Shown piece after piece: positions 1-64,000 of a stretch of 64,000 nt of DNA. Source of the stretch: an uncultured Ruminococcus sp. (GTDB lineage Bacteria; Bacillota; Clostridia; Oscillospirales; Ruminococcaceae); the NCBI GenBank assembly GCA_947178575.1, contig CAMWYX010000008.1, positions 1 to 64,000 on the forward strand. Reading direction: 5' to 3'. The notes under the pieces are model-generated. The model made no database searches and was not told where the DNA came from. It saw nothing but the letters and a program-made list of their open reading frames with translations. The first letter of the stretch is position 1; each line of letters begins with the position of its first letter. The position numbers and the translations under genes were made by a program.

Positions 1-794
1 GGTTCTGCAGTTGTTGTAGTTGTTGTTGTCGAAGTTGTTGTAGTAGATGTTGTAGTAGTTGAAGTTGTGGTTGTTGTTGCTTTTGGTAATTCTACCGGTG
101 CTTTTGTAGTAGTTGTACCACTTGTAGTAGTAGCTTTTGTTGTAGTTGTAGTAGATGAACGTAATCTTGATGTAGTTGAACCAGATGCTGTGCTTACTGT
201 GACTCTCGGAGCTTGTGTAATAACAGTTGTTGTTGTTGTTGCCGGCGGAGCTGTTGTAACATAACTCCAATCGATATTGCATACACCTACTTTATCCTGT
301 TCAGACTGCATTCTTCTAACAGAATCAAGTAAAGTAGATTCACCGTATCCGGTAATATATTCAATATATTCAACCTTAACTTTGCTGCGTCCACTTGTAA
401 CTGTTCCGATATATATTGAACCGTCTTTATCAAATAAGGACTGTCCTTCTTTTTTCATTACGACAATGTTTGCATCTTTATTTTCAGCACCCATGAAAAC
501 CTCATATAAACCAAATCTGTCTTTAGCATCTGTATCGAAACTAAATCCAAATTTTTCTGTAGACTCAAGAGTTATACGAAGAGCAGTAATAGGATTATCT
601 TTATCCACTTCTGATGCTCCTGGAGACTTAACTACAAGTTTTCCTGTCTCGGCGTCTAATGTAACATTACTTCTCATCATAGAGGACTCAGTAACGACAT
701 TACCACTTCCTATACCATAAACTGTTCTGATTGCAGGATATGATGAGAATAGCATTAAAATTGCTGTAACGCCTGCCAAAACCTTTTTTAACAT
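1..794 (-). CDS. Secreted protein with Thr-rich tail (partial, runs off left edge)
   Basis: The reading frame is open on the minus strand from ATG at 794 (GGGGG Shine-Dalgarno about 8 nt upstream) to the window edge, giving about 264 codons without a stop. The N-terminus (MLKKVLAGVTAILMLFSS) is a clear signal peptide. About 140 residues of a globular, mixed beta-type domain follow that I do not recognise. The rest, encoded by 1-260, is almost pure Thr/Ser/Pro/Ala runs, the kind of linker that joins modules in ruminococcal cell-surface or cellulosomal proteins. A dockerin, catalytic module or anchor would be expected further left. The function is unknown and export is well supported. Plus-strand open frames here are antisense to the Thr codons. 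Confidence 0.8.
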   Translation of the reverse strand, partial: MLKKVLAGVTAILMLFSSYPAIRTVYGIGSGNVVTESSMMRSNVTLDAETGKLVVKSPGASEVDKDNPITALRITLESTEKFGFSFDTDAKDRFGLYEVFMGAENKDANIVVMKKEGQSLFDKDGSIYIGTVTSGRSKVKVEYIEYITGYGESTLLDSVRRMQSEQDKVGVCNIDWSYVTTAPPATTTTTVITQAPRVTVSTASGSTTSRLRSSTTTTTKATTTSGTTTTKAPVELPKATTTTTSTTTTSTTTTSTTTTTTTAE

Positions 795-840
795 AATTAC
801 TACCCCCTGTGATAAGTAAGAATTATTTCTAAAATACTTT

Positions 841-869
841 GACCTTTATTTTTAAGGTCTTTTTTTTTC
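841..869 (+). terminator. Terminator-like hairpin, plus orientation, with no plus-strand gene upstream
   Basis: GACCTT (841-846) and AAGGTC (854-859) form a 6-bp stem with a 7-nt loop, followed by nine T on the plus strand. No plus-strand gene precedes it. It lies in the 5' leader region of the minus-strand gene starting at 794, so it could block antisense transcription or be a leader hairpin of that mRNA. Confidence 0.45.
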
Positions 870-989
870 TGATTTTATTTTATCATTATTTTTGGAGTTT
901 TTGTACTATCAAAAAAAGTGATTTTCCATAAAAAAACAGATATGAAAACACAAAATTATCGGGAATGCAGATTTTATGACGGAACTGTA

Positions 990-1420
990 ATTCGTCAACT
1001 ACCCCCACTTTCGCTCACTTCGTTCGCTAAGAAGTATGGGATTGTCAGTATCCGGTAGTGCAGACGATTCAGAATCTCCTACCTTTTTGAAACACTGTGA
1101 TACAGCGGACTGACCCGACATCGTGGGACGGCTGACAACGCCCCTTGTATACAAGATATACTCGCATACAACTGTAAGCGGTACTGATACTTCCCAGCCT
1201 TACAGTAAGATTTTTGTCTTTACGCTTAAGATTTTACATACTGTACGGTTAGACAGTAAAACCTGCTATCTTAACTTTTCAAGTTACTGGTGAGTGCCTT
1301 TTCTGTCTGTAACGGTTTTCTCACAATTATGTCTGATTACAGTATAGCATATTATTTTGTCAACGAGAAAGGAGGAAGCGGCATTCCTTCCCGACTTATA
1401 GAAGTCGGGGTATCCTGCCG
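990..1420 (-). mobile_element. IS200/IS605-type relic (internally deleted tnpB element)
   Basis: Read on the minus strand, the segment starts with a hairpin (CCCGACTT/AAGTCGGG, 1390-1409). A TTGACA box follows (near 1357). It then carries a tnpB-like 3' coding tail and ends with an imperfect hairpin (1004-1046) followed by GTTGAC. Hairpins at both ends and a tnpB tail running into the right-end hairpin are typical of IS605/IS1341-type elements. No intact transposase remains. The right-end region in this family also encodes the TnpB guide RNA (omega RNA), so the relic could still yield such an RNA. The exact ends are inferred, because no target duplication is expected for this family. Confidence 0.65.
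999..1199 (-). pseudogene. tnpB C-terminal remnant
   Basis: Between an in-frame TAA (1200-1202) and TAG (999-1001), the minus strand encodes 67 residues starting GWEVSVPLT and ending in a Ser/Glu/Arg-rich tail that includes SESSALPDTDNPILLSER. To my knowledge this matches the disordered C-terminal tails of clostridial IS605-family TnpB proteins. Sequence upstream of the TAA has stops in all frames, and the catalytic RuvC-like core and zinc finger are absent. It is therefore a deletion remnant. The nucleotide sequence may be kept because it doubles as the guide-RNA scaffold and right end. Confidence 0.6.
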
Positions 1421-1431
1421 CAAATTAGATG

Positions 1432-1473
1432 AAAAAATCCCGCCTGAATACCGGAGTAAACAAGCGGGATTTC
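1432..1473 (-). terminator. Terminator of the M60 metallopeptidase gene
   Basis: ATCCCGC and GCGGGAT arms flank a 20-nt loop. On the minus strand the stem is followed by TTTTTT, about 60 nt past the stop codon at 1533. A-rich sequence on the other side makes it partly bidirectional. Confidence 0.8.
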
Positions 1474-1532
1474 TGTTATTGATAAACCGTTATGATGTCG
1501 GGATTATCGTTTTTTTAATTTTGTCGTCGTTA

Positions 1533-4500
1533 TTATTCTGTATCAGCAGTAGTTGTTACTGTTTCCGTTGTTGTAGATTCTGCTGTTGTGGATTCTGTAG
1601 CAGGCTGTGTTGTTATTCCCGGAATATGTCCTCCGCTGAATGAGATAGGAGCTATCTTACTTCTGGATTCCAGTTTTTCAAACAGCGAGTCACTTACGAT
1701 ACGCTGACCTGTATTAAGCTTGATATCGTTTACTCTGTAGAGTTCAGCTCTTACCTTTTCAGGCCAGTACATTGCGTCCAGTTTATCCGGTTCAATCCAG
1801 TATATCCATGTTCCGTTGGAAACATCTGAAATTTCTCCGCTGCTCGGAATATCTGCAAGTATAATCTGATTGGATTCGCCTTCGTCGTCAACGCCTGTGC
1901 TTCCTACAATTTCGCCCTTTTCATCGAAGAGAATAACTGCATTGTAGGACGGGCTTCCCTTATAAGCACCTGTGAATACCAGTGAACCTTCCGGAATGTA
2001 ATCTTCATCGTCCTTGCCGTACTTGTAATCTTCTGTGAGAATACCGAATGCCGCTTCTGCCTTTTCGCCGTCTTTTGCTGTGCGGAAGTCAACGTTATCG
2101 CCTGTTACGCCGAGAACATCGAGTTCTGCAATTGAAATCTTCTTGCCGTTCTGGTTAAGGATTTCAAGTTTTACAGCTGTTGTGTCGTAAGTGCTGATAT
2201 ACTTTCCGTCTGCGTTGGAGAAGTAAACTGTTTCGTCTCCTGCGAATGTTCCGCTTGATACCTGAATCCAGCCGTTGCCGGTTTCGTTCATTACATAGAT
2301 TTTGTAATTACCTGTTTTATTGTCTTTGTTTCCGGCTGTGTACTTCATTCCTGTAACCACGAGTGACTGGTTGAAGTTAAGGATTATTTCTGCCTTGTTG
2401 CTTGATACAGTAGGTTCATAGCATGATGTAAGGCTATTGTCAATAACTGCTGCAGAAAGGTCAACAAGTGTATGTGAGCATGCAAGACCGTCTGTTATAT
2501 CATTATAAACTGCTTCTGTAGCAAGATTGCTTGTGCTTACGCTCCAGTGTGACTTGTCAAGGCTTCCGTCGTGATGGATTTTTACCGTATCTGTGATATA
2601 TGAATAAGAACGGTTGAGATACTGGTCAATAACTGTAACTCTGTATGATACTGTACGGTTGTTATAAGCTGTAACTGTATCTACAAATGTTGTATCCTTT
2701 GTAAATGTTATAGGAGTTTCAATCAAATCGCCCTTTGATATTGTGCGTCTCATGATTTCGTAACCGAGAATTTCTTCTTTCGGCATTGCATCAATGATAT
2801 CGATTGAAAGTGTAACCTTGTTTGCTTTATCGCCCTCGCCGACTTTTACGTCAACATTTTCGATTACTATTGAATCCGGATTGCCGTTTTCGTCAACTGT
2901 AAACAGACTTTCTCCGTTCATTGCATAAACTCGTGAATCTTCGTTTGCATACATGATAGCACGTTTTTCTTTGCTGAACTGCTGTGCATAATTACGTGTA
3001 GTTTCATCAGGAGTCATACCCCAACGCTCAAAGAATTCAAGAACATTCTTTTCTGCTGCTGCACATGCAAGACGCATGAGTTTCTGTTCAGAATCACCAC
3101 TGAGTGTGAGTGGTATACCGTACGGACTCGGAGCTCTTGAAGGCTGTCTTGAATATGTGTCAACTCTTGCATAGAAAAGATTTTTGAGTATTTCTTCGTT
3201 TGTGTTGTATGTCTTGTAGTTGTAGTCCTTGTCATAAGCAAGGTGGAGCTGCCAGTACATACCAAGCTGTACTCCGTTATCTGCCTTGCCCTTTGAACCG
3301 GAAGAAACTTTCTTGAAGATATTGTTGTAGTTAAGTCTTGAACCCTCGTTCTTATCCTGTGCCTGAGCGAGAAGTGCGAAATAGTTGTTTGTAACCTCGG
3401 CGTGTACATAGTTTGAATCGTTGATATCGTGTCCGATTTCGTGAGCAATACCCCAGCCGAAGTAACTGCCTCCCTCATATTTTCCGTTTTCATCGGAAGA
3501 TACACCGGGACAGTTTACCATACCGGAAGCCGAACCCCACTCAATACCGATGTGGTTTCCTGCTGCGTACATGAACGCACCTGTAAACATTCTCTGATAA
3601 CGGATATTAAGGTGTTTATCGGGGATTCTGTGTACCATGTTTGCCTGATTGGAATCTTTATGTGTTGAGTTTACTATGCCCTTATGCTGATAGAAAAGGT
3701 TCATCATATTTTCCATTGCATCGAGAGACTGAAGAAGTTTTTCTGCACGGGATTCAACGGAAGCTGTTCTCGGTCCTAAACCTGCGAGTATCTGGTCAGC
3801 CGGAAGTGAATACATCATCTTATCGCAGAGAATTTCTGTTGCACCTGCGATACAGTTCTTCTTATCATACTCGAGAGCGATTTTTGTATTCGGTACATCT
3901 GTATTCGGTAATTTTGCATTTGCGTGAGCGTATTCGTGTTCTGCCTCAAGACCGTCAACCTGTCTTTCAAGAGCCTCGATATAGTCGGCAGCTTTGTTGA
4001 AGCGTTCGTTATCGTCTTTTACGTTGTAGAGGTCAAGGACGGAAATCGGTGAACCTCCCGATACTCGTACAGCATAAACTATCGCTGAATCTATACCGCT
4101 CTTGTTTGAGATGTAAAGCGAACCGCCACCCTCGGCTTCTCCTGAATCAGTGCTCGGAATACGGATTTTATTTTCTCCTATTTTAAGGAACTGTGAGTTG
4201 TTTTCATCAAGTATTGTCACACCGTTCGATTCGGCATGATACTGTGTGGCAACGAGTTTAAGCTCTGTCACCGTACCAATATTTTTCATATTTCCATGCG
4301 GAGAGCCTACATAAACTGTTATTTCTGTACCCGCACCGGCTGTAACACCGAGAGGCTGCCACGCATTAAGTCCTTGGAAATTACGGCTGTAGCTTCCGGA
4401 ATATTCATGTGTTGTGATTTCGTTATGAATTATTACAGGCGGATTGAGATATCCGGAATTTTTGAGTATCTTTTCGGCTGCATCGAGTTCACGAATCAGG

Positions 4501-7500
4501 CTGTCTCTTTCGGGGTGAGGTTCTCCCCAGCCGTCTGATGTTTCAATTCGATTACGGAGGTCATCGATAGTTTTCTGAGTAACATCATCTCTGAGAACGA
4601 GGTGGAAATCATCGGTATAGAGACCCATAATCTCATCTCTGATTGGGTCGTACTTATAGAATGCCATTTCTGCCACTGAGATATGTGAACCGTTGTTACC
4701 TGTATCAAAACCGATTCTGATTTTCTTTGCATTGATTTTTCTCGGTAACTTAACGACATAGTAGCCGTTGCCATTTACGTCATAATACAGCGTAGAGTCG
4801 TAATGACTGCCAATAGTTCCCTTTTTGCCGTTTTCATCCCAGTAATCTACAGATGTATAAAGAATCTTTTTGTTGGTATACGGATAGGCAACACCGACAG
4901 AACCTATTTCGTATTCAGCGTCGAATTCATATATGATACTGTCATTGTTAGGACCGTGATAACCGCCGTTGTTATGCGGGTCTCCTGTACCGAACTGTTT
5001 CGTGTAATATGAGCCCATATCACCGTCAACAGTTGCCCATGTTGTAAGCTTTGCACCTGTTTCTTTAGCGGCTACTTTTTTGGCATTTTCTTCATCGACC
5101 TTATTGCCTACAGTACCGCCGTTGCCTGCTCTGTAAACATCTGTGATGTGTGTACTTCCGAGCTTTCCTTCATCGTCGATATTGATAGCACCATATTTGT
5201 GCATCTGAACCGGTATTGTTACGATTGTTGCTCCGGACTTAATATCAGACCTTGCACCTTCACCGTACTTTTCATTGCAGCCTGCAACATATACATTGTA
5301 CTCTGTTTTGTCTTCAAGACCTACAAGGGTATAGCTTGTTGTCTTGCCAAGCGGAATACATGTATATCCCTTTTCATTGACTTCACTCTTTTTTGCGTAA
5401 TAGAGTTTATAGCTGGTAGCACTGTTTGTCTTGCACGCACCCCACGAAATGTATAATGCTTTTGTTCCTCCCTTAACAGAAAGGTAGTCAACTTTTTCGG
5501 GAGCACTTGTCGGTACGGTAGAAACCGAATGAACATCTGACCATTTGCTTGCATAACTACCATCCTCTGATACACAGCGGACGTGCAGATAGTAAGTTGT
5601 ATTTGTTTTGATGAGGTAATCCAAATCCTGCGAATAGAGTGAAAATCCGACATAACCATCTTTGTATTTGCCAGTTGATTTCTCAGTTTCATCTGCAGTC
5701 ATCTGTTTTTTTGCAATTGTTGAACCAAAGCTTCCGTCTGCTTTTGTGGACGGATTTGTTGATACTTCGTACTCATATAATCCTGCATTAACAAGAGGCT
5801 TCCATGCCAAATTAATTTTGGCTTCCAAATCACTCCGGCTCATATCCTGCTCGAGATAAAATTCTGTAGGATAATCGATTTCCGGCTCCGGAATTCTTGT
5901 CTCAAGGTCGTTAAGAATCTTAACTTCCGCAATTTCGGCAAGGTTTGCATTCTTTGTCTTTGTAATTTTGAGTTTGATTTTCTTGACAGCGGTCTGTCCT
6001 CCGAGGTTAACCGAAATTGTACCGTCAGAGCTTATTGATGCTTCAATTGAGCTTTCTTTTCCCGTAAATTCACCAGTTGCAAGGTCAAACATGAAAGCCG
6101 GAAGATAATCTTCACCTATGCTGAAAGGAATATCAATATTTGTGCCGTCTACGTCTACATATTCAATAAATCCAGCCTCAACACCGTCTGTTTCAAAATC
6201 GAAACCTTTAACGCCGTCGGCAACGGACATATCAAAGCCTACGGGGTGTTCGTCGTCAATTACTCCGCCCTCCGGCACGAGCTGCATAGTTTTATTTTCG
6301 CTGTCTTTTACGCCTTCGCCGTCCTCTCCGCTCTCACTTTTATTGGCAGATGAACGGTTAATCAAATCTTCAAGTGAACAGCCTTCATCGGAAACCTTTG
6401 TGCCTTCCATCGGCTGAACAGCTTCCTGAAGAACAAAAGCCGAATATCTTTCAGATATTTCCGTTTCGAGTGTTGCGTCTGTCTCCCAGTCTTTTGTATC
6501 GATAAGACTTTTTGTAATATATCCCAAATCGGACATATTTACTTCGCCGTCATTGTTAAGGTCATACTTTGAAACGGGATAAGGAGACTGTTTTTCTTCA
6601 ACTTTTGCAACAGCTTCTTCCATTGCCTGTTTAGCGGCGGCTATTTCTTCTTCATCAGCGTCCTCTTTGTTTTTTAATGCCTCATATTCTGACTTGAGAC
6701 TTGCGGCTTTCTGGATATCGGCATCTATTTCTTTTGAAAGTCGGAGGTGGAAGTCAATAGCTTTGGCGAGTTCTGTTGCATCTGTCATATCTATTGCCTT
6801 ATGATTTTCGTCTCCGTCCGAACCGTTTATATCTCCATGAACCAGAACGCCGGGGTGTTCTCCGTTGTTTTTACGTTCTTCACGTAAAACGTCTCCGTCC
6901 GGATTTGTTATAACATTGCCGTTATTGTCTTTCATATCCGTATATGTATAAGAATAACCGTTCTGGAATCCGAGTGTAACTTTAACAGTACATACAACAT
7001 TCTGAACATTTGTTATTTCCTGTTCAAAAGCTTTAAAACCGGGAGCTTCAACTCTTACTATGTAGCCGCCGTTGGGAATATAATCTTCTGTTATGATGCT
7101 GTTGGAATCATTTTTGTTTTTACCGACTGTAACAATAGCCGGAGCTTCTTTTGTTCCAAGTATGTCTTTTCCTTCTTGGTCGATAATTTTTACAGTACAG
7201 TCTATTGGATTTTCAAATGCAATATCCATCTGGTTGGAAATTTCAACTTTAATTTTGCTGAACTTTCCGTCATTATCTATTTTTTCATAAGTCAGGAGTG
7301 ACGAACCATTATCACCTGTTTCCTGCTGATTTGAAGCCATTGTTTTTCCGGATTCACCTGTTGTTTCTCCGGATTCACCTGTTGTTGTTTCGGGAGCATT
7401 TGTAGTTGTTTCTTCAGATTCACCTTCTTCAGCAGCAGCTGAAATGATGTTATACGAAAGAATTTCAGACACACCTACTGCCTGTGATAAGCTTCCAAAC

Positions 7501-7565
7501 ATTGACAATGCTGATACAAAAGCCAATATTTTCTTCAAGCTACGTTTCCTTTTTGAAGCCTTCAT
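1533..7565 (-). CDS. Secreted M60-like (enhancin-type) metallopeptidase with split dockerin, FN3-like and F5/8C-like modules
   Basis: About 2010 aa. I chose ATG at 7565 because AGGATGG lies 7 nt upstream; an in-frame TTG at 7592 is less likely. Numbering is from that ATG. The order is: signal peptide (about 1-45), a Thr/Glu-rich linker, a beta domain (about 95-200), two dockerin-like calcium loops (about 244-271 and 334-357) split by a charged helical insert, FN3-like repeats (about 580-760), a discoidin-like domain, the peptidase domain, and a second F5/8C-like domain. A Thr-rich tail ends the protein. The zinc site is HEIGH at 1375-1379 with a downstream Glu at about 1390, the gluzincin pattern of M60 peptidases, which often attack mucin or other O-glycoproteins. 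The dockerin suggests docking to a cohesin scaffold. It is monocistronic with its own promoter and terminator. The substrate is inferred only. Confidence 0.85.
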   Translation of the reverse strand: MKASKRKRSLKKILAFVSALSMFGSLSQAVGVSEILSYNIISAAAEEGESEETTTNAPETTTGESGETTGESGKTMASNQQETGDNGSSLLTYEKIDNDGKFSKIKVEISNQMDIAFENPIDCTVKIIDQEGKDILGTKEAPAIVTVGKNKNDSNSIITEDYIPNGGYIVRVEAPGFKAFEQEITNVQNVVCTVKVTLGFQNGYSYTYTDMKDNNGNVITNPDGDVLREERKNNGEHPGVLVHGDINGSDGDENHKAIDMTDATELAKAIDFHLRLSKEIDADIQKAASLKSEYEALKNKEDADEEEIAAAKQAMEEAVAKVEEKQSPYPVSKYDLNNDGEVNMSDLGYITKSLIDTKDWETDATLETEISERYSAFVLQEAVQPMEGTKVSDEGCSLEDLINRSSANKSESGEDGEGVKDSENKTMQLVPEGGVIDDEHPVGFDMSVADGVKGFDFETDGVEAGFIEYVDVDGTNIDIPFSIGEDYLPAFMFDLATGEFTGKESSIEASISSDGTISVNLGGQTAVKKIKLKITKTKNANLAEIAEVKILNDLETRIPEPEIDYPTEFYLEQDMSRSDLEAKINLAWKPLVNAGLYEYEVSTNPSTKADGSFGSTIAKKQMTADETEKSTGKYKDGYVGFSLYSQDLDYLIKTNTTYYLHVRCVSEDGSYASKWSDVHSVSTVPTSAPEKVDYLSVKGGTKALYISWGACKTNSATSYKLYYAKKSEVNEKGYTCIPLGKTTSYTLVGLEDKTEYNVYVAGCNEKYGEGARSDIKSGATIVTIPVQMHKYGAINIDDEGKLGSTHITDVYRAGNGGTVGNKVDEENAKKVAAKETGAKLTTWATVDGDMGSYYTKQFGTGDPHNNGGYHGPNNDSIIYEFDAEYEIGSVGVAYPYTNKKILYTSVDYWDENGKKGTIGSHYDSTLYYDVNGNGYYVVKLPRKINAKKIRIGFDTGNNGSHISVAEMAFYKYDPIRDEIMGLYTDDFHLVLRDDVTQKTIDDLRNRIETSDGWGEPHPERDSLIRELDAAEKILKNSGYLNPPVIIHNEITTHEYSGSYSRNFQGLNAWQPLGVTAGAGTEITVYVGSPHGNMKNIGTVTELKLVATQYHAESNGVTILDENNSQFLKIGENKIRIPSTDSGEAEGGGSLYISNKSGIDSAIVYAVRVSGGSPISVLDLYNVKDDNERFNKAADYIEALERQVDGLEAEHEYAHANAKLPNTDVPNTKIALEYDKKNCIAGATEILCDKMMYSLPADQILAGLGPRTASVESRAEKLLQSLDAMENMMNLFYQHKGIVNSTHKDSNQANMVHRIPDKHLNIRYQRMFTGAFMYAAGNHIGIEWGSASGMVNCPGVSSDENGKYEGGSYFGWGIAHEIGHDINDSNYVHAEVTNNYFALLAQAQDKNEGSRLNYNNIFKKVSSGSKGKADNGVQLGMYWQLHLAYDKDYNYKTYNTNEEILKNLFYARVDTYSRQPSRAPSPYGIPLTLSGDSEQKLMRLACAAAEKNVLEFFERWGMTPDETTRNYAQQFSKEKRAIMYANEDSRVYAMNGESLFTVDENGNPDSIVIENVDVKVGEGDKANKVTLSIDIIDAMPKEEILGYEIMRRTISKGDLIETPITFTKDTTFVDTVTAYNNRTVSYRVTVIDQYLNRSYSYITDTVKIHHDGSLDKSHWSVSTSNLATEAVYNDITDGLACSHTLVDLSAAVIDNSLTSCYEPTVSSNKAEIILNFNQSLVVTGMKYTAGNKDNKTGNYKIYVMNETGNGWIQVSSGTFAGDETVYFSNADGKYISTYDTTAVKLEILNQNGKKISIAELDVLGVTGDNVDFRTAKDGEKAEAAFGILTEDYKYGKDDEDYIPEGSLVFTGAYKGSPSYNAVILFDEKGEIVGSTGVDDEGESNQIILADIPSSGEISDVSNGTWIYWIEPDKLDAMYWPEKVRAELYRVNDIKLNTGQRIVSDSLFEKLESRSKIAPISFSGGHIPGITTQPATESTTAESTTTETVTTTADTE

Positions 7566-7705
7566 AGAATCCATCCTTTCCGATTTCGGCAACTTTTAAT
7601 ATTGATAAAACACATTCAGGTGATAATCAACAAGTCTGCCGGATTATTTCGCTTTTGCAGGAGCTTAATTACTATCCTTACCTTTATCTCCTGACCTCTA
7701 ATTAT

Positions 7706-7734
7706 ATTATAATCATATTTTTCTAAAAAGTCAA
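7706..7734 (-). promoter_or_regulatory. Sigma-A promoter of the M60 metallopeptidase gene
   Basis: On the minus strand, TTGACT (7729-7734) and TATAAT (7706-7711) are separated by 17 bp. The 5' leader to the ATG at 7565 would be about 135 nt. Confidence 0.8.
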
Positions 7735-7800
7735 CATTTTTTTTTCTTTCGTCTTATTCATAATGGATTTTGACTTGTTTTTATTGGATTCTTTAAAAAT

Positions 7801-7853
7801 ATGGGGGCTTCGTAAGAAGATTGGTAATTAAGTTTCCACCTGAAACATCAGGT
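7801..7853 (-). mobile_element. IS605-type right-end fragment (copy A)
   Basis: On the minus strand this segment contains TTTCAGGTGGAAACTTAA and ends CTTCTTACGAAGCCCCCAT. It aligns with 25267-25319 and, over its last part, with 26501-26517. The second arm of the terminal hairpin is missing, so it is a broken end. The rest of the 7566-7910 gap holds only the promoter above and AT-rich sequence. Confidence 0.5.
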
Positions 7854-7910
7854 AACCTTTATTTCTACAGGCGTGTTCACTTCACCATGCAGGGGATTTT
7901 TGCTGAAATA

Positions 7911-9491
7911 TTATACTCCGCTTTCTCCGTAGTTTGAAAGCACACGTGCAGACGGGTCATTGACATTGCAACCGTCCCATTCCTTGTTCGGCATCCAGAA
8001 ATCAACTACCATTTCCGAATTGCCGGAATAGTGTTTCTCAAAAATTTCACGGTAAAAAAGTGATTCCTTTGTAAACGGTCGGGCGTGAGTATATTTTTTT
8101 GATTTCTCCTCAAATTCTGACTGAGTGTACTGTTCCTCGGCGTACATCTTAAGATAATCAACCATAGAATGACCTACTGCATCAGAAAACGCTGCCTTTT
8201 CACGATAGAGTATATCAGCCGGAAGATAATCGCCCTCAAAAGCATGGCGGAGCAGATATTTTCCTTTGTTATATCTGTTGAGTTTCATTTCAGGGTCAAC
8301 AGCCATGACATATTTTACGAAATCAAGGTCGCCGAAAGGCACTCTTGCTTCAAGAGAATTTACAGATATACAACGGTCTGCACGAAGTACATCATACATA
8401 TGAAGTTCACGCACACGCTTAACTGATTCTTTTTGGAACTCCTCCGCATTCGGTGCAAAATCGGTATACTTGTAACCGAAAAGCTCATCGGATATTTCAC
8501 CCGTCAGAAGAACCCTGACATCGGTCTGCTCATGGATTGCCTTGCATAACAGATACATTCCCATACTTGCCCGTATAGTTGTAATATCATATGTACCTAA
8601 AATCTGAATGACTGTTTCAAGAGAATCAATAACATCATCTTTTGTTATGATAATTTCGGTGTGTTCACTTCCGATATAATCCGCAACCTGTTTGGCGTAT
8701 TTGAGGTCAATTGCGTCGGTATTCATGCCGACAGCAAATGTTCTTATCGGCTTATCGCTTTTACGCTGTGCAACCGCACATACAAGAGATGAATCAAGTC
8801 CGCCCGACAGCAGGAATCCCACTTCCGCATCTGCCGAAAGACGTTTTTCGATACCGGTCACAAGCTTGTCGTGGATATTTCTGCATACTGTTTCAATATC
8901 ATCATGTATTATTTCTTTTACATCTGTTATATCACAATAGCAGATAAACTCACCGTCCTTGTAATAATATCCCGGAGGAAACGGCATTATTTTTTTGCAG
9001 ATTTTTGTGAGATTCTTTGCCTCGCTTGCGAAAACCATCGAGCCGTCCTCAGATTTTCCGTAATAAAGCGGACGTATTCCGATTGGGTCACGGGCAGCTA
9101 TAAATCCGTGACTTTCCGCATCATAGATTATACAGGCAAATTCCGCATCAAGCCGGCTGAACATTTCAGCACCGTATTCCTTATACATCGGGAGAAGTAT
9201 TTCACAGTCGCTGTCGCTTTTAAAAGTATATCCCTTTTTTATAAGTTCTTCACGCTGTTTAAGAAATCCGTATATCTCTCCGTTGCATACGGCGTAATTT
9301 CCGCCGAGTTCAAAAGGCTGCATTCCCTCCGGAGTAAGTCCCATAATTGAAAGTCTCTGGAATCCAAGAACTCCGTCATCAAGGTCAATAATTCTGCAAT
9401 CGTCAGGACCTCGTGAAACAGTGGCTTCCAGTCCCTCCGAAACATATTCAATACCGCCCGTTTTACCGAAATAACCCATTATTGTACACAT
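7911..9491 (-). CDS. asnB: Asparagine synthase, glutamine-hydrolysing
   Basis: 526 aa. It makes asparagine from aspartate, using glutamine-derived ammonia and ATP. The N-terminal class II amidotransferase domain starts with catalytic Cys2 (MCTIMGYFG) and has RGPDD (27-31), RLSI (46-49) and NGEIYGF (70-76). The C-terminal synthetase domain has the PP-loop SGGLDS at 229-234. Length is normal for bacterial AsnB. The start has a GGGGAG Shine-Dalgarno. It is the last gene of the glutamine operon, 37 nt after purF, so its expression should follow the ANTAR-controlled gltB promoter. No clear terminator follows before the IS605-like fragment at 7801-7853. Confidence 0.95.
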   Translation of the reverse strand: MCTIMGYFGKTGGIEYVSEGLEATVSRGPDDCRIIDLDDGVLGFQRLSIMGLTPEGMQPFELGGNYAVCNGEIYGFLKQREELIKKGYTFKSDSDCEILLPMYKEYGAEMFSRLDAEFACIIYDAESHGFIAARDPIGIRPLYYGKSEDGSMVFASEAKNLTKICKKIMPFPPGYYYKDGEFICYCDITDVKEIIHDDIETVCRNIHDKLVTGIEKRLSADAEVGFLLSGGLDSSLVCAVAQRKSDKPIRTFAVGMNTDAIDLKYAKQVADYIGSEHTEIIITKDDVIDSLETVIQILGTYDITTIRASMGMYLLCKAIHEQTDVRVLLTGEISDELFGYKYTDFAPNAEEFQKESVKRVRELHMYDVLRADRCISVNSLEARVPFGDLDFVKYVMAVDPEMKLNRYNKGKYLLRHAFEGDYLPADILYREKAAFSDAVGHSMVDYLKMYAEEQYTQSEFEEKSKKYTHARPFTKESLFYREIFEKHYSGNSEMVVDFWMPNKEWDGCNVNDPSARVLSNYGESGV

Positions 9492-9528
9492 AGAAATCTC
9501 CCCTATAAAAATTTTTCAGAATATGCGC

Positions 9529-10947
9529 TCATGCGTGAATTTTTTCATCAAATTTATTTTTTCTGCTTGCCCCCGAAACATCAACAGGATATTTTCCGGA
9601 AAAACAGCCTCTGCAGAAATCATCACTGTCAATGAGATTACAGAGCTTGTCCGCCGGAAGATATGCCAGCGAATCCGCACCTATAGCCTCGGCAATTTCC
9701 GATTCCGAACCGCAGCGGCTTGCTATGAGATTTTCCTCGCTTCCGATGTCCGTTCCGAAATAGCATGAATGGATAAACGGCGGTGACGATATGCGGACAT
9801 GAACTTCTTTCGCTCCTGCTTCACGCAGAAGTCTGATAATCCTTGCACTTGTAGTACCACGCACTATAGAATCATCTATCATGATTACACGTTTTCCGGC
9901 AACGCTTTCACGGACGGCATTGAGTTTTATTTTTACCGCACTTTCACGCTGATTCTGCTGGGGCTGTATAAAGCTTCTGCCTATGTATTTATTCTTTATA
10001 AATCCTATTCCATACGGAATACCGCTTTTTTCGGCATATCCGAGAGCAGCGTCAAGTCCGGAATCCGGTACGCCTATGACTATATCAGCATCAACAGGAC
10101 AGCAGTCCGCAAGTATTCTTCCGGCACGCACTCTCGCACCGTGAACGGATATTCCTTCAATTACGGAATCAGGACGTGCAAAATATATATATTCAAAAAT
10201 ACAGATACTTTTTTTCTTTTTTACGTGAGTACGTATGGATTTAATTTCTCCGCCACTGAAAACAACTATTTCACCGGCTTCAACATCACGTATAAATTCA
10301 GCTCCGACCGTTTCGAGCGCACATGATTCCGATGCCGTGACGTATGCACCGTCAGACGTCTTTCCGATACAAAGCGGTCGGAATCCGTCAGGGTCACGGA
10401 ATGCTATAAGTTTCTGTGCCGTCATGATTATGCACGAATACGCACCTTTTATTTCAGGCATTGCACGCTCAACGGCTTCTTCCGTAGAATGACATTTAAG
10501 ACGTTCACGCACAATGGCATATGCGATTGCTTCCGTATCGGACGTACCGTGAAATATTGCACCGGAAAGTTCAAATTCCCGTCTGAGTTCGGCGGCATTT
10601 ATGAGATTTCCGTTATGGACAAGTGCAAGATTTCCCTTGACGTGCCGTATAACAAGAGGCTGTATATTATTCGGATTTTTACCCCCGAAAGTGGAGTATC
10701 TCACGTGACCTACAGCAGAATTTCCTTTTCCGAGGTGTCCGATTTCCTCACGGCTGAAAACGTCCGAGACAAGACCGTCCGCACGTCTGTGACTGAACAC
10801 GCCGTCATCATTTACCGCAATTCCGCAGCTTTCCTGACCACGGTGCTGCAAGGCATACAATCCGAAATAGGTACTTAATGCCACATCTGCCGTCTTTTCC
10901 TCATAAATGCCGAAAACTCCGCATTCTTCATGAATTTCATTAAACAT
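9529..10947 (-). CDS. purF: Amidophosphoribosyltransferase
   Basis: 472 aa. It catalyses the first committed step of purine synthesis, converting PRPP and glutamine to phosphoribosylamine. The short propeptide MFNEIHEE precedes the catalytic Cys9 (CGVFGIY), so autoprocessing is expected. The PRPP-binding loop is VIMIDDSIVRGTTS (about 354-367). Cysteines near 249, 394, 444 and 447 match the [4Fe-4S]-containing Bacillus-type enzyme. Its position is unusual: it lies in a nitrogen operon rather than a pur cluster, 17 nt after the ANTAR regulator gene. The shared theme is glutamine as substrate. Confidence 0.95.
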   Translation of the reverse strand: MFNEIHEECGVFGIYEEKTADVALSTYFGLYALQHRGQESCGIAVNDDGVFSHRRADGLVSDVFSREEIGHLGKGNSAVGHVRYSTFGGKNPNNIQPLVIRHVKGNLALVHNGNLINAAELRREFELSGAIFHGTSDTEAIAYAIVRERLKCHSTEEAVERAMPEIKGAYSCIIMTAQKLIAFRDPDGFRPLCIGKTSDGAYVTASESCALETVGAEFIRDVEAGEIVVFSGGEIKSIRTHVKKKKSICIFEYIYFARPDSVIEGISVHGARVRAGRILADCCPVDADIVIGVPDSGLDAALGYAEKSGIPYGIGFIKNKYIGRSFIQPQQNQRESAVKIKLNAVRESVAGKRVIMIDDSIVRGTTSARIIRLLREAGAKEVHVRISSPPFIHSCYFGTDIGSEENLIASRCGSESEIAEAIGADSLAYLPADKLCNLIDSDDFCRGCFSGKYPVDVSGASRKNKFDEKIHA

Positions 10948-10964
10948 AGTTCAGGACTCCCAAA

Positions 10965-11546
10965 TTACATATACTGCTCTGCTATTCTTTCGATTATCTC
11001 AGATGCCACAATTATTTTTTTCTTCCGGTTCTTCATGGCATACTGTTCTATATATGAATGTGCTTCATCTTCCGTCATATTCCTGTACTGCATAAGCCGG
11101 AATTTAGCCTTGTCTATTAGCTTTATATCCTCGATTTTACGCTCAAGCCTTACTGTTTCCTCATAAAGTGCATATGAACGCCGTATGGAAATATTGACCG
11201 CTTTTATCACCTGATACAGAATCTGTTTTGAAAACGGCTTCGCCATAAGTATAATATCGCTTCTGTCAGCTCTTGAGCTGACTTTTTCATAACTATCGCT
11301 TTTTATAAGTACAACACAGCTTGCGGCGGTTATTTCGGAAACGTATTCCGCCAGTTCGATTCCGGTTTCGTCTGAAAGCGGACTGTTTATAAGTACAAGT
11401 TCAAATCCACGGTTTGTACTGAGTATCTCACGGGCGTGCTGTGCCGTTTCAGCTATTGTAACCTGACAGTTGAATGATTCTTTTATAAAAGCCGAAAGCA
11501 TATCCGCCGCCGAACTGCTGCTTGAAATTACAATAACATTTTCCAA
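10965..11546 (-). CDS. ANTAR-domain antitermination regulator with pseudo-receiver (NitR/AmiR-like)
   Basis: 193 aa. Residues about 1-117 fold like a CheY receiver, but the N-terminal acidic pair is replaced by a Ser run (VIVISSSSS) and the phosphoacceptor position is Asn54 (LVLINSPLSDETG). Lys103 (MAKPF) is kept. A helical linker leads to an ANTAR domain (about 134-190) with IDKAKFRLM and MTEDEAHSYIEQYAM, the RNA-binding signature. ANTAR proteins bind paired hairpins with A1/G4 hexaloops and prevent terminator formation. Loss of Asp implies control by ligand or partner protein, as in AmiR/AmiC, rather than phosphorylation. It sits between a GSI-like gene and purF. Candidate targets are the leaders at 18982-19038 and 19288-19340. 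From memory, a glnA-nitR pair is known in solventogenic clostridia. Confidence 0.9.
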   Translation of the reverse strand: MENVIVISSSSSAADMLSAFIKESFNCQVTIAETAQHAREILSTNRGFELVLINSPLSDETGIELAEYVSEITAASCVVLIKSDSYEKVSSRADRSDIILMAKPFSKQILYQVIKAVNISIRRSYALYEETVRLERKIEDIKLIDKAKFRLMQYRNMTEDEAHSYIEQYAMKNRKKKIIVASEIIERIAEQYM

Positions 11547-11558
11547 AGTGAACCTCCG

Positions 11559-12854
11559 TCACAGACTGTAGAAATATTTTTTATCTTCATACAGCTCTTT
11601 GTCATACTCCGAAGAATATTCTTTCCATTCAGATTTTGCGCTCTCCACAACTGTATCAATTACGCACTGCGGAACATATCTTTTCAGAAATTCCGAATTT
11701 TCTGCTGTCTGAGCAGCTTCGAGAAGATTTTCCGGAAGTGTTTCATAACATCTGCAATCGGGGTCAAATTTTTCAGCCATTCCGAACTTATTTTCAATTC
11801 CCTCCATTGCAGAATATATCAGAAGTCCGAATACAAAATACGGATTGCATACGCAGTCAGGCGCACGGAGTACAACAGGAGCTTCATCAATGTTATTTAT
11901 ATTAAGCTTGACAAGCTGTTCCTGCTCCTCGTCCGACCATGTAATATATCTCGGGCGTGAAAATTCACCGAAACGACTGTACGAATTTACAGTTGAATTT
12001 GTAAACACTGTGTATTCACGGATAAATTTCATTATTCCGGCAGCAGACATTTTAACGGCTTCCGAGTTGTCGGAATCAGTATCGTTGTTGAAAAAATCGC
12101 TGTCACGGAAAACATTCACGCCAATGTGCATACCGTTTCCATAATCGTTGCGAAACGGCTTCGGCATGAAACTTGCGTGTATGCCATGCTGTTCGGCTAT
12201 TGATTTTACTGCGGATTTGAAACTCAGAAAAGTATCGGCGGCCTTAAGTGCGGACGATGCATTGAAATCTATTTCATGCTGTCCGTGACCGGCTTCGTGA
12301 CGTGAAGACACGGGGTGTATGCCCATCTGTTCAAGAGTGAAACATACATCACGGCGGAAATTTTCGCCCTTGTCGTCGGGAGCTGTATCGCAATATCCTG
12401 CGTAATCATGCGGAATCTTCGTCGGCATACCGCTTTCATCATTCCGGAAAAGCATAAATTCGCTCGACGTTCCGAACCGGAAACACCAGCCCTTGCCGAG
12501 TGCCGTTTTTACCGCCTGTTTAAGAAAATACCTTCCGTCACCTTCAAACGGAGTACCGTCACCGTATCTGATATAGCAGAACATACGTATAACACGCCCG
12601 TGCTGGGGTCTCCACGGCAGAACACGCATAGTCTGAGAATCCGGATATAAATACAAATCCCGTCCGCCTGCCATTCCGAACCCGAATATCTTTTTTGCCG
12701 TAATCCTGACACCATGTTCAAAAACCGCTGTCATTTCGGACGAAAGAACAGATATATTTTTAAGTGAACCCTTTAAGTCACAAAACGTAAGCTTTACAAA
12801 TTTCACATCGTTTTCATCAATATATTGCAGAACCTCATTTTCCGTATAAATCAT
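11559..12854 (-). CDS. Type I glutamine synthetase-like protein with altered active site
   Basis: 431 aa. I chose ATG at 12854 because AGGGGGAG lies just upstream; an upstream in-frame start lacks this. The GSI fold is clear: LYLYPD (67-72), SEFMLF (131-136), GQHEIDF (191-197), FMPKPF (229-234), GNGMH (239-243), NSTVNSYSR (286-294) and CNPYF (336-340). Key catalytic segments are altered. DGSS (the Asp-bearing loop) reads FGMAGG, the flap Glu segment GYEAP reads EFSRP, and NRSPLIRIP, with substrate-binding Arg, reads EEQEQLVKL. Metal-ligand Glu and His positions look kept. It probably does not make glutamine efficiently. A glutamine-sensing or regulatory role is an inference supported by its neighbour, the ANTAR regulator, and by the true synthetase GlnN encoded at 22935. 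Confidence 0.85.
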   Translation of the reverse strand: MIYTENEVLQYIDENDVKFVKLTFCDLKGSLKNISVLSSEMTAVFEHGVRITAKKIFGFGMAGGRDLYLYPDSQTMRVLPWRPQHGRVIRMFCYIRYGDGTPFEGDGRYFLKQAVKTALGKGWCFRFGTSSEFMLFRNDESGMPTKIPHDYAGYCDTAPDDKGENFRRDVCFTLEQMGIHPVSSRHEAGHGQHEIDFNASSALKAADTFLSFKSAVKSIAEQHGIHASFMPKPFRNDYGNGMHIGVNVFRDSDFFNNDTDSDNSEAVKMSAAGIMKFIREYTVFTNSTVNSYSRFGEFSRPRYITWSDEEQEQLVKLNINNIDEAPVVLRAPDCVCNPYFVFGLLIYSAMEGIENKFGMAEKFDPDCRCYETLPENLLEAAQTAENSEFLKRYVPQCVIDTVVESAKSEWKEYSSEYDKELYEDKKYFYSL

Positions 12855-12884
12855 AATTCTCCCCCTTTCAGCAGTCCGCAAAAA

Positions 12885-14369
12885 TTACAGATTGCTGTAT
12901 CCCATAAGATATTCATCAGTTTCACGGGCTGAATCCCTGCCCTCACGGATTGCACGCACGACAAGCGACTGACCGATATGCATATCCCCCGCTGTGAATA
13001 CCTTTTCGATATTTGTGGAAAATTTTCCGCCTGCTGTATTGACAGTGTTTCTGCTGTCCAGTTCAACGCCGAAAGCCTCAGCGACGTATGCCTGTGCGCC
13101 TGTAAATCCTGCGGCTATGAGACAGAGTTCACAGCTTATAATTTCCTCACTGCCCTCGATTTCTTTCGGAACCATTCTGCCCGATTCGGTATCTTTCACA
13201 AATTCAAGACGTACTGTTTTTACGGCTGTAAGATTATTTCCGTCGTCTTTTATAAATTCCTTTACAGTTGTACAGTATTTTCTCGGGTCGTTTCCGAATA
13301 CTGCTTCTGCTTCTTCCTGACCGTAATCTGTCTTGCATATTCTGGGATACTCCGGCCAAGGATTGTTGTCCGCACGTTCGTCGGGAAGTTTCGGCATCAT
13401 TTCAAGCTGAACAACCGATGCACAGCCGTGTCTTACAACAGTACCAACGCAGTCGTTTCCGGTATCTCCTCCGCCGATTACGACAACATTTTTTCCCTCT
13501 GCTGATATATAGTTATCGTCGGCAAGTGCGGAATCAAGCAGGCTTTTTGTGGTTGATTTGAGAAAATCGACCGCAAAATATATTCCGGAAGCGTCTCTGC
13601 CCTCCGCTTTTATATCACGGGGTTCAGACGAACCGCAGGCAAGAATTACCGCATCTGATTTTCCGAGTATCTCACCGGCTGATATATTATGACCTACATC
13701 GGCATTAGTGACGAACTTCACGCCCTCTGCTTTCATGATTTCAATACGGCGGTTGACGACCGATTTTTCCAGCTTCATATTCGGGATTCCGTACATAAGA
13801 AGTCCGCCTGCCCTGTCTGAACGCTCATAAACAGTAACAAAGTGTCCTCTTTTATTAAGCGTATCGGCTGCCGCAAGTCCTGCCGGTCCTGAACCGATAA
13901 CAGAAATTTTCTTACCGCTTCTGACTTTCGGGATTTCGGGTTTTATAAGACCGCTTCTGAATCCATATTCTATAATTGCGTTCTCGTTTTCCTTTACCGT
14001 AACCGGACTGCCGTTCAGTCCGCAGGTACAGGATTTTTCGCAGAGTGCTGGACAAACTCTTGATGTAAATTCCGGAAAATTATTTGTCATCAGAAGTCTT
14101 TCCAGTGCCTGCTCCTTATGGTCATGATAAAGCAAATCATTCCACTCCGGAATAAGATTGTTAAGCGGACAGCCCGAAATCATTCCGTTTATTGCCTTAC
14201 CGTTCTGACAGAACGGAACTCCGCAGTCCATACAGCGTGCCGCCTGAGCCTTTCTCTGCCTGTCTGTCAGCGGTTCGTGAAATTCGTTGTAATTCTTTAT
14301 ACGTTCCAACGGCTGAAACGCAGTATTGTCATTTCTTTCAAATTCAAGAAATCCTGTAGGCTTTCCCAT
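12885..14369 (-). CDS. gltD: Glutamate synthase, small (beta) subunit
   Basis: 494 aa. It passes electrons from NAD(P)H through FAD and iron-sulfur centres to GltB. The N-terminal ferredoxin-like region has clustered cysteines (CMDCGVPFC near 41-49, then GCPLNN, VCPALCEKSCTCG). An FAD Rossmann motif follows (VIGSGPAGLAAADTL) and an NAD(P)-binding motif (VVVIGGGDTGNDC). Length is typical. It starts 3 nt after the gltB stop, so translation is probably coupled. Confidence 0.96.
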   Translation of the reverse strand: MGKPTGFLEFERNDNTAFQPLERIKNYNEFHEPLTDRQRKAQAARCMDCGVPFCQNGKAINGMISGCPLNNLIPEWNDLLYHDHKEQALERLLMTNNFPEFTSRVCPALCEKSCTCGLNGSPVTVKENENAIIEYGFRSGLIKPEIPKVRSGKKISVIGSGPAGLAAADTLNKRGHFVTVYERSDRAGGLLMYGIPNMKLEKSVVNRRIEIMKAEGVKFVTNADVGHNISAGEILGKSDAVILACGSSEPRDIKAEGRDASGIYFAVDFLKSTTKSLLDSALADDNYISAEGKNVVVIGGGDTGNDCVGTVVRHGCASVVQLEMMPKLPDERADNNPWPEYPRICKTDYGQEEAEAVFGNDPRKYCTTVKEFIKDDGNNLTAVKTVRLEFVKDTESGRMVPKEIEGSEEIISCELCLIAAGFTGAQAYVAEAFGVELDSRNTVNTAGGKFSTNIEKVFTAGDMHIGQSLVVRAIREGRDSARETDEYLMGYSNL

Positions 14370-14372
14370 AAA

Positions 14373-17300
14373 TCAGCCCTCCTTCTTCGTAATATAGAAC
14401 GCTTCTATTTCAGCCTGTTCACTGCTCATTCCCTTTTCTTCAAGAGCAACGACTGTACTCTGTATCTTTGCATAGTCATGGGGAAGAACCTTCTTGAAAC
14501 TTCCGATATAGCTTGCGAAATCTTCAAGTATTCTTCCGGCTTTTTCTGAACCTGTGGCATTGTAATGCTCCTGAATGATATTTTTAAGTTCCATGATGTC
14601 GTATTTGTTTGTTACGGATTCAAGCGATACAAGAGATTTGTTTATTTTCATGTACAGATTTCTGTCCTCGTCAAGAACATACGCAATTCCGCCTGACATT
14701 CCGGCGGCGAAGTTCTTGCCGGTACGTCCGAGAATAACAACACGCCCGCCTGTCATATATTCACAGCCATGGTCGCCCGTACCCTCGCAGACTGCAACAG
14801 CTCCGGAATTTCTTACGCAGAATCTTTCACCTGCTATGCCGTTTATGAACGCCTTACCGCTTGTTGCACCGTAAAGAGCAACGTTTCCAGCAATGATATT
14901 GTCCTCCGCTCTGAATCCTGAATTTTCCGGCGGATAAAGTATAAGTTTTCCTCCCGAAAGACCTTTTCCGAAATAGTCGTTGCTGTCTCCGGAAAGTTCA
15001 AGCGTGAGACCTTTCGGAATGAATGCTCCGAAACTCTGACCACCGCTTCCGTGGCACTTTACGGTAAACGTATCGTCCGGAATTGCATGGTCTCCCCATT
15101 TTCTGGTAATTTCAGAACCGAAAAGCGTTCCGAACGCACGGTCTGTATTTTTAACGTTTATTTCGATTGTCTTTTTTGTTTTGTTTCTGAGAGCGGACTC
15201 AAATTCTTTAATCAGAACAGTTTCGTCAACCGTTTTTTCAAGTTCAAAATCGTAAATATCGGCAGGATTGAAACACTGTCCCGTTCCTGAATTTCCGAAA
15301 AGAATTTCGGAAAAATCAATATTTCCGCTTTCCGATTTTTTATAGAGCAGGTCTGTACGTCCGATGAGTTCGTCAACTGTACGTATACCAAGTTTTGCCA
15401 TGTATTCCCTGAGTTCCTGAGCGACGAAGTGCATGAAATTCACGATATATTCCGGTTTACCCTGAAAACGCTTTCTGAGTTCCGGATTCTGTGTAGCTAT
15501 TCCCATAGGACAGGTATCAAGATTGCAGACCCTCATCATAACACAGCCCATAGTTACAAGCGGAGCTGTTGCGAATCCGTATTCCTCCGCTCCGAGAAGT
15601 GCGGCAACAAGAACGTCACGTCCGGTCATGAGTTTGCCGTCTGTTTCAATAACAACACGTGTGCGGAGACCGTTCATTATAAGCGACTGGTGAGCTTCGG
15701 CAAGACCGATTTCCCAAGGCAGACCGGCGTTATATATCGAACTTCTCGGGGCTGCACCTGTTCCGCCGTCATATCCGGAAATCAGAATAACCTGTGCGCC
15801 TGCCTTTGCAACTCCGGCTGCAACTGTTCCGACACCTGCTTCCGAAACGAGCTTAACCGAAATTCTTGCGTTCTTGTTTGAATTTTTCAGGTCGTATATA
15901 AGCTGAGCCAAATCCTCGATTGAATAAATATCATGATGCGGAGGCGGTGAAATAAGTCCTACTCCTGCCGTTGAATGACGTGTTTTTGCAATCCACGGAT
16001 AAACCTTTCCGCCCGGAAGATGACCGCCCTCACCGGGCTTAGCACCCTGAGCCATTTTTATCTGTATCTCCTTTGCTGATACAAGATATTCGCTTGTAAC
16101 GCCGAAACGTCCGGAGGCAACCTGCTTTATTGCGGAACATCTGTCTGAGCGCAGTCTCTCCGGAGATTCTCCGCCCTCGCCGGAATTGGATTTTCCGCCG
16201 ATACTGTTCATTGCAACCGCCATACATTCGTGAGCTTCCTGAGAAATAGAACCGTATGACATTGCGCCGGTCTTGAAACGGTGGCATATACTTTCAACTG
16301 ATTCGACTTCATCAAGAGAGATTCCGCCGTTTTCGTCAAATCTGAAATCAAGGAGACTTCTGAGCGTGAGTTCATTATCCTCACGGTTGACAGCTGATGA
16401 ATATTTTTTGTAAATCTCATAATCTCCGGTTCTTGTCGCCTGCTGTAGAAAATGTATTGTTTCCGGAGTATAGAGGTGGTCACTTTTTCCGGAACGGAGC
16501 TTATGACTTCCGGAGCTTTCAAGTTCACGGTTTACGTGAAGTCCGAGCGGGTCGAATGCCGCATTATGCAGATTCTCCGTGCGTCTGCTTATATCTTTAA
16601 GAGTGATGCCGCCGATACGGCTTACAGTTCCACGGAAATATCTGTCAATAACATCTGCGGAGATTCCGACCGCTTCAAACAGCTTTGAACCCTGATACGA
16701 CTGAATCGTCGATATTCCCATTTTTGACGCAATTTTTACGATTCCGTGAAGTATTCCGTTATTATAGTCGGCTTCCGCAGCGTAGAAATCCTTGTCGAGC
16801 ATACCGGTATTGATAAGGTCACGAATAGTAGCCTGTGCAAGATACGGATTAACAGCACACGCACCGTATCCTAAAAGTGTGGCAAAATGATGAACTTCTC
16901 TCGGCTCTGCACTTTCGAGGATAATCGCCACGGCAGTACGCTTTTTGGTCGATACAAGATGCTGCTGTAATGCCGCAACCGCTAAAAGAGACGGAATAGC
17001 AGCACGGTATTCGTCAACGTCCCTGTCAGAAAGAATAAGTATATTTGCGCCGTCCCGATAGGCTTTGTCGGCATCTATGAAAAGACGTTCGATAGCACGT
17101 TCAAGGGACGTTCCTATATAATAAGTAATCGGAATAACAGCCGTTTTCAGACCGTCAACTTTCATGCTTTTGATTTTAAGCATATCTGTACTGGTGAGAA
17201 TAGGATTCTCAACTTTGAGAACATGACAGTTTTCGGGTTTTTCCTCAAGAATATTTCCGTCCTCGCCGATGTATGTGCTTGTATCTGTAACGATTTCCTC

Positions 17301-18899
17301 ACGGATAGCATCAAAAGGCGGATTCGTAACCTGTGCGAACAACTGCCGGAAATAATTGAAAAGCGGAGGATTCCCGCTGTCAAGCGGAGGAAGCGGAATA
17401 TCTGAACCCATGGAAGCTATCGGTTCTGCTCCGTTTTCAGCCATAGGCAGAATACTTGTCCGTATATCCTCATAGCTGTAGCCGAATGCTTTCTGAAGTT
17501 TTTCAAGTTCCTCGTGAGTATATGACTGAACACCCTTATTCGGAATATGAAGTTCATTGAGCTTTACAAGATTGCGGTCAAGCCATTCGCCGTAGGGCTG
17601 ACGTGATGCATAACTGCTTTTGATTTCGTCATCATCAATAAGGCGTTTCTGCTTTGTATCGGCAAGAAGCATTTTTCCCGGACGGAGACGGTCTTTTTTC
17701 ACAATCATTTCCGGCGGAATATCAATACAGCCCGTTTCAGATGAAAGAACTAAAAATCCGTCAGAAGTAAGGCAGTATCTTGACGGACGGAGACCGTTTC
17801 TGTCAAGAACAGCACCCATAACATCACCATCGGAAAACAGAATTGATGCCGGACCGTCCCATGGTTCCATCATTGTTGCGTAATACTGGTAGAAATCGTG
17901 TTTTTCCTGAGAAATTGTACGGTTGTTCTTCCACGGTTCGGGAATCGTAATCATCACGGCAAGAGGCAGAGGCATTCCGGACATCACCATAAATTCAAGA
18001 GCATTGTCAAGTCTTGCGGAATCAGAACCGTTTACATTGATAGCCGGAAGAATTTTGCTCATATCATCGCCGAAAGCTTCACAGTGGACAGTTTCTTCAC
18101 GTGCCAGCATTTTATCGGCGTTTCCGGTGATAGTGTTGATTTCTCCGTTGTGAACAATGAGCCGGTTCGGGTGAGCTTTCTGCCAGCTCGGCTGTGTATT
18201 CGTGGAAAAACGGCTGTGAACCATTGCAATTGCCGATATGAAATTATCGTCCTGCAAATCGCTGTAGAATTTTCTGAGTTCATCAACGAGGAACATTCCT
18301 TTATATACAATAGTACGGCTCGACAACGAACATACATAAGTATTTTCGTTTGCCTGTTCAAAGATACGTCTTGCGATGTATAGTTTACGGTCAAATTCAA
18401 GACCTTTTCCGCAGTCATAGGGACGTTTTACAAATCCCTGCATGATGAACGGCATACTGTCAACAGCTTTTTGTCCGAGTACAGACGGATTTGACGGAAC
18501 TTCCCTCCAGCCGAGAAATTCCATTCCCTGTTTTTTCAGGATTATCTCGAACATTTTTTTAGCCTGATTGCGTTTGAGTTCACTCTGCGGAAAAAAGAAC
18601 ATTCCTATACCGAAATCGCCGTCATTTCCGATACTGAAACCAAGTTCAGAAGTTTTATCCCTGAAAAAACCGCACGGTATCTGTGAAAGTATACCTACAC
18701 CGTCGCCTGTTTTTCCCTCCGCATCTTTTCCGGCACGATGTTCAAGCTTTTCGACTATAGTCAGTGCGTCCTGAACAACACGCCTTGACTTTTCGCCGTT
18801 TATGTTGACAACCGCACCTATACCGCAGTTATCATGTTCAAACTGAGGACGATAAAGCCCCTGTCCTTCAAATGGATTTTCTTTTCTGAAATTGTCCAT
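14373..18899 (-). CDS. gltB: Glutamate synthase, large (alpha) subunit
   Basis: About 1508 aa. It converts glutamine and 2-oxoglutarate to two glutamates. I chose ATG at 18899, which has AGAGGT about 9 nt upstream. A propeptide of about 24 residues precedes the catalytic Cys of the class II amidotransferase domain (HDNCGIGAV). The central FMN-binding barrel includes GSISQEAHE and the ammonia-tunnel region SPERLRSD. The [3Fe-4S] cysteines lie in CVMMRVCNLDTCPMG. The C-terminal GXGXG beta-helix domain has GGRVVILGRTG. First gene of a six-gene operon; its leader carries the ANTAR-type attenuator at 18982-19038. Confidence 0.97.
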   Translation of the reverse strand: MDNFRKENPFEGQGLYRPQFEHDNCGIGAVVNINGEKSRRVVQDALTIVEKLEHRAGKDAEGKTGDGVGILSQIPCGFFRDKTSELGFSIGNDGDFGIGMFFFPQSELKRNQAKKMFEIILKKQGMEFLGWREVPSNPSVLGQKAVDSMPFIMQGFVKRPYDCGKGLEFDRKLYIARRIFEQANENTYVCSLSSRTIVYKGMFLVDELRKFYSDLQDDNFISAIAMVHSRFSTNTQPSWQKAHPNRLIVHNGEINTITGNADKMLAREETVHCEAFGDDMSKILPAINVNGSDSARLDNALEFMVMSGMPLPLAVMITIPEPWKNNRTISQEKHDFYQYYATMMEPWDGPASILFSDGDVMGAVLDRNGLRPSRYCLTSDGFLVLSSETGCIDIPPEMIVKKDRLRPGKMLLADTKQKRLIDDDEIKSSYASRQPYGEWLDRNLVKLNELHIPNKGVQSYTHEELEKLQKAFGYSYEDIRTSILPMAENGAEPIASMGSDIPLPPLDSGNPPLFNYFRQLFAQVTNPPFDAIREEIVTDTSTYIGEDGNILEEKPENCHVLKVENPILTSTDMLKIKSMKVDGLKTAVIPITYYIGTSLERAIERLFIDADKAYRDGANILILSDRDVDEYRAAIPSLLAVAALQQHLVSTKKRTAVAIILESAEPREVHHFATLLGYGACAVNPYLAQATIRDLINTGMLDKDFYAAEADYNNGILHGIVKIASKMGISTIQSYQGSKLFEAVGISADVIDRYFRGTVSRIGGITLKDISRRTENLHNAAFDPLGLHVNRELESSGSHKLRSGKSDHLYTPETIHFLQQATRTGDYEIYKKYSSAVNREDNELTLRSLLDFRFDENGGISLDEVESVESICHRFKTGAMSYGSISQEAHECMAVAMNSIGGKSNSGEGGESPERLRSDRCSAIKQVASGRFGVTSEYLVSAKEIQIKMAQGAKPGEGGHLPGGKVYPWIAKTRHSTAGVGLISPPPHHDIYSIEDLAQLIYDLKNSNKNARISVKLVSEAGVGTVAAGVAKAGAQVILISGYDGGTGAAPRSSIYNAGLPWEIGLAEAHQSLIMNGLRTRVVIETDGKLMTGRDVLVAALLGAEEYGFATAPLVTMGCVMMRVCNLDTCPMGIATQNPELRKRFQGKPEYIVNFMHFVAQELREYMAKLGIRTVDELIGRTDLLYKKSESGNIDFSEILFGNSGTGQCFNPADIYDFELEKTVDETVLIKEFESALRNKTKKTIEINVKNTDRAFGTLFGSEITRKWGDHAIPDDTFTVKCHGSGGQSFGAFIPKGLTLELSGDSNDYFGKGLSGGKLILYPPENSGFRAEDNIIAGNVALYGATSGKAFINGIAGERFCVRNSGAVAVCEGTGDHGCEYMTGGRVVILGRTGKNFAAGMSGGIAYVLDEDRNLYMKINKSLVSLESVTNKYDIMELKNIIQEHYNATGSEKAGRILEDFASYIGSFKKVLPHDYAKIQSTVVALEEKGMSSEQAEIEAFYITKKEG

Positions 18900-18981
18900 T
18901 ACAGTAACACCTCTCATTTTTTATTTATTTTTATGCTTAACTCTCCCCGTTCAGCCCCATTGCTGAAACATTACATATAAG

Positions 18982-19038
18982 CAAAAAAATAAAGAACGTC
19001 CGCAACAGACAAAAAGCCCGTCATGAACGTCCTTGTTC
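18982..19038 (-). promoter_or_regulatory. ANTAR-type attenuator in the gltB leader (hairpin overlapping terminator)
   Basis: At the expected 5' end of the minus-strand transcript is GAAC-AAGGAC-GTTC (19038 to 19025). This is a 4-bp hairpin with a hexaloop having A at position 1 and G at position 4, the ANTAR recognition pattern. Starting from the loop, AAGGACGTTCATGACGGGC (19034-19016) pairs with 19010-18992 around a TTTTT loop. The stem is 19 positions with one mismatch and several G-T pairs, followed by a TATTTTTTT tract. The two structures are mutually exclusive. Only one A1/G4 hairpin is evident, whereas described ANTAR targets usually have two. Confidence 0.75.
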
Positions 19039-19044
19039 TGTATC

Positions 19045-19073
19045 ATTCTATCACACAATAACAAAAATGTCAA
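19045..19073 (-). promoter_or_regulatory. Sigma-A promoter of the gltB operon
   Basis: On the minus strand, TTGACA (19068-19073) and TAGAAT (19045-19050) have a 17-bp spacer. The start site should fall near 19038, placing the ANTAR-type hairpin at the very 5' end of the RNA. The intervening 19074-19247 is AT-rich and holds a small palindrome (19146-19158). Confidence 0.85.
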
Positions 19074-19145
19074 GACCTGAAATATAATTCATTGATATTC
19101 AACAATTTTTTACTCATTATATTTAATAATATTGTGATATTACTC

Positions 19146-19158
19146 TCTGATTATCAGA
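19146..19158. promoter_or_regulatory. Possible operator palindrome between divergent nitrogen promoters
   Basis: TCTGAT and ATCAGA arms are separated by one base in the spacer between the gltB and amtB promoters. A short palindrome can occur by chance in such AT-rich sequence, so this is weak. Confidence 0.25.
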
Positions 19159-19247
19159 AAATATATTCGGGTTAGTATAATATACACTTATTTTTTGCGT
19201 ATTTATCCAAAAGAAACTGTGCATAACATAAAAATTGCAAAAAGGGG

Positions 19248-19276
19248 TTGACAAATCGGAGGAAAGAGTATATAAT
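19248..19276 (+). promoter_or_regulatory. Sigma-A promoter of the amtB-pyrG-glnN operon
   Basis: TTGACA (19248-19253), a 17-bp spacer and TATAAT (19271-19276) match consensus perfectly. Transcription should start near 19283, just ahead of the ANTAR-type hairpin. A perfect core promoter fits control after initiation, by attenuation. Confidence 0.88.
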
Positions 19277-19287
19277 AGCATTGTAAA

Positions 19288-19340
19288 CAGCAAGGGCGCT
19301 GCGGATTGTTAAAACATTCTGTAGTTCCCTTTTTTATTTT
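19288..19340 (+). promoter_or_regulatory. ANTAR-type attenuator in the amtB leader
   Basis: CAGC-AAGGGC-GCTG (19288-19301) is a 4-bp hairpin with an A1/G4 hexaloop. From inside the loop, GGGCGCTGCGGA (19294-19305) pairs with TCTGTAGTTCCC (19318-19329) as a 12-position stem with one mismatch, followed by a long T tract. The recognition hairpin and the terminator are therefore mutually exclusive, exactly as in the gltB leader. The loops share the start AAGG. Confidence 0.78.
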
Positions 19341-19341
19341 T

Positions 19342-19424
19342 GTACAAAGATAAATATTATACACAATGGGGTGTATGATTTCCGGTGGCTGTAATTTTCC
19401 GGAATATCATATACCCCTTTGTAC
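19342..19424 (+). promoter_or_regulatory. Second structured leader element upstream of amtB
   Basis: GGGGTGTATGATTTCCGG (19368-19385) pairs with 19399-19417 almost perfectly (18 bp, one bulge). The flanking GTACAAAG (19342-19349) pairs with CTTTGTAC (19417-19424), closing an outer stem. It lies between the attenuator terminator and the amtB Shine-Dalgarno (19453-19459). Only three T follow the inner stem, so it is not a typical terminator. It could protect the 5' end or bind a regulator. I do not recognise it as a known riboswitch. Confidence 0.5.
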
Positions 19425-19466
19425 TTGTTTCCGGAACAGGTGCTCAATTCAAGGGAGGTAATTATC

Positions 19467-21290
19467 ATGGCAGAAATATCTCAGGAACTTATAGACGTTA
19501 TCGAAAGCGTCGCCGGTGCTAAGGTTTTCGGTGTATGGTTCTTGATAGCTGTATCGCTGGTGTTCTTTATGCAGGCTGGATTCGCAATGGTTGAAACCGG
19601 ATTCACACGGGCAAAGAATGCAGGAAACATAATCATGAAAAATCTTATGGACTTCTGTATAGGTACAGTGATGTTCATACTTATAGGATTCGGGCTTCTT
19701 CTCGGCGAGGACTGTATGGGTCTTATCGGAAAACCCGGTTTCGACATATTCACATCATACGACAATTTTGATTTTTCCAATTTTATATTCAACCTTGTTT
19801 TCTGTGCAACGACAGCTACAATCGTTTCCGGAGCTATGGCAGAAAGAACAAAATTTCTTTCATACTGCGTATATTCCGGAGTTATAAGCGCACTGATATA
19901 TCCGATTGAGGCACACTGGATTTGGAACTCTGACGGCTGGCTTTATCAGCTCGGATTTCATGATTTATCCGGTTCATGTGCAATTCACATGGTAGGCGGA
20001 ATTTCGGCTCTTGTAGGTGCTTCAATACTCGGGGCACGTATCGGAAAATTCACCAAAACAAAAAACGGAGAAATAAAAGTAAACGCTATCCCCGGTCATA
20101 ATCTCACAATCGGAGCACTGGGCGTGTTTATTCTCTGGTTCGGCTGGTACGGATTCAACCCTGCCGCTTCCCAGACAACAGAAATGCTCGGTTCAATCTT
20201 CCTTACAACAACTATAGCTCCTGCTATAGCAACAGTTGTGTGCATGGTGTTTACATGGCTCAAATACGGCAAACCTGATGTTTCGATGTGTCTCAACGCT
20301 TCCCTTGCCGGTCTGGTAGGAATCACAGCAGGCTGTGATGTTATGGACGCTTTCGGTGCGATAATGGTCGGCGTTGTTTCCGGACTTCTTGTATGCTTCG
20401 GCGTATGGTTCTTAGATTATGTACTTCATGTTGATGACCCCGTGGGAGCTGTTGCGGTTCACATGATGAACGGCTTGTGGGGAACAATAGCGGTAGGTCT
20501 TTTCGCTACAGATAAAGCTCCCGGATTTGCAATCGCTCAGGCAGGCGGAGCAAGCGGAATCGCCGGAAAAGGTCTTTTCTACGGTGGTGGGTTTGAACTT
20601 CTCGGAAAACAGCTTCTGGGCATTCTGGCAGTCGGTACATGGACAGCAGTCACAATGACAATAGTATTTTTCGTAATTAAAAAGACTATCGGTCTCCGTG
20701 CGACAGAACAGGAGGAAATCCTCGGACTTGACATAACAGAACACGGACTCGTCAGCTCTTATGCGGATTTTGCTCCGTCACTCGGCGATATTTCAATGCA
20801 GGGCTACACAAAGGACGATGCGAAATCGGTTCAGAAAGTTCCTGTAAACGAAGCCGTGGAAGTAAAAAATTATTCAGTTCCGAATGTTGACGGCACTCCG
20901 AAAATGACGAAAGTCGTTGCCGTATTCAAACAGCAGAAATTACAGGATTTCATTCAGGCAATGGAATCCATACAGATTACTGGAATCACTGTCACGAACG
21001 TTCTCGGCTGTGGTATGCAGAAAGGTCAGAAACAGAAATATTATCGTGGTGCTAAAATAGAAATGAATCTTCTGCCGAAAATAAAGGCTGAAATTGCAAT
21101 ATGTGCAGTTCCGGTTGACCGTGTTATAGATGCAGCACGTGCTTCGCTCTATACTGGAAACTACGGAGACGGAAAACTTTTCATCTATGACATTGAAAAC
21201 GTTATTAAAATCCGTACCGGCGAGGAAGGTTATGCGGCTTTGCAGGATTCGGAAGAAGAAAACAAAATTCTTATGGGAGCATCAAACTGA
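19467..21290 (+). CDS. amtB: Ammonium transporter fused to a PII signalling domain
   Basis: 607 aa. I chose ATG at 19467, with GGGAGGT 7 nt upstream; the longer frame from 19419 has no such site. Residues about 20-425 are an Amt/Mep/Rh channel of about 11 membrane helices with the paired pore histidines His174 (AIHMVGG) and His332 (AVHMMNG). After a linker of about 50 residues, the last about 115 residues form a PII domain (KMTKVVAVFKQQKL onward) whose T-loop has QKGQKQKYYRGAK. Tyr526, just before RGA, corresponds to the modifiable Tyr51 of GlnB/GlnK. Separate PII proteins normally plug AmtB from the cytoplasm; here the plug is tethered. First gene of an ANTAR-attenuated operon. Confidence 0.95.
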   Translation: MAEISQELIDVIESVAGAKVFGVWFLIAVSLVFFMQAGFAMVETGFTRAKNAGNIIMKNLMDFCIGTVMFILIGFGLLLGEDCMGLIGKPGFDIFTSYDNFDFSNFIFNLVFCATTATIVSGAMAERTKFLSYCVYSGVISALIYPIEAHWIWNSDGWLYQLGFHDLSGSCAIHMVGGISALVGASILGARIGKFTKTKNGEIKVNAIPGHNLTIGALGVFILWFGWYGFNPAASQTTEMLGSIFLTTTIAPAIATVVCMVFTWLKYGKPDVSMCLNASLAGLVGITAGCDVMDAFGAIMVGVVSGLLVCFGVWFLDYVLHVDDPVGAVAVHMMNGLWGTIAVGLFATDKAPGFAIAQAGGASGIAGKGLFYGGGFELLGKQLLGILAVGTWTAVTMTIVFFVIKKTIGLRATEQEEILGLDITEHGLVSSYADFAPSLGDISMQGYTKDDAKSVQKVPVNEAVEVKNYSVPNVDGTPKMTKVVAVFKQQKLQDFIQAMESIQITGITVTNVLGCGMQKGQKQKYYRGAKIEMNLLPKIKAEIAICAVPVDRVIDAARASLYTGNYGDGKLFIYDIENVIKIRTGEEGYAALQDSEEENKILMGASN

Positions 21291-22907
<1,617 letters not shown>

Positions 22908-22934
22908 TTTTAATACATAAGGAGAGATTTTACG

Positions 22935-25025
22935 ATGGAAAAAATTACTGATTACTTCGGCTCAATGGTATTTGACGACAGAGTTATGAAGGCTCGTCTT
23001 CCCGAAAAGGTTTATAACAGTCTAAAGGAAACTATCGACAAAGGAACTCCTCTTGATTCTTCCGTTGCAAATTCGGTGGCAGCCGCAATGAAAGACTGGG
23101 CAGTCGAAAAGGGCTGTACACACTATACGCATTGGTTTCAGCCTCTCACCGGTCTGACCGCCGAAAAACACGACAGCTTTATAACACCGTCTCCCGATGG
23201 TCGTGTACTTATGGAATTTTCCGGAAAAGAACTCGTAAAGGGCGAACCCGATGCCTCATCGTTCCCGTCCGGCGGACTCCGTGCGACTTTTGAAGCCCGT
23301 GGATATACGGCATGGGACCCTACATCATACGCATTCATCAAAGACGGCACACTTTATATTCCGACTGCTTTCTGTTCGTATACCGGAGAAGCTCTTGATA
23401 AAAAAGTTCCTCTCCTCCGTTCAATGGACGCTATCAACAGGCAGGCTTTACGTATACTCAGACTTTTCGGAAATGATAAAGTTCAGGTTGTAAAAACATC
23501 TGTAGGTCCTGAACAGGAATATTTCCTCGTTCCTGCCGAACTCTACGAACAGCGTAAAGACCTTATCATGAGCGGACGCACGCTTTTCGGTGCAATGCCT
23601 CCGAAAGGTCAGGAAATGGAAGACCATTATTTCGGCACTATCAAGCAGAAAGTTTCCGAATATATGGCTGACCTCGACAAAGAACTCTGGAAACTCGGAA
23701 TCCTTGCAAAGACAAAGCATAACGAAGTCGCTCCGGCACAGCACGAACTTGCTCCGATATACAGCACTACAAATATTGCTACCGACCACAATCAGCTTAC
23801 CATGGAAGTAATGCAGAAAGTCGCCAAGAAACACGGTCTTGTATGCCTGCTTCATGAAAAACCTTTTGCCGGTGTGAACGGTTCGGGAAAACACAACAAC
23901 TGGTCGATTTCAACAGATACCGGAGTAAATCTGCTTTCTCCCGGAGATACACCGCACGAAAACGCACAGTTCCTGCTGTTCCTCTCTGCTGTAATAAAGG
24001 CTGTTGACGATTATCAGGATTTGCTCCGTCTCTCGGTTGCAACAGCCGGAAACGACCACAGACTCGGTGCAAATGAAGCTCCTCCGGCTGTTATTTCGAT
24101 TTTCCTCGGCGATGAACTTACTGCCGTTCTGGACGCAATAGAAAATGATACACCTTACGGCGGAACTAAAAAAGAAAGAATGCAACTCGGCGTTGATGTT
24201 CTGCCAAAATTCCGCAAGGATACAACCGACCGCAACAGAACTTCTCCGTTTGCTTTCACCGGAAATAAATTTGAATTCCGTATGCTCGGCTCATCAAACA
24301 GTATTTCATGTGCAAATATTCATCTTAATGCTGCCGTTGCGGAAGTTCTCAGACAGTTCGCCGACGAACTTGAAAAAGCCGACGACTTCAACACGGCTCT
24401 CCACGAACTCATCAGGAGAACAATCAAGGAACACAAGAGAATAATATTCAACGGCAACGGCTACGACGATGCGTGGATTGCAGAAGCCGAAAAGCGTGGC
24501 CTGCTCAATCTCAAGACAACCGCCGATGCTATGCCGAAAATCTGCGACAAGAAAAACGTTGATATGCTTACGTCTCACGGAATATTCACAGAAGCCGAAA
24601 TTTATTCACGCTGTGATATAATGCTTGAAAACTATATCAAGGCAGTCAATATTGAAGCACTCACCATGATAGATATGGCACGCAAAGAAATAATTCCGGC
24701 TGTTTCAAGATTCACAGCAGATACTGCTTCGGCTGTAGCTTCAAAGTGCGGAGTCGTTTCTGTTGCCTGCAAATACGAAAAACGCCTTATAACAATGCTT
24801 TCAGACCTCACCGATGAAATGGACGAGGCAGCAAATGCTCTTGAGGGTGCTGTTGCAGAACTCAAAACAATTGACAACACTATCAAGGCTTCCGAGTTTG
24901 TACGTGACAGTATTCTTCCGAAAATGGATACCCTCCGTACCGCTGCCGATAAGGCGGAAACCGTAACGGCTGAGGATTACTGGCCGTTTCCGACATACGA
25001 CAAACTCCTTTTCGGAGTAAAATAA
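22935..25025 (+). CDS. glnN: Glutamine synthetase type III
   Basis: 696 aa. It forms glutamine from glutamate, ammonia and ATP. Length (about 700 aa) and the N-terminal region (FGSMVFDDRVMKARLP) are characteristic of GSIII, found in Bacteroides, Ruminococcus and cyanobacteria. Catalytic-region motifs are visible: GPEQEYFLV, HNEVAPAQHELAP, GVNGSGKHNNWS, GNDHRLGANEAPP and NRTSPFAFTGNKFEFR. In contrast to the GSI-like protein at 11559, the flap and substrate-binding segments look intact, so this is likely the working synthetase. ATG follows GGAGAG. Last gene of the amtB operon, with a strong terminator after it. Confidence 0.96.
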   Translation: MEKITDYFGSMVFDDRVMKARLPEKVYNSLKETIDKGTPLDSSVANSVAAAMKDWAVEKGCTHYTHWFQPLTGLTAEKHDSFITPSPDGRVLMEFSGKELVKGEPDASSFPSGGLRATFEARGYTAWDPTSYAFIKDGTLYIPTAFCSYTGEALDKKVPLLRSMDAINRQALRILRLFGNDKVQVVKTSVGPEQEYFLVPAELYEQRKDLIMSGRTLFGAMPPKGQEMEDHYFGTIKQKVSEYMADLDKELWKLGILAKTKHNEVAPAQHELAPIYSTTNIATDHNQLTMEVMQKVAKKHGLVCLLHEKPFAGVNGSGKHNNWSISTDTGVNLLSPGDTPHENAQFLLFLSAVIKAVDDYQDLLRLSVATAGNDHRLGANEAPPAVISIFLGDELTAVLDAIENDTPYGGTKKERMQLGVDVLPKFRKDTTDRNRTSPFAFTGNKFEFRMLGSSNSISCANIHLNAAVAEVLRQFADELEKADDFNTALHELIRRTIKEHKRIIFNGNGYDDAWIAEAEKRGLLNLKTTADAMPKICDKKNVDMLTSHGIFTEAEIYSRCDIMLENYIKAVNIEALTMIDMARKEIIPAVSRFTADTASAVASKCGVVSVACKYEKRLITMLSDLTDEMDEAANALEGAVAELKTIDNTIKASEFVRDSILPKMDTLRTAADKAETVTAEDYWPFPTYDKLLFGVK

Positions 25026-25100
25026 TAAGCCATCTACTTTTCTCCCCTGTCAGAAGCGGATTACATGAATTTCAGGTCTGCTTCTGACATATAAATATAT

Positions 25101-25130
25101 CGTCTCCGGAAAAATCCGGAGACGTTTTTA
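25101..25130 (+). terminator. Terminator of the amtB-pyrG-glnN operon
   Basis: CGTCTCCGG and CCGGAGACG form a perfect 9-bp stem with a 6-nt loop, followed by TTTTT, about 75 nt after the glnN stop. Confidence 0.92.
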
Positions 25131-25139
25131 TATCATGTT

Positions 25140-25197
25140 TTTTATCCTGTTCTCGGCAGAATACCCACACTTCTAAGCGAAGCAAAAGTGGGTGATG
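25140..25197 (+). mobile_element. Truncated IS605-type right end (relic-1 family)
   Basis: The hairpin CCCACACTTCTAAGCGAAGC to AAGTGGGT (25164-25193) resembles the right end of the relic at 990-1420. Upstream codons read RQNTHTSKRSKSG before TGA, similar to a TnpB tail. Only the last about 60 bp remain. Confidence 0.45.
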
Positions 25198-25218
25198 AAT
25201 GCTGTCTGAAAAAATATA

Positions 25219-25247
25219 TTGACAAATTAAATAAATTGTTGTATAAT
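25219..25247 (+). promoter_or_regulatory. Consensus sigma-A promoter upstream of hsdS
   Basis: TTGACA (25219-25224), 17-bp spacer and TATAAT (25242-25247). The transcript would begin near 25254 and carry the IS605-type end at 25267-25342 in its leader before the hsdS start at 25362. Confidence 0.75.
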
Positions 25248-25266
25248 AAGTCTGTACGCATAACTG

Positions 25267-25342
25267 CCTGATTTTTCAGGTGGAAACTTAAAGATAAATA
25301 TTATTATGAAGCCCCCATCTCTATAGGTTGGGGAGAGTTCAC
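25267..25342 (+). mobile_element. IS605-type right end (copy B)
   Basis: The segment begins TTTCAGGTGGAAACTTAA-like and ends with GAAGCCCCCATCT paired to AGGTTGGGG, then GTTCAC. It matches copy A (7801-7853, minus) and copy C (26501-26557). The hairpin is complete. No tnpA or tnpB is present. Confidence 0.55.
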
Positions 25343-25361
25343 AAAACGTGTGTGATTGGCT

Positions 25362-26456
25362 ATGGATATAACTCTACAAGATGTATGTGTTTACGTTAAA
25401 GGCAAAACTTCCGTAAAAAACTTGACAAATGAAAATTATATTTCTACTGAAAATATGTTGCCCAATAAAGCAGGAATTACTTCTGCAACAACATTACCTA
25501 CTATATCGAAAACTCAGATATATCAAAAAAATGATGTTTTAATATCGAACATTAGACCTTATTTTAAGAAAATATGGTATGCTAATAAAGACGGTGGTTG
25601 TTCCAATGATGTGCTTGTTCTTAGGGCAAAAGATGGTATAAATTCAAAATTTTTATATTATATTCTTTCTACTGAAGATTTTTTTGAATATGCAATGGCA
25701 ACGTCAAAGGGAACAAAAATGCCACGAGGGGATAAAACAGCGATAATGTCTTATATTGTTCCAAATTATGATATAGCTACTCAACAACGCATAGCCTCCA
25801 TACTGTCCGCACTCGACGACAAAATAGAACTCAATAACCGCATGAACAAAAACCTTGAGGAGCAGGCACAGGCTATTTTTAAAAGCTGGTTTGTGGATTT
25901 TGAGCCGTTCGGGGGCGTTATGCCTAACGATTGGAAAAAAGGAATATTATCTGATATTGCAGATATTATCAGTGGTAAAAGACCGTTTATAAAGCAAGTA
26001 GAAAGAACAGAAGAATTTTGTATTCCATTAGTTGGTGCTGCATCGGTTATTGGATATACAAATGAATTTAATCATAATGAAAAAATACTTGTAACAGGTA
26101 GAGTCGGAACTCACGGAGTAATTCAAAGATTTTGTTCACCATGTTGGACTTCAGATAATACACTTGTTGTAAAAAGCAATTACTATGAATATATTTATCA
26201 AATTTTACAATGTATAGATTATAAAGCGATAAACCGTGGTTCAACGCAACCTCTTATTACTCAAGGTGATTTAAAGAAAACAGTTATTTTAATACCAGAT
26301 ACTAAAACATTACTTGCATTTGAAAAAATTGTTGGTGGTTTGATGAATAAGACTACATTCAACAAAGTAGAAAATCAACGACTTTCCGCTGTCCGTGATA
26401 CCTTGCTCCCTAAGCTCATGAACGGCAAAATAGATGTATCAGAGGTAAAAATATAA
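25362..26456 (+). CDS. hsdS: Orphan type I restriction specificity subunit (HsdS)
   Basis: About 364 aa from ATG at 25362; no good Shine-Dalgarno is visible and an in-frame TTG lies at 25356. Two target-recognition domains are separated by a conserved coiled-coil spacer (QQRIASILSALDDKIELNNR) and closed by a second helix ending LLPKLMNGKIDVSEV. S subunits set the DNA target of HsdM/HsdR complexes, yet no hsdM or hsdR is nearby. The recognition domains are AT-rich while the spacer helices have the GC-richer codons of the neighbours, a mosaic expected from domain shuffling. The gene lies between two IS605-type ends in the same orientation, suggesting acquisition. The N-terminus may be slightly truncated. 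Confidence 0.85.
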   Translation: MDITLQDVCVYVKGKTSVKNLTNENYISTENMLPNKAGITSATTLPTISKTQIYQKNDVLISNIRPYFKKIWYANKDGGCSNDVLVLRAKDGINSKFLYYILSTEDFFEYAMATSKGTKMPRGDKTAIMSYIVPNYDIATQQRIASILSALDDKIELNNRMNKNLEEQAQAIFKSWFVDFEPFGGVMPNDWKKGILSDIADIISGKRPFIKQVERTEEFCIPLVGAASVIGYTNEFNHNEKILVTGRVGTHGVIQRFCSPCWTSDNTLVVKSNYYEYIYQILQCIDYKAINRGSTQPLITQGDLKKTVILIPDTKTLLAFEKIVGGLMNKTTFNKVENQRLSAVRDTLLPKLMNGKIDVSEVKI

Positions 26457-26460
26457 GAAA

Positions 26461-26557
26461 CTGTACCAACAGGCTAAAAACGTTTTAACAAATATAAATC
26501 TTCTTACGAAGCCCTCACCTTTTAGCACATTTACAGCATAGGTGGTGGCCAGTTCAC
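26461..26557 (+). mobile_element. IS605-type right end (copy C) with shared upstream motif
   Basis: It starts CTGTACCAACAGGCT directly after the hsdS stop. It continues to CTTCTTACGAAGCCCTCACCT, whose last part pairs with AGGTGGTGGC (26540-26549), and ends AGTTCAC. The last 55 bp match copies A and B. The first about 30 bp recur inverted at 36014-36043. Confidence 0.5.
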
Positions 26558-26654
26558 ACAAAGCATAATTTTTTCAGAATTATCACCAAAAATTTCCCGT
26601 GAATCATAGTTTCCGGATACAAAATCACAAATTTTCAGAAAAATTCAAAACTTC

Positions 26655-26683
26655 TTGAATTTTGCCGAAAAATGTGATATAAT
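26655..26683 (+). promoter_or_regulatory. Sigma-A promoter of the permease gene
   Basis: TTGAAT (26655-26660), 17-bp spacer and TATAAT (26678-26683), about 40 nt before the start codon. Confidence 0.8.
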
Positions 26684-26724
26684 ACAGAATTGGCAAAACT
26701 ATATTTAAGAAAGGGAGTAATTAT

Positions 26725-28077
26725 ATGCTATCCGCACAAATCTTTGCCGTCATAATATTCGTGGCAATGTTCCTGATGATTGTCCTCGATAAAATTGAAC
26801 GGCACATCGTAACTCTGGGCTGTGGTCTGCTCACGCTTATCGTCGTATTCGGTATCTGCATGAGAAACGGAAAAGCAGTCTGGGACACCCTCGCTCTCGG
26901 AAACTTCATAAAATCCGATTTCTGGTATCAGGTCACCGAAAGCGAAAGCAAGGGAATCAACTGGGCAACTATTATCTTCATAGCAGGAATGATGGTAATG
27001 GTAGAGGGAATGGCGAAAGCCGGTTTCTTCCGCTGGCTCTGCATGAAAATCGCATTCCTTGTAAAATGCAGAACTATCCCGATATTCATAACATTCATGC
27101 TGATGTCGGCTATACTTTCTATGTTCATAGACAGTATAACGGTAATCCTTTTCCTTGCCGCCGTAACTATCGAACTCGCACAGCTTCTTAAATTCAATCC
27201 TGTTCCTATGATTCTTTCTGAAATCTTCTGTGCGAACTTAGGCGGTTCGGCTACAATGTGCGGAGACCCGCCGAATATAATAGTAGGTACATCTCTTGGA
27301 TTCTCATTCTTTGATTTTCTTTCAAATACAGGAGTATGTGCCGGTATCTGCCTTATCTTTACCATAATATTCTTCTATCTGGTATTCAAAAAAGAACTTG
27401 CTCCGAAAGAAAACGAAACCATTGATATGTCAAAGCTACCGTCACCGTCATCTGCTATCACAAACAAGAAAGATTTCATAATAAGCTCGGTTATATTCGG
27501 ACTCGCTGTAATTCTTCTTGTTACTCACTCAATGACACATCTTACAGTTGCTACAATCGGACTTTTCATTGCCGTGATAACACTTGTAACTGCCGGAAAA
27601 AATGCTCTCGAACTCATTAAAAAAGTAGATTACAAAACTGTTCTTTTCTTCATAGGACTTTTCGTCGTAGTAGGCGGACTTGAAGAAACAGGAATACTTG
27701 AATACATAGCCGACTTTATCGGCGATATAAGCGGTGGAAACGCTCATGTCATGATTGCCATTATCCTTTGGGTATCAGCAGTTGCAAGTGCATTTGTTGA
27801 CAATATTCCGTTTGCTGCCACTATGGTCCCTGTTATCCAAAGTCTTGCGGTATCAACCGGAGTACCGATTGATACTCTTGCATGGACACTTTCAATCGGA
27901 ACGGATATAGGCGGTTCTGCAACACCTATCGGAGCGTCTGCAAACGTTGTCGGCACATCTGTTGCAGCCAAAAACGGCTATCCGGTAAGCTGGGGAAAAT
28001 ACTGTGCAAAGCTCGCTCCTGCAACTGTTATTGTTCTTGCCATTTCAACAGCTTATATATTCATGCGTTACTTATAA
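26725..28077 (+). CDS. ArsB/NhaD-superfamily (SLC13-like) permease
   Basis: 450 aa, about 11-12 membrane helices. Paired sequence hallmarks of the ion transporter superfamily are visible: NLGGSATMCGDPPNIIVGTS in the first half and TDIGGSATPIGASANVVGTS in the second, which form the re-entrant substrate loops. Members move sodium/protons, arsenite or organic anions; sequence alone does not tell which. There is no arsR or arsC nearby, so an arsenite role is not favoured. The start has GGGAG upstream and its own promoter. It is followed 17 nt later by a cytidylate-kinase-like gene, probably in one operon. Confidence 0.85.
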   Translation: MLSAQIFAVIIFVAMFLMIVLDKIERHIVTLGCGLLTLIVVFGICMRNGKAVWDTLALGNFIKSDFWYQVTESESKGINWATIIFIAGMMVMVEGMAKAGFFRWLCMKIAFLVKCRTIPIFITFMLMSAILSMFIDSITVILFLAAVTIELAQLLKFNPVPMILSEIFCANLGGSATMCGDPPNIIVGTSLGFSFFDFLSNTGVCAGICLIFTIIFFYLVFKKELAPKENETIDMSKLPSPSSAITNKKDFIISSVIFGLAVILLVTHSMTHLTVATIGLFIAVITLVTAGKNALELIKKVDYKTVLFFIGLFVVVGGLEETGILEYIADFIGDISGGNAHVMIAIILWVSAVASAFVDNIPFAATMVPVIQSLAVSTGVPIDTLAWTLSIGTDIGGSATPIGASANVVGTSVAAKNGYPVSWGKYCAKLAPATVIVLAISTAYIFMRYL

Positions 28078-28094
28078 TAAAGGAGGGTTCAAAA

Positions 28095-28688
28095 ATGTCA
28101 CAGATTATTATTTCAGTCGGAAGAGAATTCGGAAGCGGAGGACGTGTTATTGCTGAGGAACTCGCAAAACGTTTTGAACTTCCAATTTATGACCGTCATC
28201 TTATTACGGAAATTGCAAACAAAACCGGCATGACTGCTTCTGAAATAGAAAAACTTGATGAAGCGCCAAAATCCCGTCTCACATCACGGCGTGTACGTGG
28301 ATTCAGCAATTCCATCGAGGATAACATTGCAGAAATGCAGTTCAATTTCATACGTAAAAAAGCCGAAAGCGGTGAATCGTTTGTCGTTGTGGGACGCTGT
28401 TCCGAATCAAAACTCCGTGATTTTGACTGTCTCTGTTCGCTGTTTATCATAGGCGACATGGAATCCAAAATAAAACGTATCATGAAACTCTACGAAATGA
28501 ACGAACGTGATGCCGAAAACTTCATCGAACAGAAAGACAAGAAGCGTAAACGCTATCACAACTATCACGTAAAACTTCACTGGGGCGATTCACGTCTCTA
28601 TGACCTTACAGTCAACAGCTCACGCCTTGGAATTGAAAAAACAATCGATTATCTTGAAGATTATATAAAGGCAAGAATGGCTGGTTAA
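28095..28688 (+). CDS. Cytidylate kinase-like P-loop protein
   Basis: 197 aa. I chose ATG at 28095, preceded by AGGAGG; the longer open frame from 27882 overlaps the permease. A P-loop variant lies at the N-terminus (ISVGREFGSGGRVIAEELA), followed by LPIYDRHLI and a helical lid region rich in Lys/Arg (QKDKKRKRYHNYHV). These are traits of the cytidylate kinase-like family common in clostridia, which is distinct from true Cmk. The substrate is not established. It probably forms an operon with the upstream permease, although a functional link is not obvious. Confidence 0.85.
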   Translation: MSQIIISVGREFGSGGRVIAEELAKRFELPIYDRHLITEIANKTGMTASEIEKLDEAPKSRLTSRRVRGFSNSIEDNIAEMQFNFIRKKAESGESFVVVGRCSESKLRDFDCLCSLFIIGDMESKIKRIMKLYEMNERDAENFIEQKDKKRKRYHNYHVKLHWGDSRLYDLTVNSSRLGIEKTIDYLEDYIKARMAG

Positions 28689-28695
28689 AAAAATA

Positions 28696-28736
28696 AGCAC
28701 CATAGTATTAATGCAATACTACGGTGCTGTTTTTTA
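28696..28736. terminator. Bidirectional terminator between convergent genes
   Basis: AGCACCATAGTATT and AATACTACGGTGCT form a 14-bp stem with T-rich sequence on the plus side and A-rich sequence on the other. It serves the kinase-like gene and the convergent DUF2079 gene. Confidence 0.88.
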
Positions 28737-28744
28737 TTCAAAAA

Positions 28745-30811
28745 TTATTCAGAAATATTATAGTCAGGACTTACATATATTGCGTATCTGCCGTCAACCT
28801 GATTATATAACGTATATCCGCCGTTTTCAATATCTGCACTATGCACATCATAAAATTCGGAAAGAATAGGAATAACTATAAAGTCAAATTTTTCAGGCGT
28901 TGTGATTATTCCCTCTTCCGTGAAATCGTTATTATCAAAGATATACAATTCTTTATGGTCGGCAAGATGAGGAATAGAAAATACATCTGCACCGACTGCC
29001 GCATCTTTAGGAATTTCATCAAGAGCAGTATCAAGTGCTACTAAATAATCTTCTCCGTCCTTGTAACTCGTATAATAGCCCCAGTAGTGTGAATAAGTTC
29101 CGATGGAAAGAATCATTGCAGCCGAACCAAGTGCTATCGGAATATCCTGCTTGCCACGCTGTCCCATATCCTCAATATTTATTATGCACATATACAGAAG
29201 AAGTGTAACCGGTCCGAAAATATACTGGAATCCGATATTTGCCGCATAACCATACCCTGCACCTATAACAAGGTTCATTATAACAAATGGAATCATAAGC
29301 AGGAAACGTCTTATCTTCTTTGTGAAGAAAGGTATGAACAGGAGCGGTGTCATTACCTGGAAGAAGAATATTCTTGTATCGTCATGGAAAAACAGACTGA
29401 AGAAATAGGACGGGTCGATAATTACATTCTTGATTACTTCTTTAAGACCTGCTTCTTTGTCTATCATGAGATTATTGAAACGTGTACTCATCATCATCTG
29501 ACCGTCGCCGTTCTTGGTAAGCCAGCTGGTAATGACGAACATATATATCATCGAAACCACTGTTATTATCAGACAGTTAAAACGCTTTTTATCGCCCTTG
29601 TTCTCAAAAAACATAAACATTGCAACGCAGGCGACATACAGCGGTGCATCTTCCTTGACAATGCAGACAAGGGCAGACATGATATATAACATAATATATT
29701 TTCTGCCGTCAACAGCCCAGAGAAGCCACATTAAAAGTGTCGGAAGAAATGCGTTTTCATGAAATTCATAATAGCAAGGGCCTATAAGACCATTACAGAA
29801 TATATAGGCAAAACATATAAAAATCAGCGACAGTCCTCTGATATTATGTCTCTTTGCAATGAGGAACATCGGAACAGCTCCTCCCATTGCAAGAACCCCC
29901 TGTGCAATAAGAAGCGTTTCTCCGTCCGGAAATAACTTGAATACCGGTACAAGAAGATAGAAAATATATGATGCGTGAATCTTAAAATGTGACATGAATG
30001 TATCACGTTCACAAGTCGTAACAGCAGTACCGTTATCCGCAAGAGAATGATACATCTGAACAAAAAGTCCGAAATCATGACAGGCTGTACCGAAATTGCG
30101 ATGCTTGCAAACAGTTGTTATGCCGATAAACACAGCCACTGCCGTTGCAGATACAAGTATAAATAATCCGCATACCCACCACGGAATCCTGTTGTACAGT
30201 TTTTTGGATTTAAGCTTGCCCCACGAATAATATATAAATATAAGGGATATTATCATAACTCCGAGGCTCAGATTAAAATCATTTGCTTTCCAAAGAAGTA
30301 CGACATCAAAATACAAGACCGCTGCAATCGAGAAAGACTGGTCGGTTATTCGGTATCGTTCCGGCATAAAATAATGAATTGCCGAAAGAAGTATAAATCC
30401 GCATATCATTATTATAACCGAAGGCATATAATGTACTTCGCCTATAAAATCCTGCCATTTTGAAACAGCCCATATTTCCTTATCTTTCAAGACATCGATA
30501 TTTATTGCCGACGCAAAAAAGAATACCGCTATAAACCTGAGCATAGCCATATCAGGGATACCGGTTCTTTTAAAGAAAGCCGAAATCTTACCTTTTATGA
30601 CTTTGAATTTTTTCAGCGGAACAGCGGATTCAGATAATGTTTCCTGCATATTCTCCGGAGAATCTCCGGAAATTTCATTCATATCACTGATTGTTTCAGG
30701 CGGAATACCTTTGTTTTCGATTTCGTTTTTTTCAACGCCGGAATATATATCATCAGCGGATACATTTTCCTGATTTTGGGGCGTATTTGTTTTTTGTTTC
30801 TTTTTAGCCAC
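28745..30811 (-). CDS. DUF2079-type polytopic membrane protein
   Basis: 688 aa. A hydrophilic N-terminal tail of about 85 residues is followed by a dozen or more membrane helices and a C-terminal soluble part (about 620-688). The segment ACHDFGLFVQMYHSL with FMSHFKIHASYIFYLLVP matches DUF2079 proteins, which resemble GT-C glycosyltransferases with an acidic/His-bearing first loop. A polyprenyl-phosphate-sugar glycosyltransferase role is plausible but unproven. It has its own promoter (30867-30895) and is monocistronic, ending at the shared terminator. Confidence 0.75.
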   Translation of the reverse strand: MAKKKQKTNTPQNQENVSADDIYSGVEKNEIENKGIPPETISDMNEISGDSPENMQETLSESAVPLKKFKVIKGKISAFFKRTGIPDMAMLRFIAVFFFASAINIDVLKDKEIWAVSKWQDFIGEVHYMPSVIIMICGFILLSAIHYFMPERYRITDQSFSIAAVLYFDVVLLWKANDFNLSLGVMIISLIFIYYSWGKLKSKKLYNRIPWWVCGLFILVSATAVAVFIGITTVCKHRNFGTACHDFGLFVQMYHSLADNGTAVTTCERDTFMSHFKIHASYIFYLLVPVFKLFPDGETLLIAQGVLAMGGAVPMFLIAKRHNIRGLSLIFICFAYIFCNGLIGPCYYEFHENAFLPTLLMWLLWAVDGRKYIMLYIMSALVCIVKEDAPLYVACVAMFMFFENKGDKKRFNCLIITVVSMIYMFVITSWLTKNGDGQMMMSTRFNNLMIDKEAGLKEVIKNVIIDPSYFFSLFFHDDTRIFFFQVMTPLLFIPFFTKKIRRFLLMIPFVIMNLVIGAGYGYAANIGFQYIFGPVTLLLYMCIINIEDMGQRGKQDIPIALGSAAMILSIGTYSHYWGYYTSYKDGEDYLVALDTALDEIPKDAAVGADVFSIPHLADHKELYIFDNNDFTEEGIITTPEKFDFIVIPILSEFYDVHSADIENGGYTLYNQVDGRYAIYVSPDYNISE

Positions 30812-30866
30812 TTTAAAACGTCCTCCGTTTCGTTATTATTATGAATTGTTCTTAACAATCAATTGT

Positions 30867-30895
30867 ATTATATCAGAAAAAAAGCCGAAAGTCAA
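30867..30895 (-). promoter_or_regulatory. Sigma-A promoter of the DUF2079 gene
   Basis: On the minus strand, TTGACT (30890-30895), 17-bp spacer and TATAAT (30867-30872). The -35 box coincides with one breakpoint of the tandem duplication described at 30890-33775. Confidence 0.8.
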
Positions 30896-30920
30896 TAGAA
30901 ATTCTGATTATTGCCTTAAA

Positions 30921-30955
30921 AATCCCTTTTGGAAAAAAATGTTCCAAAAGGGATT
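30921..30955. terminator. Terminator of lipoprotein gene 1
   Basis: AATCCCTTTTGGAA and TTCCAAAAGGGATT form a perfect 14-bp stem with a 7-nt loop, flanked by A and T runs. A diverged copy lies at about 32370-32405. Confidence 0.8.
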
Positions 30956-30995
30956 AAAAAACTGTTATAACAATCGGTTTATACAGAATTATGGA

Positions 30996-31973
30996 TTATT
31001 CCTCCGTACCTGAACCGATTTCTGTCTGACGTGATATTTCTTCAAACTCACCTGTTGCACCTGCACCTAAAAATTCAAGTGCATTGCTGTCAAAGTAGAA
31101 CCAGATACAGAAAGCGGCAAGACCGGAATTGTTCTTGATATTGATATTCATATCTACAGTATCGCCCTGTTTACAGCTTATCTTATCGCCGTAGAATACG
31201 AGACCGTTTTCACCGGAAACATCAACGGCTTCAATTTCACCTTTGTTTACTCTTACAACACCGCTTATTATCTTTTCGGGACGTACTACATTTCCGGCAA
31301 TATCAGAGAGGTCGGGAGATATTCTTACTTCGTAGTCTCCGTCCGGAATATCTTCCTTGACTTTGAACTGAATTGTAAGCATATCGCCTTCAAAGTAGAA
31401 ATTTTCGTCCTTTGAAATATCAAGCCACATAGCGTAACGACCGTCCTCGGCAGAAACATAGTTTTCATTATTTCCAGAAGACTGATTACCGTTGCCCTGT
31501 TCTGAATTATTGTTATCATTTCCGGAATTTTCAGCAGGCACTTCAACGACTTCAATAACTTCAACGACTTCTGTTTTTTCCTCACCGTTATCATCAGTAG
31601 CGGGCTGTCCGTCAGGTTCTGTTACCTTTACGAGTTCAGTAACCGGCTGTCCGTCGGGTTCTGTCACTTTAACGAGTTCAGTAGCTGGTTCTTTTGTAGT
31701 TTTTTCATCTGAACCGGAATTGCTGTCTGCGGAAGATTCGGGGTCGGGAGCATTAAGGTCGGCATTAGGGTCACCCGGAGTAAGCTTGTTTCCGCTGGCA
31801 GCTGCTCCTATTTCAAGAGGATATTTCATTGTAGGCTTTCCCTCTACCTGTGTCTGAGAGGAGGAATCGGAATCCGAAACCCAACCAGTATCTTTTGCGC
31901 ATGATACAAAGCTCATTGAAGCGATGCATAACACTGAAAATACAGCAATAATTCTTTTCATAGTATTTTTCAT
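30996..31973 (-). CDS. Lipoprotein with cohesin-like half-domain, copy 1
   Basis: 325 aa. The lipoprotein signal peptide MKNTMKRIIAVFSVLCIASM ends at the lipobox FVSC (Cys about 25). A long low-complexity acidic linker follows, containing two tandem TELVKVTEPDGQP repeats and Asn/Gly/Ser runs (about 30-165). A beta domain (about 170-250, GRYAMWLDISKDENFYFEGD) comes next, and a final about 65 residues (CKQGDTVDMNINIKNNSGLA) resemble the first strands of a cohesin. The protein stops well short of a full cohesin (about 140 aa). It is therefore likely a membrane-anchored surface protein; cohesin function is doubtful. It has its own promoter and is paralogous to 32447-33409. Confidence 0.8.
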   Translation of the reverse strand: MKNTMKRIIAVFSVLCIASMSFVSCAKDTGWVSDSDSSSQTQVEGKPTMKYPLEIGAAASGNKLTPGDPNADLNAPDPESSADSNSGSDEKTTKEPATELVKVTEPDGQPVTELVKVTEPDGQPATDDNGEEKTEVVEVIEVVEVPAENSGNDNNNSEQGNGNQSSGNNENYVSAEDGRYAMWLDISKDENFYFEGDMLTIQFKVKEDIPDGDYEVRISPDLSDIAGNVVRPEKIISGVVRVNKGEIEAVDVSGENGLVFYGDKISCKQGDTVDMNINIKNNSGLAAFCIWFYFDSNALEFLGAGATGEFEEISRQTEIGSGTEE

Positions 31974-32047
31974 GTAAAAAATCCTTTCTGAAATATGTCT
32001 GTTTTGTCGGGAATTGTCAGGCTATCAACTCCCATATTTACCATACT

Positions 32048-32076
32048 ATTATACACGACCTTTCACGATTTGTCAA
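32048..32076 (-). promoter_or_regulatory. Promoter of lipoprotein gene 1
   Basis: On the minus strand, TTGACA (32071-32076), 17-bp spacer and TATAAT (32048-32053), perfect consensus. The paralogue promoter has TACAAT instead. Confidence 0.85.
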
Positions 32077-32160
32077 GGTCTGTACTAAAATATAATTCAT
32101 TTTTCATCTAACAAACACAAAACATGAATAAATAAAAAACCGGTAAATTAGAAAAAACTA

Positions 32161-32189
32161 TTGCATTTTTAATCATTGTGTGCTATAAT
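32161..32189 (+). promoter_or_regulatory. Promoter copy driving the truncated HD fragment
   Basis: TTGCAT (32161-32166), 17-bp spacer and TATAAT (32184-32189). It is the duplicate of the promoter at 33596-33624 in front of the intact HD gene. Confidence 0.7.
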
Positions 32190-32251
32190 AAGTGCATGAT
32201 GAAATCAGGATGAATTGGTTATAACATATTCTGATAGATATAGGGGGTTCT

Positions 32252-32407
32252 ATGTTAAAAGCTATCTGTTCAAAGATAGAACTCACCCACAGCGTTTTTT
32301 ACTGCTGTATTGATGATATTATTGATTATCCGGAGCTGAAAGCCAATAGAAATTATGATTATTGCCTTAAAAATCCCTCTTGGAAAACAGTGTTCCAAAA
32401 GGGATAA
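32252..32407 (+). pseudogene. Chimeric remnant of the HD-domain gene at the duplication junction
   Basis: ATG at 32252 has GGGGG upstream. About 31 codons match the start of the intact gene at 33685 (MLKAICSK, ELTHSVFY, CIDDIID). At about 32341 the frame crosses into the start of duplication unit 2 and reads about 20 more unrelated codons (ending WKTVFQKG) to TAA at 32405. It would encode a 51-aa fusion peptide. The promoter and ribosome-binding site are intact, so it may be expressed. Confidence 0.8.
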
Positions 32408-32446
32408 AAAACTTGCTGTAATAATCAGTTTCTACAGACTTTCGGA

Positions 32447-33409
32447 TTATTCCTCTGTACCTGAACCGATTTCTGTCTGACGTGCTATATCTTCAAATTC
32501 ACCTGTCGCACCTGCACCCAAAAATTCAAGAGCATTGCTGTCAAAGTAGAACCAGATACAGAAAGCCGCAAGACCTGAATTGTTCTTGATATTGATATTC
32601 ATATCTACAGTATCGCCCTGTTTACAGCTTATTCTATCGCCGTAAAGTACGAGACCTGTCTCACCTGAAACATCAGCGGCTTCAATTTCTCCGTTGTTTA
32701 CTCTTATAACGCCGTTTATATTCTTTTCAGGATGTAATATATTTCCGTCAATATCGGAGATGTTGGGAGATATTCTTACTTCGTAGTCTCCGTCGGGAAT
32801 ATTTTCCTTGACTTTAAACTGGACTGTAAGCATATCGCCTTCAAAGTAGAAGTTTTCGACCTTTGAAATATCAAACCACATAGCATAACGTCCGTCCTCG
32901 GCAGAAACATAGCTTTTATTGTTTCCGGAAGACTGATTATCGTTACTCTGTTCTGAATTATCATTATCATCTCCGGAGCTTTCGGCAGGCACTGTAACAA
33001 CTTCGGTGACTTCAACGATTTCGGTTTTTTCCTCACCGTTATCATCAGTAGCCGGCTGTCCGTCGGGTTCTGTTACTTTCACGAGCTCAGTAGCCGGTTG
33101 TCCGTCAGGCTCTGTCACTTTCACGAGTTCGGTAGCCGGTTCTTTTGTAGTTTTCTCATCTGAACCGGAAGTGCTGTCTGCGGAAGATTCAGGGTCGGGA
33201 GCATTAAGGTCGACCGGAATAAGTGAGTTTTCGCCGCCGGCTGAACCTATTTCAAGCGGATATTTCATTGTAGGTTTTCCCTGTGACTGAGAGACGGAAT
33301 CAGAATCAGAAACCCAACCTGTATCTTTACTCGCACATGATACAAAACTCATTGAAGCGATGCATAACACTGAAAATACAGCAATAATTCTTTTCATAGT
33401 ATTTTTCAT
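32447..33409 (-). CDS. Lipoprotein with cohesin-like half-domain, copy 2
   Basis: 320 aa. I chose ATG at 33409, with AAAGGA upstream, which gives the same signal peptide as copy 1 and a lipobox FVSC before ASKDTG. It has the same linker with tandem TELVKVTEPDGQP repeats, the beta domain and the short cohesin-like end, diverged mainly in the linker and by conservative changes. Both paralogues are intact, so the duplication has been kept under selection or is recent. Surface exposure is supported by the lipobox; the partner is unknown. It is divergently transcribed from the HD-domain gene. Confidence 0.8.
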   Translation of the reverse strand: MKNTMKRIIAVFSVLCIASMSFVSCASKDTGWVSDSDSVSQSQGKPTMKYPLEIGSAGGENSLIPVDLNAPDPESSADSTSGSDEKTTKEPATELVKVTEPDGQPATELVKVTEPDGQPATDDNGEEKTEIVEVTEVVTVPAESSGDDNDNSEQSNDNQSSGNNKSYVSAEDGRYAMWFDISKVENFYFEGDMLTVQFKVKENIPDGDYEVRISPNISDIDGNILHPEKNINGVIRVNNGEIEAADVSGETGLVLYGDRISCKQGDTVDMNINIKNNSGLAAFCIWFYFDSNALEFLGAGATGEFEDIARQTEIGSGTEE

Positions 33410-33484
33410 GTTAAAAAATCCTTTCTGAAACGTATCTGTTTTGTCGGGAATTGTCAGGCTATCAATTCCCGTATTTACCTTACT

Positions 33485-33513
33485 ATTGTACACAACCTTT
33501 TATTATTTGTCAA
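33485..33513 (-). promoter_or_regulatory. Promoter of lipoprotein gene 2
   Basis: On the minus strand, TTGACA (33508-33513), 17-bp spacer and TACAAT (33485-33490). Confidence 0.75.
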
Positions 33514-33595
33514 GGTCTTCACTAAAATATAATTTATTTTTCATCTAACAAACACAAAACATCAAATTTAAAAACTGGAAAAATAAAAAAAACTA

Positions 33596-33624
33596 TTGCA
33601 TTTTTGATTGTTGTATGTTATAAT
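33596..33624 (+). promoter_or_regulatory. Promoter of the HD-domain gene
   Basis: TTGCAT (33596-33601), 17-bp spacer and TATAAT (33619-33624), about 60 nt before ATG at 33685. Confidence 0.8.
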
Positions 33625-33684
33625 GAAAACAGTGGAATCGGAATGAATTTGTTATAACATTTTCCGATAAGTATGGGGGTTTTT

Positions 33685-34203
33685 ATGTTAAAAGCTATCT
33701 GTTCAAAAAAGGAACTCACTCACAGCGTTTTTTATTGCTGTATCGACGATATTATTGATTCTCCGGAACTTGAGAAACTTAAAAATATCACCCATCATAT
33801 TTCGACAACAAGATTCCAGCACTGCCTCAATGTCTCGTATTACGGATATAAAATCTGCCGGTTTTTAAAGCTTGACGCACGTTCTGCTGCAAGAGCAGGA
33901 CTGCTCCACGACCTATTCTACTATGACCGTAAAAAATATAATGCCGGCAAAATAAAAGGTCAGCCGAGCCACAGCAGAAATCATTCTGATGTTGCTCTGC
34001 ATAACGCCGAACTTCTTACGGATATATCACCCAAAGAACGTGATATTATTCAGAAACATATGTTTCCGATGACAATTGCACTTCCGAAATATAAAGAAAC
34101 TTATATAATTACTTTCGTTGATAAATACTGTGCTGTACTGGAATTTTGTATTCCTAAAGTACAGAAAATAATAGGAGCTTGTTCTCACGGGAATAAGAAC
34201 TGA
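33685..34203 (+). CDS. HD-domain phosphohydrolase
   Basis: 172 aa. I chose ATG at 33685, with GGGGG 5 nt upstream. The HD motif is seen in FQHCLNVSYYGYKI, then LLHDLFYYD, and a later Asp (FVDKYCAV), the metal-binding pattern of HD superfamily hydrolases. Insertion of SHSRNHSDVALHNAE between is usual for small uncharacterised members. The substrate is unknown, probably a nucleotide or phosphate ester. It is followed 19 nt later by the O-acetylhomoserine sulfhydrylase gene. Its 5' end is duplicated at 32252. Confidence 0.85.
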   Translation: MLKAICSKKELTHSVFYCCIDDIIDSPELEKLKNITHHISTTRFQHCLNVSYYGYKICRFLKLDARSAARAGLLHDLFYYDRKKYNAGKIKGQPSHSRNHSDVALHNAELLTDISPKERDIIQKHMFPMTIALPKYKETYIITFVDKYCAVLEFCIPKVQKIIGACSHGNKN

Positions 34204-34222
34204 ATATAAGGAGGATTTTTTT

Positions 34223-35488
34223 ATGAATATTGAAACAAAATGTCTTCATTCCGGCTATACACCAAAAAATACAGAGCCGAGAGTTGTTCCTATCGTGCAG
34301 AGTACGACTTATGTCTATGATTCAACCGACGACGTCGCCGCTGTATTTGATGACCCGACCAGAAGCCTGATTTATTCACGGTTTGAAAATCCGACCGTTA
34401 TGGCGGTCGAGGAAAAAATCGCCGACCTCGAGGGCGGAATCGGTGCAATGTGTACATCAAGCGGACAGGCTGCCACTATGTGCGCACTGCTTAATATTCT
34501 GCAGGCCGGTGACAGCTTTATTTCCACCACTACGGTGTACGGCGGAACTATAAATCTTTTTGCTGTCACATTCAAAAAAATGGGAATCGAATGTATATTC
34601 GTGAGTCCCGATTCCTCGGAAGAAGAAATAAGAAACGCATTCAAACCGAATACAAAAGCTGTTTTCGGCGAAACTATCGCCAATCCGGCACTTACCGTGT
34701 TTGATATAGAAAAATTCGCAAAAATAGCACATGAAAATAATGTTCCGCTTATTGTGGACAATACTTTTCCTACTCCGATACTCTGCCGTCCGATTGAATA
34801 CGGTGCAGATATTGTAATTCACTCAACTTCAAAATATATGGACGGACACGCTGTTCAGGTCGGCGGAGTTATTGTTGATTCCGGAAATTTCAACTGGGCT
34901 AACGGAAAGTTCCCCGAATTTACAGAGCCCGACGAAAGCTATCACGGTATCGTGTATACTGAATCATACGGAAAATCCGCCTATATTGTCAAGGCCCGTA
35001 TGCAGCTTATGCGTGATTTCGGCTGTTATCCTGCCGCACAATCTGCGTTCTATCTTAATCTCGGACTCGAAACCCTCGCCGTTCGTATGAAACAATACTG
35101 CACGAACGCTTTGGCTGTTGCAGAATATCTCGAATCAAACGATAAAGTCGAATCCGTAAATTATCCTGCTCTTTCAAGCAGTCCATATAATGAACTCTGC
35201 AAAAAATATCTTCCCGACGGTGCAAGCGGTGTAATTTCATTTGTGATAAAAGGCGGACGGAATACCGCTGTAAAATTCATGGATTCCCTCAGTCTTGCTT
35301 CAAACGAGGTTCATGTTGCCGATATAAGAACCTGCGTTCTGCACCCGGCAAGTGCAACTCACAGACAGCTTACCGATGAACAGCTCATCGCTGCCGGAAT
35401 AAACGGCGGAATGATACGTCTTTCTGTGGGACTTGAAAATATTGATGATATTCTTAATGACCTGAAAAAAGCATTTGACGCAATATAG
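34223..35488 (+). CDS. metY: O-acetylhomoserine sulfhydrylase (Cys/Met metabolism PLP enzyme)
   Basis: 421 aa. PLP-dependent enzyme of the CGS/OAHS family; it most likely makes homocysteine from O-acetylhomoserine and sulfide. The start (TKCLHSGY), SRFENPTVMAVEEKIA, SSGQAATM and the PLP lysine in IHSTSKYMDGH are visible, with RTCVLHPASATHRQL near the C-terminus. Length and the GYTP/EPRVVPIVQSTTY start favour OAHS over cystathionine gamma-synthase (about 380 aa). Methionine gamma-lyase is an alternative. The Shine-Dalgarno AAGGAGG is strong. No SAM riboswitch is present upstream. Confidence 0.9.
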   Translation: MNIETKCLHSGYTPKNTEPRVVPIVQSTTYVYDSTDDVAAVFDDPTRSLIYSRFENPTVMAVEEKIADLEGGIGAMCTSSGQAATMCALLNILQAGDSFISTTTVYGGTINLFAVTFKKMGIECIFVSPDSSEEEIRNAFKPNTKAVFGETIANPALTVFDIEKFAKIAHENNVPLIVDNTFPTPILCRPIEYGADIVIHSTSKYMDGHAVQVGGVIVDSGNFNWANGKFPEFTEPDESYHGIVYTESYGKSAYIVKARMQLMRDFGCYPAAQSAFYLNLGLETLAVRMKQYCTNALAVAEYLESNDKVESVNYPALSSSPYNELCKKYLPDGASGVISFVIKGGRNTAVKFMDSLSLASNEVHVADIRTCVLHPASATHRQLTDEQLIAAGINGGMIRLSVGLENIDDILNDLKKAFDAI

Positions 35489-35523
35489 TAAATTATCAGT
35501 TGAATAATTAAGAAATAACCATA

Positions 35524-35943
35524 ATGAAAGATATTATACTTCCGATATTTTTTGTGCTGCTTTGGGCGAAAAATGCATACTGCTTAAAATTTGCACTTCA
35601 ATTTCTTCACGATGTCAAAGCAAATGCATATGTCGAGTGTTGGGCAAAAATTATTTGGGCATTCAGCACATCGGGCGGAACTTATTTCAGCAGGAAATAT
35701 GCCAAAGCAGTCTATACAGTTGATGGGAAGCAGATACACAGTAAAATGATTTGTGCATGTGATTTCAGAATAGACAAAGGAAATATACTTACCGTTATAT
35801 TTCCTGAAAGCAATCCAAAAATATTTGCTCTTTCAAAACAACATGTAAAGAATGCAGTTCTGACTTATGGCGTATTAACAGCAGTGTTTGCATTCTGTTC
35901 TATTGGTATGACAATTATATACTTACTCGCATTTTTTGAGTAA
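35524..35943 (+). CDS. Small two-helix membrane protein of unknown function
   Basis: 139 aa. Hydrophobic stretches lie at the N-terminus (IILPIFFVLLWA) and C-terminus (LTYGVLTAVFAFCSIGMTIIYLL). A short basic/polar domain between them includes SRKYAKAVYTVDGKQIHSK. I do not recognise the family. No good ribosome-binding site precedes ATG. It lies 35 nt after metY on the same strand. Confidence 0.6.
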   Translation: MKDIILPIFFVLLWAKNAYCLKFALQFLHDVKANAYVECWAKIIWAFSTSGGTYFSRKYAKAVYTVDGKQIHSKMICACDFRIDKGNILTVIFPESNPKIFALSKQHVKNAVLTYGVLTAVFAFCSIGMTIIYLLAFFE

Positions 35944-36013
35944 TAAAAAATAACATAGTTTCTTATCTATTCATTATTGATGCGACTGATTACATAGTTT
36001 AGGAAAATTAGTA

Positions 36014-36043
36014 ATAAAAACATTTTCAGCCTGTTGGTACAGA
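36014..36043 (-). repeat. Inverted copy of the post-hsdS motif
   Basis: On the minus strand it reads CTGTACCAACAGGCTGAAAA then TGTTTTA, matching 26461-26488 with few changes. The hairpin end that follows the other copy is absent here. The rest of the 35944-36118 gap is AT-rich without a gene. Confidence 0.5.
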
Positions 36044-36076
36044 TTCTCAAAATAATCAATCAATAGAATAAGCAAC

Positions 36077-36107
36077 AAAAAAGGAACGTTCTGCACGTTC
36101 CTTTTTT
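36077..36107. terminator. Bidirectional terminator after upp
   Basis: AAAAAAGGAACGT and ACGTTCCTTTTTT flank a 5-nt loop. It ends the minus-strand fhs-to-upp operon and could also serve the plus-strand membrane protein. Confidence 0.88.
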
Positions 36108-36118
36108 ATATTATTAAT

Positions 36119-36748
36119 TTATTTTGTGCCGAAAATTCTGTCGCCGGCATCGCCTACGCCCGGAACTATAAATTTATCCTCATTAAGTCCCTTATCCATT
36201 ACGCCTGTGTATATATCAACATCGGGGTGAGATGTCTGTACTTTTTCGATTCCCTCCGGAGAGCAGATAATACACATAAACTTGATGTTCTTTACGCCGA
36301 TTCTCTTTAACTCGTCGATTGCTTCAACTGCCGAATGTCCTGTTGCAAGCATAGGGTCAACTATAATAACATCACGTTCGGCAATATCATCGGGCATTTT
36401 GCAGTAATATCTGACAGCTTCCTTTGTTTCCGGCTGTCTGAATATTCCGATATGACCTATTTTTGCAGCCGGAACAAGTGCGGTAACTCCGTCAATCATT
36501 CCGAGACCTGCACGGAGTATCGGAACAAATGCCAGCTTACGTCCGGAAATTACTTTTGTTTTTGCTACGGCTACCGGAGTTTCTATCTCGATTTCCTTAA
36601 GCGGAAGGTCACGTGTTGCCTCATAGCATATAAACATTGCTATTTCCGATACAAGTTCCCTGAACTCTTTTGTACCCGTGTTCTTGTCTCTCAGCAGTGA
36701 TATTTTATGCTGTACGAGAGGGTGGTTTATAATATGTAAATTTCCCAT
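36119..36748 (-). CDS. upp: Uracil phosphoribosyltransferase
   Basis: 209 aa. It salvages uracil to UMP with PRPP. The start [13 protein letters not shown] ([18 protein letters not shown]), RAGLGMIDG, the PRPP loop [14 protein letters not shown] and the C-terminal uracil-binding [14 protein letters not shown] are all present. The length matches the family. The Shine-Dalgarno is AGGAG. It is the last gene of the fhs-tsaE-tsaB-rpiB-upp run, 20 nt after rpiB. Confidence 0.97.
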
Positions 36749-36768
36749 AAAAACAACTCCTGTTATTA

Positions 36769-37188
36769 TTATTCTATCATATCAATTCTACGCTGATGCC
36801 GTCCGCCCTCGAATCCTGTGGAAAGAAATATTTCCGCAAGTTCGCAGGCAAGACCGTTTCCGAGAGTACGTGCGCCCATACACATTACATTTGCATTATT
36901 GTGAAGTCTTGTATATTTTGCCGAAAACGAATCCGAACACAAAGCGGCACGTATTCCTTTGAATTTATTTGCAGAAATACTCATGCCTATTCCTGTACCG
37001 CATATGAGAATACCTTTTTCACATTCTCCTGATAATATGAGTTCGCATACTGCCTTTGCTATCACCGGATAATCGCAAGGCTCTCCGTCTGTTCCCATGT
37101 CCTTAAGTTCATATCCTTTTTCCGTCAGTGCCGATATTACAGCTTTTTTCATTTCCACGCCTGCGTGGTCACAGCCTATTGCTATCAT
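36769..37188 (-). CDS. rpiB: Ribose-5-phosphate isomerase B
   Basis: 139 aa. It interconverts ribose-5-phosphate and ribulose-5-phosphate in the pentose phosphate pathway. [11 protein letters not shown] at the start and the catalytic Cys in [16 protein letters not shown] are diagnostic, with [15 protein letters not shown] further on. The ATG overlaps the tsaB stop by 4 nt. Placement beside upp gives a small ribose-phosphate and pyrimidine-salvage grouping. Confidence 0.96.
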
Positions 37189-37883
37189 TTAATCTGCTCC
37201 TTTGATTTTCTTTCATTTATTTTTTCTGCCTGAACTTTTTGCAGATAAGAGACTTCAAGTTCGTCTGCCGTAACAAATTCCTGATGAAGTGCACCGAGAC
37301 ATACTCCTGAAGCACTCTGCAAACGTCCCTGCGGAGGTGCTATTATAAACATCGGGGAGCGGTAATCACTGAAAAAGTCTGACGCTCCGTCTCCGCACAG
37401 CATAACTTCCGTGCCGTTGAATGCAAGAAACTCGGCGAGTTCATCACGGCTTATCAGCTTTTCCGGCATAAGTACATCAAGTTCATAGCAATTGCTTTTA
37501 TATACTGCCGTATAAACAAGATTCGCACGGGCTTTCATCACGGAACATATAGTTCCCTGATACGAAATATTATTATATGCAAGTCCGGCGAGTGTCGAAA
37601 CCCCACAGCATTTGCAGTCAAGAGCAAAACTCATAGCCTTTGCGGCTGCGATTCCTATTCTTAGTCCGGTATAGCTTCCCGGCCCTTTCGCCACGGCTAT
37701 ACAGTTAATATCGTGAACTGATTTTCCGGTCTGTTCCAGAAGTTCTTTCACCATAGGCATAATCACCTGTGAATGGGTTTTCTCTGTATAGACCCTTTTT
37801 TCGCCGAGGAAAACCTCGGTATCCGCATCGAGAAGCGATACCGAAGCAGTTCTGCCCGATGTATCAATTCCAATCAGAAGCAA
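37185..37883 (-). CDS. tsaB: tRNA t6A synthesis protein TsaB
   Basis: 232 aa. Partner of TsaD and TsaE in making the N6-threonylcarbamoyl modification of ANN-decoding tRNAs. ASKHA-fold motifs are visible: LLIGIDTSGRTASVSL at the N-terminus and AVAKGPGSYTGLRIGIAAAK in the middle. Overlaps tsaE by 20 nt and rpiB by 4 nt. TsaD is not in the window. Confidence 0.93.
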   Translation of the reverse strand: MLLIGIDTSGRTASVSLLDADTEVFLGEKRVYTEKTHSQVIMPMVKELLEQTGKSVHDINCIAVAKGPGSYTGLRIGIAAAKAMSFALDCKCCGVSTLAGLAYNNISYQGTICSVMKARANLVYTAVYKSNCYELDVLMPEKLISRDELAEFLAFNGTEVMLCGDGASDFFSDYRSPMFIIAPPQGRLQSASGVCLGALHQEFVTADELEVSYLQKVQAEKINERKSKEQIK

Positions 37884-38304
37884 ATCGTCCGCCCTCCTCT
37901 ATGATTATCTCACGTTCGTTCAAGCCGAGCGTATTTATTTTGATACGTATAACGTTTCCGGAAAGAAACTCCGATATATTCTCCGACCATTCTATAACCG
38001 CTATATTATGCTCGAAATCGTAGTCCCAGAATCCGGAAGATTCGAGTTCCTCCTCGGTCTGTATTCTGTACATATCAAAATGATATATATTTATGTTTCT
38101 TCCGGAATACTCATTAACGAGGGTAAACGTCGGGGAACTGACATCATCTTCAAGTCCGAGACCGACCGCAAGACCACGTGTGAACGTGGTTTTTCCTGCT
38201 CCGAGACCACCCGTATATGCTATAATGTCGCCGGCTTTAAGCAGCCTGCCGAGTTTTTCGGCAATCTGCATTGTTTCTTCTGCTGATTTTGTAACTACTC
38301 TCAT
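37864..38304 (-). CDS. tsaE: tRNA t6A synthesis ATPase TsaE
   Basis: 146 aa. Small P-loop ATPase of t6A synthesis. Walker A is GGLGAGKTTFTRGLA; SSPTFTLVNEY and HFDMYRI are typical, with VIEWSENI later. Start ATG lies 2 nt after the fhs stop, so translation is probably coupled. Confidence 0.95.
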   Translation of the reverse strand: MRVVTKSAEETMQIAEKLGRLLKAGDIIAYTGGLGAGKTTFTRGLAVGLGLEDDVSSPTFTLVNEYSGRNINIYHFDMYRIQTEEELESSGFWDYDFEHNIAVIEWSENISEFLSGNVIRIKINTLGLNEREIIIEEGGRFASDWN

Positions 38305-38306
38305 AA

Positions 38307-39977
38307 TCAGAACAATCCCGTAATATTGCCGTTGTCGTCGCAGTCTATATTCAATGCCGACGGAGCTTTCGGGAGACCGGGCATTGTGAGTATATCACCG
38401 GTATATATTACAACAAATCCTGCTCCGGCGGAAACTCTTGCATCACGTACAGTGATATTGAATCCCTCCGGTTTTCCGAGAAGAGACGGGTCGTCCGAAA
38501 GAGAATACTGAGTCTTTGCAACACACACCGGAAGATTTCCGAAACCGATACTTTCAATTTCCTTTATTGCCTTTTCTGCCTGAGTAGTATATATTACTCC
38601 GTCCGCACGGTAGATTTCACGGGCAAGCGTTTCTATTTTTTCTTTTATAGTGATTTCTGTTCTGTAAAGAGGGCGGAAATCGCTGTTACAGAGTTCAACC
38701 GTACTGCAAACCTTTTCGGCGAGGTCTGTTCCTCCCTCGCCACCCTTTGCGAACACTTCGCACATGGAAACTTCCACGCCCATTTCATTACAGAAATTAC
38801 GCACGAAATCGAGTTCGGAATCTGTATCGGTATGGAAACGATTAATCGCCACCACAACCGGAACATGGAACTTGTGCATATTCTCAATATGAGCCTGAAG
38901 ATTCACGATACCTCTTTCCAGTGCCGGAATATTTTCTTCTGCAAGTTCATTTTTCGGAACTCCGCCGTTGTATTTCAACGCACGCACTGTAGCTACAAGA
39001 ACTACACACGCCGGAGTCAGTCCGCCGTATCTGCATTTTATATCAAAAAACTTTTCAGCTCCAAGGTCAGAACCGAATCCGGCTTCTGTTATACAGTAAT
39101 CGCCGAGCTTAAGAGCAAGTTTTGTGGCACGTACCGAATTACAGCCGTGAGCGATATTTGCAAACGGCCCTCCGTGAATAAATGCCGGATTATTTTCAAT
39201 CGTCTGCACAAGATTAGGCTTGAGAGCATCTTTCAGAAGTGCAGTCATTGCACCTGTACAGCCGATTTCACGTGCGAATACCGGTTCACCGTCAAGATTA
39301 TACGCAACAAGAATATCACCAAGACGTTTTTTGAGATTGCCCAAATCAGTTGCAAGACAGAGAATCGCCATAATTTCGGAAGCAACAGTAATATTAAATC
39401 CGTCCTCACGTGGAACGCCGTTCATCTTTCCGCCAAGTCCGACTACAATATTCCGGAGTGCACGGTCATTCATATCCATACAGCGTTTGAAAAGTATGCG
39501 TCTCTGGTCGATACGAAGCTGATTTCCCTGCTGAATATGATTGTCAATCATTGCACAGAGAAGATTATTAGCCGACGTTATTGCGTGCATATCACCGGTA
39601 AAATGAAGATTTATATCCTCCATAGGAACAACCTGAGCATATCCTCCTCCTGCCGCACCTCCCTTGATTCCGAAAACAGGTCCGAGAGACGGTTCACGGA
39701 GTGCGAGGACAGCTTTTTTTCCGATTCTTCCCATAGCTTCCGCAAGTCCGACGCTAACGGTTGTCTTTCCCTCACCTGCCGGAGTGGGATTTACAGCGGT
39801 TACGAGTATAAGTTTTCCGTCCTTGTTGAAAGCCGTTTTTGAATACAGGATTTCCGAAACCTTTGCTTTATAGTGACCGTATGGTTCGAGATAATCCTCA
39901 CTTATGCCGAGTTCTCCGGCAATTTCTTCTATTTTTTTCATATGTGCATTTTTTGCGATTTCGATATCCGACAACAT
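38307..39977 (-). CDS. fhs: Formate-tetrahydrofolate ligase
   Basis: 556 aa. It makes 10-formyl-THF from formate, THF and ATP, feeding purine synthesis and acetogenic or C1 pathways. I chose ATG at 39977, with GGAGGT 8 nt upstream, rather than the longer frame to 40016. The ATP site is [32 protein letters not shown] and the [16 protein letters not shown] region are characteristic. First gene of the fhs-tsaE-tsaB-rpiB-upp operon. The leader of about 100 nt does not match the tetrahydrofolate riboswitch as I know it. Confidence 0.97.
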
Positions 39978-40083
39978 ATAGAAATACCTCCATAATTCGG
40001 GGATTATCCGGCACAATCAATAACATATTATTCAATCAAATAATTAAAAATCAGACCGGTATATCATTTTGACTTTTTGATTA

Positions 40084-40112
40084 TTATACCATATTTTATT
40101 TCAGATTGCAAT
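40084..40112 (-). promoter_or_regulatory. Sigma-A promoter of the fhs operon
   Basis: On the minus strand, TTGCAA (40107-40112), 17-bp spacer and TATAAT (40084-40089). Confidence 0.8.
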
Positions 40113-40152
40113 AGCAAATTACAAATATGCTTCCGAATCTGTCAGAAATGTG

Positions 40153-40190
40153 ACATCCTCCCCCGCCTATAGAGGCGGGGGGTTTCTTGC
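40153..40190. mobile_element. Solo IS200/IS605-type end hairpin
   Basis: ACATCCT, then CCCCCGCC (40160-40167) paired with GGCGGGGG across TATAGA, then TTTCTTGCTGG. This is the conserved hairpin found at an end of many IS200/IS605 elements. No transposase is nearby. It could also act as a terminator on the plus strand, as T-rich sequence follows. Confidence 0.5.
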
Positions 40191-40255
40191 TGGAAGAGGA
40201 TAAATAATGCTTTTACTGAAAGATTATATCATTATTTGTATATTTTGTCAAGGGG

Positions 40256-40284
40256 TTGCAATTTTATAAAAAATGATGTATAAT
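40256..40284 (+). promoter_or_regulatory. Promoter of the MATE transporter gene
   Basis: TTGCAA (40256-40261), 17-bp spacer and TATAAT (40279-40284), just before the AAGGAG ribosome-binding site. Confidence 0.8.
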
Positions 40285-40322
40285 AATGTAGAAACAATAA
40301 AAAGAAAAGGAGTTTTTAAATC

Positions 40323-41699
40323 ATGGAAGAAAAAGAACAATCAAATTCCCTTGCCACGGAACCCGTCTCAAGACTTATGGTCAGATTTGCAGTGCCGAGC
40401 ATTATCGGTATGCTTGTAAGTGCGCTGTACAATATTGTAGACCAGCTGTTTATCGGTCAGGGAGTCGGTACGGACGGCAATGCTGCCACAAATGTTGCTT
40501 TTCCGTTCTCGACGCTTTGTATAGCCGTTGCACTTCTGCTGGGAATAGGAGGTGCTTCGTGCTTCAATCTGACAATGGGACGGGGCGACACCAAACGTGC
40601 CGGATATTTCGCCGGAAATGCATTCACTATGCTGATTATCAGCGGAATTTTCATAAGTGCCATAACTTTCGCATTTCTTACTCCCCTGCTGAAACTTTTC
40701 GGTTCACCCGATGATATTCTGCCATATGCAAAGGATTATGTATTTGTATCTGCGTTCGGATTTCCGTTCCTGATACTTACCACCGGCGGAGGTCATATAA
40801 TAAGAGCCGACGGAAGTCCTCAGATGACAATGGCGTGCAATCTCACCGGAGCATTAATAAACACCGCACTTGATGCTCTTTTTGTTCTCGTGTTTGACTG
40901 GGGAATGAAAGGTGCGGCTCTTGCAACTGTAATAGGACAGGTTGTATCTTCGGTTATAGTAATCGTATACATACGGAAATTCAAAACAGTAAAACTTACC
41001 GCAGAACATTTCAGACCTCAGTGGAAAACAATACAGCGTATATCATCAATAGGAATGGCATCATGTTTCAATCAGCTTGCAATTATGATAGTTCAGATAG
41101 TCCTCAACAATTCGCTTAAACACTACGGTGCATTGTCGGAATACGGCGACAGCGAACCTATTGCAGTTGCCGGAATCATAATGAAAGTAAATATGATTGT
41201 ATTTTCTGTTGTAATCGGTCTTGCTCAGGGAACTCAGCCGATACAAAGCTATAACTACGGAGCTAAAAACTACGGCAGAGTAAAACAGTCGTATAATCTC
41301 GCCCTGACAACAAGTGCCGTGATTTCGGTAATTGCATTCATATGCTTCCAGTCTTTCCCACGTCAGATACTTTCAATGTTCGGAACAGGTACGGAAACAT
41401 ATTTCAGTTTCGGAATAAAATTCTTCCGGATATTCCTGTTCTTCACGTGGCTTAACTGTATTCAGCCGATTTCCTCGACATTCTTCACATCAATCGGAAA
41501 ACCTATAAAAGGCATATTCCTGTCGCTTACAAGACAGATACTGTTTTTTATACCGATTCTGATTGTTCTGCCGTTATTCTTCGGAATTGACGGAATAGTC
41601 TACACCGGCTGTATCGCCGACCTGCTTTCAGCGGTAGTCGCAATATTCATGACGGTTTTCGAGTTCAGAAATATGAAACAGCTTGACAATATGAAATAA
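40323..41699 (+). CDS. MATE family efflux transporter
   Basis: 458 aa, 12 predicted membrane helices in two similar halves. The first helix pattern (RFAVPSIIGMLVSALYNIVDQLFIGQGVG) and QGTQPIQSYNYGAKNYGRV in the second half are typical of the NorM/DinF-like MATE branch of Bacillota. Members export cationic compounds or drugs with sodium or proton antiport; the substrate here is unknown. The start has AAGGAG at a good distance. Its last codons overlap the promoter for the next two genes. Confidence 0.92.
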   Translation: MEEKEQSNSLATEPVSRLMVRFAVPSIIGMLVSALYNIVDQLFIGQGVGTDGNAATNVAFPFSTLCIAVALLLGIGGASCFNLTMGRGDTKRAGYFAGNAFTMLIISGIFISAITFAFLTPLLKLFGSPDDILPYAKDYVFVSAFGFPFLILTTGGGHIIRADGSPQMTMACNLTGALINTALDALFVLVFDWGMKGAALATVIGQVVSSVIVIVYIRKFKTVKLTAEHFRPQWKTIQRISSIGMASCFNQLAIMIVQIVLNNSLKHYGALSEYGDSEPIAVAGIIMKVNMIVFSVVIGLAQGTQPIQSYNYGAKNYGRVKQSYNLALTTSAVISVIAFICFQSFPRQILSMFGTGTETYFSFGIKFFRIFLFFTWLNCIQPISSTFFTSIGKPIKGIFLSLTRQILFFIPILIVLPLFFGIDGIVYTGCIADLLSAVVAIFMTVFEFRNMKQLDNMK

Positions 41700-41711
41700 A
41701 CATGATATAAT
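41683..41711 (+). promoter_or_regulatory. Promoter of mtnN and the dockerin gene, inside the MATE 3' end
   Basis: TTGACA (41683-41688) lies in the last codons of the MATE gene, with a 17-bp spacer and TATAAT at 41706-41711. This is perfect consensus and close to the next start at 41744. Confidence 0.8.
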
Positions 41712-41743
41712 TATTACATCAATACGAAAGGACTTTTCAGAAT

Positions 41744-42427
41744 ATGAAAACTATTGGAATCATCGGTGCAATGCCGTCAGAACTAAAAGATATACGCCTG
41801 ACCCTCGGAACTGCCGGAATAAAAAATATATCCGGATTTGATTTCTATGAAAATATGTACCACGGAAACCGTATCATAAACGTCTGCTGTGGAATAGCAA
41901 AAGTGAACGCTGCTCTCTGCACTCAGGTGCTTATAGATAATTTCAATCCGGATTGTATTATAAATACCGGAGTTGCCGGAGGTATGGACAGCATTGTCAA
42001 GGTATGCGATGTGGTTGTATCTACTGAGGTTATGCCTCATGACCTTGATTTGCATTTCCTTAACGACTATCCGCCGTACTGCGGAATCTTCAAAGCAGAC
42101 GACAAACTCATCAAAAACGCCGTAAACGTATGCAGTGATATGGGTGTTAATTCGTTCTGCGGACGTATTGTATCGGGAGAAGCGTTTGTGTCTGATAACT
42201 GTCTGAAAGCAGAAATCAAAGAGAAATTCAATCCGTATGCCGTCGATATGGAAAGTGCTGCAGTAGGTCATGCGTGCTATCTTAACAAAACCCCGTTCGT
42301 GAGCGTCCGCTGTATATCCGACAATGCCGACGATGACGGTGCTATGTCCTTTGACGAATTTGAAAAAATCGCTGCAAAACGTGTGGCGGAAATCGTACTT
42401 AAAATGACAGATAATATCAAGGAGTGA
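41744..42427 (+). CDS. mtnN: 5'-methylthioadenosine/S-adenosylhomocysteine nucleosidase
   Basis: 227 aa. It cleaves MTA and SAH to adenine plus the thioribose, recycling methyl-cycle products. GIIGAMPSELKDI at the N-terminus, NTGVAGGMDS in the middle and VDMESAAVGHACYL, with the ribose-binding Met-Glu, followed by VRCISDNADDD, are diagnostic. The length is normal. The stop overlaps the Shine-Dalgarno region of the dockerin gene, so those two are translationally linked. Confidence 0.93.
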   Translation: MKTIGIIGAMPSELKDIRLTLGTAGIKNISGFDFYENMYHGNRIINVCCGIAKVNAALCTQVLIDNFNPDCIINTGVAGGMDSIVKVCDVVVSTEVMPHDLDLHFLNDYPPYCGIFKADDKLIKNAVNVCSDMGVNSFCGRIVSGEAFVSDNCLKAEIKEKFNPYAVDMESAAVGHACYLNKTPFVSVRCISDNADDDGAMSFDEFEKIAAKRVAEIVLKMTDNIKE

Positions 42428-42432
42428 ACAAC

Positions 42433-43338
42433 ATGAAAAAAACAATATCATTGATTTCATCAGCAGTATTGCTGTACACAGCTGTATCTTCTCCGGTGGT
42501 AATAAATTCATACGCCGAAGATTATATCCCGCTCGTGTACATGAGAACACATGAAAATTCCGCCGTGACAATCGAACCGGACGGAACAGCAGTAATCGAC
42601 AGAAACGCAATCACCGACGGATTCACCCTTACGGCAGATATATTTATCCGTGATGATTCAAAAAAATGCTGGTTTGTTTCCCCGAAATGGAAGTGCAGGA
42701 GCGAATATATAAAACTCAATAATATAGTTGTTCCCGAACCTCACGCATACACCGAAAAAGACGGTCAGAACCGCACCGGAACATCATTCAGCATAAAGGA
42801 AAATATTAACGTTGCTACGTACACGTGCAAGGTAACTGATTTGTACGACCGTTCCGAAATGATACCCTACGGCGAAAATACCGACGACTATCCCCTTGTT
42901 ACTTTCGATATGACAATATCGCCCGATATTCCGGACGGTACGTATGAAATCTACTTTCTTTCGGAAGTGGAAGACGCCGGAATAAACAAGGAATCTGAAA
43001 TCGCTATGCGAAATGATTCACAGTACGACGGACTTCCGGAAATGGAAAGCCTGTTCATACGTATCGGAGAAAATTCCCTGCAAAAAGGCGATATAGGCGG
43101 TGACGGAAAAATAGACGCTACAGATGCTACAGACGTACTTGTGGAATATTCACGGCTTTCAACCAACCAGCCCAGCGGATTCACAGCCGAACAGACATAC
43201 GCCGCCGATATTGACAACGACGGCAAAATCGATTCGTCAGATGCTTCATTCATTCTTACCTATTATGCGTATCTGTCCACAAAAGGCGACGGCGAAACTA
43301 TTCCCATAGAGGAATACATCAAAAATAACAATTCTTAA
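42433..43338 (+). CDS. Secreted dockerin protein
   Basis: 301 aa. I chose ATG at 42433, 8 nt after AAGGAG; an in-frame GTG at 42424 overlaps the upstream stop. The signal peptide MKKTISLISSAVLLYTAVSS is followed by a domain of about 190 residues, predicted beta, with PDIPDGTYEIYFLS, resembling the middle domain of the two lipoproteins at 30996 and 32447. The C-terminal type I dockerin has two calcium loops, GDIGGDGKIDATDATDVLVE and ADIDNDGKIDSSDASFILTY. It should bind a cohesin-bearing scaffold. No catalytic domain is recognisable. Linkage to mtnN is unexpected. The TAA shares bases with the convergent regulator's stop. Confidence 0.88.
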   Translation: MKKTISLISSAVLLYTAVSSPVVINSYAEDYIPLVYMRTHENSAVTIEPDGTAVIDRNAITDGFTLTADIFIRDDSKKCWFVSPKWKCRSEYIKLNNIVVPEPHAYTEKDGQNRTGTSFSIKENINVATYTCKVTDLYDRSEMIPYGENTDDYPLVTFDMTISPDIPDGTYEIYFLSEVEDAGINKESEIAMRNDSQYDGLPEMESLFIRIGENSLQKGDIGGDGKIDATDATDVLVEYSRLSTNQPSGFTAEQTYAADIDNDGKIDSSDASFILTYYAYLSTKGDGETIPIEEYIKNNNS

Positions 43339-43961
43339 ACGATATTGTTTTTCAGTGCAAATACCGCCAGCTGGGTTCTGTCTTTCAGATTGAATTTTTC
43401 GAGAAGCCGGGATATTCCGTTTCTTACTGTTCCCTCTGCAAGATAAAGCTCACTGGCAATTTGTCTGTTGTCGTATCCGTCGCATATAAGACGGAGGAAA
43501 TCAACTTCACGGGGTGTCAAATCATAATTTTTCGGAGACGGTTTCAATGCCGTCTCTTTTTTTATCGAACGGAAAACATTATCGCAGAACACATTTATTC
43601 CGCCCGATACCGCACGTATTGAATTTATTATCTGACTGCTGTCCATTTCTTTGAGTATATAGCCGTCCGCACCGCCTGCAAGTGCTGAATTTACTGTCTC
43701 TTTGTCGTCAAAGGTGGTAAGCACAAGAACTTTTATTCCGTCAAGTTTTTCCTTTATCTGATGAGTGCCGTAGCTTCCGTCAAAATCGGGCATACGCATA
43801 TCCATGAGAACAACGTCGGGACGCATACGCACAGACATTTCAAATGCTTCTTTTCCGTCGGAAGCCTCGCCGATAACCTGTATATCATCACAGCCGGAAA
43901 GAACCGCTTTTATTCCGGCTCTGATTATTGCTATATCATCGGCTATCAGAACTTTTATCAT
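43335..43961 (-). CDS. NarL/LuxR-type response regulator
   Basis: 208 aa. The receiver domain (1-120) has the acidic pair in VLIADDI, phosphoacceptor Asp54 (VVLMDMRMPDFDG) and a Lys in GYILKEMDSS. The C-terminal LuxR-type helix-turn-helix has LTPREVDFLRLICDGYDNRQ and LAEGTVRNGISRLLEKF. It is paired with the histidine kinase encoded just upstream, with 62 nt between them. That gap contains a strong hairpin (43983-44015) without a T tract. Confidence 0.93.
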   Translation of the reverse strand: MIKVLIADDIAIIRAGIKAVLSGCDDIQVIGEASDGKEAFEMSVRMRPDVVLMDMRMPDFDGSYGTHQIKEKLDGIKVLVLTTFDDKETVNSALAGGADGYILKEMDSSQIINSIRAVSGGINVFCDNVFRSIKKETALKPSPKNYDLTPREVDFLRLICDGYDNRQIASELYLAEGTVRNGISRLLEKFNLKDRTQLAVFALKNNIV

Positions 43962-43982
43962 ATTTCTACCTCCATGTAATCA

Positions 43983-44015
43983 AAGAACTGTGCGGAAACT
44001 GCACAGCTCTTTGAT
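43983..44015. other. Intercistronic hairpin between kinase and regulator genes
   Basis: CAAAGAACTGTGC pairs with GCACAGCTCTTTG around a short loop. No T run follows on the minus strand, so it is more likely an mRNA-stability element or protein-binding inverted repeat than a terminator. Confidence 0.5.
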
Positions 44016-44023
44016 AATAAAAT

Positions 44024-45574
44024 TTAATTATTTACTCTCAGCTTGATGATGGTGCTGAATCCATCGCCCTCCGATGATGAAAATTTAACTGTTCCGCCGA
44101 TTTTCTCTATACGTTGACGTATTCCGGACAATCCTTCACGCTCGTTTATTTTTTCACAACCTCTGCCATTGTCGAAAATATAGAGTTCAAGGCGTTCGTC
44201 AAGGAATTTCAGAATAATATCAATTCTGTCTGCTCCGGAATACCGCATGGAATTTGTTACGGTTTCTTTTACGGTGTCATATATTTCACGTATGCAGAAC
44301 GAATATCTTTCATCTTCTTTTCCCTGCACACAGATTTCTGTTTTTATATTGCGTACAGCTGTTGTGACGGTTTCAACTGCTTTCGTAACGGAAGTCATAA
44401 AGCTGTCATCACGAAGATTATTTATGGAGCATCTCAGCTGTGTTATTCCTCCACGTGAAAGACCGTCTATTTCCGAGGAATAGTCGTGTATGCGGTCAAT
44501 ATCGTTTTCAGTTCCGATAATTTTCGCAATAGAGCTTATCATTGTGAATGTATGACCTGCCGAATCGTGAATTTCCTGAGCTATTCTGTTTCGTTCCTGT
44601 TCCAGAAAGAGTTTTTTTCCGGCATTAAGAAGCTCATAGTATTCGCTCACGTCCGTGATTATGAGTATACTGGCGATAAACGCTCCCTTTTTATTGACAC
44701 ACCGGCTTTTTTTAAGATTATAATTTATTCCGTTCATGACAAATTCGGCGGAATCACTGTCGTTTTCAACGGAAATTCTTTTGTAGAGTTCCTCCATATC
44801 CGGCGAATCCGATACAGGAAGAATTTTTTCGGCGGATTTGTTTATGTAAGTCATATGATTTTCAGAATCAAACACCGCAACTGCCGAAGAAATATTATTT
44901 ATAGTATCACGTATGGCTATTCTGTTTATATTCAGCAGACCATAACGGCGTATGGCAATAAGAATCATGATTACCGAAAAAGCAAAGAAAAGCGGTGTGA
45001 GTTCAATTTCGGCGTGGATTATTCCGGTGACTGTGAGAGTGTTTACAACCAAAGGAACTGCCGTGGCAAGAGTAAGCAGAATCGCCTGACTTATTGTTTT
45101 CCTGCTCCGTATAAGAATCAAGGATATGCCTGCAATTATTAAAATATAAAATAAAATCTGGAACACATAGAAAAGTATGTTATACTTAATATTTTTTATT
45201 TCAAATTCCGCATAATACAGCCCGTGAAGCGGATTCGAGGCAATCACGCCGAACATCACAGCCGGAAGTATCGAAAGAACTATTGAAAAAATCCTGAAAT
45301 TTCCGGATATTCCGGAATATTCCGCCGAAAACATAAGCCATGACGGAGCAAATACACATATCCCGAGGTTGCCTATAAGATAGCTGATTAAAAGCTGTGT
45401 ATCCGTAACAGAAAAAAGTATCAGAAGCTGTGAAATTATCCACAGCACTATCGAAAGCTGACATATAATAAATAACCTTGTCATCATATTACTGTTGCCC
45501 TGACGAAGTATCCAGCCTACCGTGCCGAGCATTCCGATAAGTCCGAGAGTAAGAAAAACTGATGCCGTAATCAT
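44024..45574 (-). CDS. 7TM sensor histidine kinase (HisKA_3 type)
   Basis: 516 aa. Seven membrane helices fill residues about 1-220, resembling the histidine-kinase 7TM sensor module. A PAS-like domain (about 225-320, NNISSAVAVFDSENHMTYIN) comes next. The dimerisation segment QERNRIAQEIHDSAGHTF carries the phospho-His at about 336, typical of NarX/DesK-type kinases. The ATPase has NSMRYSGADRI and DNGRGCEKINEREGLSGI. The partner is the NarL-type regulator downstream. The stimulus is unknown. It starts 3 nt after the stop of the upstream polytopic membrane protein, so a sensory or functional link between them is likely. Confidence 0.92.
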   Translation of the reverse strand: MITASVFLTLGLIGMLGTVGWILRQGNSNMMTRLFIICQLSIVLWIISQLLILFSVTDTQLLISYLIGNLGICVFAPSWLMFSAEYSGISGNFRIFSIVLSILPAVMFGVIASNPLHGLYYAEFEIKNIKYNILFYVFQILFYILIIAGISLILIRSRKTISQAILLTLATAVPLVVNTLTVTGIIHAEIELTPLFFAFSVIMILIAIRRYGLLNINRIAIRDTINNISSAVAVFDSENHMTYINKSAEKILPVSDSPDMEELYKRISVENDSDSAEFVMNGINYNLKKSRCVNKKGAFIASILIITDVSEYYELLNAGKKLFLEQERNRIAQEIHDSAGHTFTMISSIAKIIGTENDIDRIHDYSSEIDGLSRGGITQLRCSINNLRDDSFMTSVTKAVETVTTAVRNIKTEICVQGKEDERYSFCIREIYDTVKETVTNSMRYSGADRIDIILKFLDERLELYIFDNGRGCEKINEREGLSGIRQRIEKIGGTVKFSSSEGDGFSTIIKLRVNN

Positions 45575-45577
45575 ACG

Positions 45578-48151
45578 TTACCAGTTCCAGTCGCTGAAAT
45601 GCTTAAGCAGTTCCGATTTTACTGTTCCACCTTTTTTTCTGCATATTTCGTTGACTGTGGCAATAAAAATGAAAATCGCTCCGACAATAAGAAGATATAT
45701 CCACCAGCCAGCTTTATTGAAATATCTGAACGTGGAAACAGCCGTTATAATCACAAGAGCCGTTGAAGATACAATAAACCATGTCTTGCTTTTGATAAAG
45801 AATGACCATATCAGTATAGCAGATGTCACCGCAAGAACAAATATTCTGTTTCCGGCATTGTCGTAAATAATGCCGTCTATCATAAGTCCGATAAATGATA
45901 TGATAAATATAAAAGTTGATGCATTCTTTGAGATGTTCGGGAAATCTCTCCAGATAATCCGGTATGCCACGCCGAGAAGAAATATAATTCCGAGAGTTAT
46001 TTTACTTCTTATCATGCTTTCGTCGGGATTCAGGAACGGACGTATCATAAACGCAAACGACGCAATCGTTGCCGATACTGAGAAAAGAACAGACGCATCT
46101 TTCTTTTTTGTATTTCTTTTTACAAGAACCGCAAAGAATATCGCCATCGAAATAAACCGCAAAAACCACGCTGTACGGTTCATTGACATCGGGAGAAGTG
46201 CTGTCCATGCCGAAATAAGAAATACATCATAGATTTTTTTACCGTTTTTCTCAGAACGGAATCCCTCCGGAAAAACAATTCTTGATACCGCCATAAGAAC
46301 CGCAAAAAGCATAAACATAATATAAGATACGGTATCTCTGTAAAGATTGAAATATCCGTCAGAAACGGTATAAGTCAGAATCACTCCCGAAGCTACCGAT
46401 ATACAAGCGATGATATTGTTTTTTGTCATATGGGACATTATAAAATTAATTACAATAAGTCCGGCAGTCACCGCAAAAAGTTCCGGAGACAACGACAGAC
46501 AAAACAGAATCACAGCAGATACCGCCATATTTACGTATATGATAACGTCGGAACGCTCCGGACAACTGGCGTGCAGACGGAAATTTATTTTAGGCAGAAA
46601 TATGAAAAATCCGGCAGATGCCATATATATCAGCGAAAGCATTCCGAATACAAGAACATTCAGACCTTGTTCGGAATTTATCATAAAATCTTCCAGACGG
46701 TATAAAAGGAAATTCGCTGTAATAAACGGAAGAACCGGTGCGAAAAGTCCAGCGGTTATCTGTACGCTTTTTCTTTTATGGAGTGCATATTCCGCAATGG
46801 CTACAGACACAATCACCGGAGCTATAAAATGCAGAATCCATAATTTACCGCCGTACCATGCCATTGATGTAATCGCTCCGAATACCGCCGAAATAAGCGT
46901 AATCACACGGGAAAATGTGTAATTCCGAGGAATCACACGATTTACCACGTAAAGAATCAGAAGTGCAATTCCGAAAATCAGGGCTATAAATCTTGTTGAA
47001 AATACAGAATCCATGTCAAGCCGGAAGCATATGGCAGTAATTAAATATGCAGTAAAAATATTTACAAAAATTGATGTCCATTTCTGTTTTTTTAAAAATC
47101 CATATAATATCAGCTGTGCTATTATGATTCCTGAATTTATAAATACATATGATTCGGGTCTGAATATCGTGAATATATCATATATAACCGCCGAAAAAGT
47201 ATACGTCACCGCCGAAATATCACCTATAAGATACATCGGTTTTTCTATGACAGTTCCACGGAACGGCTTTATAATATGGAATACGGCAATAAATACAGCT
47301 CCGACCGCCGTCAGCATAAGTGAAATTATTCCCAGTGATGATGATGCGGGCGTGTAATCCGTAATCATAGCCGTCTGAATACACCCCAGTACAACAGCGG
47401 ACGAAATAAATCCGAATCCGGCATAATGACACGCTGTCTTTTTATAAATCGGATATGAAATAAAAAACGACAAGGCTATCAGAAGCGAAAGAAGCGAATA
47501 AAGCATAAACGCTCCGTTTCCGTCCGGCGAGAGCCATTTTCCCATAAGTCCGTAATATCCCGCCGTCAGAAACGAAATAGATGTAAATATAGTTCCGATT
47601 GTATAAAATGCTCCGGAAGTACGCTCCAGACCTGCTACGAATTTCATGAGGACACATATCATAAATGCAAGTACCGCCGAACCGGCAAGAGCACCGACAC
47701 GCCCAATCGGTTCAAACTTCACCCAGTTTGCGACTACAAACGTAAGAGCGGAAAGTATAATAAATACAGTTCCGATTATAAGCATTACAGCCGATGCCGG
47801 AAGTTTTGCACGCTTTTTTTCCGGCTTGATTTTAACGGGTTGCTGAAATGTATACAACGGAGACTGTAGAAATTCCGGCTTCGGCGGAATAACGGAAACA
47901 GGTTCAATCCGGTTATGCAGTTCTTCTCTGTTCTGCTGTTGTTCCTGCTCCTCCGGATTTACGGAAACGTTGTTTTCCGTGTCCGCAATATTCTGCGGAT
48001 TCTGTTGCCGTTGCTGATATTGATTCTGCTGAAAATTTCTGTATTCCTGCATTTTCCGCAAATCCTCAATACTTCCTTTTGAAACTGCCGAAACGCCTGC
48101 AATAACACCGCCTACAATAAGAAACACAATTATAAATGATGCCAGTTCCAT
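45578..48151 (-). CDS. Large polytopic membrane protein (DUF2157/DUF2339-like)
   Basis: 857 aa. One membrane helix at the N-terminus is followed by a Gln/Asn/Glu-rich cytoplasmic linker (about 30-110) and then some 25 hydrophobic segments. The segment SAVMLIIGTVFIILSALTFVVAN resembles the start of DUF2157-type domains. No catalytic motif is seen. It is encoded immediately before the two-component pair, overlapping operon-style, so it may be a sensor partner or the target of that system. It has a promoter at 48190-48217. Confidence 0.7.
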   Translation of the reverse strand: MELASFIIVFLIVGGVIAGVSAVSKGSIEDLRKMQEYRNFQQNQYQQRQQNPQNIADTENNVSVNPEEQEQQQNREELHNRIEPVSVIPPKPEFLQSPLYTFQQPVKIKPEKKRAKLPASAVMLIIGTVFIILSALTFVVANWVKFEPIGRVGALAGSAVLAFMICVLMKFVAGLERTSGAFYTIGTIFTSISFLTAGYYGLMGKWLSPDGNGAFMLYSLLSLLIALSFFISYPIYKKTACHYAGFGFISSAVVLGCIQTAMITDYTPASSSLGIISLMLTAVGAVFIAVFHIIKPFRGTVIEKPMYLIGDISAVTYTFSAVIYDIFTIFRPESYVFINSGIIIAQLILYGFLKKQKWTSIFVNIFTAYLITAICFRLDMDSVFSTRFIALIFGIALLILYVVNRVIPRNYTFSRVITLISAVFGAITSMAWYGGKLWILHFIAPVIVSVAIAEYALHKRKSVQITAGLFAPVLPFITANFLLYRLEDFMINSEQGLNVLVFGMLSLIYMASAGFFIFLPKINFRLHASCPERSDVIIYVNMAVSAVILFCLSLSPELFAVTAGLIVINFIMSHMTKNNIIACISVASGVILTYTVSDGYFNLYRDTVSYIMFMLFAVLMAVSRIVFPEGFRSEKNGKKIYDVFLISAWTALLPMSMNRTAWFLRFISMAIFFAVLVKRNTKKKDASVLFSVSATIASFAFMIRPFLNPDESMIRSKITLGIIFLLGVAYRIIWRDFPNISKNASTFIFIISFIGLMIDGIIYDNAGNRIFVLAVTSAILIWSFFIKSKTWFIVSSTALVIITAVSTFRYFNKAGWWIYLLIVGAIFIFIATVNEICRKKGGTVKSELLKHFSDWNW

Positions 48152-48189
48152 AAAATTCCCTCACTTTCATTCACAATATTCATGATATT

Positions 48190-48217
48190 ATTATACCATA
48201 AATTCCTGATTTTGGAA
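48190..48217 (-). promoter_or_regulatory. Promoter of the membrane protein-kinase-regulator operon
   Basis: On the minus strand, TTCCAA (48212-48217), 16-bp spacer and TATAAT (48190-48195). The -35 box is weak, consistent with activator dependence. Confidence 0.6.
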
Positions 48218-48237
48218 TATGCCGGAAGTCATTCCGT

Positions 48238-48255
48238 CAGTGACATTTGTCACTG
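48238..48255. promoter_or_regulatory. Palindromic operator candidate upstream of the two-component operon
   Basis: CAGTGACA and TGTCACTG form a perfect 8-bp inverted repeat with a 2-bp centre, about 20 bp upstream of a weak -35 box. The position suits an activator such as the NarL-type regulator encoded in the same operon. It could also be a small terminator for the gene ending at 48274. Confidence 0.45.
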
Positions 48256-48273
48256 TTATCAGAATAAACACAT

Positions 48274-49704
48274 TTAATTAAACAATTCGCATTCATTTAT
48301 TATTTTTTCGGATAAGGATTTTATTGTATAACGTGACTTGCTTTCTCCGTTCAGCCATATGACTACACTGCATTTTCTGAAAAATTTCTGAAAGATATTC
48401 TGTTTTATCTGTATCAGTGCGATGTGATTTTTTTTCGCTATAACTGTATGAAACGATGTCCATTTGGAACAGCGTATCACTATTTTATCGCCGTATACCG
48501 ACAATCCGGTGGTATTGAGTGCCACCGTCTTAACGGCAGTAAACCAGATACACGGTATTTCCGCCATAATAAAAATAAATACAATAAGTTCTCCGGTATC
48601 GGGAAACAATCTTTCCGCCAACCTGTAGAGTACCGGCATGATAACCGTAAGTATTGCCGGAATCCCTGCATAACTTACGAATGCGGATTTTTTCGGTCTG
48701 TACTGAGGCTTTTCGTCAAGCACAACACCGTCCGACCAAAATTCTCCGCCTATACTGTCGCCGTTCCTCAGCGGAATAAGCACCGGAAGATATGAATTGC
48801 TTCCGTAGCCGGGACAACTTATATTAACGCTGAACGCACGGCATAGCTTCATGATGATATTCTGACGTATATCCGTATAGTTGATATGCTGTACTTTTAT
48901 TTTATATCTCCGTCTTTTGAAAAGACCACATACTATATCATAATATCTGCGGTCGGCGGAAATCCGGAATCTTGCATATCGTGTGACATTCATGAAAAAA
49001 GACAGAAACCATGCAGAAAGAAAAAAAAGTCCCGTGATTACGGCTATTTTCGGTATGCCGATAAGCAGACGGCTGTAAATCATTTCTGTGGTCTCCGTGA
49101 TACGGCTGAGTGAAAGTTCGATTATATCTCTTGTGATTTCTCCGCCCTTGAAAAAGAATGTGGCAATATAGACTGCTCCGGAAAATCCGCTTGAAAAAAA
49201 CACCGAAAACAGCATGATTGATTTAATATCCGGTTCGGGAATATTTTTTATTTTGTTTTTATGGTCGATTCCGGGAATATTTGACATTATTTCCCGACCT
49301 AAACTGTCAGAAACCATAAGACTGAGGTCAGTCGATTTAAAAAATCCGGCTCTTGTCTCGCACCGCAGTATAGTAGCTTTAAGCGGAATCAGATAGAACA
49401 CCCTTTCCGTTGACGAAACACTTATGCTTTCAAAAGGTATTGTCCGCTCTATGACTACAAAACACCCCTCCGTATGAATTATGGCATCATCTGTAATCGT
49501 TATGCGTGAGCAGTACCAGCGTATATATCCGTAAAGCAGAATTATTCCCAGAACAGCAATATCAAGCCACGCTCCACGAATCCACGCATATATTCCGGCA
49601 GGGTCGAATGTCCATACTGACAATCCACGCAGAAACGGGAATATCAGCATCCAGATATTTTTCATCGAATACCGCAGAATCCTTAATTTATGTTCGTGAT
49701 ACAT
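48274..49704 (-). CDS. PH-domain membrane protein (YdbT-like)
   Basis: 476 aa. Paired membrane helices alternate with bacterial PH (bPH2) domains: one after the first helix pair (ITITDDAIIHTEGCFVVIER with TIPFESISVSSTERVFY), and others in the middle and C-terminal parts (FRISADRRYYDIVCGLFKRRRYKI). This is the YdbT arrangement, which usually pairs with YdbS, encoded just upstream here. In B. subtilis YdbS/YdbT are linked to resistance to certain antimicrobial peptides; the role here is not known. ATG has an AGGTG site. Confidence 0.85.
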   Translation of the reverse strand: MYHEHKLRILRYSMKNIWMLIFPFLRGLSVWTFDPAGIYAWIRGAWLDIAVLGIILLYGYIRWYCSRITITDDAIIHTEGCFVVIERTIPFESISVSSTERVFYLIPLKATILRCETRAGFFKSTDLSLMVSDSLGREIMSNIPGIDHKNKIKNIPEPDIKSIMLFSVFFSSGFSGAVYIATFFFKGGEITRDIIELSLSRITETTEMIYSRLLIGIPKIAVITGLFFLSAWFLSFFMNVTRYARFRISADRRYYDIVCGLFKRRRYKIKVQHINYTDIRQNIIMKLCRAFSVNISCPGYGSNSYLPVLIPLRNGDSIGGEFWSDGVVLDEKPQYRPKKSAFVSYAGIPAILTVIMPVLYRLAERLFPDTGELIVFIFIMAEIPCIWFTAVKTVALNTTGLSVYGDKIVIRCSKWTSFHTVIAKKNHIALIQIKQNIFQKFFRKCSVVIWLNGESKSRYTIKSLSEKIINECELFN

Positions 49705-49725
49705 ATATTCACCTGCCCTGATATG

Positions 49726-50151
49726 TCATAATGATGATGAGGCTTTCCGGAGTTCGGCAATATCGTCCATGTTCAGGAACATAAGCCGGAGCTGACCTCC
49801 ATAAACAAATAAAACCGCAAAGTTAAGCCCCGTATATTTTGAAAAAGGAGTTCTGACAACTGCCGAATACTGAACCGTTGAATATTTTACTGTTTTATCG
49901 GATTTGAAAATAACACCGCTGTGCTTTGTTATTTTCTCGTCGTCTGCCTCATAGCTGAGATAATCAAAATACAGCGGAAGATATATACAGTTCAGAAATA
50001 TAACAATGGTAAGAAGTGCAGCAGCTATTATAACTACTATAATATTTACGGGTATATACATACGTGCGGCTATCAGAAAAAGAACAGAAGCCGATACGAC
50101 TATTATCTGCATCGAAACAAGTGCGTTTTTATCAGGTTTGAATATTTTCAT
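49726..50151 (-). CDS. PH-domain membrane protein (YdbS-like)
   Basis: 141 aa. I chose ATG at 50151, with GGGGAAA 6 nt upstream, rather than 50169. Two membrane helices (about 15-55) precede one bPH2 domain (YEADDEKITKHSGVIFKSDK and VQYSAVVRTPFSKYTGL). It is the smaller partner of the gene that follows 21 nt later. Confidence 0.85.
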   Translation of the reverse strand: MKIFKPDKNALVSMQIIVVSASVLFLIAARMYIPVNIIVVIIAAALLTIVIFLNCIYLPLYFDYLSYEADDEKITKHSGVIFKSDKTVKYSTVQYSAVVRTPFSKYTGLNFAVLFVYGGQLRLMFLNMDDIAELRKASSSL

Positions 50152-50249
50152 TCTTTTCCCCTTATTCAATGGTTTATGATAAATTAAAAATCATCTGCAT
50201 ACCTATATTATATACCAATTATTACAGAAAAGTCAAGGTGAATATTGAT

Positions 50250-51500
50250 ATGCTGGAAAAAATAAACGGATTTGTATGGGGAAACGGTCTTGTATTCCTG
50301 CTGATTTCAGTCGGAATAATATACACTTTTAAACTCGGATTTATTCAGCTTAAACTTCCGGTACTTCTTGTGAAAAACAGAAATTCTGGCAACAGCGGAT
50401 TATCTCAGCTTAAAACGGTCTGCATGAGTCTCGGGACGGCTATGGGTACAGGAAATATAACCGGAACTGCAACGGCTCTTGTCGCCGGCGGAGCAGGAGC
50501 TGTATTCTGGCTGTGGATATCGGCCTTTCTCGGAATGGCGATAGTATACGCCGAAAATATACTTTCCGCAAAATACAGCGACCGGTATGTCAAAGGTCCT
50601 ATGGCATATCTCGCCAAAGGACTCGGCAGTCCGTTTATGGCGTGGATATTTGCGTTGTTCTGCGTTCTTGCATCTTTCGGAATGGGAAGTATGGTTCAGA
50701 TAAATACATTTGTTAAGAGCTTTGAGAATATAGGAAATATACATTATATTTCCGCACGTATAAAATTCATCTCTGCTGTATCTGTTTTTGTTATAGTATG
50801 GCTTATCACACGTGGAGGCGGAAAAAGTATCGGTACGACGGCATCATATATGCTTCCCGTGGCATCTGTGGCGTATATGATTGTATGTATATCGGTTATA
50901 TTTGTTTTCCGTGAAAATATCATGAATATAATTGAACGCATATTTACAGAAGCATTCAGTTTCCGGTCAGCAGTCGGAGGAGGAGCAGGATATGCAGTAT
51001 CTGTAGGCATACGGCGTGGAATATTTTCAAATGAAGCCGGTCTCGGAAGTTCTCCGATACTTCACAGTGCTGCCGGCGATACAGACCCGCACACTCAGGG
51101 ACTCTGGAGTATGTTTGAAGTATTTTTCGATACAATAGTATGCTGTACCCTCACGGCTCTGATGATACTGTGCGGTTCTGAAAATTTCTCTGTATATGAA
51201 GCCGTTTCTTCTGTTCTTGGCGGATTTTCCGGAATATTCATATCCGCCGAAACCGGAATATTTGCACTGTGCACCGTCATTGGCTGGTACTATTGCGGAA
51301 ATACAGCGTTTCTGCATATTTCGGGAGGACGATTTGAAAAATATTTCTGCGTGCTTTATGCGGTCTCTTCCGCATCGGGAGCTTTATTTTCTGCGGAATC
51401 CGTCTGGACTCTCTCCGATATTTTCAACGGACTTATGATTATTCCGAATCTTCTCGGTCTTATACTGCTTATGGGAAAAGTCAGAAAAAATTCTGTATGA
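50250..51500 (+). CDS. AGCS family sodium:amino-acid symporter
   Basis: 416 aa. I chose ATG at 50250, with AAGGTG upstream. The family signature is present: MGTGNITGTATALVAGGAGAVFW near residue 70, and GIRRGIFSNEAGLGSSPI in the middle. AGCS members import alanine or glycine with sodium. About 11 membrane helices. It is slightly shorter than the usual 440-480 aa. Divergent from the PH-domain pair, with the intergenic region 50152-50249 AT-rich and TATATTATA-like -10 sequence. Confidence 0.9.
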   Translation: MLEKINGFVWGNGLVFLLISVGIIYTFKLGFIQLKLPVLLVKNRNSGNSGLSQLKTVCMSLGTAMGTGNITGTATALVAGGAGAVFWLWISAFLGMAIVYAENILSAKYSDRYVKGPMAYLAKGLGSPFMAWIFALFCVLASFGMGSMVQINTFVKSFENIGNIHYISARIKFISAVSVFVIVWLITRGGGKSIGTTASYMLPVASVAYMIVCISVIFVFRENIMNIIERIFTEAFSFRSAVGGGAGYAVSVGIRRGIFSNEAGLGSSPILHSAAGDTDPHTQGLWSMFEVFFDTIVCCTLTALMILCGSENFSVYEAVSSVLGGFSGIFISAETGIFALCTVIGWYYCGNTAFLHISGGRFEKYFCVLYAVSSASGALFSAESVWTLSDIFNGLMIIPNLLGLILLMGKVRKNSV

Positions 51501-51543
51501 AAAATTCATAAAATTTATTGAGTGAGATAATTTTATTTTGCTA

Positions 51544-51572
51544 TTGACATATTCTGCTTTTTTGGGTATAAT
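51544..51572 (+). promoter_or_regulatory. Promoter of the rnj-gdpP-rplI-dnaB-tilS-ftsH run
   Basis: TTGACA (51544-51549), 17-bp spacer and TATAAT (51567-51572). A leader of about 125 nt follows. Confidence 0.88.
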
Positions 51573-51659
51573 TATAATATCTTATTTTGTGAACGTGAAC
51601 AGCGGTATATACCAGCTGTATAATTATGCAATATTTTAAATCAATTATATTTTATCTCA

Positions 51660-51685
51660 GAACCTGACCAGACAAACAGGTTCTT
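51660..51685 (+). promoter_or_regulatory. Leader hairpin before the RNase J ribosome-binding site
   Basis: AGAACCTG and CAGGTTCT form a perfect 8-bp stem with a 10-nt loop, ending a few bases before AAGGAGG. It may affect translation or mRNA decay of the RNase J message. Confidence 0.5.
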
Positions 51686-51704
51686 ACCAGAAGGAGGCTG
51701 TAAA

Positions 51705-53561
51705 GTGAACGAAAACCACTCAAGCAAAAAAAGCGGAAAACAATTCGTACCGCATAAAAAAACAACTATATCACCAAATGTTTCCGGTTCTGAAAGATTT
51801 GGAAAACCGGTTCGTACAAAAAACACAGATTCAAAACCTAAACCAGTCCGTGAAATATCCACTACGAAACAGCAACGTATAAGACAGCCAAAGGAAATAA
51901 GAAGAACTCCTGTCAGAATTATCCCTCTCGGCGGACTTAACGAAATCGGAAAAAATATGACCGTATTTGAATGTTCAAACGATATTTTTATCCTCGACTG
52001 CGGTCTCGCTTTCCCTGATGCCGATATGCCCGGCGTTGATATTGTCATACCGGATTTCACATACGTAGAACGCAATGCAGACAAAATAAGAGGAATCGTA
52101 ATAACTCACGGTCATGAAGACCACATAGGCGGACTTGCCTATCTGCTGAAAAAAATTAATGTTCCTGTATATGCAACCCGCCTTACTATCGGTCTGATAG
52201 AGGGAAAACTCAAGGAACAAGGTATACTGAATCAGGTAAATCTCAATGTCGTTTCTCCACGCAAAACGGTGAAAATGGGCTGTATGGCAGTTGAATTTAT
52301 AAAAGTCAACCACTCAATACCCGATGCGGTCGGAATGGCTATCCATACCCCTGCCGGAATTATCGTTCATACCGGCGATTTTAAAGTTGATTTCTCACCG
52401 ATTGACGGCGAAATAATAGACCTCGCCCGTTTCGGCGAACTCGGAAGCAAAGGTGTTCTCGCACTTATGGCGGATTCCACAAATGCCGAAAGAGCCGGAT
52501 ATACACATTCGGAACGCACCGTCGGCGAATCCTTTGAACGGCTTTTCCAAAAGGGCGAAGGAAAACGAATAATTATCGCAACATTTTCCTCAAATATCCA
52601 CCGTATCCAGCAGATAATAAACTGTGCCGTCCGGTATAGCCGGAAAGTAGCCATATTCGGAAGAAGTATGGTAAATGTCATCAATACCGCAATCGAACTG
52701 GGCTATCTTGATGTTCCGGATAATATCCTGATAGATATAGAATCCATGAACCAATACAAAAACGAACAGATAGTAATTATTACTACCGGAAGTCAGGGAG
52801 AAGCTATGTCCGCTCTTACACGCATGGCAATGAACGACCACCGGGATGTTACAATTACGCCCATGGATTTTATTATAATTTCTGCCACTCCGATTCCGGG
52901 AAACGAAAAATTCGTGACACGTGTAGTAAATCAACTCATGAAACTGGGTGCAGAGGTAGTTTACGAAGCTATGTACGAAGTACACGTTTCGGGTCATGCC
53001 TGTCAGGAAGAACTCAAACTCATGCAGGCTCTTACAAAACCGAAATTTTTCATACCTGTTCACGGCGAATACAAACATCTCCAGAAACACGCCGTTCTTG
53101 TATCGCAGATGGGTATGCCGAAAGAAAACATCATAATCGCCGAAATAGGAAATGTTATCGAAACAGACGGTTTTACAATGAAAGTCGTTTCGCAAGTGCC
53201 GTCAGGACGTGTACTTGTAGACGGTCTCGGCGTAGGAGATGTAGGTTCTATTGTTCTGCGTGACCGCCGTCATCTTGCTCAGGACGGACTTATAATTATT
53301 GTTATCGGTATTGAAAAATCAGTCAACAAAATTGTCTCCGGCCCTGAAATTATATCACGGGGATTCGTATACGTCAGAGAAAACGAGGGACTTTTTGTAG
53401 ATGCCAAAAATGTTCTGAAACATACCATTGCCAGATGTTCATACGCTGAAATGCGTGAATGGAACACTCTTAAAGGCAAGCTCCGTGATGCGGTTTCAGA
53501 ATATATATATCAGAAAACAAAAAGAAGTCCTATGATTTTGCCTATTATCATGGAAGTATAA
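51705..53561 (+). CDS. rnj: Ribonuclease J
   Basis: 618 aa. 5'-3' exo- and endoribonuclease central to RNA decay in Bacillota. The metallo-beta-lactamase motif HGHEDHIGG (about 127-135) and downstream HTGDFKVD, then the beta-CASP region (GSQGEAMSALTRMA, HVSGHA) and FIPVHGEYKHL are present. The start is GTG at 51705 after AAGGAGG. A basic, disordered extension of about 65 residues precedes the conserved core (RIIPLGGLNEIGKNM), making it longer than the usual about 555 aa; such extensions occur in clostridia. Confidence 0.95.
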   Translation: MNENHSSKKSGKQFVPHKKTTISPNVSGSERFGKPVRTKNTDSKPKPVREISTTKQQRIRQPKEIRRTPVRIIPLGGLNEIGKNMTVFECSNDIFILDCGLAFPDADMPGVDIVIPDFTYVERNADKIRGIVITHGHEDHIGGLAYLLKKINVPVYATRLTIGLIEGKLKEQGILNQVNLNVVSPRKTVKMGCMAVEFIKVNHSIPDAVGMAIHTPAGIIVHTGDFKVDFSPIDGEIIDLARFGELGSKGVLALMADSTNAERAGYTHSERTVGESFERLFQKGEGKRIIIATFSSNIHRIQQIINCAVRYSRKVAIFGRSMVNVINTAIELGYLDVPDNILIDIESMNQYKNEQIVIITTGSQGEAMSALTRMAMNDHRDVTITPMDFIIISATPIPGNEKFVTRVVNQLMKLGAEVVYEAMYEVHVSGHACQEELKLMQALTKPKFFIPVHGEYKHLQKHAVLVSQMGMPKENIIIAEIGNVIETDGFTMKVVSQVPSGRVLVDGLGVGDVGSIVLRDRRHLAQDGLIIIVIGIEKSVNKIVSGPEIISRGFVYVRENEGLFVDAKNVLKHTIARCSYAEMREWNTLKGKLRDAVSEYIYQKTKRSPMILPIIMEV

Positions 53562-53589
53562 TATCAGACAGAAAAGTTGGGTTTGACAT

Positions 53590-55560
53590 ATGAAAAAAAA
53601 ATTTCCTGTAACGGTCTTAATACTTCTGATTGCTATTATAGCAAGTCAGATGTTTATGTCGCTGTTACTTCTTAAGTATAACAGGATATGCGGTGTTGCC
53701 GGACTATGCACATCACTCGCCCTTACTGCTGCTACTGCTGTTATATTTTGGATTTATTCAAGAAATCCTCTCAGGCATATTGCAAAAATGAATGCTCACC
53801 TCGAAAATTCTGCCGCCGAATATATGAATACGCTCCCAGCACCTATCGCCGTTTTCGGCGACAGCGAGGAAATATTATGGTATAACCGTTCCTTTCTTGA
53901 ACTGATAAGCGGAGGAACAGACGCCTATGGAATAAGTTTCGAGAAATTCACGGGACTGAACATCAAAAAACTGAAATCTCCGGATTCGTCCGTATGTACA
54001 GTCAACGGACTTTCATACAGGATAATGTATGAGGAATTTACCGAAAACGATATTACATTTACAATCGCCTATTTTAAGGACGAAACTGAAAAATTCCGGC
54101 TTAAACGGGTTCTTGACGAAACACACCCGAATGTAGTTATCATGAATATCGATACCTACGACGAAATAATGCAGAATGCAAAGGAAAGCGAAAAAGCTCT
54201 TGCCTCCGTGGAAATCGAAAAGCTCATGGAAATTTTCATGGAAGGTACTGACGGATTTATAAAAAAAGTTTCGTCAAATACGTTCTATGCCATTATCGAG
54301 AAAAAACATCTTGACGAAAAAATAAACGGACGTTTTAAAATTCTCGACCTTGCACGGGAAATCAAAATCGCCGGAAAATATACTCTTACACTTTCCATAG
54401 GTATCGGAGACGGTGCAGAATCCCTTGCGGAAAGCGAAAAAATCGCAAGACAATGCCTTGATATGGCTCTCGGACGAGGTGGCGACCAGGCAGTCATCAA
54501 AACCGAAAACGGATTCCGGTTCTTCGGCGGATTATCAAAGGGCGTTGAAACTATGTCACGTACAAGAGCAAGAGTTATCGCCAATGCAATGCAGGATATT
54601 ATCATGAGTTCTGATACCGTGTATATCATGGGACACCGTTTCGGCGACCTCGATTCCGTGGGAGCTTCATGCGGTCTTGCCGGTGCACTGAAACTTTTAA
54701 ATAAAAAAGTGCATATTGTTGTTGACAGAACTAAAAATCTTGCTGTGAATCTTATAGAAAACGTCGAAAAACAGGCTGAACAGGAACTCTTTATATCTCC
54801 GTCGAAAGCTGTTCAAGATGTAACCGAAAACGACCTGCTTATCATCGTCGATACGCATAATCCGGATATTATCGAAAGCCGTGAACTTTACGACGCCTGC
54901 CGTCAGGTAGTCGTGATAGACCATCACAGAAAAACAGTCAATTTTATCAATAATTCCGTTATATTCTACCATGAACCAAACGCATCATCAGCATCGGAAA
55001 TGGTAACGGAAATAATACAATACCTCCGTTTCAGCGGTGACAAAAAAATTCCGTCATACTGTGCCGAAGCCCTCCTCGCTGGAATTATGCTCGATACAAA
55101 AAATTTCGTCATGCGTACAGGCGTGCGGACATTTGAAGCGGCGGCGTTTCTCAGAAAACTCGGGGCAGATACTGTTTCTGTGAAACTGCTTTTCTCAAAT
55201 TCTTTTGACTCGTATAAAAGAAAATCAAGTATTGTATCTGCCGCACAAATACATAAAAACTGTGCTGTTTCCGCAGCAGACTTTCAGTCGGACGATATAC
55301 GCATTGTCGCACCTCAGGCGGCTGACGAACTCCTCAGCATTGAGGGCGTGGAAGCATCGTTCGCAGTATACCGCACAGGAGATATTGTCAATATTTCGGC
55401 TCGTTCTCTCGGAGCTGTCAACGTTCAGGTTATTATGGAACTTCTCGGCGGAGGAGGTCATCAGACTATGGCAGCCGCACAGATAAAAGACAAAACCGTT
55501 GAGGAAGCCGTCAATGAACTGATTCAGGCTATAGACAGCCGTGAACAGGAAATAAATTAA
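53590..55560 (+). CDS. gdpP: Cyclic-di-AMP phosphodiesterase GdpP
   Basis: 656 aa. Two membrane helices (about 6-60), a PAS-like domain, a degenerate GGDEF domain ([20 protein letters not shown]), then the DHH/DHHA1 catalytic part. Catalytic motifs are [33 protein letters not shown] and [13 protein letters not shown]. It hydrolyses c-di-AMP to pApA and controls potassium/osmotic balance. Conserved gene order gdpP-rplI-dnaB supports the call. Confidence 0.95.
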
Positions 55561-55580
55561 TCACGAAAGGATTTTTTATC

Positions 55581-56027
55581 ATGAAAGTTATTTATTTACA
55601 GGACGTAAAGGGTTCAGGAAAAAAAGGCGAAGTAAAAAACGTCGCCGACGGATATGCAAGAAATATGCTCTTTCCGAAAGGTCTTGCAATTGAAGCAACT
55701 CCCGCAAATCTTAATAAGCTCGCCGGTCAGAAATCTTCCGAACAGCACAGGATAGACACCGAAAAAAAAGCTGCTCAGGAATACGCCGACACTATCAGGG
55801 ACAAGAAAGTAATCATCAAAGCTAAAGCAGGCTCAAATGACAGACTTTTCGGTTCGGTTACTGCATCTCATGTGGCAGAAGCACTTAACAGTCAGTTCGG
55901 CGTGAAGATTGACAAGAAAAAAATCGCTCTCAGCACGGATATCAAGAATTTCGGAACTTATAAGGCAGTTGTCAAGCTCTATGCCGGAATCTCAGAAACT
56001 GTCGATATTGAGGTTGTCGAGGGATAA
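55581..56027 (+). CDS. rplI: 50S ribosomal protein L9
   Basis: 148 aa. N-terminal rRNA-binding domain ([36 protein letters not shown]), a long connecting helix and the C-terminal domain ([18 protein letters not shown]). The length is normal. The last base of its TAA is the first base of the dnaB ATG. Confidence 0.98.
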
Positions 56028-57379
56028 TGGACAAAACCGGCTACTCATTCACTCCGTATGAAATGCCCCACAACATAGAAGCAGAACAATCCGTTTTAGG
56101 CTCGGTACTTGCTGACCCTTCGGTTATTCCGACAGTTATAGAAAAAATCAAGCCCGATTACTTCTACAGCGAAAATCATCGTAAATTATTTTCAATAATA
56201 TACAGAATGTTTACAGGCGGTCTTCCGGTTGATATTGTCACCGTTCTTAACGAAGCCATAAAGGAACACGTTTTTGAAAGCGACGGCGAGGGCAGACGAT
56301 ATATTATGGAAATCGCCAACACGCTCCCGACAACAGCCAATATCGAAAGCTACTGCAAAATTGTTGCCGATAAGTATTTCATACGCAGTCTCGGATATGC
56401 TGCACGTTCGATTATCGAAGATATTCAGAGCGGAGAACAGAATGCTCAGATTCTTCTTGATTCGGCGGAACAAAAAATATATGACATACGGCAGGGTAAA
56501 AATATTACCGGTCTCTCACCTATTTCAGATGCGGTGCTTGAAGCATACGACAGGCTCGGAAAAATAACCGGCGAGTACAGAGAACAATATATCAGCGCAC
56601 GTACAGGATTCACGTATCTTGATGTCATTACTTCCGGTCTGAACAAGTCCGACCTGATAATCATTGCCGCACGTCCGGCTATGGGAAAGACATCATTTGC
56701 AATGAATATCGCCACAAATGTGGCACGTCATACTGATAAGGAAGTCGTTGTTTTCAATCTCGAAATGTCAAAGGAACAGCTTGCCACACGTCTGCTTTCA
56801 ACCGAGTCCCTTGTGGATTCCTCAAAGCTCCGGAGCGGAAGAATACAGACAGATGAATGGGTTCGGCTTGCCACAAGTGCAGCTTATCTCAGCACGCTTT
56901 CCATGCTGATTGACGATACCGGAAGCATAACAGTCCCGCAGATTAAAGCAAAGCTCAGACGGGTCAATAATCTCGGACTCGTTGTTATTGATTATCTTCA
57001 GCTTATGGGTTCGACATCACGTTCCGAAAATCGTGTTACCGTCATTTCGGAAATAACAAGACAACTCAAGCTGATGGCAAAGGAACTTAATGTTCCGGTT
57101 ATACTCCTTTCACAGCTTTCACGTGCCGTTGAGGGAAGAAACGACAAGCGTCCTATGATGTCGGATTTGCGTGAATCCGGCTCTATAGAACAGGACGCAG
57201 ATATTGTCATGTTCCTTTATCGTGATGCCTATTACAATCCGGACAGCACAAAACAGAATATTTCTGAGTGCATCGTAGCTAAAAACCGTCACGGCGAAAC
57301 CGGTACTGTTGAACTTGTATGGAACGGTCAGTTCACACGTTTTTCAAATCCTGAATACAATACTCCTCCGGAGACATAA
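56027..57379 (+). CDS. dnaB: Replicative DNA helicase
   Basis: 450 aa. Unwinds DNA at the fork. The N-terminal domain begins PHNIEAEQSVLGSVL; the RecA-like ATPase has Walker A ARPAMGKTSFAMNIA, Walker B LVVIDYLQLM, and the motif LRESGSIEQDADIVMFLYR. Translationally coupled to rplI by a TAATG overlap. No intein is present. Confidence 0.98.
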   Translation: MDKTGYSFTPYEMPHNIEAEQSVLGSVLADPSVIPTVIEKIKPDYFYSENHRKLFSIIYRMFTGGLPVDIVTVLNEAIKEHVFESDGEGRRYIMEIANTLPTTANIESYCKIVADKYFIRSLGYAARSIIEDIQSGEQNAQILLDSAEQKIYDIRQGKNITGLSPISDAVLEAYDRLGKITGEYREQYISARTGFTYLDVITSGLNKSDLIIIAARPAMGKTSFAMNIATNVARHTDKEVVVFNLEMSKEQLATRLLSTESLVDSSKLRSGRIQTDEWVRLATSAAYLSTLSMLIDDTGSITVPQIKAKLRRVNNLGLVVIDYLQLMGSTSRSENRVTVISEITRQLKLMAKELNVPVILLSQLSRAVEGRNDKRPMMSDLRESGSIEQDADIVMFLYRDAYYNPDSTKQNISECIVAKNRHGETGTVELVWNGQFTRFSNPEYNTPPET

Positions 57380-57380
57380 T

Positions 57381-58736
57381 ATGATTGAAAAAATACACGC
57401 ATTTATAGAGAAATATGATATGATAAATTCCGGCGATACTGTGATATGCGGTCTTTCGGGAGGTGCAGACAGCGTATGTCTGCTCCTTTCACTTCTCCGG
57501 CTTTCGGAAGATATGGGATTTTCCGTCGAAGCCGTTCATGTCAATCACTGTCTGCGTGGTGAGGAAAGCGACCGTGACGAAAATTTCTGCCGTCAACTCT
57601 GTCTCATGCTGAATGTTCTGTTTACCGCCGTTTCGTGCGATGTCGGAAGCCATGCGGAATCAGAATCAATTTCGCTCGAACAGGCTGCCCGTGATATGCG
57701 CTATCAGGCACTTCAAAGAATCGCAGACGGAAAAAAAATAGCCACAGCACATAATGCCGATGACAATATCGAAACTATCCTGCTTAATCTTGTACGTGGT
57801 TCGGGAATAAAAGGACTTTCCGGAATACCGCCGGTACGGGGAAATATTATCCGTCCTCTGCTTACAATATCACGTAATGAAATAGAAGAATATCTTAGTT
57901 CTGAAAATCAGGATTACGTCACCGACAGCACAAATCTTACCGATGACTATACACGCAATAAAATCCGCCATAATGTTATACCGGTTCTTAAGACAATAAA
58001 CAGTTCGCTTGCAGATACAACAGCCCGCACCGCTGAAGTTCTGAGAAGCGAAAATGATTTTATTGAATCGGAAACCAATTCCGCATATAAAAAGTGCCTC
58101 CGTGGAAATTCACTTCACGGTATTGCGAAGTTTCCGGAAGTCATACGCAGACGATGTATTGCAAGACTTCTCGGAAAAAATATATCTTACAAACGCCTTG
58201 CCGAATGCGATAATATCGCTGTAAACGGCGGAAAACTGAATATATCCGGCGATTTGTACTTCATTTCCGACGGCGTTTCTGCCGAACTCCGCCATATCAG
58301 CAGACCGGAAAACTCCGGAATAACAGAAAAGCCTCTCACACTGGGAATAAATTCTATTTTTACGGGAATAAATCTTGTGTGTGAAATTATAGTTTGTGAT
58401 AATTCAATGAAAATTGACTTTGTTAATAAAAATTTAACAGATTTTCTCATGGACTATGATAAAATAATAGGAAAGACTATCGTCAGAAACAGAAAATACG
58501 GCGATAAAATTCAGCTCAGAGGAAGAAATTTCACGTCCTCTGTAAAAAAACTAATCAATGAAACCGTTCCCGTTTCCCTCAGAAATACACTTCATTTCAT
58601 TGAAGATGAAAAAGGAACTGTATTTGCGGAAAATATCGGCATCGCTCAACGTGTAGCTCCGGATAAAAATACCGTTCGCCTGCTGAAAATAACTGTCGAG
58701 AGAGAAACAATGGAAAGACAGGAGGGTATATTTTGA
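57381..58736 (+). CDS. tilS: tRNA(Ile)-lysidine synthetase
   Basis: 451 aa. Modifies C34 of tRNA-Ile(CAU) to lysidine, allowing AUA decoding. ATG at 57381 lies 1 nt after the dnaB stop. The PP-loop is [12 protein letters not shown], followed by [35 protein letters not shown] and [16 protein letters not shown]; the C-terminal tRNA-binding domains follow ([12 protein letters not shown]). The stop overlaps the ftsH start. Confidence 0.95.
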
Positions 58737-60592
58737 CACCTAAAAAAAGCAGAGGTATATTTACTTATTTTATAATAGTTTTAATCTCTATTTTCTGCAT
58801 CTATTTCGTCATATCAAAACTTTCCGAACCGTCCGACAAAGCCGATTATACAGAAATAATCACCTACTTTGACGACTACAGAGTATCATACTATGAACTC
58901 GACCTCGGCTCGGGAGAACTGACCTATCAGCTCCGTGGCGAGGAAATCAGACACCGCTATAATGTCCCGAATGTGAATATATTCCTCAGCGATACCGAAA
59001 ATTACCGCAAGGAATACAACAAAAAACACCCCAAAGACCCACTCGTCCAGAACTATATCAAAATAACCGACCGTTCATGGCTTCTTACGGTGATTCCGGT
59101 AGTTCTTACGCTTGCACTTGCCATATTCATATTCTATTTTATGATGAGACAGAGCAGCGGAGGCGGAAAATATAATTCTTTCGGCAAAGCCAATCTCCGG
59201 AATCAGGCTGATGCCAGAAAAGCTACGTTCGCCGATGTAGCCGGTGCTGACGAGGAAAAACAAGAACTTCAGGAAATAGTCGACTTCCTGAAATTCCCCA
59301 AAAAATATGACAACATAGGTGCAAAGATTCCAAAGGGCGTACTTCTTCTCGGCCCTCCCGGAACAGGAAAAACTCTTCTCGCACGTGCCGTTGCCGGTGA
59401 GGCAGGCTGTCCGTTCTTCCCGATTTCCGGCTCGGATTTCGTGGAAATGTTCGTCGGCGTGGGTGCTTCCCGTGTGCGTGACCTCTTTGAACAGGCTAAA
59501 AAACACGCTCCTGCCATAATCTTCATAGATGAAATAGATGCCGTAGGTCGTCACCGTGGCGCAGGTCTCGGAGGCGGTCACGATGAACGTGAACAGACAC
59601 TCAACCAGCTCCTCGTGGAAATGGACGGATTCACCGGAAATGAAAGCGTTATCGTTATTGCAGCAACCAACAGACGTGATATTCTTGACCCTGCTCTCCT
59701 CCGCCCCGGACGTTTCGACAGACAGATTGTTGTCGGCTATCCCGATGTAAAAGGTCGTGAGGAAATCCTCAGAGTTCACGCAAAAAACAAGCCTCTTGCT
59801 CCGGACGTTGATTTGAAAATAATCGCCAAAACAACTCAGGGATTCACCGGTGCAGACCTTGAGAATCTTCTGAATGAGGCGGCTCTCCTCGCCGCAAGAG
59901 AAAACAGGCTCGCCGTAACTGAAAAGGATATCGAAGATGCCACAATGAAGGTAATCGCAGGTCCGGAGAAAAAATCACGCATAGTAACGGAACGGGATAA
60001 GAAAATCACCGCCTATCACGAAGCAGGTCACGCAATTGCAGCTTATAATCTTCCTACTCAGGATAAAGTACACCAGATAACAATAATCCAGCGTGGAATG
60101 GCTGCCGGTCTTACCGTTACCCGTCCCGAAACTGACGATATGCACGTATCACGTAACCAGATGCGTGAAAGTATTGTAATGCTCCTCGGCGGTCGTGTTG
60201 CCGAAGAACTCTTCCTCGACGATATTTGCACAGGTGCATCAAATGATATTGAACGTGCCACAAATACCGCAAGAAATATGGTTACCAAATACGGATTCTC
60301 CGGTAAACTCGGAACTGTCGTATACGGCTCGGATAATGACGAGGTTTTCCTCGGAAAAGATTACGGTCATACACGTAATTACAGCGAAGCAGTAGCGGCA
60401 CAGATTGACGAGGAAGTCCGCAGTATTATCGAAAAAGCATACGAAGAATGCGTTTCCATACTCAGAGCAAATGCCGATAAAATGCACACCCTCGCCGCTT
60501 ATCTTCTTGAACACGAAAAAATCGACGGCGACGGATTTGAAAATCTCATGAAAGGAGATTTCCGCCCGAAACCGGCAGATTTAATAATCTGA
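58733..60592 (+). CDS. ftsH: ATP-dependent zinc metalloprotease FtsH
   Basis: 619 aa. Membrane AAA+ protease. Two membrane helices (about 9-28 and 116-137) bracket a small periplasmic-side domain. Walker A GPPGTGKT is at 207-214, Walker [16 protein letters not shown], second region of homology [13 protein letters not shown], zinc site HEAGH at 429-433. The start is TTG at 58733, 8 nt after GGAGG, overlapping the tilS TGA. The hpt gene often found between tilS and ftsH is absent. Confidence 0.97.
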
Positions 60593-60598
60593 CTATCA

Positions 60599-60625
60599 CC
60601 CTCCGGAACAAAAATCCGGAGGGAT
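60599..60625 (+). terminator. Terminator after ftsH
   Basis: CCCTCCGGA and TCCGGAGGG form a 9-bp stem with a short A-rich loop, followed by ATTATTTATTTC. The T tract is imperfect. Confidence 0.75.
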
Positions 60626-60654
60626 TATTTATTTCAGAAATAATTGTTTTGTTA

Positions 60655-60683
60655 TTGACTTATTAAAAAAATTGTGGTAGAAT
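60655..60683 (+). promoter_or_regulatory. Promoter of the PH-domain/FkbM pair
   Basis: TTGACT (60655-60660), 17-bp spacer and TAGAAT (60678-60683). Because the start site would fall near 60690, it argues against the upstream start codon at 60674. Confidence 0.75.
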
Positions 60684-60727
60684 ATTATATGTACAGATTT
60701 ACTGATATTCAGAGATTGGAGCATACA

Positions 60728-61114
60728 ATGTCAAAAAATGATATAGATTATGTGTGGACAGATAAAAAACGTACTCTTTTCGGACTTCCGCTATCCTTTA
60801 CCCGTTATTATATCACCGAAACCAAACTGATTACCCGAACCGGATTTTTAAATATTTCCGAGGACGAAATAGAACTCTATAAAATCATGGATAAAAAAAT
60901 AAATTATCCTTTAGGTCAGCGTATCGTCGGCTGTGGTACTATAATAATCTACAGCAAGGATATAGATACCCCTACAAAAGAAATCAAAAGCATTAAAAAC
61001 GTCCGCAAAGTATCTGATACTATTGATAAATATATAAACCAGATGCGTGACAGATACGGAATACGTGGACGTGATATGGTCGGCTCGGTTTCGTGCGACC
61101 ATGATATATTATAA
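60728..61114 (+). CDS. Small PH-domain protein (bPH2-like)
   Basis: 128 aa. I chose ATG at 60728, with GGAG 7 nt upstream and the promoter just ahead. The whole protein is one PH-like domain (KKRTLFGLPLSFTRYYITET, LITRTGFLNISEDEIELYKI, then a C-terminal helix VSDTIDKYINQMRDRYG). There is no membrane helix, unlike the YdbS/YdbT pair. Role unknown, possibly oligomerisation or membrane-proximal signalling. Confidence 0.75.
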   Translation: MSKNDIDYVWTDKKRTLFGLPLSFTRYYITETKLITRTGFLNISEDEIELYKIMDKKINYPLGQRIVGCGTIIIYSKDIDTPTKEIKSIKNVRKVSDTIDKYINQMRDRYGIRGRDMVGSVSCDHDIL

Positions 61115-61138
61115 TTTATTCGGAGTGTTGAAATAAAA

Positions 61139-62203
61139 ATGATTTCCTTTATAAAAGAAAAAAAATCAACGTGGGACAAACTCAAGGAAGAAACACGTCC
61201 CATTTTTATATATGGAATGGGCGACGGTGCATTGAAAATTATGTCTGTTTTCCGCCGTGAAAATATCACCCTTTCCGGAATCTTCGCAAGCGATGAGTTC
61301 GTGCGTGGTCATTCTTTCGAAGGATATAAAGTTCATAAACTCTCGGAAGTCGAGGAAATGGTCGATGATTTCGTGGTTGTTCTCGCTTTCGCCGCCGGCT
61401 ATCAGGAAATAGTCGATAAGGTTCACGAAATAGCAAATAAACATACACTTTATGTTCCCGATGTTCCCGTTGTCGGAGCAGGTATTTTCAATTACGATTA
61501 CTGCCTTAAACACGCCGAGGAACTCCAGAAAGTCTATGATATGCTCGCCGACGACTATTCACGCAAGGTCTACGCAAATATAATCAACTTCAAGATAAGC
61601 GGTGATATAAGCTATCTCGACAGTGTAACCACTCCGAAATCAGAAATTTATAAGAGTATCATTAAGCCGTCATCATCAGAAGTATATGTCGACCTCGGTG
61701 CATATAACGGCGATACAATAAGAGAAATCCTCGAATTTACACGTGGAAGATATACCGGTATATACGCCGTTGAGCCGGACAGGAAAAATTTTAAAAAACT
61801 CTCCAATTTCGTTGACGGAATGAAATTCGTATATCCACATAACGTCGCCGCATGGTGCGTTGATACTGAACTTCCGTTTGCATCAAAGGCAGGCAGACAA
61901 TCGGCTATTTCGGCAAGTTCGGAGCATAAAATAGAAGCACGTACTGTTGACAGTATTCTCGGACGAAAACCGGCTTCAATCATAAAAATGGACGTTGAGG
62001 GATTCGAGCGTGAAGCCATATGGGGTGCGGCAAATACAATAGCACGCTATTCCCCTAAGCTAATGATTGCAATGTATCACAGAAACGAAGATATTTTTGA
62101 ACTCCCCCTCCTCGTGAAAATGCTCAATCCGAGCTATAAGCTCTATATCCGGCATCAGCTTTATATTCCGGCTTGGGAAACAAATCTTTACGCAACATTA
62201 TAA
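61139..62203 (+). CDS. FkbM family methyltransferase
   Basis: 354 aa. The N-terminal third resembles the nucleotide-sugar or FAD-like sensor domains seen in clostridial FkbM proteins (PIFIYGMGDGALKIMSVFRR, FAAGYQEIVDKVHEI). The C-terminal two thirds are a SAM-dependent methyltransferase: VYVDLGAYNGDTIREILEF with AVEPDRKNFKKL, then SIIKMDVEGFEREAIWGA. Members O-methylate sugars or other surface metabolites. Followed by a strong terminator. Confidence 0.85.
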   Translation: MISFIKEKKSTWDKLKEETRPIFIYGMGDGALKIMSVFRRENITLSGIFASDEFVRGHSFEGYKVHKLSEVEEMVDDFVVVLAFAAGYQEIVDKVHEIANKHTLYVPDVPVVGAGIFNYDYCLKHAEELQKVYDMLADDYSRKVYANIINFKISGDISYLDSVTTPKSEIYKSIIKPSSSEVYVDLGAYNGDTIREILEFTRGRYTGIYAVEPDRKNFKKLSNFVDGMKFVYPHNVAAWCVDTELPFASKAGRQSAISASSEHKIEARTVDSILGRKPASIIKMDVEGFEREAIWGAANTIARYSPKLMIAMYHRNEDIFELPLLVKMLNPSYKLYIRHQLYIPAWETNLYATL

Positions 62204-62210
62204 ATAATAT

Positions 62211-62252
62211 AATCCCGAAAGCGATTTAAAAAAACTGCTTTCGGGATTTTTT
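62211..62252 (+). terminator. Terminator after the FkbM gene
   Basis: AATCCCGAAAGC pairs with GCTTTCGGGATT around an A-rich loop and is followed by TTTT. A-rich sequence on the left lets it also serve the convergent ABC operon. Confidence 0.9.
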
Positions 62253-62267
62253 CAGATTCTCTTTATT

Positions 62268-62897
62268 TTATAAATCTCTTTTTTCGTATATCTTTACAGA
62301 TAGAAGCCATGAAAGAATAAAAAATATCACTACAGAAGCTAAAATAATAAACATGGCAATTTCTGCATTATTTATGATAATATCCATATTCATAAATGGG
62401 AGTTTCATGAAAAACGTCGAAGTACCGCCTACTATTCCGCCTGCTACCATAATAAACATTCTCGCTTTCTCGGAACTGAATCTGTAATAAAGCGGAAGCG
62501 TCAGAACCGGATATATAACTCCGCCGACTACCGATAAAAACATCAGCAGAACCAATTCGTCAGCTGAAAAATCTATTATTTTCAGACAAACCGAAATCAT
62601 ATAACAGCATAAAACAAGTACATCAGAAATAATATCGAATAACAGAACCGCCAGATATTTTGATGAAACTATCGTTTTCCGTCCGTACGGAAGTGTCAAT
62701 GAATATTGTCTCCATTTGCTTACGTCGTCGAAACTCAGGAAACTGATTGACCATATAGATATAAAAATCGATATCATGAGCATCATGTTAGGCTCACCGC
62801 CGAAAATTCCCATACAGCCGAATGTAGCAATAAATATTGTAATTGAAATCCATGTCTTGCGAATCATAAACAATTCTTTTAATAATAATCCTTTCAT
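62268..62897 (-). CDS. ABC-2 type transporter permease
   Basis: 209 aa with six predicted membrane helices. The start KGLLLKELFMIRKTW and the segment DDVSKWRQYSLTLPYGRKTI, a cytoplasmic loop just after helix 2, are typical of small ABC-2 permeases encoded with GntR/YtrA regulators. It pairs with the ATPase encoded immediately upstream (4-nt overlap). The substrate is unknown; antimicrobial peptide export is common in this class. Confidence 0.85.
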   Translation of the reverse strand: MKGLLLKELFMIRKTWISITIFIATFGCMGIFGGEPNMMLMISIFISIWSISFLSFDDVSKWRQYSLTLPYGRKTIVSSKYLAVLLFDIISDVLVLCCYMISVCLKIIDFSADELVLLMFLSVVGGVIYPVLTLPLYYRFSSEKARMFIMVAGGIVGGTSTFFMKLPFMNMDIIINNAEIAMFIILASVVIFFILSWLLSVKIYEKRDL

Positions 62898-63730
62898 CGA
62901 TTCTCCTCCTTAACCATGAATATAAACAACTCCTCTATTGTTATCGGCTTGACCTCAAACGTATGCGGAACTTTTTCCCTGTCTATGATTGCCTCAACGC
63001 CCCACTTTGTCGATTTCACGCCGATTACTGCGGATTTGTCAAGTTCTTTCAGGATTTCCGGCGTTGTGCTGATAAATCCGTACTGTTCAAGAAGTCTGTC
63101 CTTTTCCTCGCAGAGCATAAGATGTCCGTTGTGCAGAAAAGCAATGTAATCACAGAGCTTTTCCAAATCGCTCACAATATGCGATGAAATCAGTATCGAA
63201 TGTGATTCATCACGGGTGAAATCGTTTAATATATCAACTATTTCATCACGGACAACAGGGTCAAGTCCGCTCGTTGGCTCGTCAAGAATCAGCAGTTTAG
63301 CATCGTGAGACAATGCAATAGCGATTCCCGTTTTCATTTTCATTCCCTTTGAAAATGACTTGAATGCTTTCTTTTCCGGAAGATTGAATTTTTTGATATA
63401 ATCCGTAAATACATCGTCCTGCCAGTTGGAAAAGCTGTTCCGCATTACTGCACGAATTTCTTTTATATTAAATTCGTTCGGAAGACCGATTTCATCAAGC
63501 ACAACGCCGATATTCTGTTTTATATCTGCCGATGCTTTTTTTCCGAATATTTCGATGTTTCCGCTGTCGGGACTGATTATTCCGAGAATCGATTTTATAA
63601 CCGTGCTTTTACCTGCTCCGTTTTCTCCGATAAGTCCCATAATACAGCCGTTAGGGAGCGTCAGAGAAAGATTTTCAAGAGAAAAATCCTTGTATTTTTT
63701 TGTGAGATTTTTGATTTCAACAGCATTCAT
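62894..63730 (-). CDS. ABC transporter ATP-binding protein
   Basis: 278 aa. Walker A GENGAGKST (35-43), signature FSKGMKMKTGIA, Walker B LLILDEPTSGLDP and switch His in ISSHIVSDLEKL. The C-terminal tail of about 70 residues is typical of ABC-2 exporter ATPases. Overlaps both the permease and the GntR gene by 4 nt. Confidence 0.94.
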   Translation of the reverse strand: MNAVEIKNLTKKYKDFSLENLSLTLPNGCIMGLIGENGAGKSTVIKSILGIISPDSGNIEIFGKKASADIKQNIGVVLDEIGLPNEFNIKEIRAVMRNSFSNWQDDVFTDYIKKFNLPEKKAFKSFSKGMKMKTGIAIALSHDAKLLILDEPTSGLDPVVRDEIVDILNDFTRDESHSILISSHIVSDLEKLCDYIAFLHNGHLMLCEEKDRLLEQYGFISTTPEILKELDKSAVIGVKSTKWGVEAIIDREKVPHTFEVKPITIEELFIFMVKEENR

Positions 63731-64000
63731 ATAATATTCTCCTCGTCAAGATATTTAATCATTGCAATTATATCGTCAGTAGTCATGTTGCAGGAAGCGG
63801 AAAGCTTTTTTATTTCAATAATGTGCTCCTCGATTTTTCTGAGATTCTGTTCACGGAGCATTTCCGTATTTTTCGGGGCTACAAAACAGCCTTTTGCCTG
63901 AACCGTATATATAAATCCCTCTCTTTCAAGTTCGTCATATGCCCTTTTGGTAGTGATGACGCTTATTCTCAAATCCTTGGCAAGATTTCTGATTGACGGC
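63727..64000 (-). CDS. GntR family regulator, YtrA type (partial, runs off right edge)
   Basis: The minus-strand frame is open to the window edge and encodes the C-terminal 90 residues: end of a winged helix-turn-helix (PSIRNLAKDLRISVITTKRA, YDELEREGFIYTVQAKGCFV) and a short C-terminal helical dimerisation tail (about 45 residues). The short effector region marks the YtrA subfamily, whose members repress the ABC operon they lead. The true start lies beyond 64000. Confidence 0.88.
   Translation of the reverse strand, partial: PSIRNLAKDLRISVITTKRAYDELEREGFIYTVQAKGCFVAPKNTEMLREQNLRKIEEHIIEIKKLSASCNMTTDDIIAMIKYLDEENII

Follow-up and report, generated by a model that had tools for sequence, protein, structure and literature searches.

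A glutamine synthetase-like pseudoenzyme encoded beside a pseudo-receiver ANTAR regulator: a candidate nitrogen sensor for antitermination in Ruminococcus

Beyond the GlnR/TnrA and NtrC systems, little is known of how Clostridia sense nitrogen. A review describes NitR of Clostridium saccharobutylicum as antiterminating the genes for glutamine synthetase (GS) and glutamate synthase (GOGAT) at nitrogen limitation. In C. thermocellum the type I glnA gene, Clo1313_2031, is next in number to the ANTAR gene Clo1313_2030; its deletion, according to the title of the study, 'deregulates nitrogen metabolism', and one-line accounts give decreased amino-acid secretion and increased ethanol. In the AmiC-AmiR system of P. 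aeruginosa and the NasS-NasT system of P. denitrificans, a partner protein restrains the ANTAR protein; AmiR is a pseudo-receiver protein, and NasS resembles NrtA. The eut system of E. faecalis needs an upstream hairpin, P1.

The window analysed here is 64,000 nucleotides long (positions 1 to 64,000, forward strand, of contig CAMWYX010000008.1, assembly GCA_947178575.1, from an uncultured Ruminococcus sp.). It contains the following genes, gltD being named from its Pfam domains and also from its position beside gltB:

7911..9491, minus strand: asnB, glutamine-hydrolysing asparagine synthase, downstream of the ANTAR gene and in the same direction
9529..10947, minus strand: purF, amidophosphoribosyltransferase, likewise downstream of the ANTAR gene and in the same direction
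10965..11546, minus strand: ANTAR regulator with a pseudo-receiver (Asn54), 193 aa, TTG start
11559..12854, minus strand: GSI-like pseudoenzyme (pseudo-GS, 'type A'), 431 aa
12885..14369, minus strand: gltD, glutamate synthase small subunit
14373..18917, minus strand: gltB, glutamate synthase large subunit, at the head of the gene run
19467..21290, plus strand: amtB, ammonium transporter fused to a P-II domain
21312..22907, plus strand: pyrG, CTP synthase (glutamine-using)
22935..25025, plus strand: glnN, type III glutamine synthetase, 27 bases past pyrG

The coordinates and gene calls of the pair were upheld, with a spacing of 12 bases between the GSI-like and ANTAR genes. (It should be noted that adjacency of GS and ANTAR genes in one operon is also expected from shared regulation.) The start of amtB was taken as the ATG downstream of the second leader terminator; the mechanical open reading frame begins at 19419. 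The product of glnN is likely to be the working glutamine synthetase.

The 431-aa protein has the domains of the GSI fold (Gln-synt_C, PF00120, 237.6 bits; Gln-synt_N, PF03951, 53.5 bits), and its score against the curated GlnA model TIGR00653, 264 bits, lies below the cut-off of 429. It retains 6 of 12 core catalytic residues, using Salmonella GS numbering and residue roles that we take to apply to it: E131, E212, E220, H269, R321 and R359 are kept, and D50, E129, E327, R339, R344 and E357 are replaced by T, S, S, Q, K and V, respectively. The preliminary description, which had proposed a protein of GSI fold without its active-site residues, is thus borne out by the domains and by the loss of D50, E327, R339 and R344. 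Its further statement that the metal-site Glu and His residues persist holds for H269 and the n1 site, whose ligands E131, E212 and E220 are complete, but fails for the n2 site, where two of three ligands (E129 and E357) are gone. As judged from the alignment, this residue set should not support catalysis.

The same pattern recurs in homologues. Among the 120 matches listed of 2833 at E<=1e-60, D50, E129, E327 and R355 are kept in none and R339 in 4, and S53 has become Lys in 119; R344 and E357 vary (Arg in 78, Glu in 58). R321, R359, H269, G265 and E220 are present in every one of these 120, and the residues of the amino-acid pocket and the n1 metal site are kept in 114-120 of them. Sequencing error or chance is ruled out as the cause of the residue losses by their presence across the listed homologues. 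Comparison of the gene with its nearest relative, 96% identical, gave a dN of 0.018 and a dS of 0.635 (YN00), a dN/dS of ~0.03. Because three of the six losses (D50, E129 and E327), together with that of R355, are shared by every one of the 120 orthologues listed, and because the gene is under such purifying selection, the 431-aa protein is judged, by these sequence measures, to be a maintained pseudoenzyme.

The 193-aa protein matches the ANTAR domain (PF03861) with 54.6 bits, above the cut-off of 27.3, and the solved ANTAR proteins 1s8n, 6wsh and 1qo0; its match to Response_reg (22.7 bits) is below the cut-off of 30.2. As the preliminary description had said of a non-phosphorylatable regulator, the phosphoacceptor Asp and the acidic pocket are missing, with Asn54 and a run of Ser in their place, and across 74 GS-linked ANTAR proteins the phosphoacceptor column holds Asn in 65, Asp in only 1 and other residues in 8. 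A eut-linked ANTAR protein of the survey, which adjoins EutA (locus L007), has the Asp. Against the 96%-identical relative used for the GS gene, the ANTAR gene of the window has a dN of 0.055 and a dS of 0.258 (YN00). The alignment thus identifies the pseudo-receiver as a trait of the whole GS-linked ANTAR clade, whatever the state of the GS. The idea that the receiver lost its Asp as the GS decayed is rejected, as the receiver is degenerate with intact and degenerate GS alike.

Linkage was surveyed in 119 genomes of the family, which carry 82 GSI-like genes. Directly downstream of 73 of these, on the same strand and within 106 bases, lies a pseudo-receiver ANTAR gene; at one more locus (L107) the ANTAR gene is 703 bases downstream of the GS gene, with another open frame between. 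The two genes are thus kept together, which supports the pairing named in the preliminary description. An adjoining ANTAR gene is found in 30/30 rows for the window-type GS in the genus, the window itself being one, and in 21/21 rows for a second type. All 74 ANTAR-linked GSs fall in a single clade (branch 96, 1 change), and in the tree built from the ANTAR proteins each of the three main degenerate GS groups again comes out as a clade of its own. No linked GSI was found in 15 of the 85 ANTAR-bearing genomes of the survey. Seven ANTAR proteins from such genomes were read; the Asp is missing in those of L020, L023, L011, L027 and L019, which means that a pseudo-receiver ANTAR protein can do without a GSI.

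Within the clade, 32 of the 74 linked GSs keep all 12 residues and 42 do not. The intact/lost label changes 12 times on the GS tree by parsimony, 3 of these changes being forced by well supported branches. Since the 74 form one clade in which 32 are still intact, the partnership probably began with an intact GS, with catalysis lost several times within it; and since those 32 keep all 12 residues, catalysis appears compatible with the pair, and many relatives may still have an active enzyme as the linked GS. That it is essential for both partners to be degenerate, the point singled out in the preliminary description, is not supported: the refuting observation which that description had itself named, the same kind of ANTAR gene beside an intact GS gene, is made in 32 of 74 loci as judged by the 12 residues. 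A glnA-ANTAR arrangement as such is already in print, as far as the accounts of NitR and of Clo1313_2030/2031 go. What looks new is the repeated conversion of an ANTAR-linked GS into a pseudoenzyme; no description of a pseudo-GS with an ANTAR partner was found in the titles and abstract starts of the open PMC subset. By match counts, all genomes with a linked pair, whether degenerate or intact, have a further GS-family match, which permits but does not explain the loss of catalysis.

The window genome has two GS-ANTAR pairs with different lesions, and its remaining GS genes are of type III. The second pair lies on another contig (C2), where gltBD is absent from the 3.9 kb read. By its residues, the window-type GS would keep the amino-acid pocket and the n1 site and lose the nucleotide side; in the C2 type, Lys/Arg replace the metal ligands E129 and E212, and R344, E357 and D50 are kept. 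Because the two types keep different residues, the two pairs might respond to separate signals, glutamine and adenylates for instance.

Candidate targets of the regulator are found in the leaders of gltB and amtB:

18950..18967, minus strand: second gltB-leader hexaloop, TTCAGC-AATGGG-GCTGAA, with no clear terminator paired
18993..19033, minus strand: strong terminator hairpin of the gltB leader (z of the whole leader -6.4)
19025-19038, minus strand: hexaloop hairpin GAAC-AAGGAC-GTTC, gltB leader, overlapping the 5' arm of the 18993..19033 terminator
19248..19276, plus strand: sigma-70-type promoter ahead of amtB, a consensus match only (12/12)
19288..19301, plus strand: hexaloop hairpin H1, CAGC-AAGGGC-GCTG, amtB leader
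19292..19331, plus strand: terminator T1, whose 5' arm contains the loop and 3' arm of H1 (-20.2 kcal/mol, z -4.0)
19357..19378, plus strand: hexaloop hairpin H2, amtB leader (TATACAC-AATGGG-GTGTATG, one more pair)
19368..19417, plus strand: terminator T2, exclusive with H2 (-31.4 kcal/mol)

Both nitrogen operons of the window thus start with terminator leaders in which the 5' arm can instead form an A/G hexaloop hairpin, and a hexaloop with A1 and G4 that overlaps a terminator, a feature of ANTAR targets, is present in these leaders. Scanned under strict rules for dual hairpins, the window yielded one match per strand, neither followed by a T-run, and Rfam gave no match in the window; the later leader search was for single hexaloops overlapping terminators, in place of the strict dual scan. 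In 160 related loci, 62 AA.GG. hexaloops overlap terminators, compared with 0-2 for permuted loops, and the element precedes GS, glnN, pyrG, gdhA, carA, glmS, asnA, nadE, gltB and other genes. Unlike the eut system, none of 66 leaders has a nearby P1 hairpin, looked for as an AA.GG. hairpin with a stem of at least 4 within 45 nt upstream of the element. The H1-H2 distance is 43-56 nt in 9 amtB leaders. Locus L229 shares the gltB-leader hairpin, as does L242 with a compensatory change in a pair; in all it was found in only 3 of the 9 loci read, the window included. We infer that the ANTAR protein of the window pair, rather than another ANTAR protein, reads the gltB and amtB leaders.

Taken together, purifying selection, linkage, repeated catalytic loss, the pseudo-receiver, the leader targets and the precedents argue that the pair is a nitrogen switch like AmiC/AmiR, in which the (pseudo-)GS is the sensor for the antiterminator; we give this reading a probability of roughly 0.6. 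Weighing against it are the ANTAR-bearing genomes that have no linked GSI, the 32 linked GSs that keep all 12 residues, the missing P1 hairpin and the sparse occurrence of the gltB-leader hairpin. The ANTAR protein would not be phosphorylated in the usual way, and its activity would be set by contact with the GS-fold protein of the neighbouring gene. With ample nitrogen, ligand-bound GS-fold protein would keep the ANTAR protein inactive; the ligand would most likely be glutamine, or perhaps glutamate, sitting in the amino-acid pocket that has been retained. Under nitrogen shortage the ANTAR protein would be released to bind the hexaloop hairpins in the nascent leader RNA, blocking the overlapping terminators and so allowing transcription of gltBD, the pair itself, amtB-PII, pyrG and glnN. 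The GS of Ruminococcus and of several other lineages would have lost catalysis and kept only sensing, while the type III GS makes glutamine. We infer the GS-ANTAR contact, the ligand and the sign of regulation. We consider it an even bet that, on several independent occasions in Clostridia, a GS has given up catalysis and become a protein dedicated to sensing a ligand on behalf of a pseudo-receiver antiterminator. Deletion of C. thermocellum glnA is said to give a starvation response despite high glutamine.

The GS-fold and ANTAR proteins might share an operon only through nitrogen metabolism, the ANTAR protein being governed by, for example, the AmtB-fused P-II domain and the pseudo-GS having a job that is structural, ligand-buffering, or regulatory for GOGAT or GSIII. 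The presence of gltB, gltD, purF and asnB in the same gene run would fit such an arrangement, as would the pseudo-receiver ANTARs that persist in GSI-less genomes, several of them near GXGXG (glutamate synthase) or dapF genes. However, the ANTAR gene is the immediate neighbour of 73 of the 82 GSI genes of the family, the C2 pair keeps this neighbour in 21 of 21 rows although gltBD is absent from the 3.9 kb read, and the GS and ANTAR families co-segregate as pairs; we regard mere co-residence as unlikely, though it deserves serious attention. Alternatively, the GS-fold protein could activate the ANTAR protein, for instance as a scaffold for its assembly, charged with glutamate, ATP or 2-oxoglutarate under nitrogen shortage. 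Since GS activates GlnR, the GS fold does not fix the sign; AmiC and NasS, however, restrain their ANTAR partners, and deletion of the C. thermocellum type I glnA is reported, in its title, to deregulate, and activation seems to us distinctly improbable.

It is still less probable that the 431-aa protein remains an enzyme, acting on another substrate (as a gamma-glutamyl ligase for an amine) or in a mixed oligomer whose active sites are made whole by two paralogues together. Ligases of the GSI fold that act on other amines are known, and the two GS-like paralogues do carry different lesions. An ATP-dependent glutamyl ligase of GS fold should nevertheless need the n2 ligands, R355 and the flap Glu, yet R355, the flap Glu and two of the three n2 ligands are lost, and the NCBIfam model for gamma-glutamylputrescine synthetase gives 172.7 bits, far below its cut-off of 650. 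Judged from the alignments, complementation fails: no row read, of either type, supplies a Glu at E129 or E327. The residue losses, the NCBIfam score and the paralogue rows thus led us to reject both versions. Finally, many catalytic residues are lost, as they might be in a decaying pair of pseudogenes without function, but a dN/dS of ~0.03, full-length frames and fixed substitutions (such as S53 to Lys in 119 of 120 listed homologues) make decay barely credible.

If the dedicated-sensor reading is true, such pairs represent a previously unrecognised class of metabolite sensor, built from glutamine synthetase. The survey also warns that a gene which carries a glutamine synthetase annotation in these genomes may encode no enzyme. 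The proposed circuit of sensor, antiterminator and RNA targets is offered for a large group of bacteria from gut and rumen. In addition, one conserved gene pair spans the range from intact to dead enzyme, a natural and testable series on whether, and how, a metabolic enzyme can turn into a pure sensor.

The locus resembles glnA-nitR and C. thermocellum Clo1313_2030-2036, as these are described, in having an ANTAR gene with type I GS and GOGAT genes; the comparison is by description only, and there the GS is described as an enzyme, whereas here catalytic residues are lost. With EutV/EutW and the eut leaders it shares a hexaloop with A1 and G4 that overlaps a terminator stem, but those proteins have a phosphorylated receiver and a histidine kinase, and the eut leaders have dual hairpins 5-12 nt apart rather than a single hexaloop per terminator. 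In Bacilli, feedback-inhibited GS reports glutamine to TnrA/GlnR, a likeness to the role proposed here; there, however, the regulator binds DNA and GS stays an enzyme. The linked regulator of the window is a receiver-ANTAR protein, expected to bind RNA, and not a DNA-binding protein with a GS-binding C-tail. As in AmiC-AmiR and NasS-NasT, a receiver-type ANTAR protein, and as in AmiR a pseudo-receiver, is co-encoded with a partner, which in those systems binds the ligand and holds the ANTAR protein. AmiC is a solute-binding-type protein. The partners in both of those systems are of that type, whereas the candidate partner here has the GSI fold; it may therefore work like AmiC, but it is not an AmiC.

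The GSI-like gene and the ANTAR gene, which are separated by 12 bases, lie within a nitrogen gene island whose features are:

minus strand, first of a run given in order: gltB
minus strand: gltD
11559-12854, minus strand: GSI-like gene, encoding the 431-aa pseudo-GS
10965-11546, minus strand: ANTAR gene, encoding a 193-aa pseudo-receiver regulator with Asn54
minus strand: purF
minus strand, end of the run: asnB
plus strand, divergent: amtB fused to P-II (19467-21290, a single ammonium transporter/P-II domain protein)
plus strand: pyrG
plus strand: glnN, a type III GS gene
18950-19040: gltB leader, with a hexaloop/terminator and a second hexaloop (single-hexaloop variant of the ANTAR target)
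19276-19430: amtB leader, with tandem hexaloop/terminator units (single-hexaloop variant of the ANTAR target)
1533-7592, minus strand: 2019-aa Peptidase_M60-domain protein, adjoining the island

The genome is Ruminococcus-like (completeness 90.9%), and nearly all named homologues of the pseudo-GS found by protein search carry Ruminococcus labels (1 is labeled Prevotella).

Residues of the pseudo-GS were called by alignment with the solved GS 8ufj, using Salmonella GS numbering and the roles that we take its catalytic residues to have. The protein is without D50, E129, E327, R339, R344, and E357, and it retains E131, E212, E220, H269, R321, and R359. Across 31 rows of window-type genes in the genus (30 distinct, the window itself being one; the best 30 of the 43 listed), every row has lost D50, E129, E327, and R355, has Lys for S53, and retains E131, E220, H210, G265, H269, R321, and R359. 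Among the 120 homologues listed by protein search, none keeps D50, E129, E327, or R355 and 4 keep R339; S53 is Lys and E129 is Ser in 119; E131 is retained in 119, E212 in 114, and R321, R359, H269, G265, E220, and H210 in all 120. The R344 position (78 Arg, 41 Lys) and the E357 position (58 Glu) vary. Thus the amino-acid pocket and the n1 metal site are retained, and the protein has lost the ammonium site, the flap, and several residues of the phosphate/ATP and n2 sites. The gene is under strong purifying selection: YN00 gives dN 0.018 and dS 0.635 for the comparison with the closest relative sampled from the genus (dS being saturated or not computable for more distant GS pairs). Constraint on the ANTAR gene is weaker (dN 0.055, dS 0.258).

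The same genome carries another GS-ANTAR pair on a separate contig (L001, 916-2979), where a same-strand upstream frame resembles ribosomal protein L1. In 21 rows of this second type (L001 plus 20 taken from the 48 other genomes listed), an ANTAR is always adjacent; in all 21 the metal ligand E129 is changed to Lys/Arg and the metal ligand E212 to Lys, H269 is lost, and no Glu aligns to E327. D50, E131, E220, R344, E357, R321, and R359 are retained throughout, R339 in 12, and R355 in 14; the ANTAR phosphoacceptor is Asn in 13 and Asp in 1. By hand count of the listing for 60 genus genomes, the window type (at least 64% identity) occurs in 43, the second type in 49, and both in 38. A search of the window genome for an intact GSI found none, and its other two GS matches fall in frames of type III size.

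GS-ANTAR pairs occur widely across Clostridia. In a family survey (119 genomes, 118 genera), 82 GSI-like genes were read, from 80 regions plus L001 and the window, and 74 have a downstream same-strand ANTAR frame. The distance is at most 106 bases at 73 of these; at the exception, L107, it is 703 bases, with an intervening open frame of 233 codons. All 8 GSs without an ANTAR have 12/12 core catalytic residues, as do 32 of the 74 linked GSs; 42 have fewer, the commonest loss being the flap Glu (36/74). On a quick GS tree, many of whose inner branches are weakly supported, the linked genes form one clade (SH-aLRT 96) and the window GS falls within a degenerate clade of 6 (support 96). The intact/lost label needs 12 changes, 3 of them forced by starred branches, counts that do not by themselves separate loss from gain; most simply, the pair originated with an intact GS. 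Three degenerate groups are recovered again on the ANTAR tree (6 rows, support 94; 8 rows, 91; 17 rows, 99), and GS and ANTAR distances correlate (r = 0.53; maximum 0.18 over 999 permutations), part of which must reflect shared species history. Every genome with a linked GS has another GS gene by match counts, so decay cannot be linked to having one.

Scanning genome contigs with the ANTAR alignment found at least 580 relatives, of which 80 were kept. A same-strand upstream GS is present at 73 (67 by automatic rule, 6 with overlapping stop-to-stop frames seen in the printed list), in a sample biased by a query derived from GS-linked ANTARs. Of the other 7, 3 are truncated at the end of a contig, and 4 are without an upstream GS (L153, L190, L193, and L220, the last with only about 1 kb of upstream sequence covered). 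Among the 67 GSs aligned, 23 have 12/12 core residues and the other 44 include 2 truncated frames; degenerate linked GSs occur in Agathobaculum massiliense, Ruminococcus callidus, and R. flavefaciens, among others. An Agathobaculum/Butyricicoccus group (L177, L187, L194, L201, L218, L219) has its own common lesions (D50N, E129A, E357K, and loss of R344), a predicted further route to a dead GS; L217, another Butyricicoccus record, retains 12/12. Pairs also appear far from Clostridia, possibly through transfer or mis-binned contigs: L200, L180, L178, and L181 come from records that bear the titles Treponema, Spirochaetales, or Spirochaetaceae.

At the phosphoacceptor column, the 74 linked ANTARs have Asn in 65, Asp in 1, and other residues in 8. 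Because Asn is frequent in both GS classes (38/42 degenerate, 27/32 intact), the pseudo-receiver appears to be a clade trait, uncoupled from GS decay. There is no linked GSI in 15 of the 85 ANTAR-bearing family genomes, and 5 of the 7 ANTARs read from such genomes are without the receiver Asp, so another factor must govern the ANTAR in those lineages. ANTAR genes without an adjacent GSI in the survey include L011, L012, L020, L023, and L027, the last four adjoining GXGXG (glutamate synthase) or dapF genes; the L012 receiver is very degenerate.

The pattern CAGCAANGGNGCTG matches twice in the window (0.09 expected), in the amtB and gltB leaders. At amtB, hairpin H1 (19288-19301) sits within a terminator 5' arm (-20.2 kcal/mol, z -4.0), and hairpin H2 overlaps a second terminator; at gltB, GAAC-AAGGAC-GTTC overlaps a strong terminator. 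Scanning the whole window for hexaloops that overlap terminators yields 3 sites (0.3 per strand when shuffled): these two leaders and a weak, distant third. In the window genome and 12 relatives (13 genomes, of which 9 belong to one genus), the pattern matches 24 times: in 10 amtB leaders, one of them incomplete, in the window gltB leader, and at 13 other places. The reversed control matches 4 times. All 9 whole amtB leaders (7 genomes, selected by the pattern) carry H1, H2, and both terminators, with alternative pairing in the terminator for 7-10 of 10 H1 bases and 12-13 of 13 H2 bases. The gltB-leader hairpin was found at 3 of 9 loci read (the window, L229, and L242), with a compensatory change of the outer pair in L242.

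The same scan of 160 related loci (1.31 Mb in total, with some regions represented twice) gives 96 matches on both strands, versus 8 in one shuffled strand. Loop counts are 95 for A..G.. versus 15-30 for permuted loops, and 62 for AA.GG. versus 0-2. After removal of identical copies, 66 AA.G[GA]. sites remain, 14 without a gene in reach. With downstream genes assigned for the most part from short sequence motifs and visual inspection, 51 of the other 52 precede GSIII, linked GS, pyrG, N-acetyl sugar amidotransferase, gdhA, gltB, asnA, carA, glmS, amt, nadE, or dapL, and 1 precedes an ANTAR gene. Of 10 downstream examples compared with NCBIfam, 8 received a name: carA, pyrG, WbuX, dapL, gdhA, glmS, and nadE scored over cut-off, and the partial asnA frame scored below it. 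The remaining two, the GSIII and gltB examples, matched nothing at 1e-20. A second AA.GG. hairpin was found within 45 nt upstream at 0 of the 66 sites.

Taken together, these leaders suggest that the pair controls ammonium uptake and glutamine-using genes, itself included. A partner-controlled pseudo-receiver requires a sensor, and the GS gene remains fixed beside the ANTAR gene where catalysis has been lost; for these two reasons the best sensor candidate is the GS-fold protein. For the window type the likeliest ligand would be glutamine, given the retained amino-acid pocket and the analogy to GS-GlnR/TnrA. The ANTAR would be released at low nitrogen, a sign of regulation taken from AmiC, from NasS, and from the title of a C. 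thermocellum paper. Published accounts describe AmiR as a non-phosphorylated receiver and NasS as holding NasT. They first define the ANTAR target as a dual hexaloop; later work reduces the minimal binding unit to one hexaloop, with two closely spaced ones still needed for antitermination. The single-hexaloop form of the leaders described here differs from the eut leaders, which have been tested.
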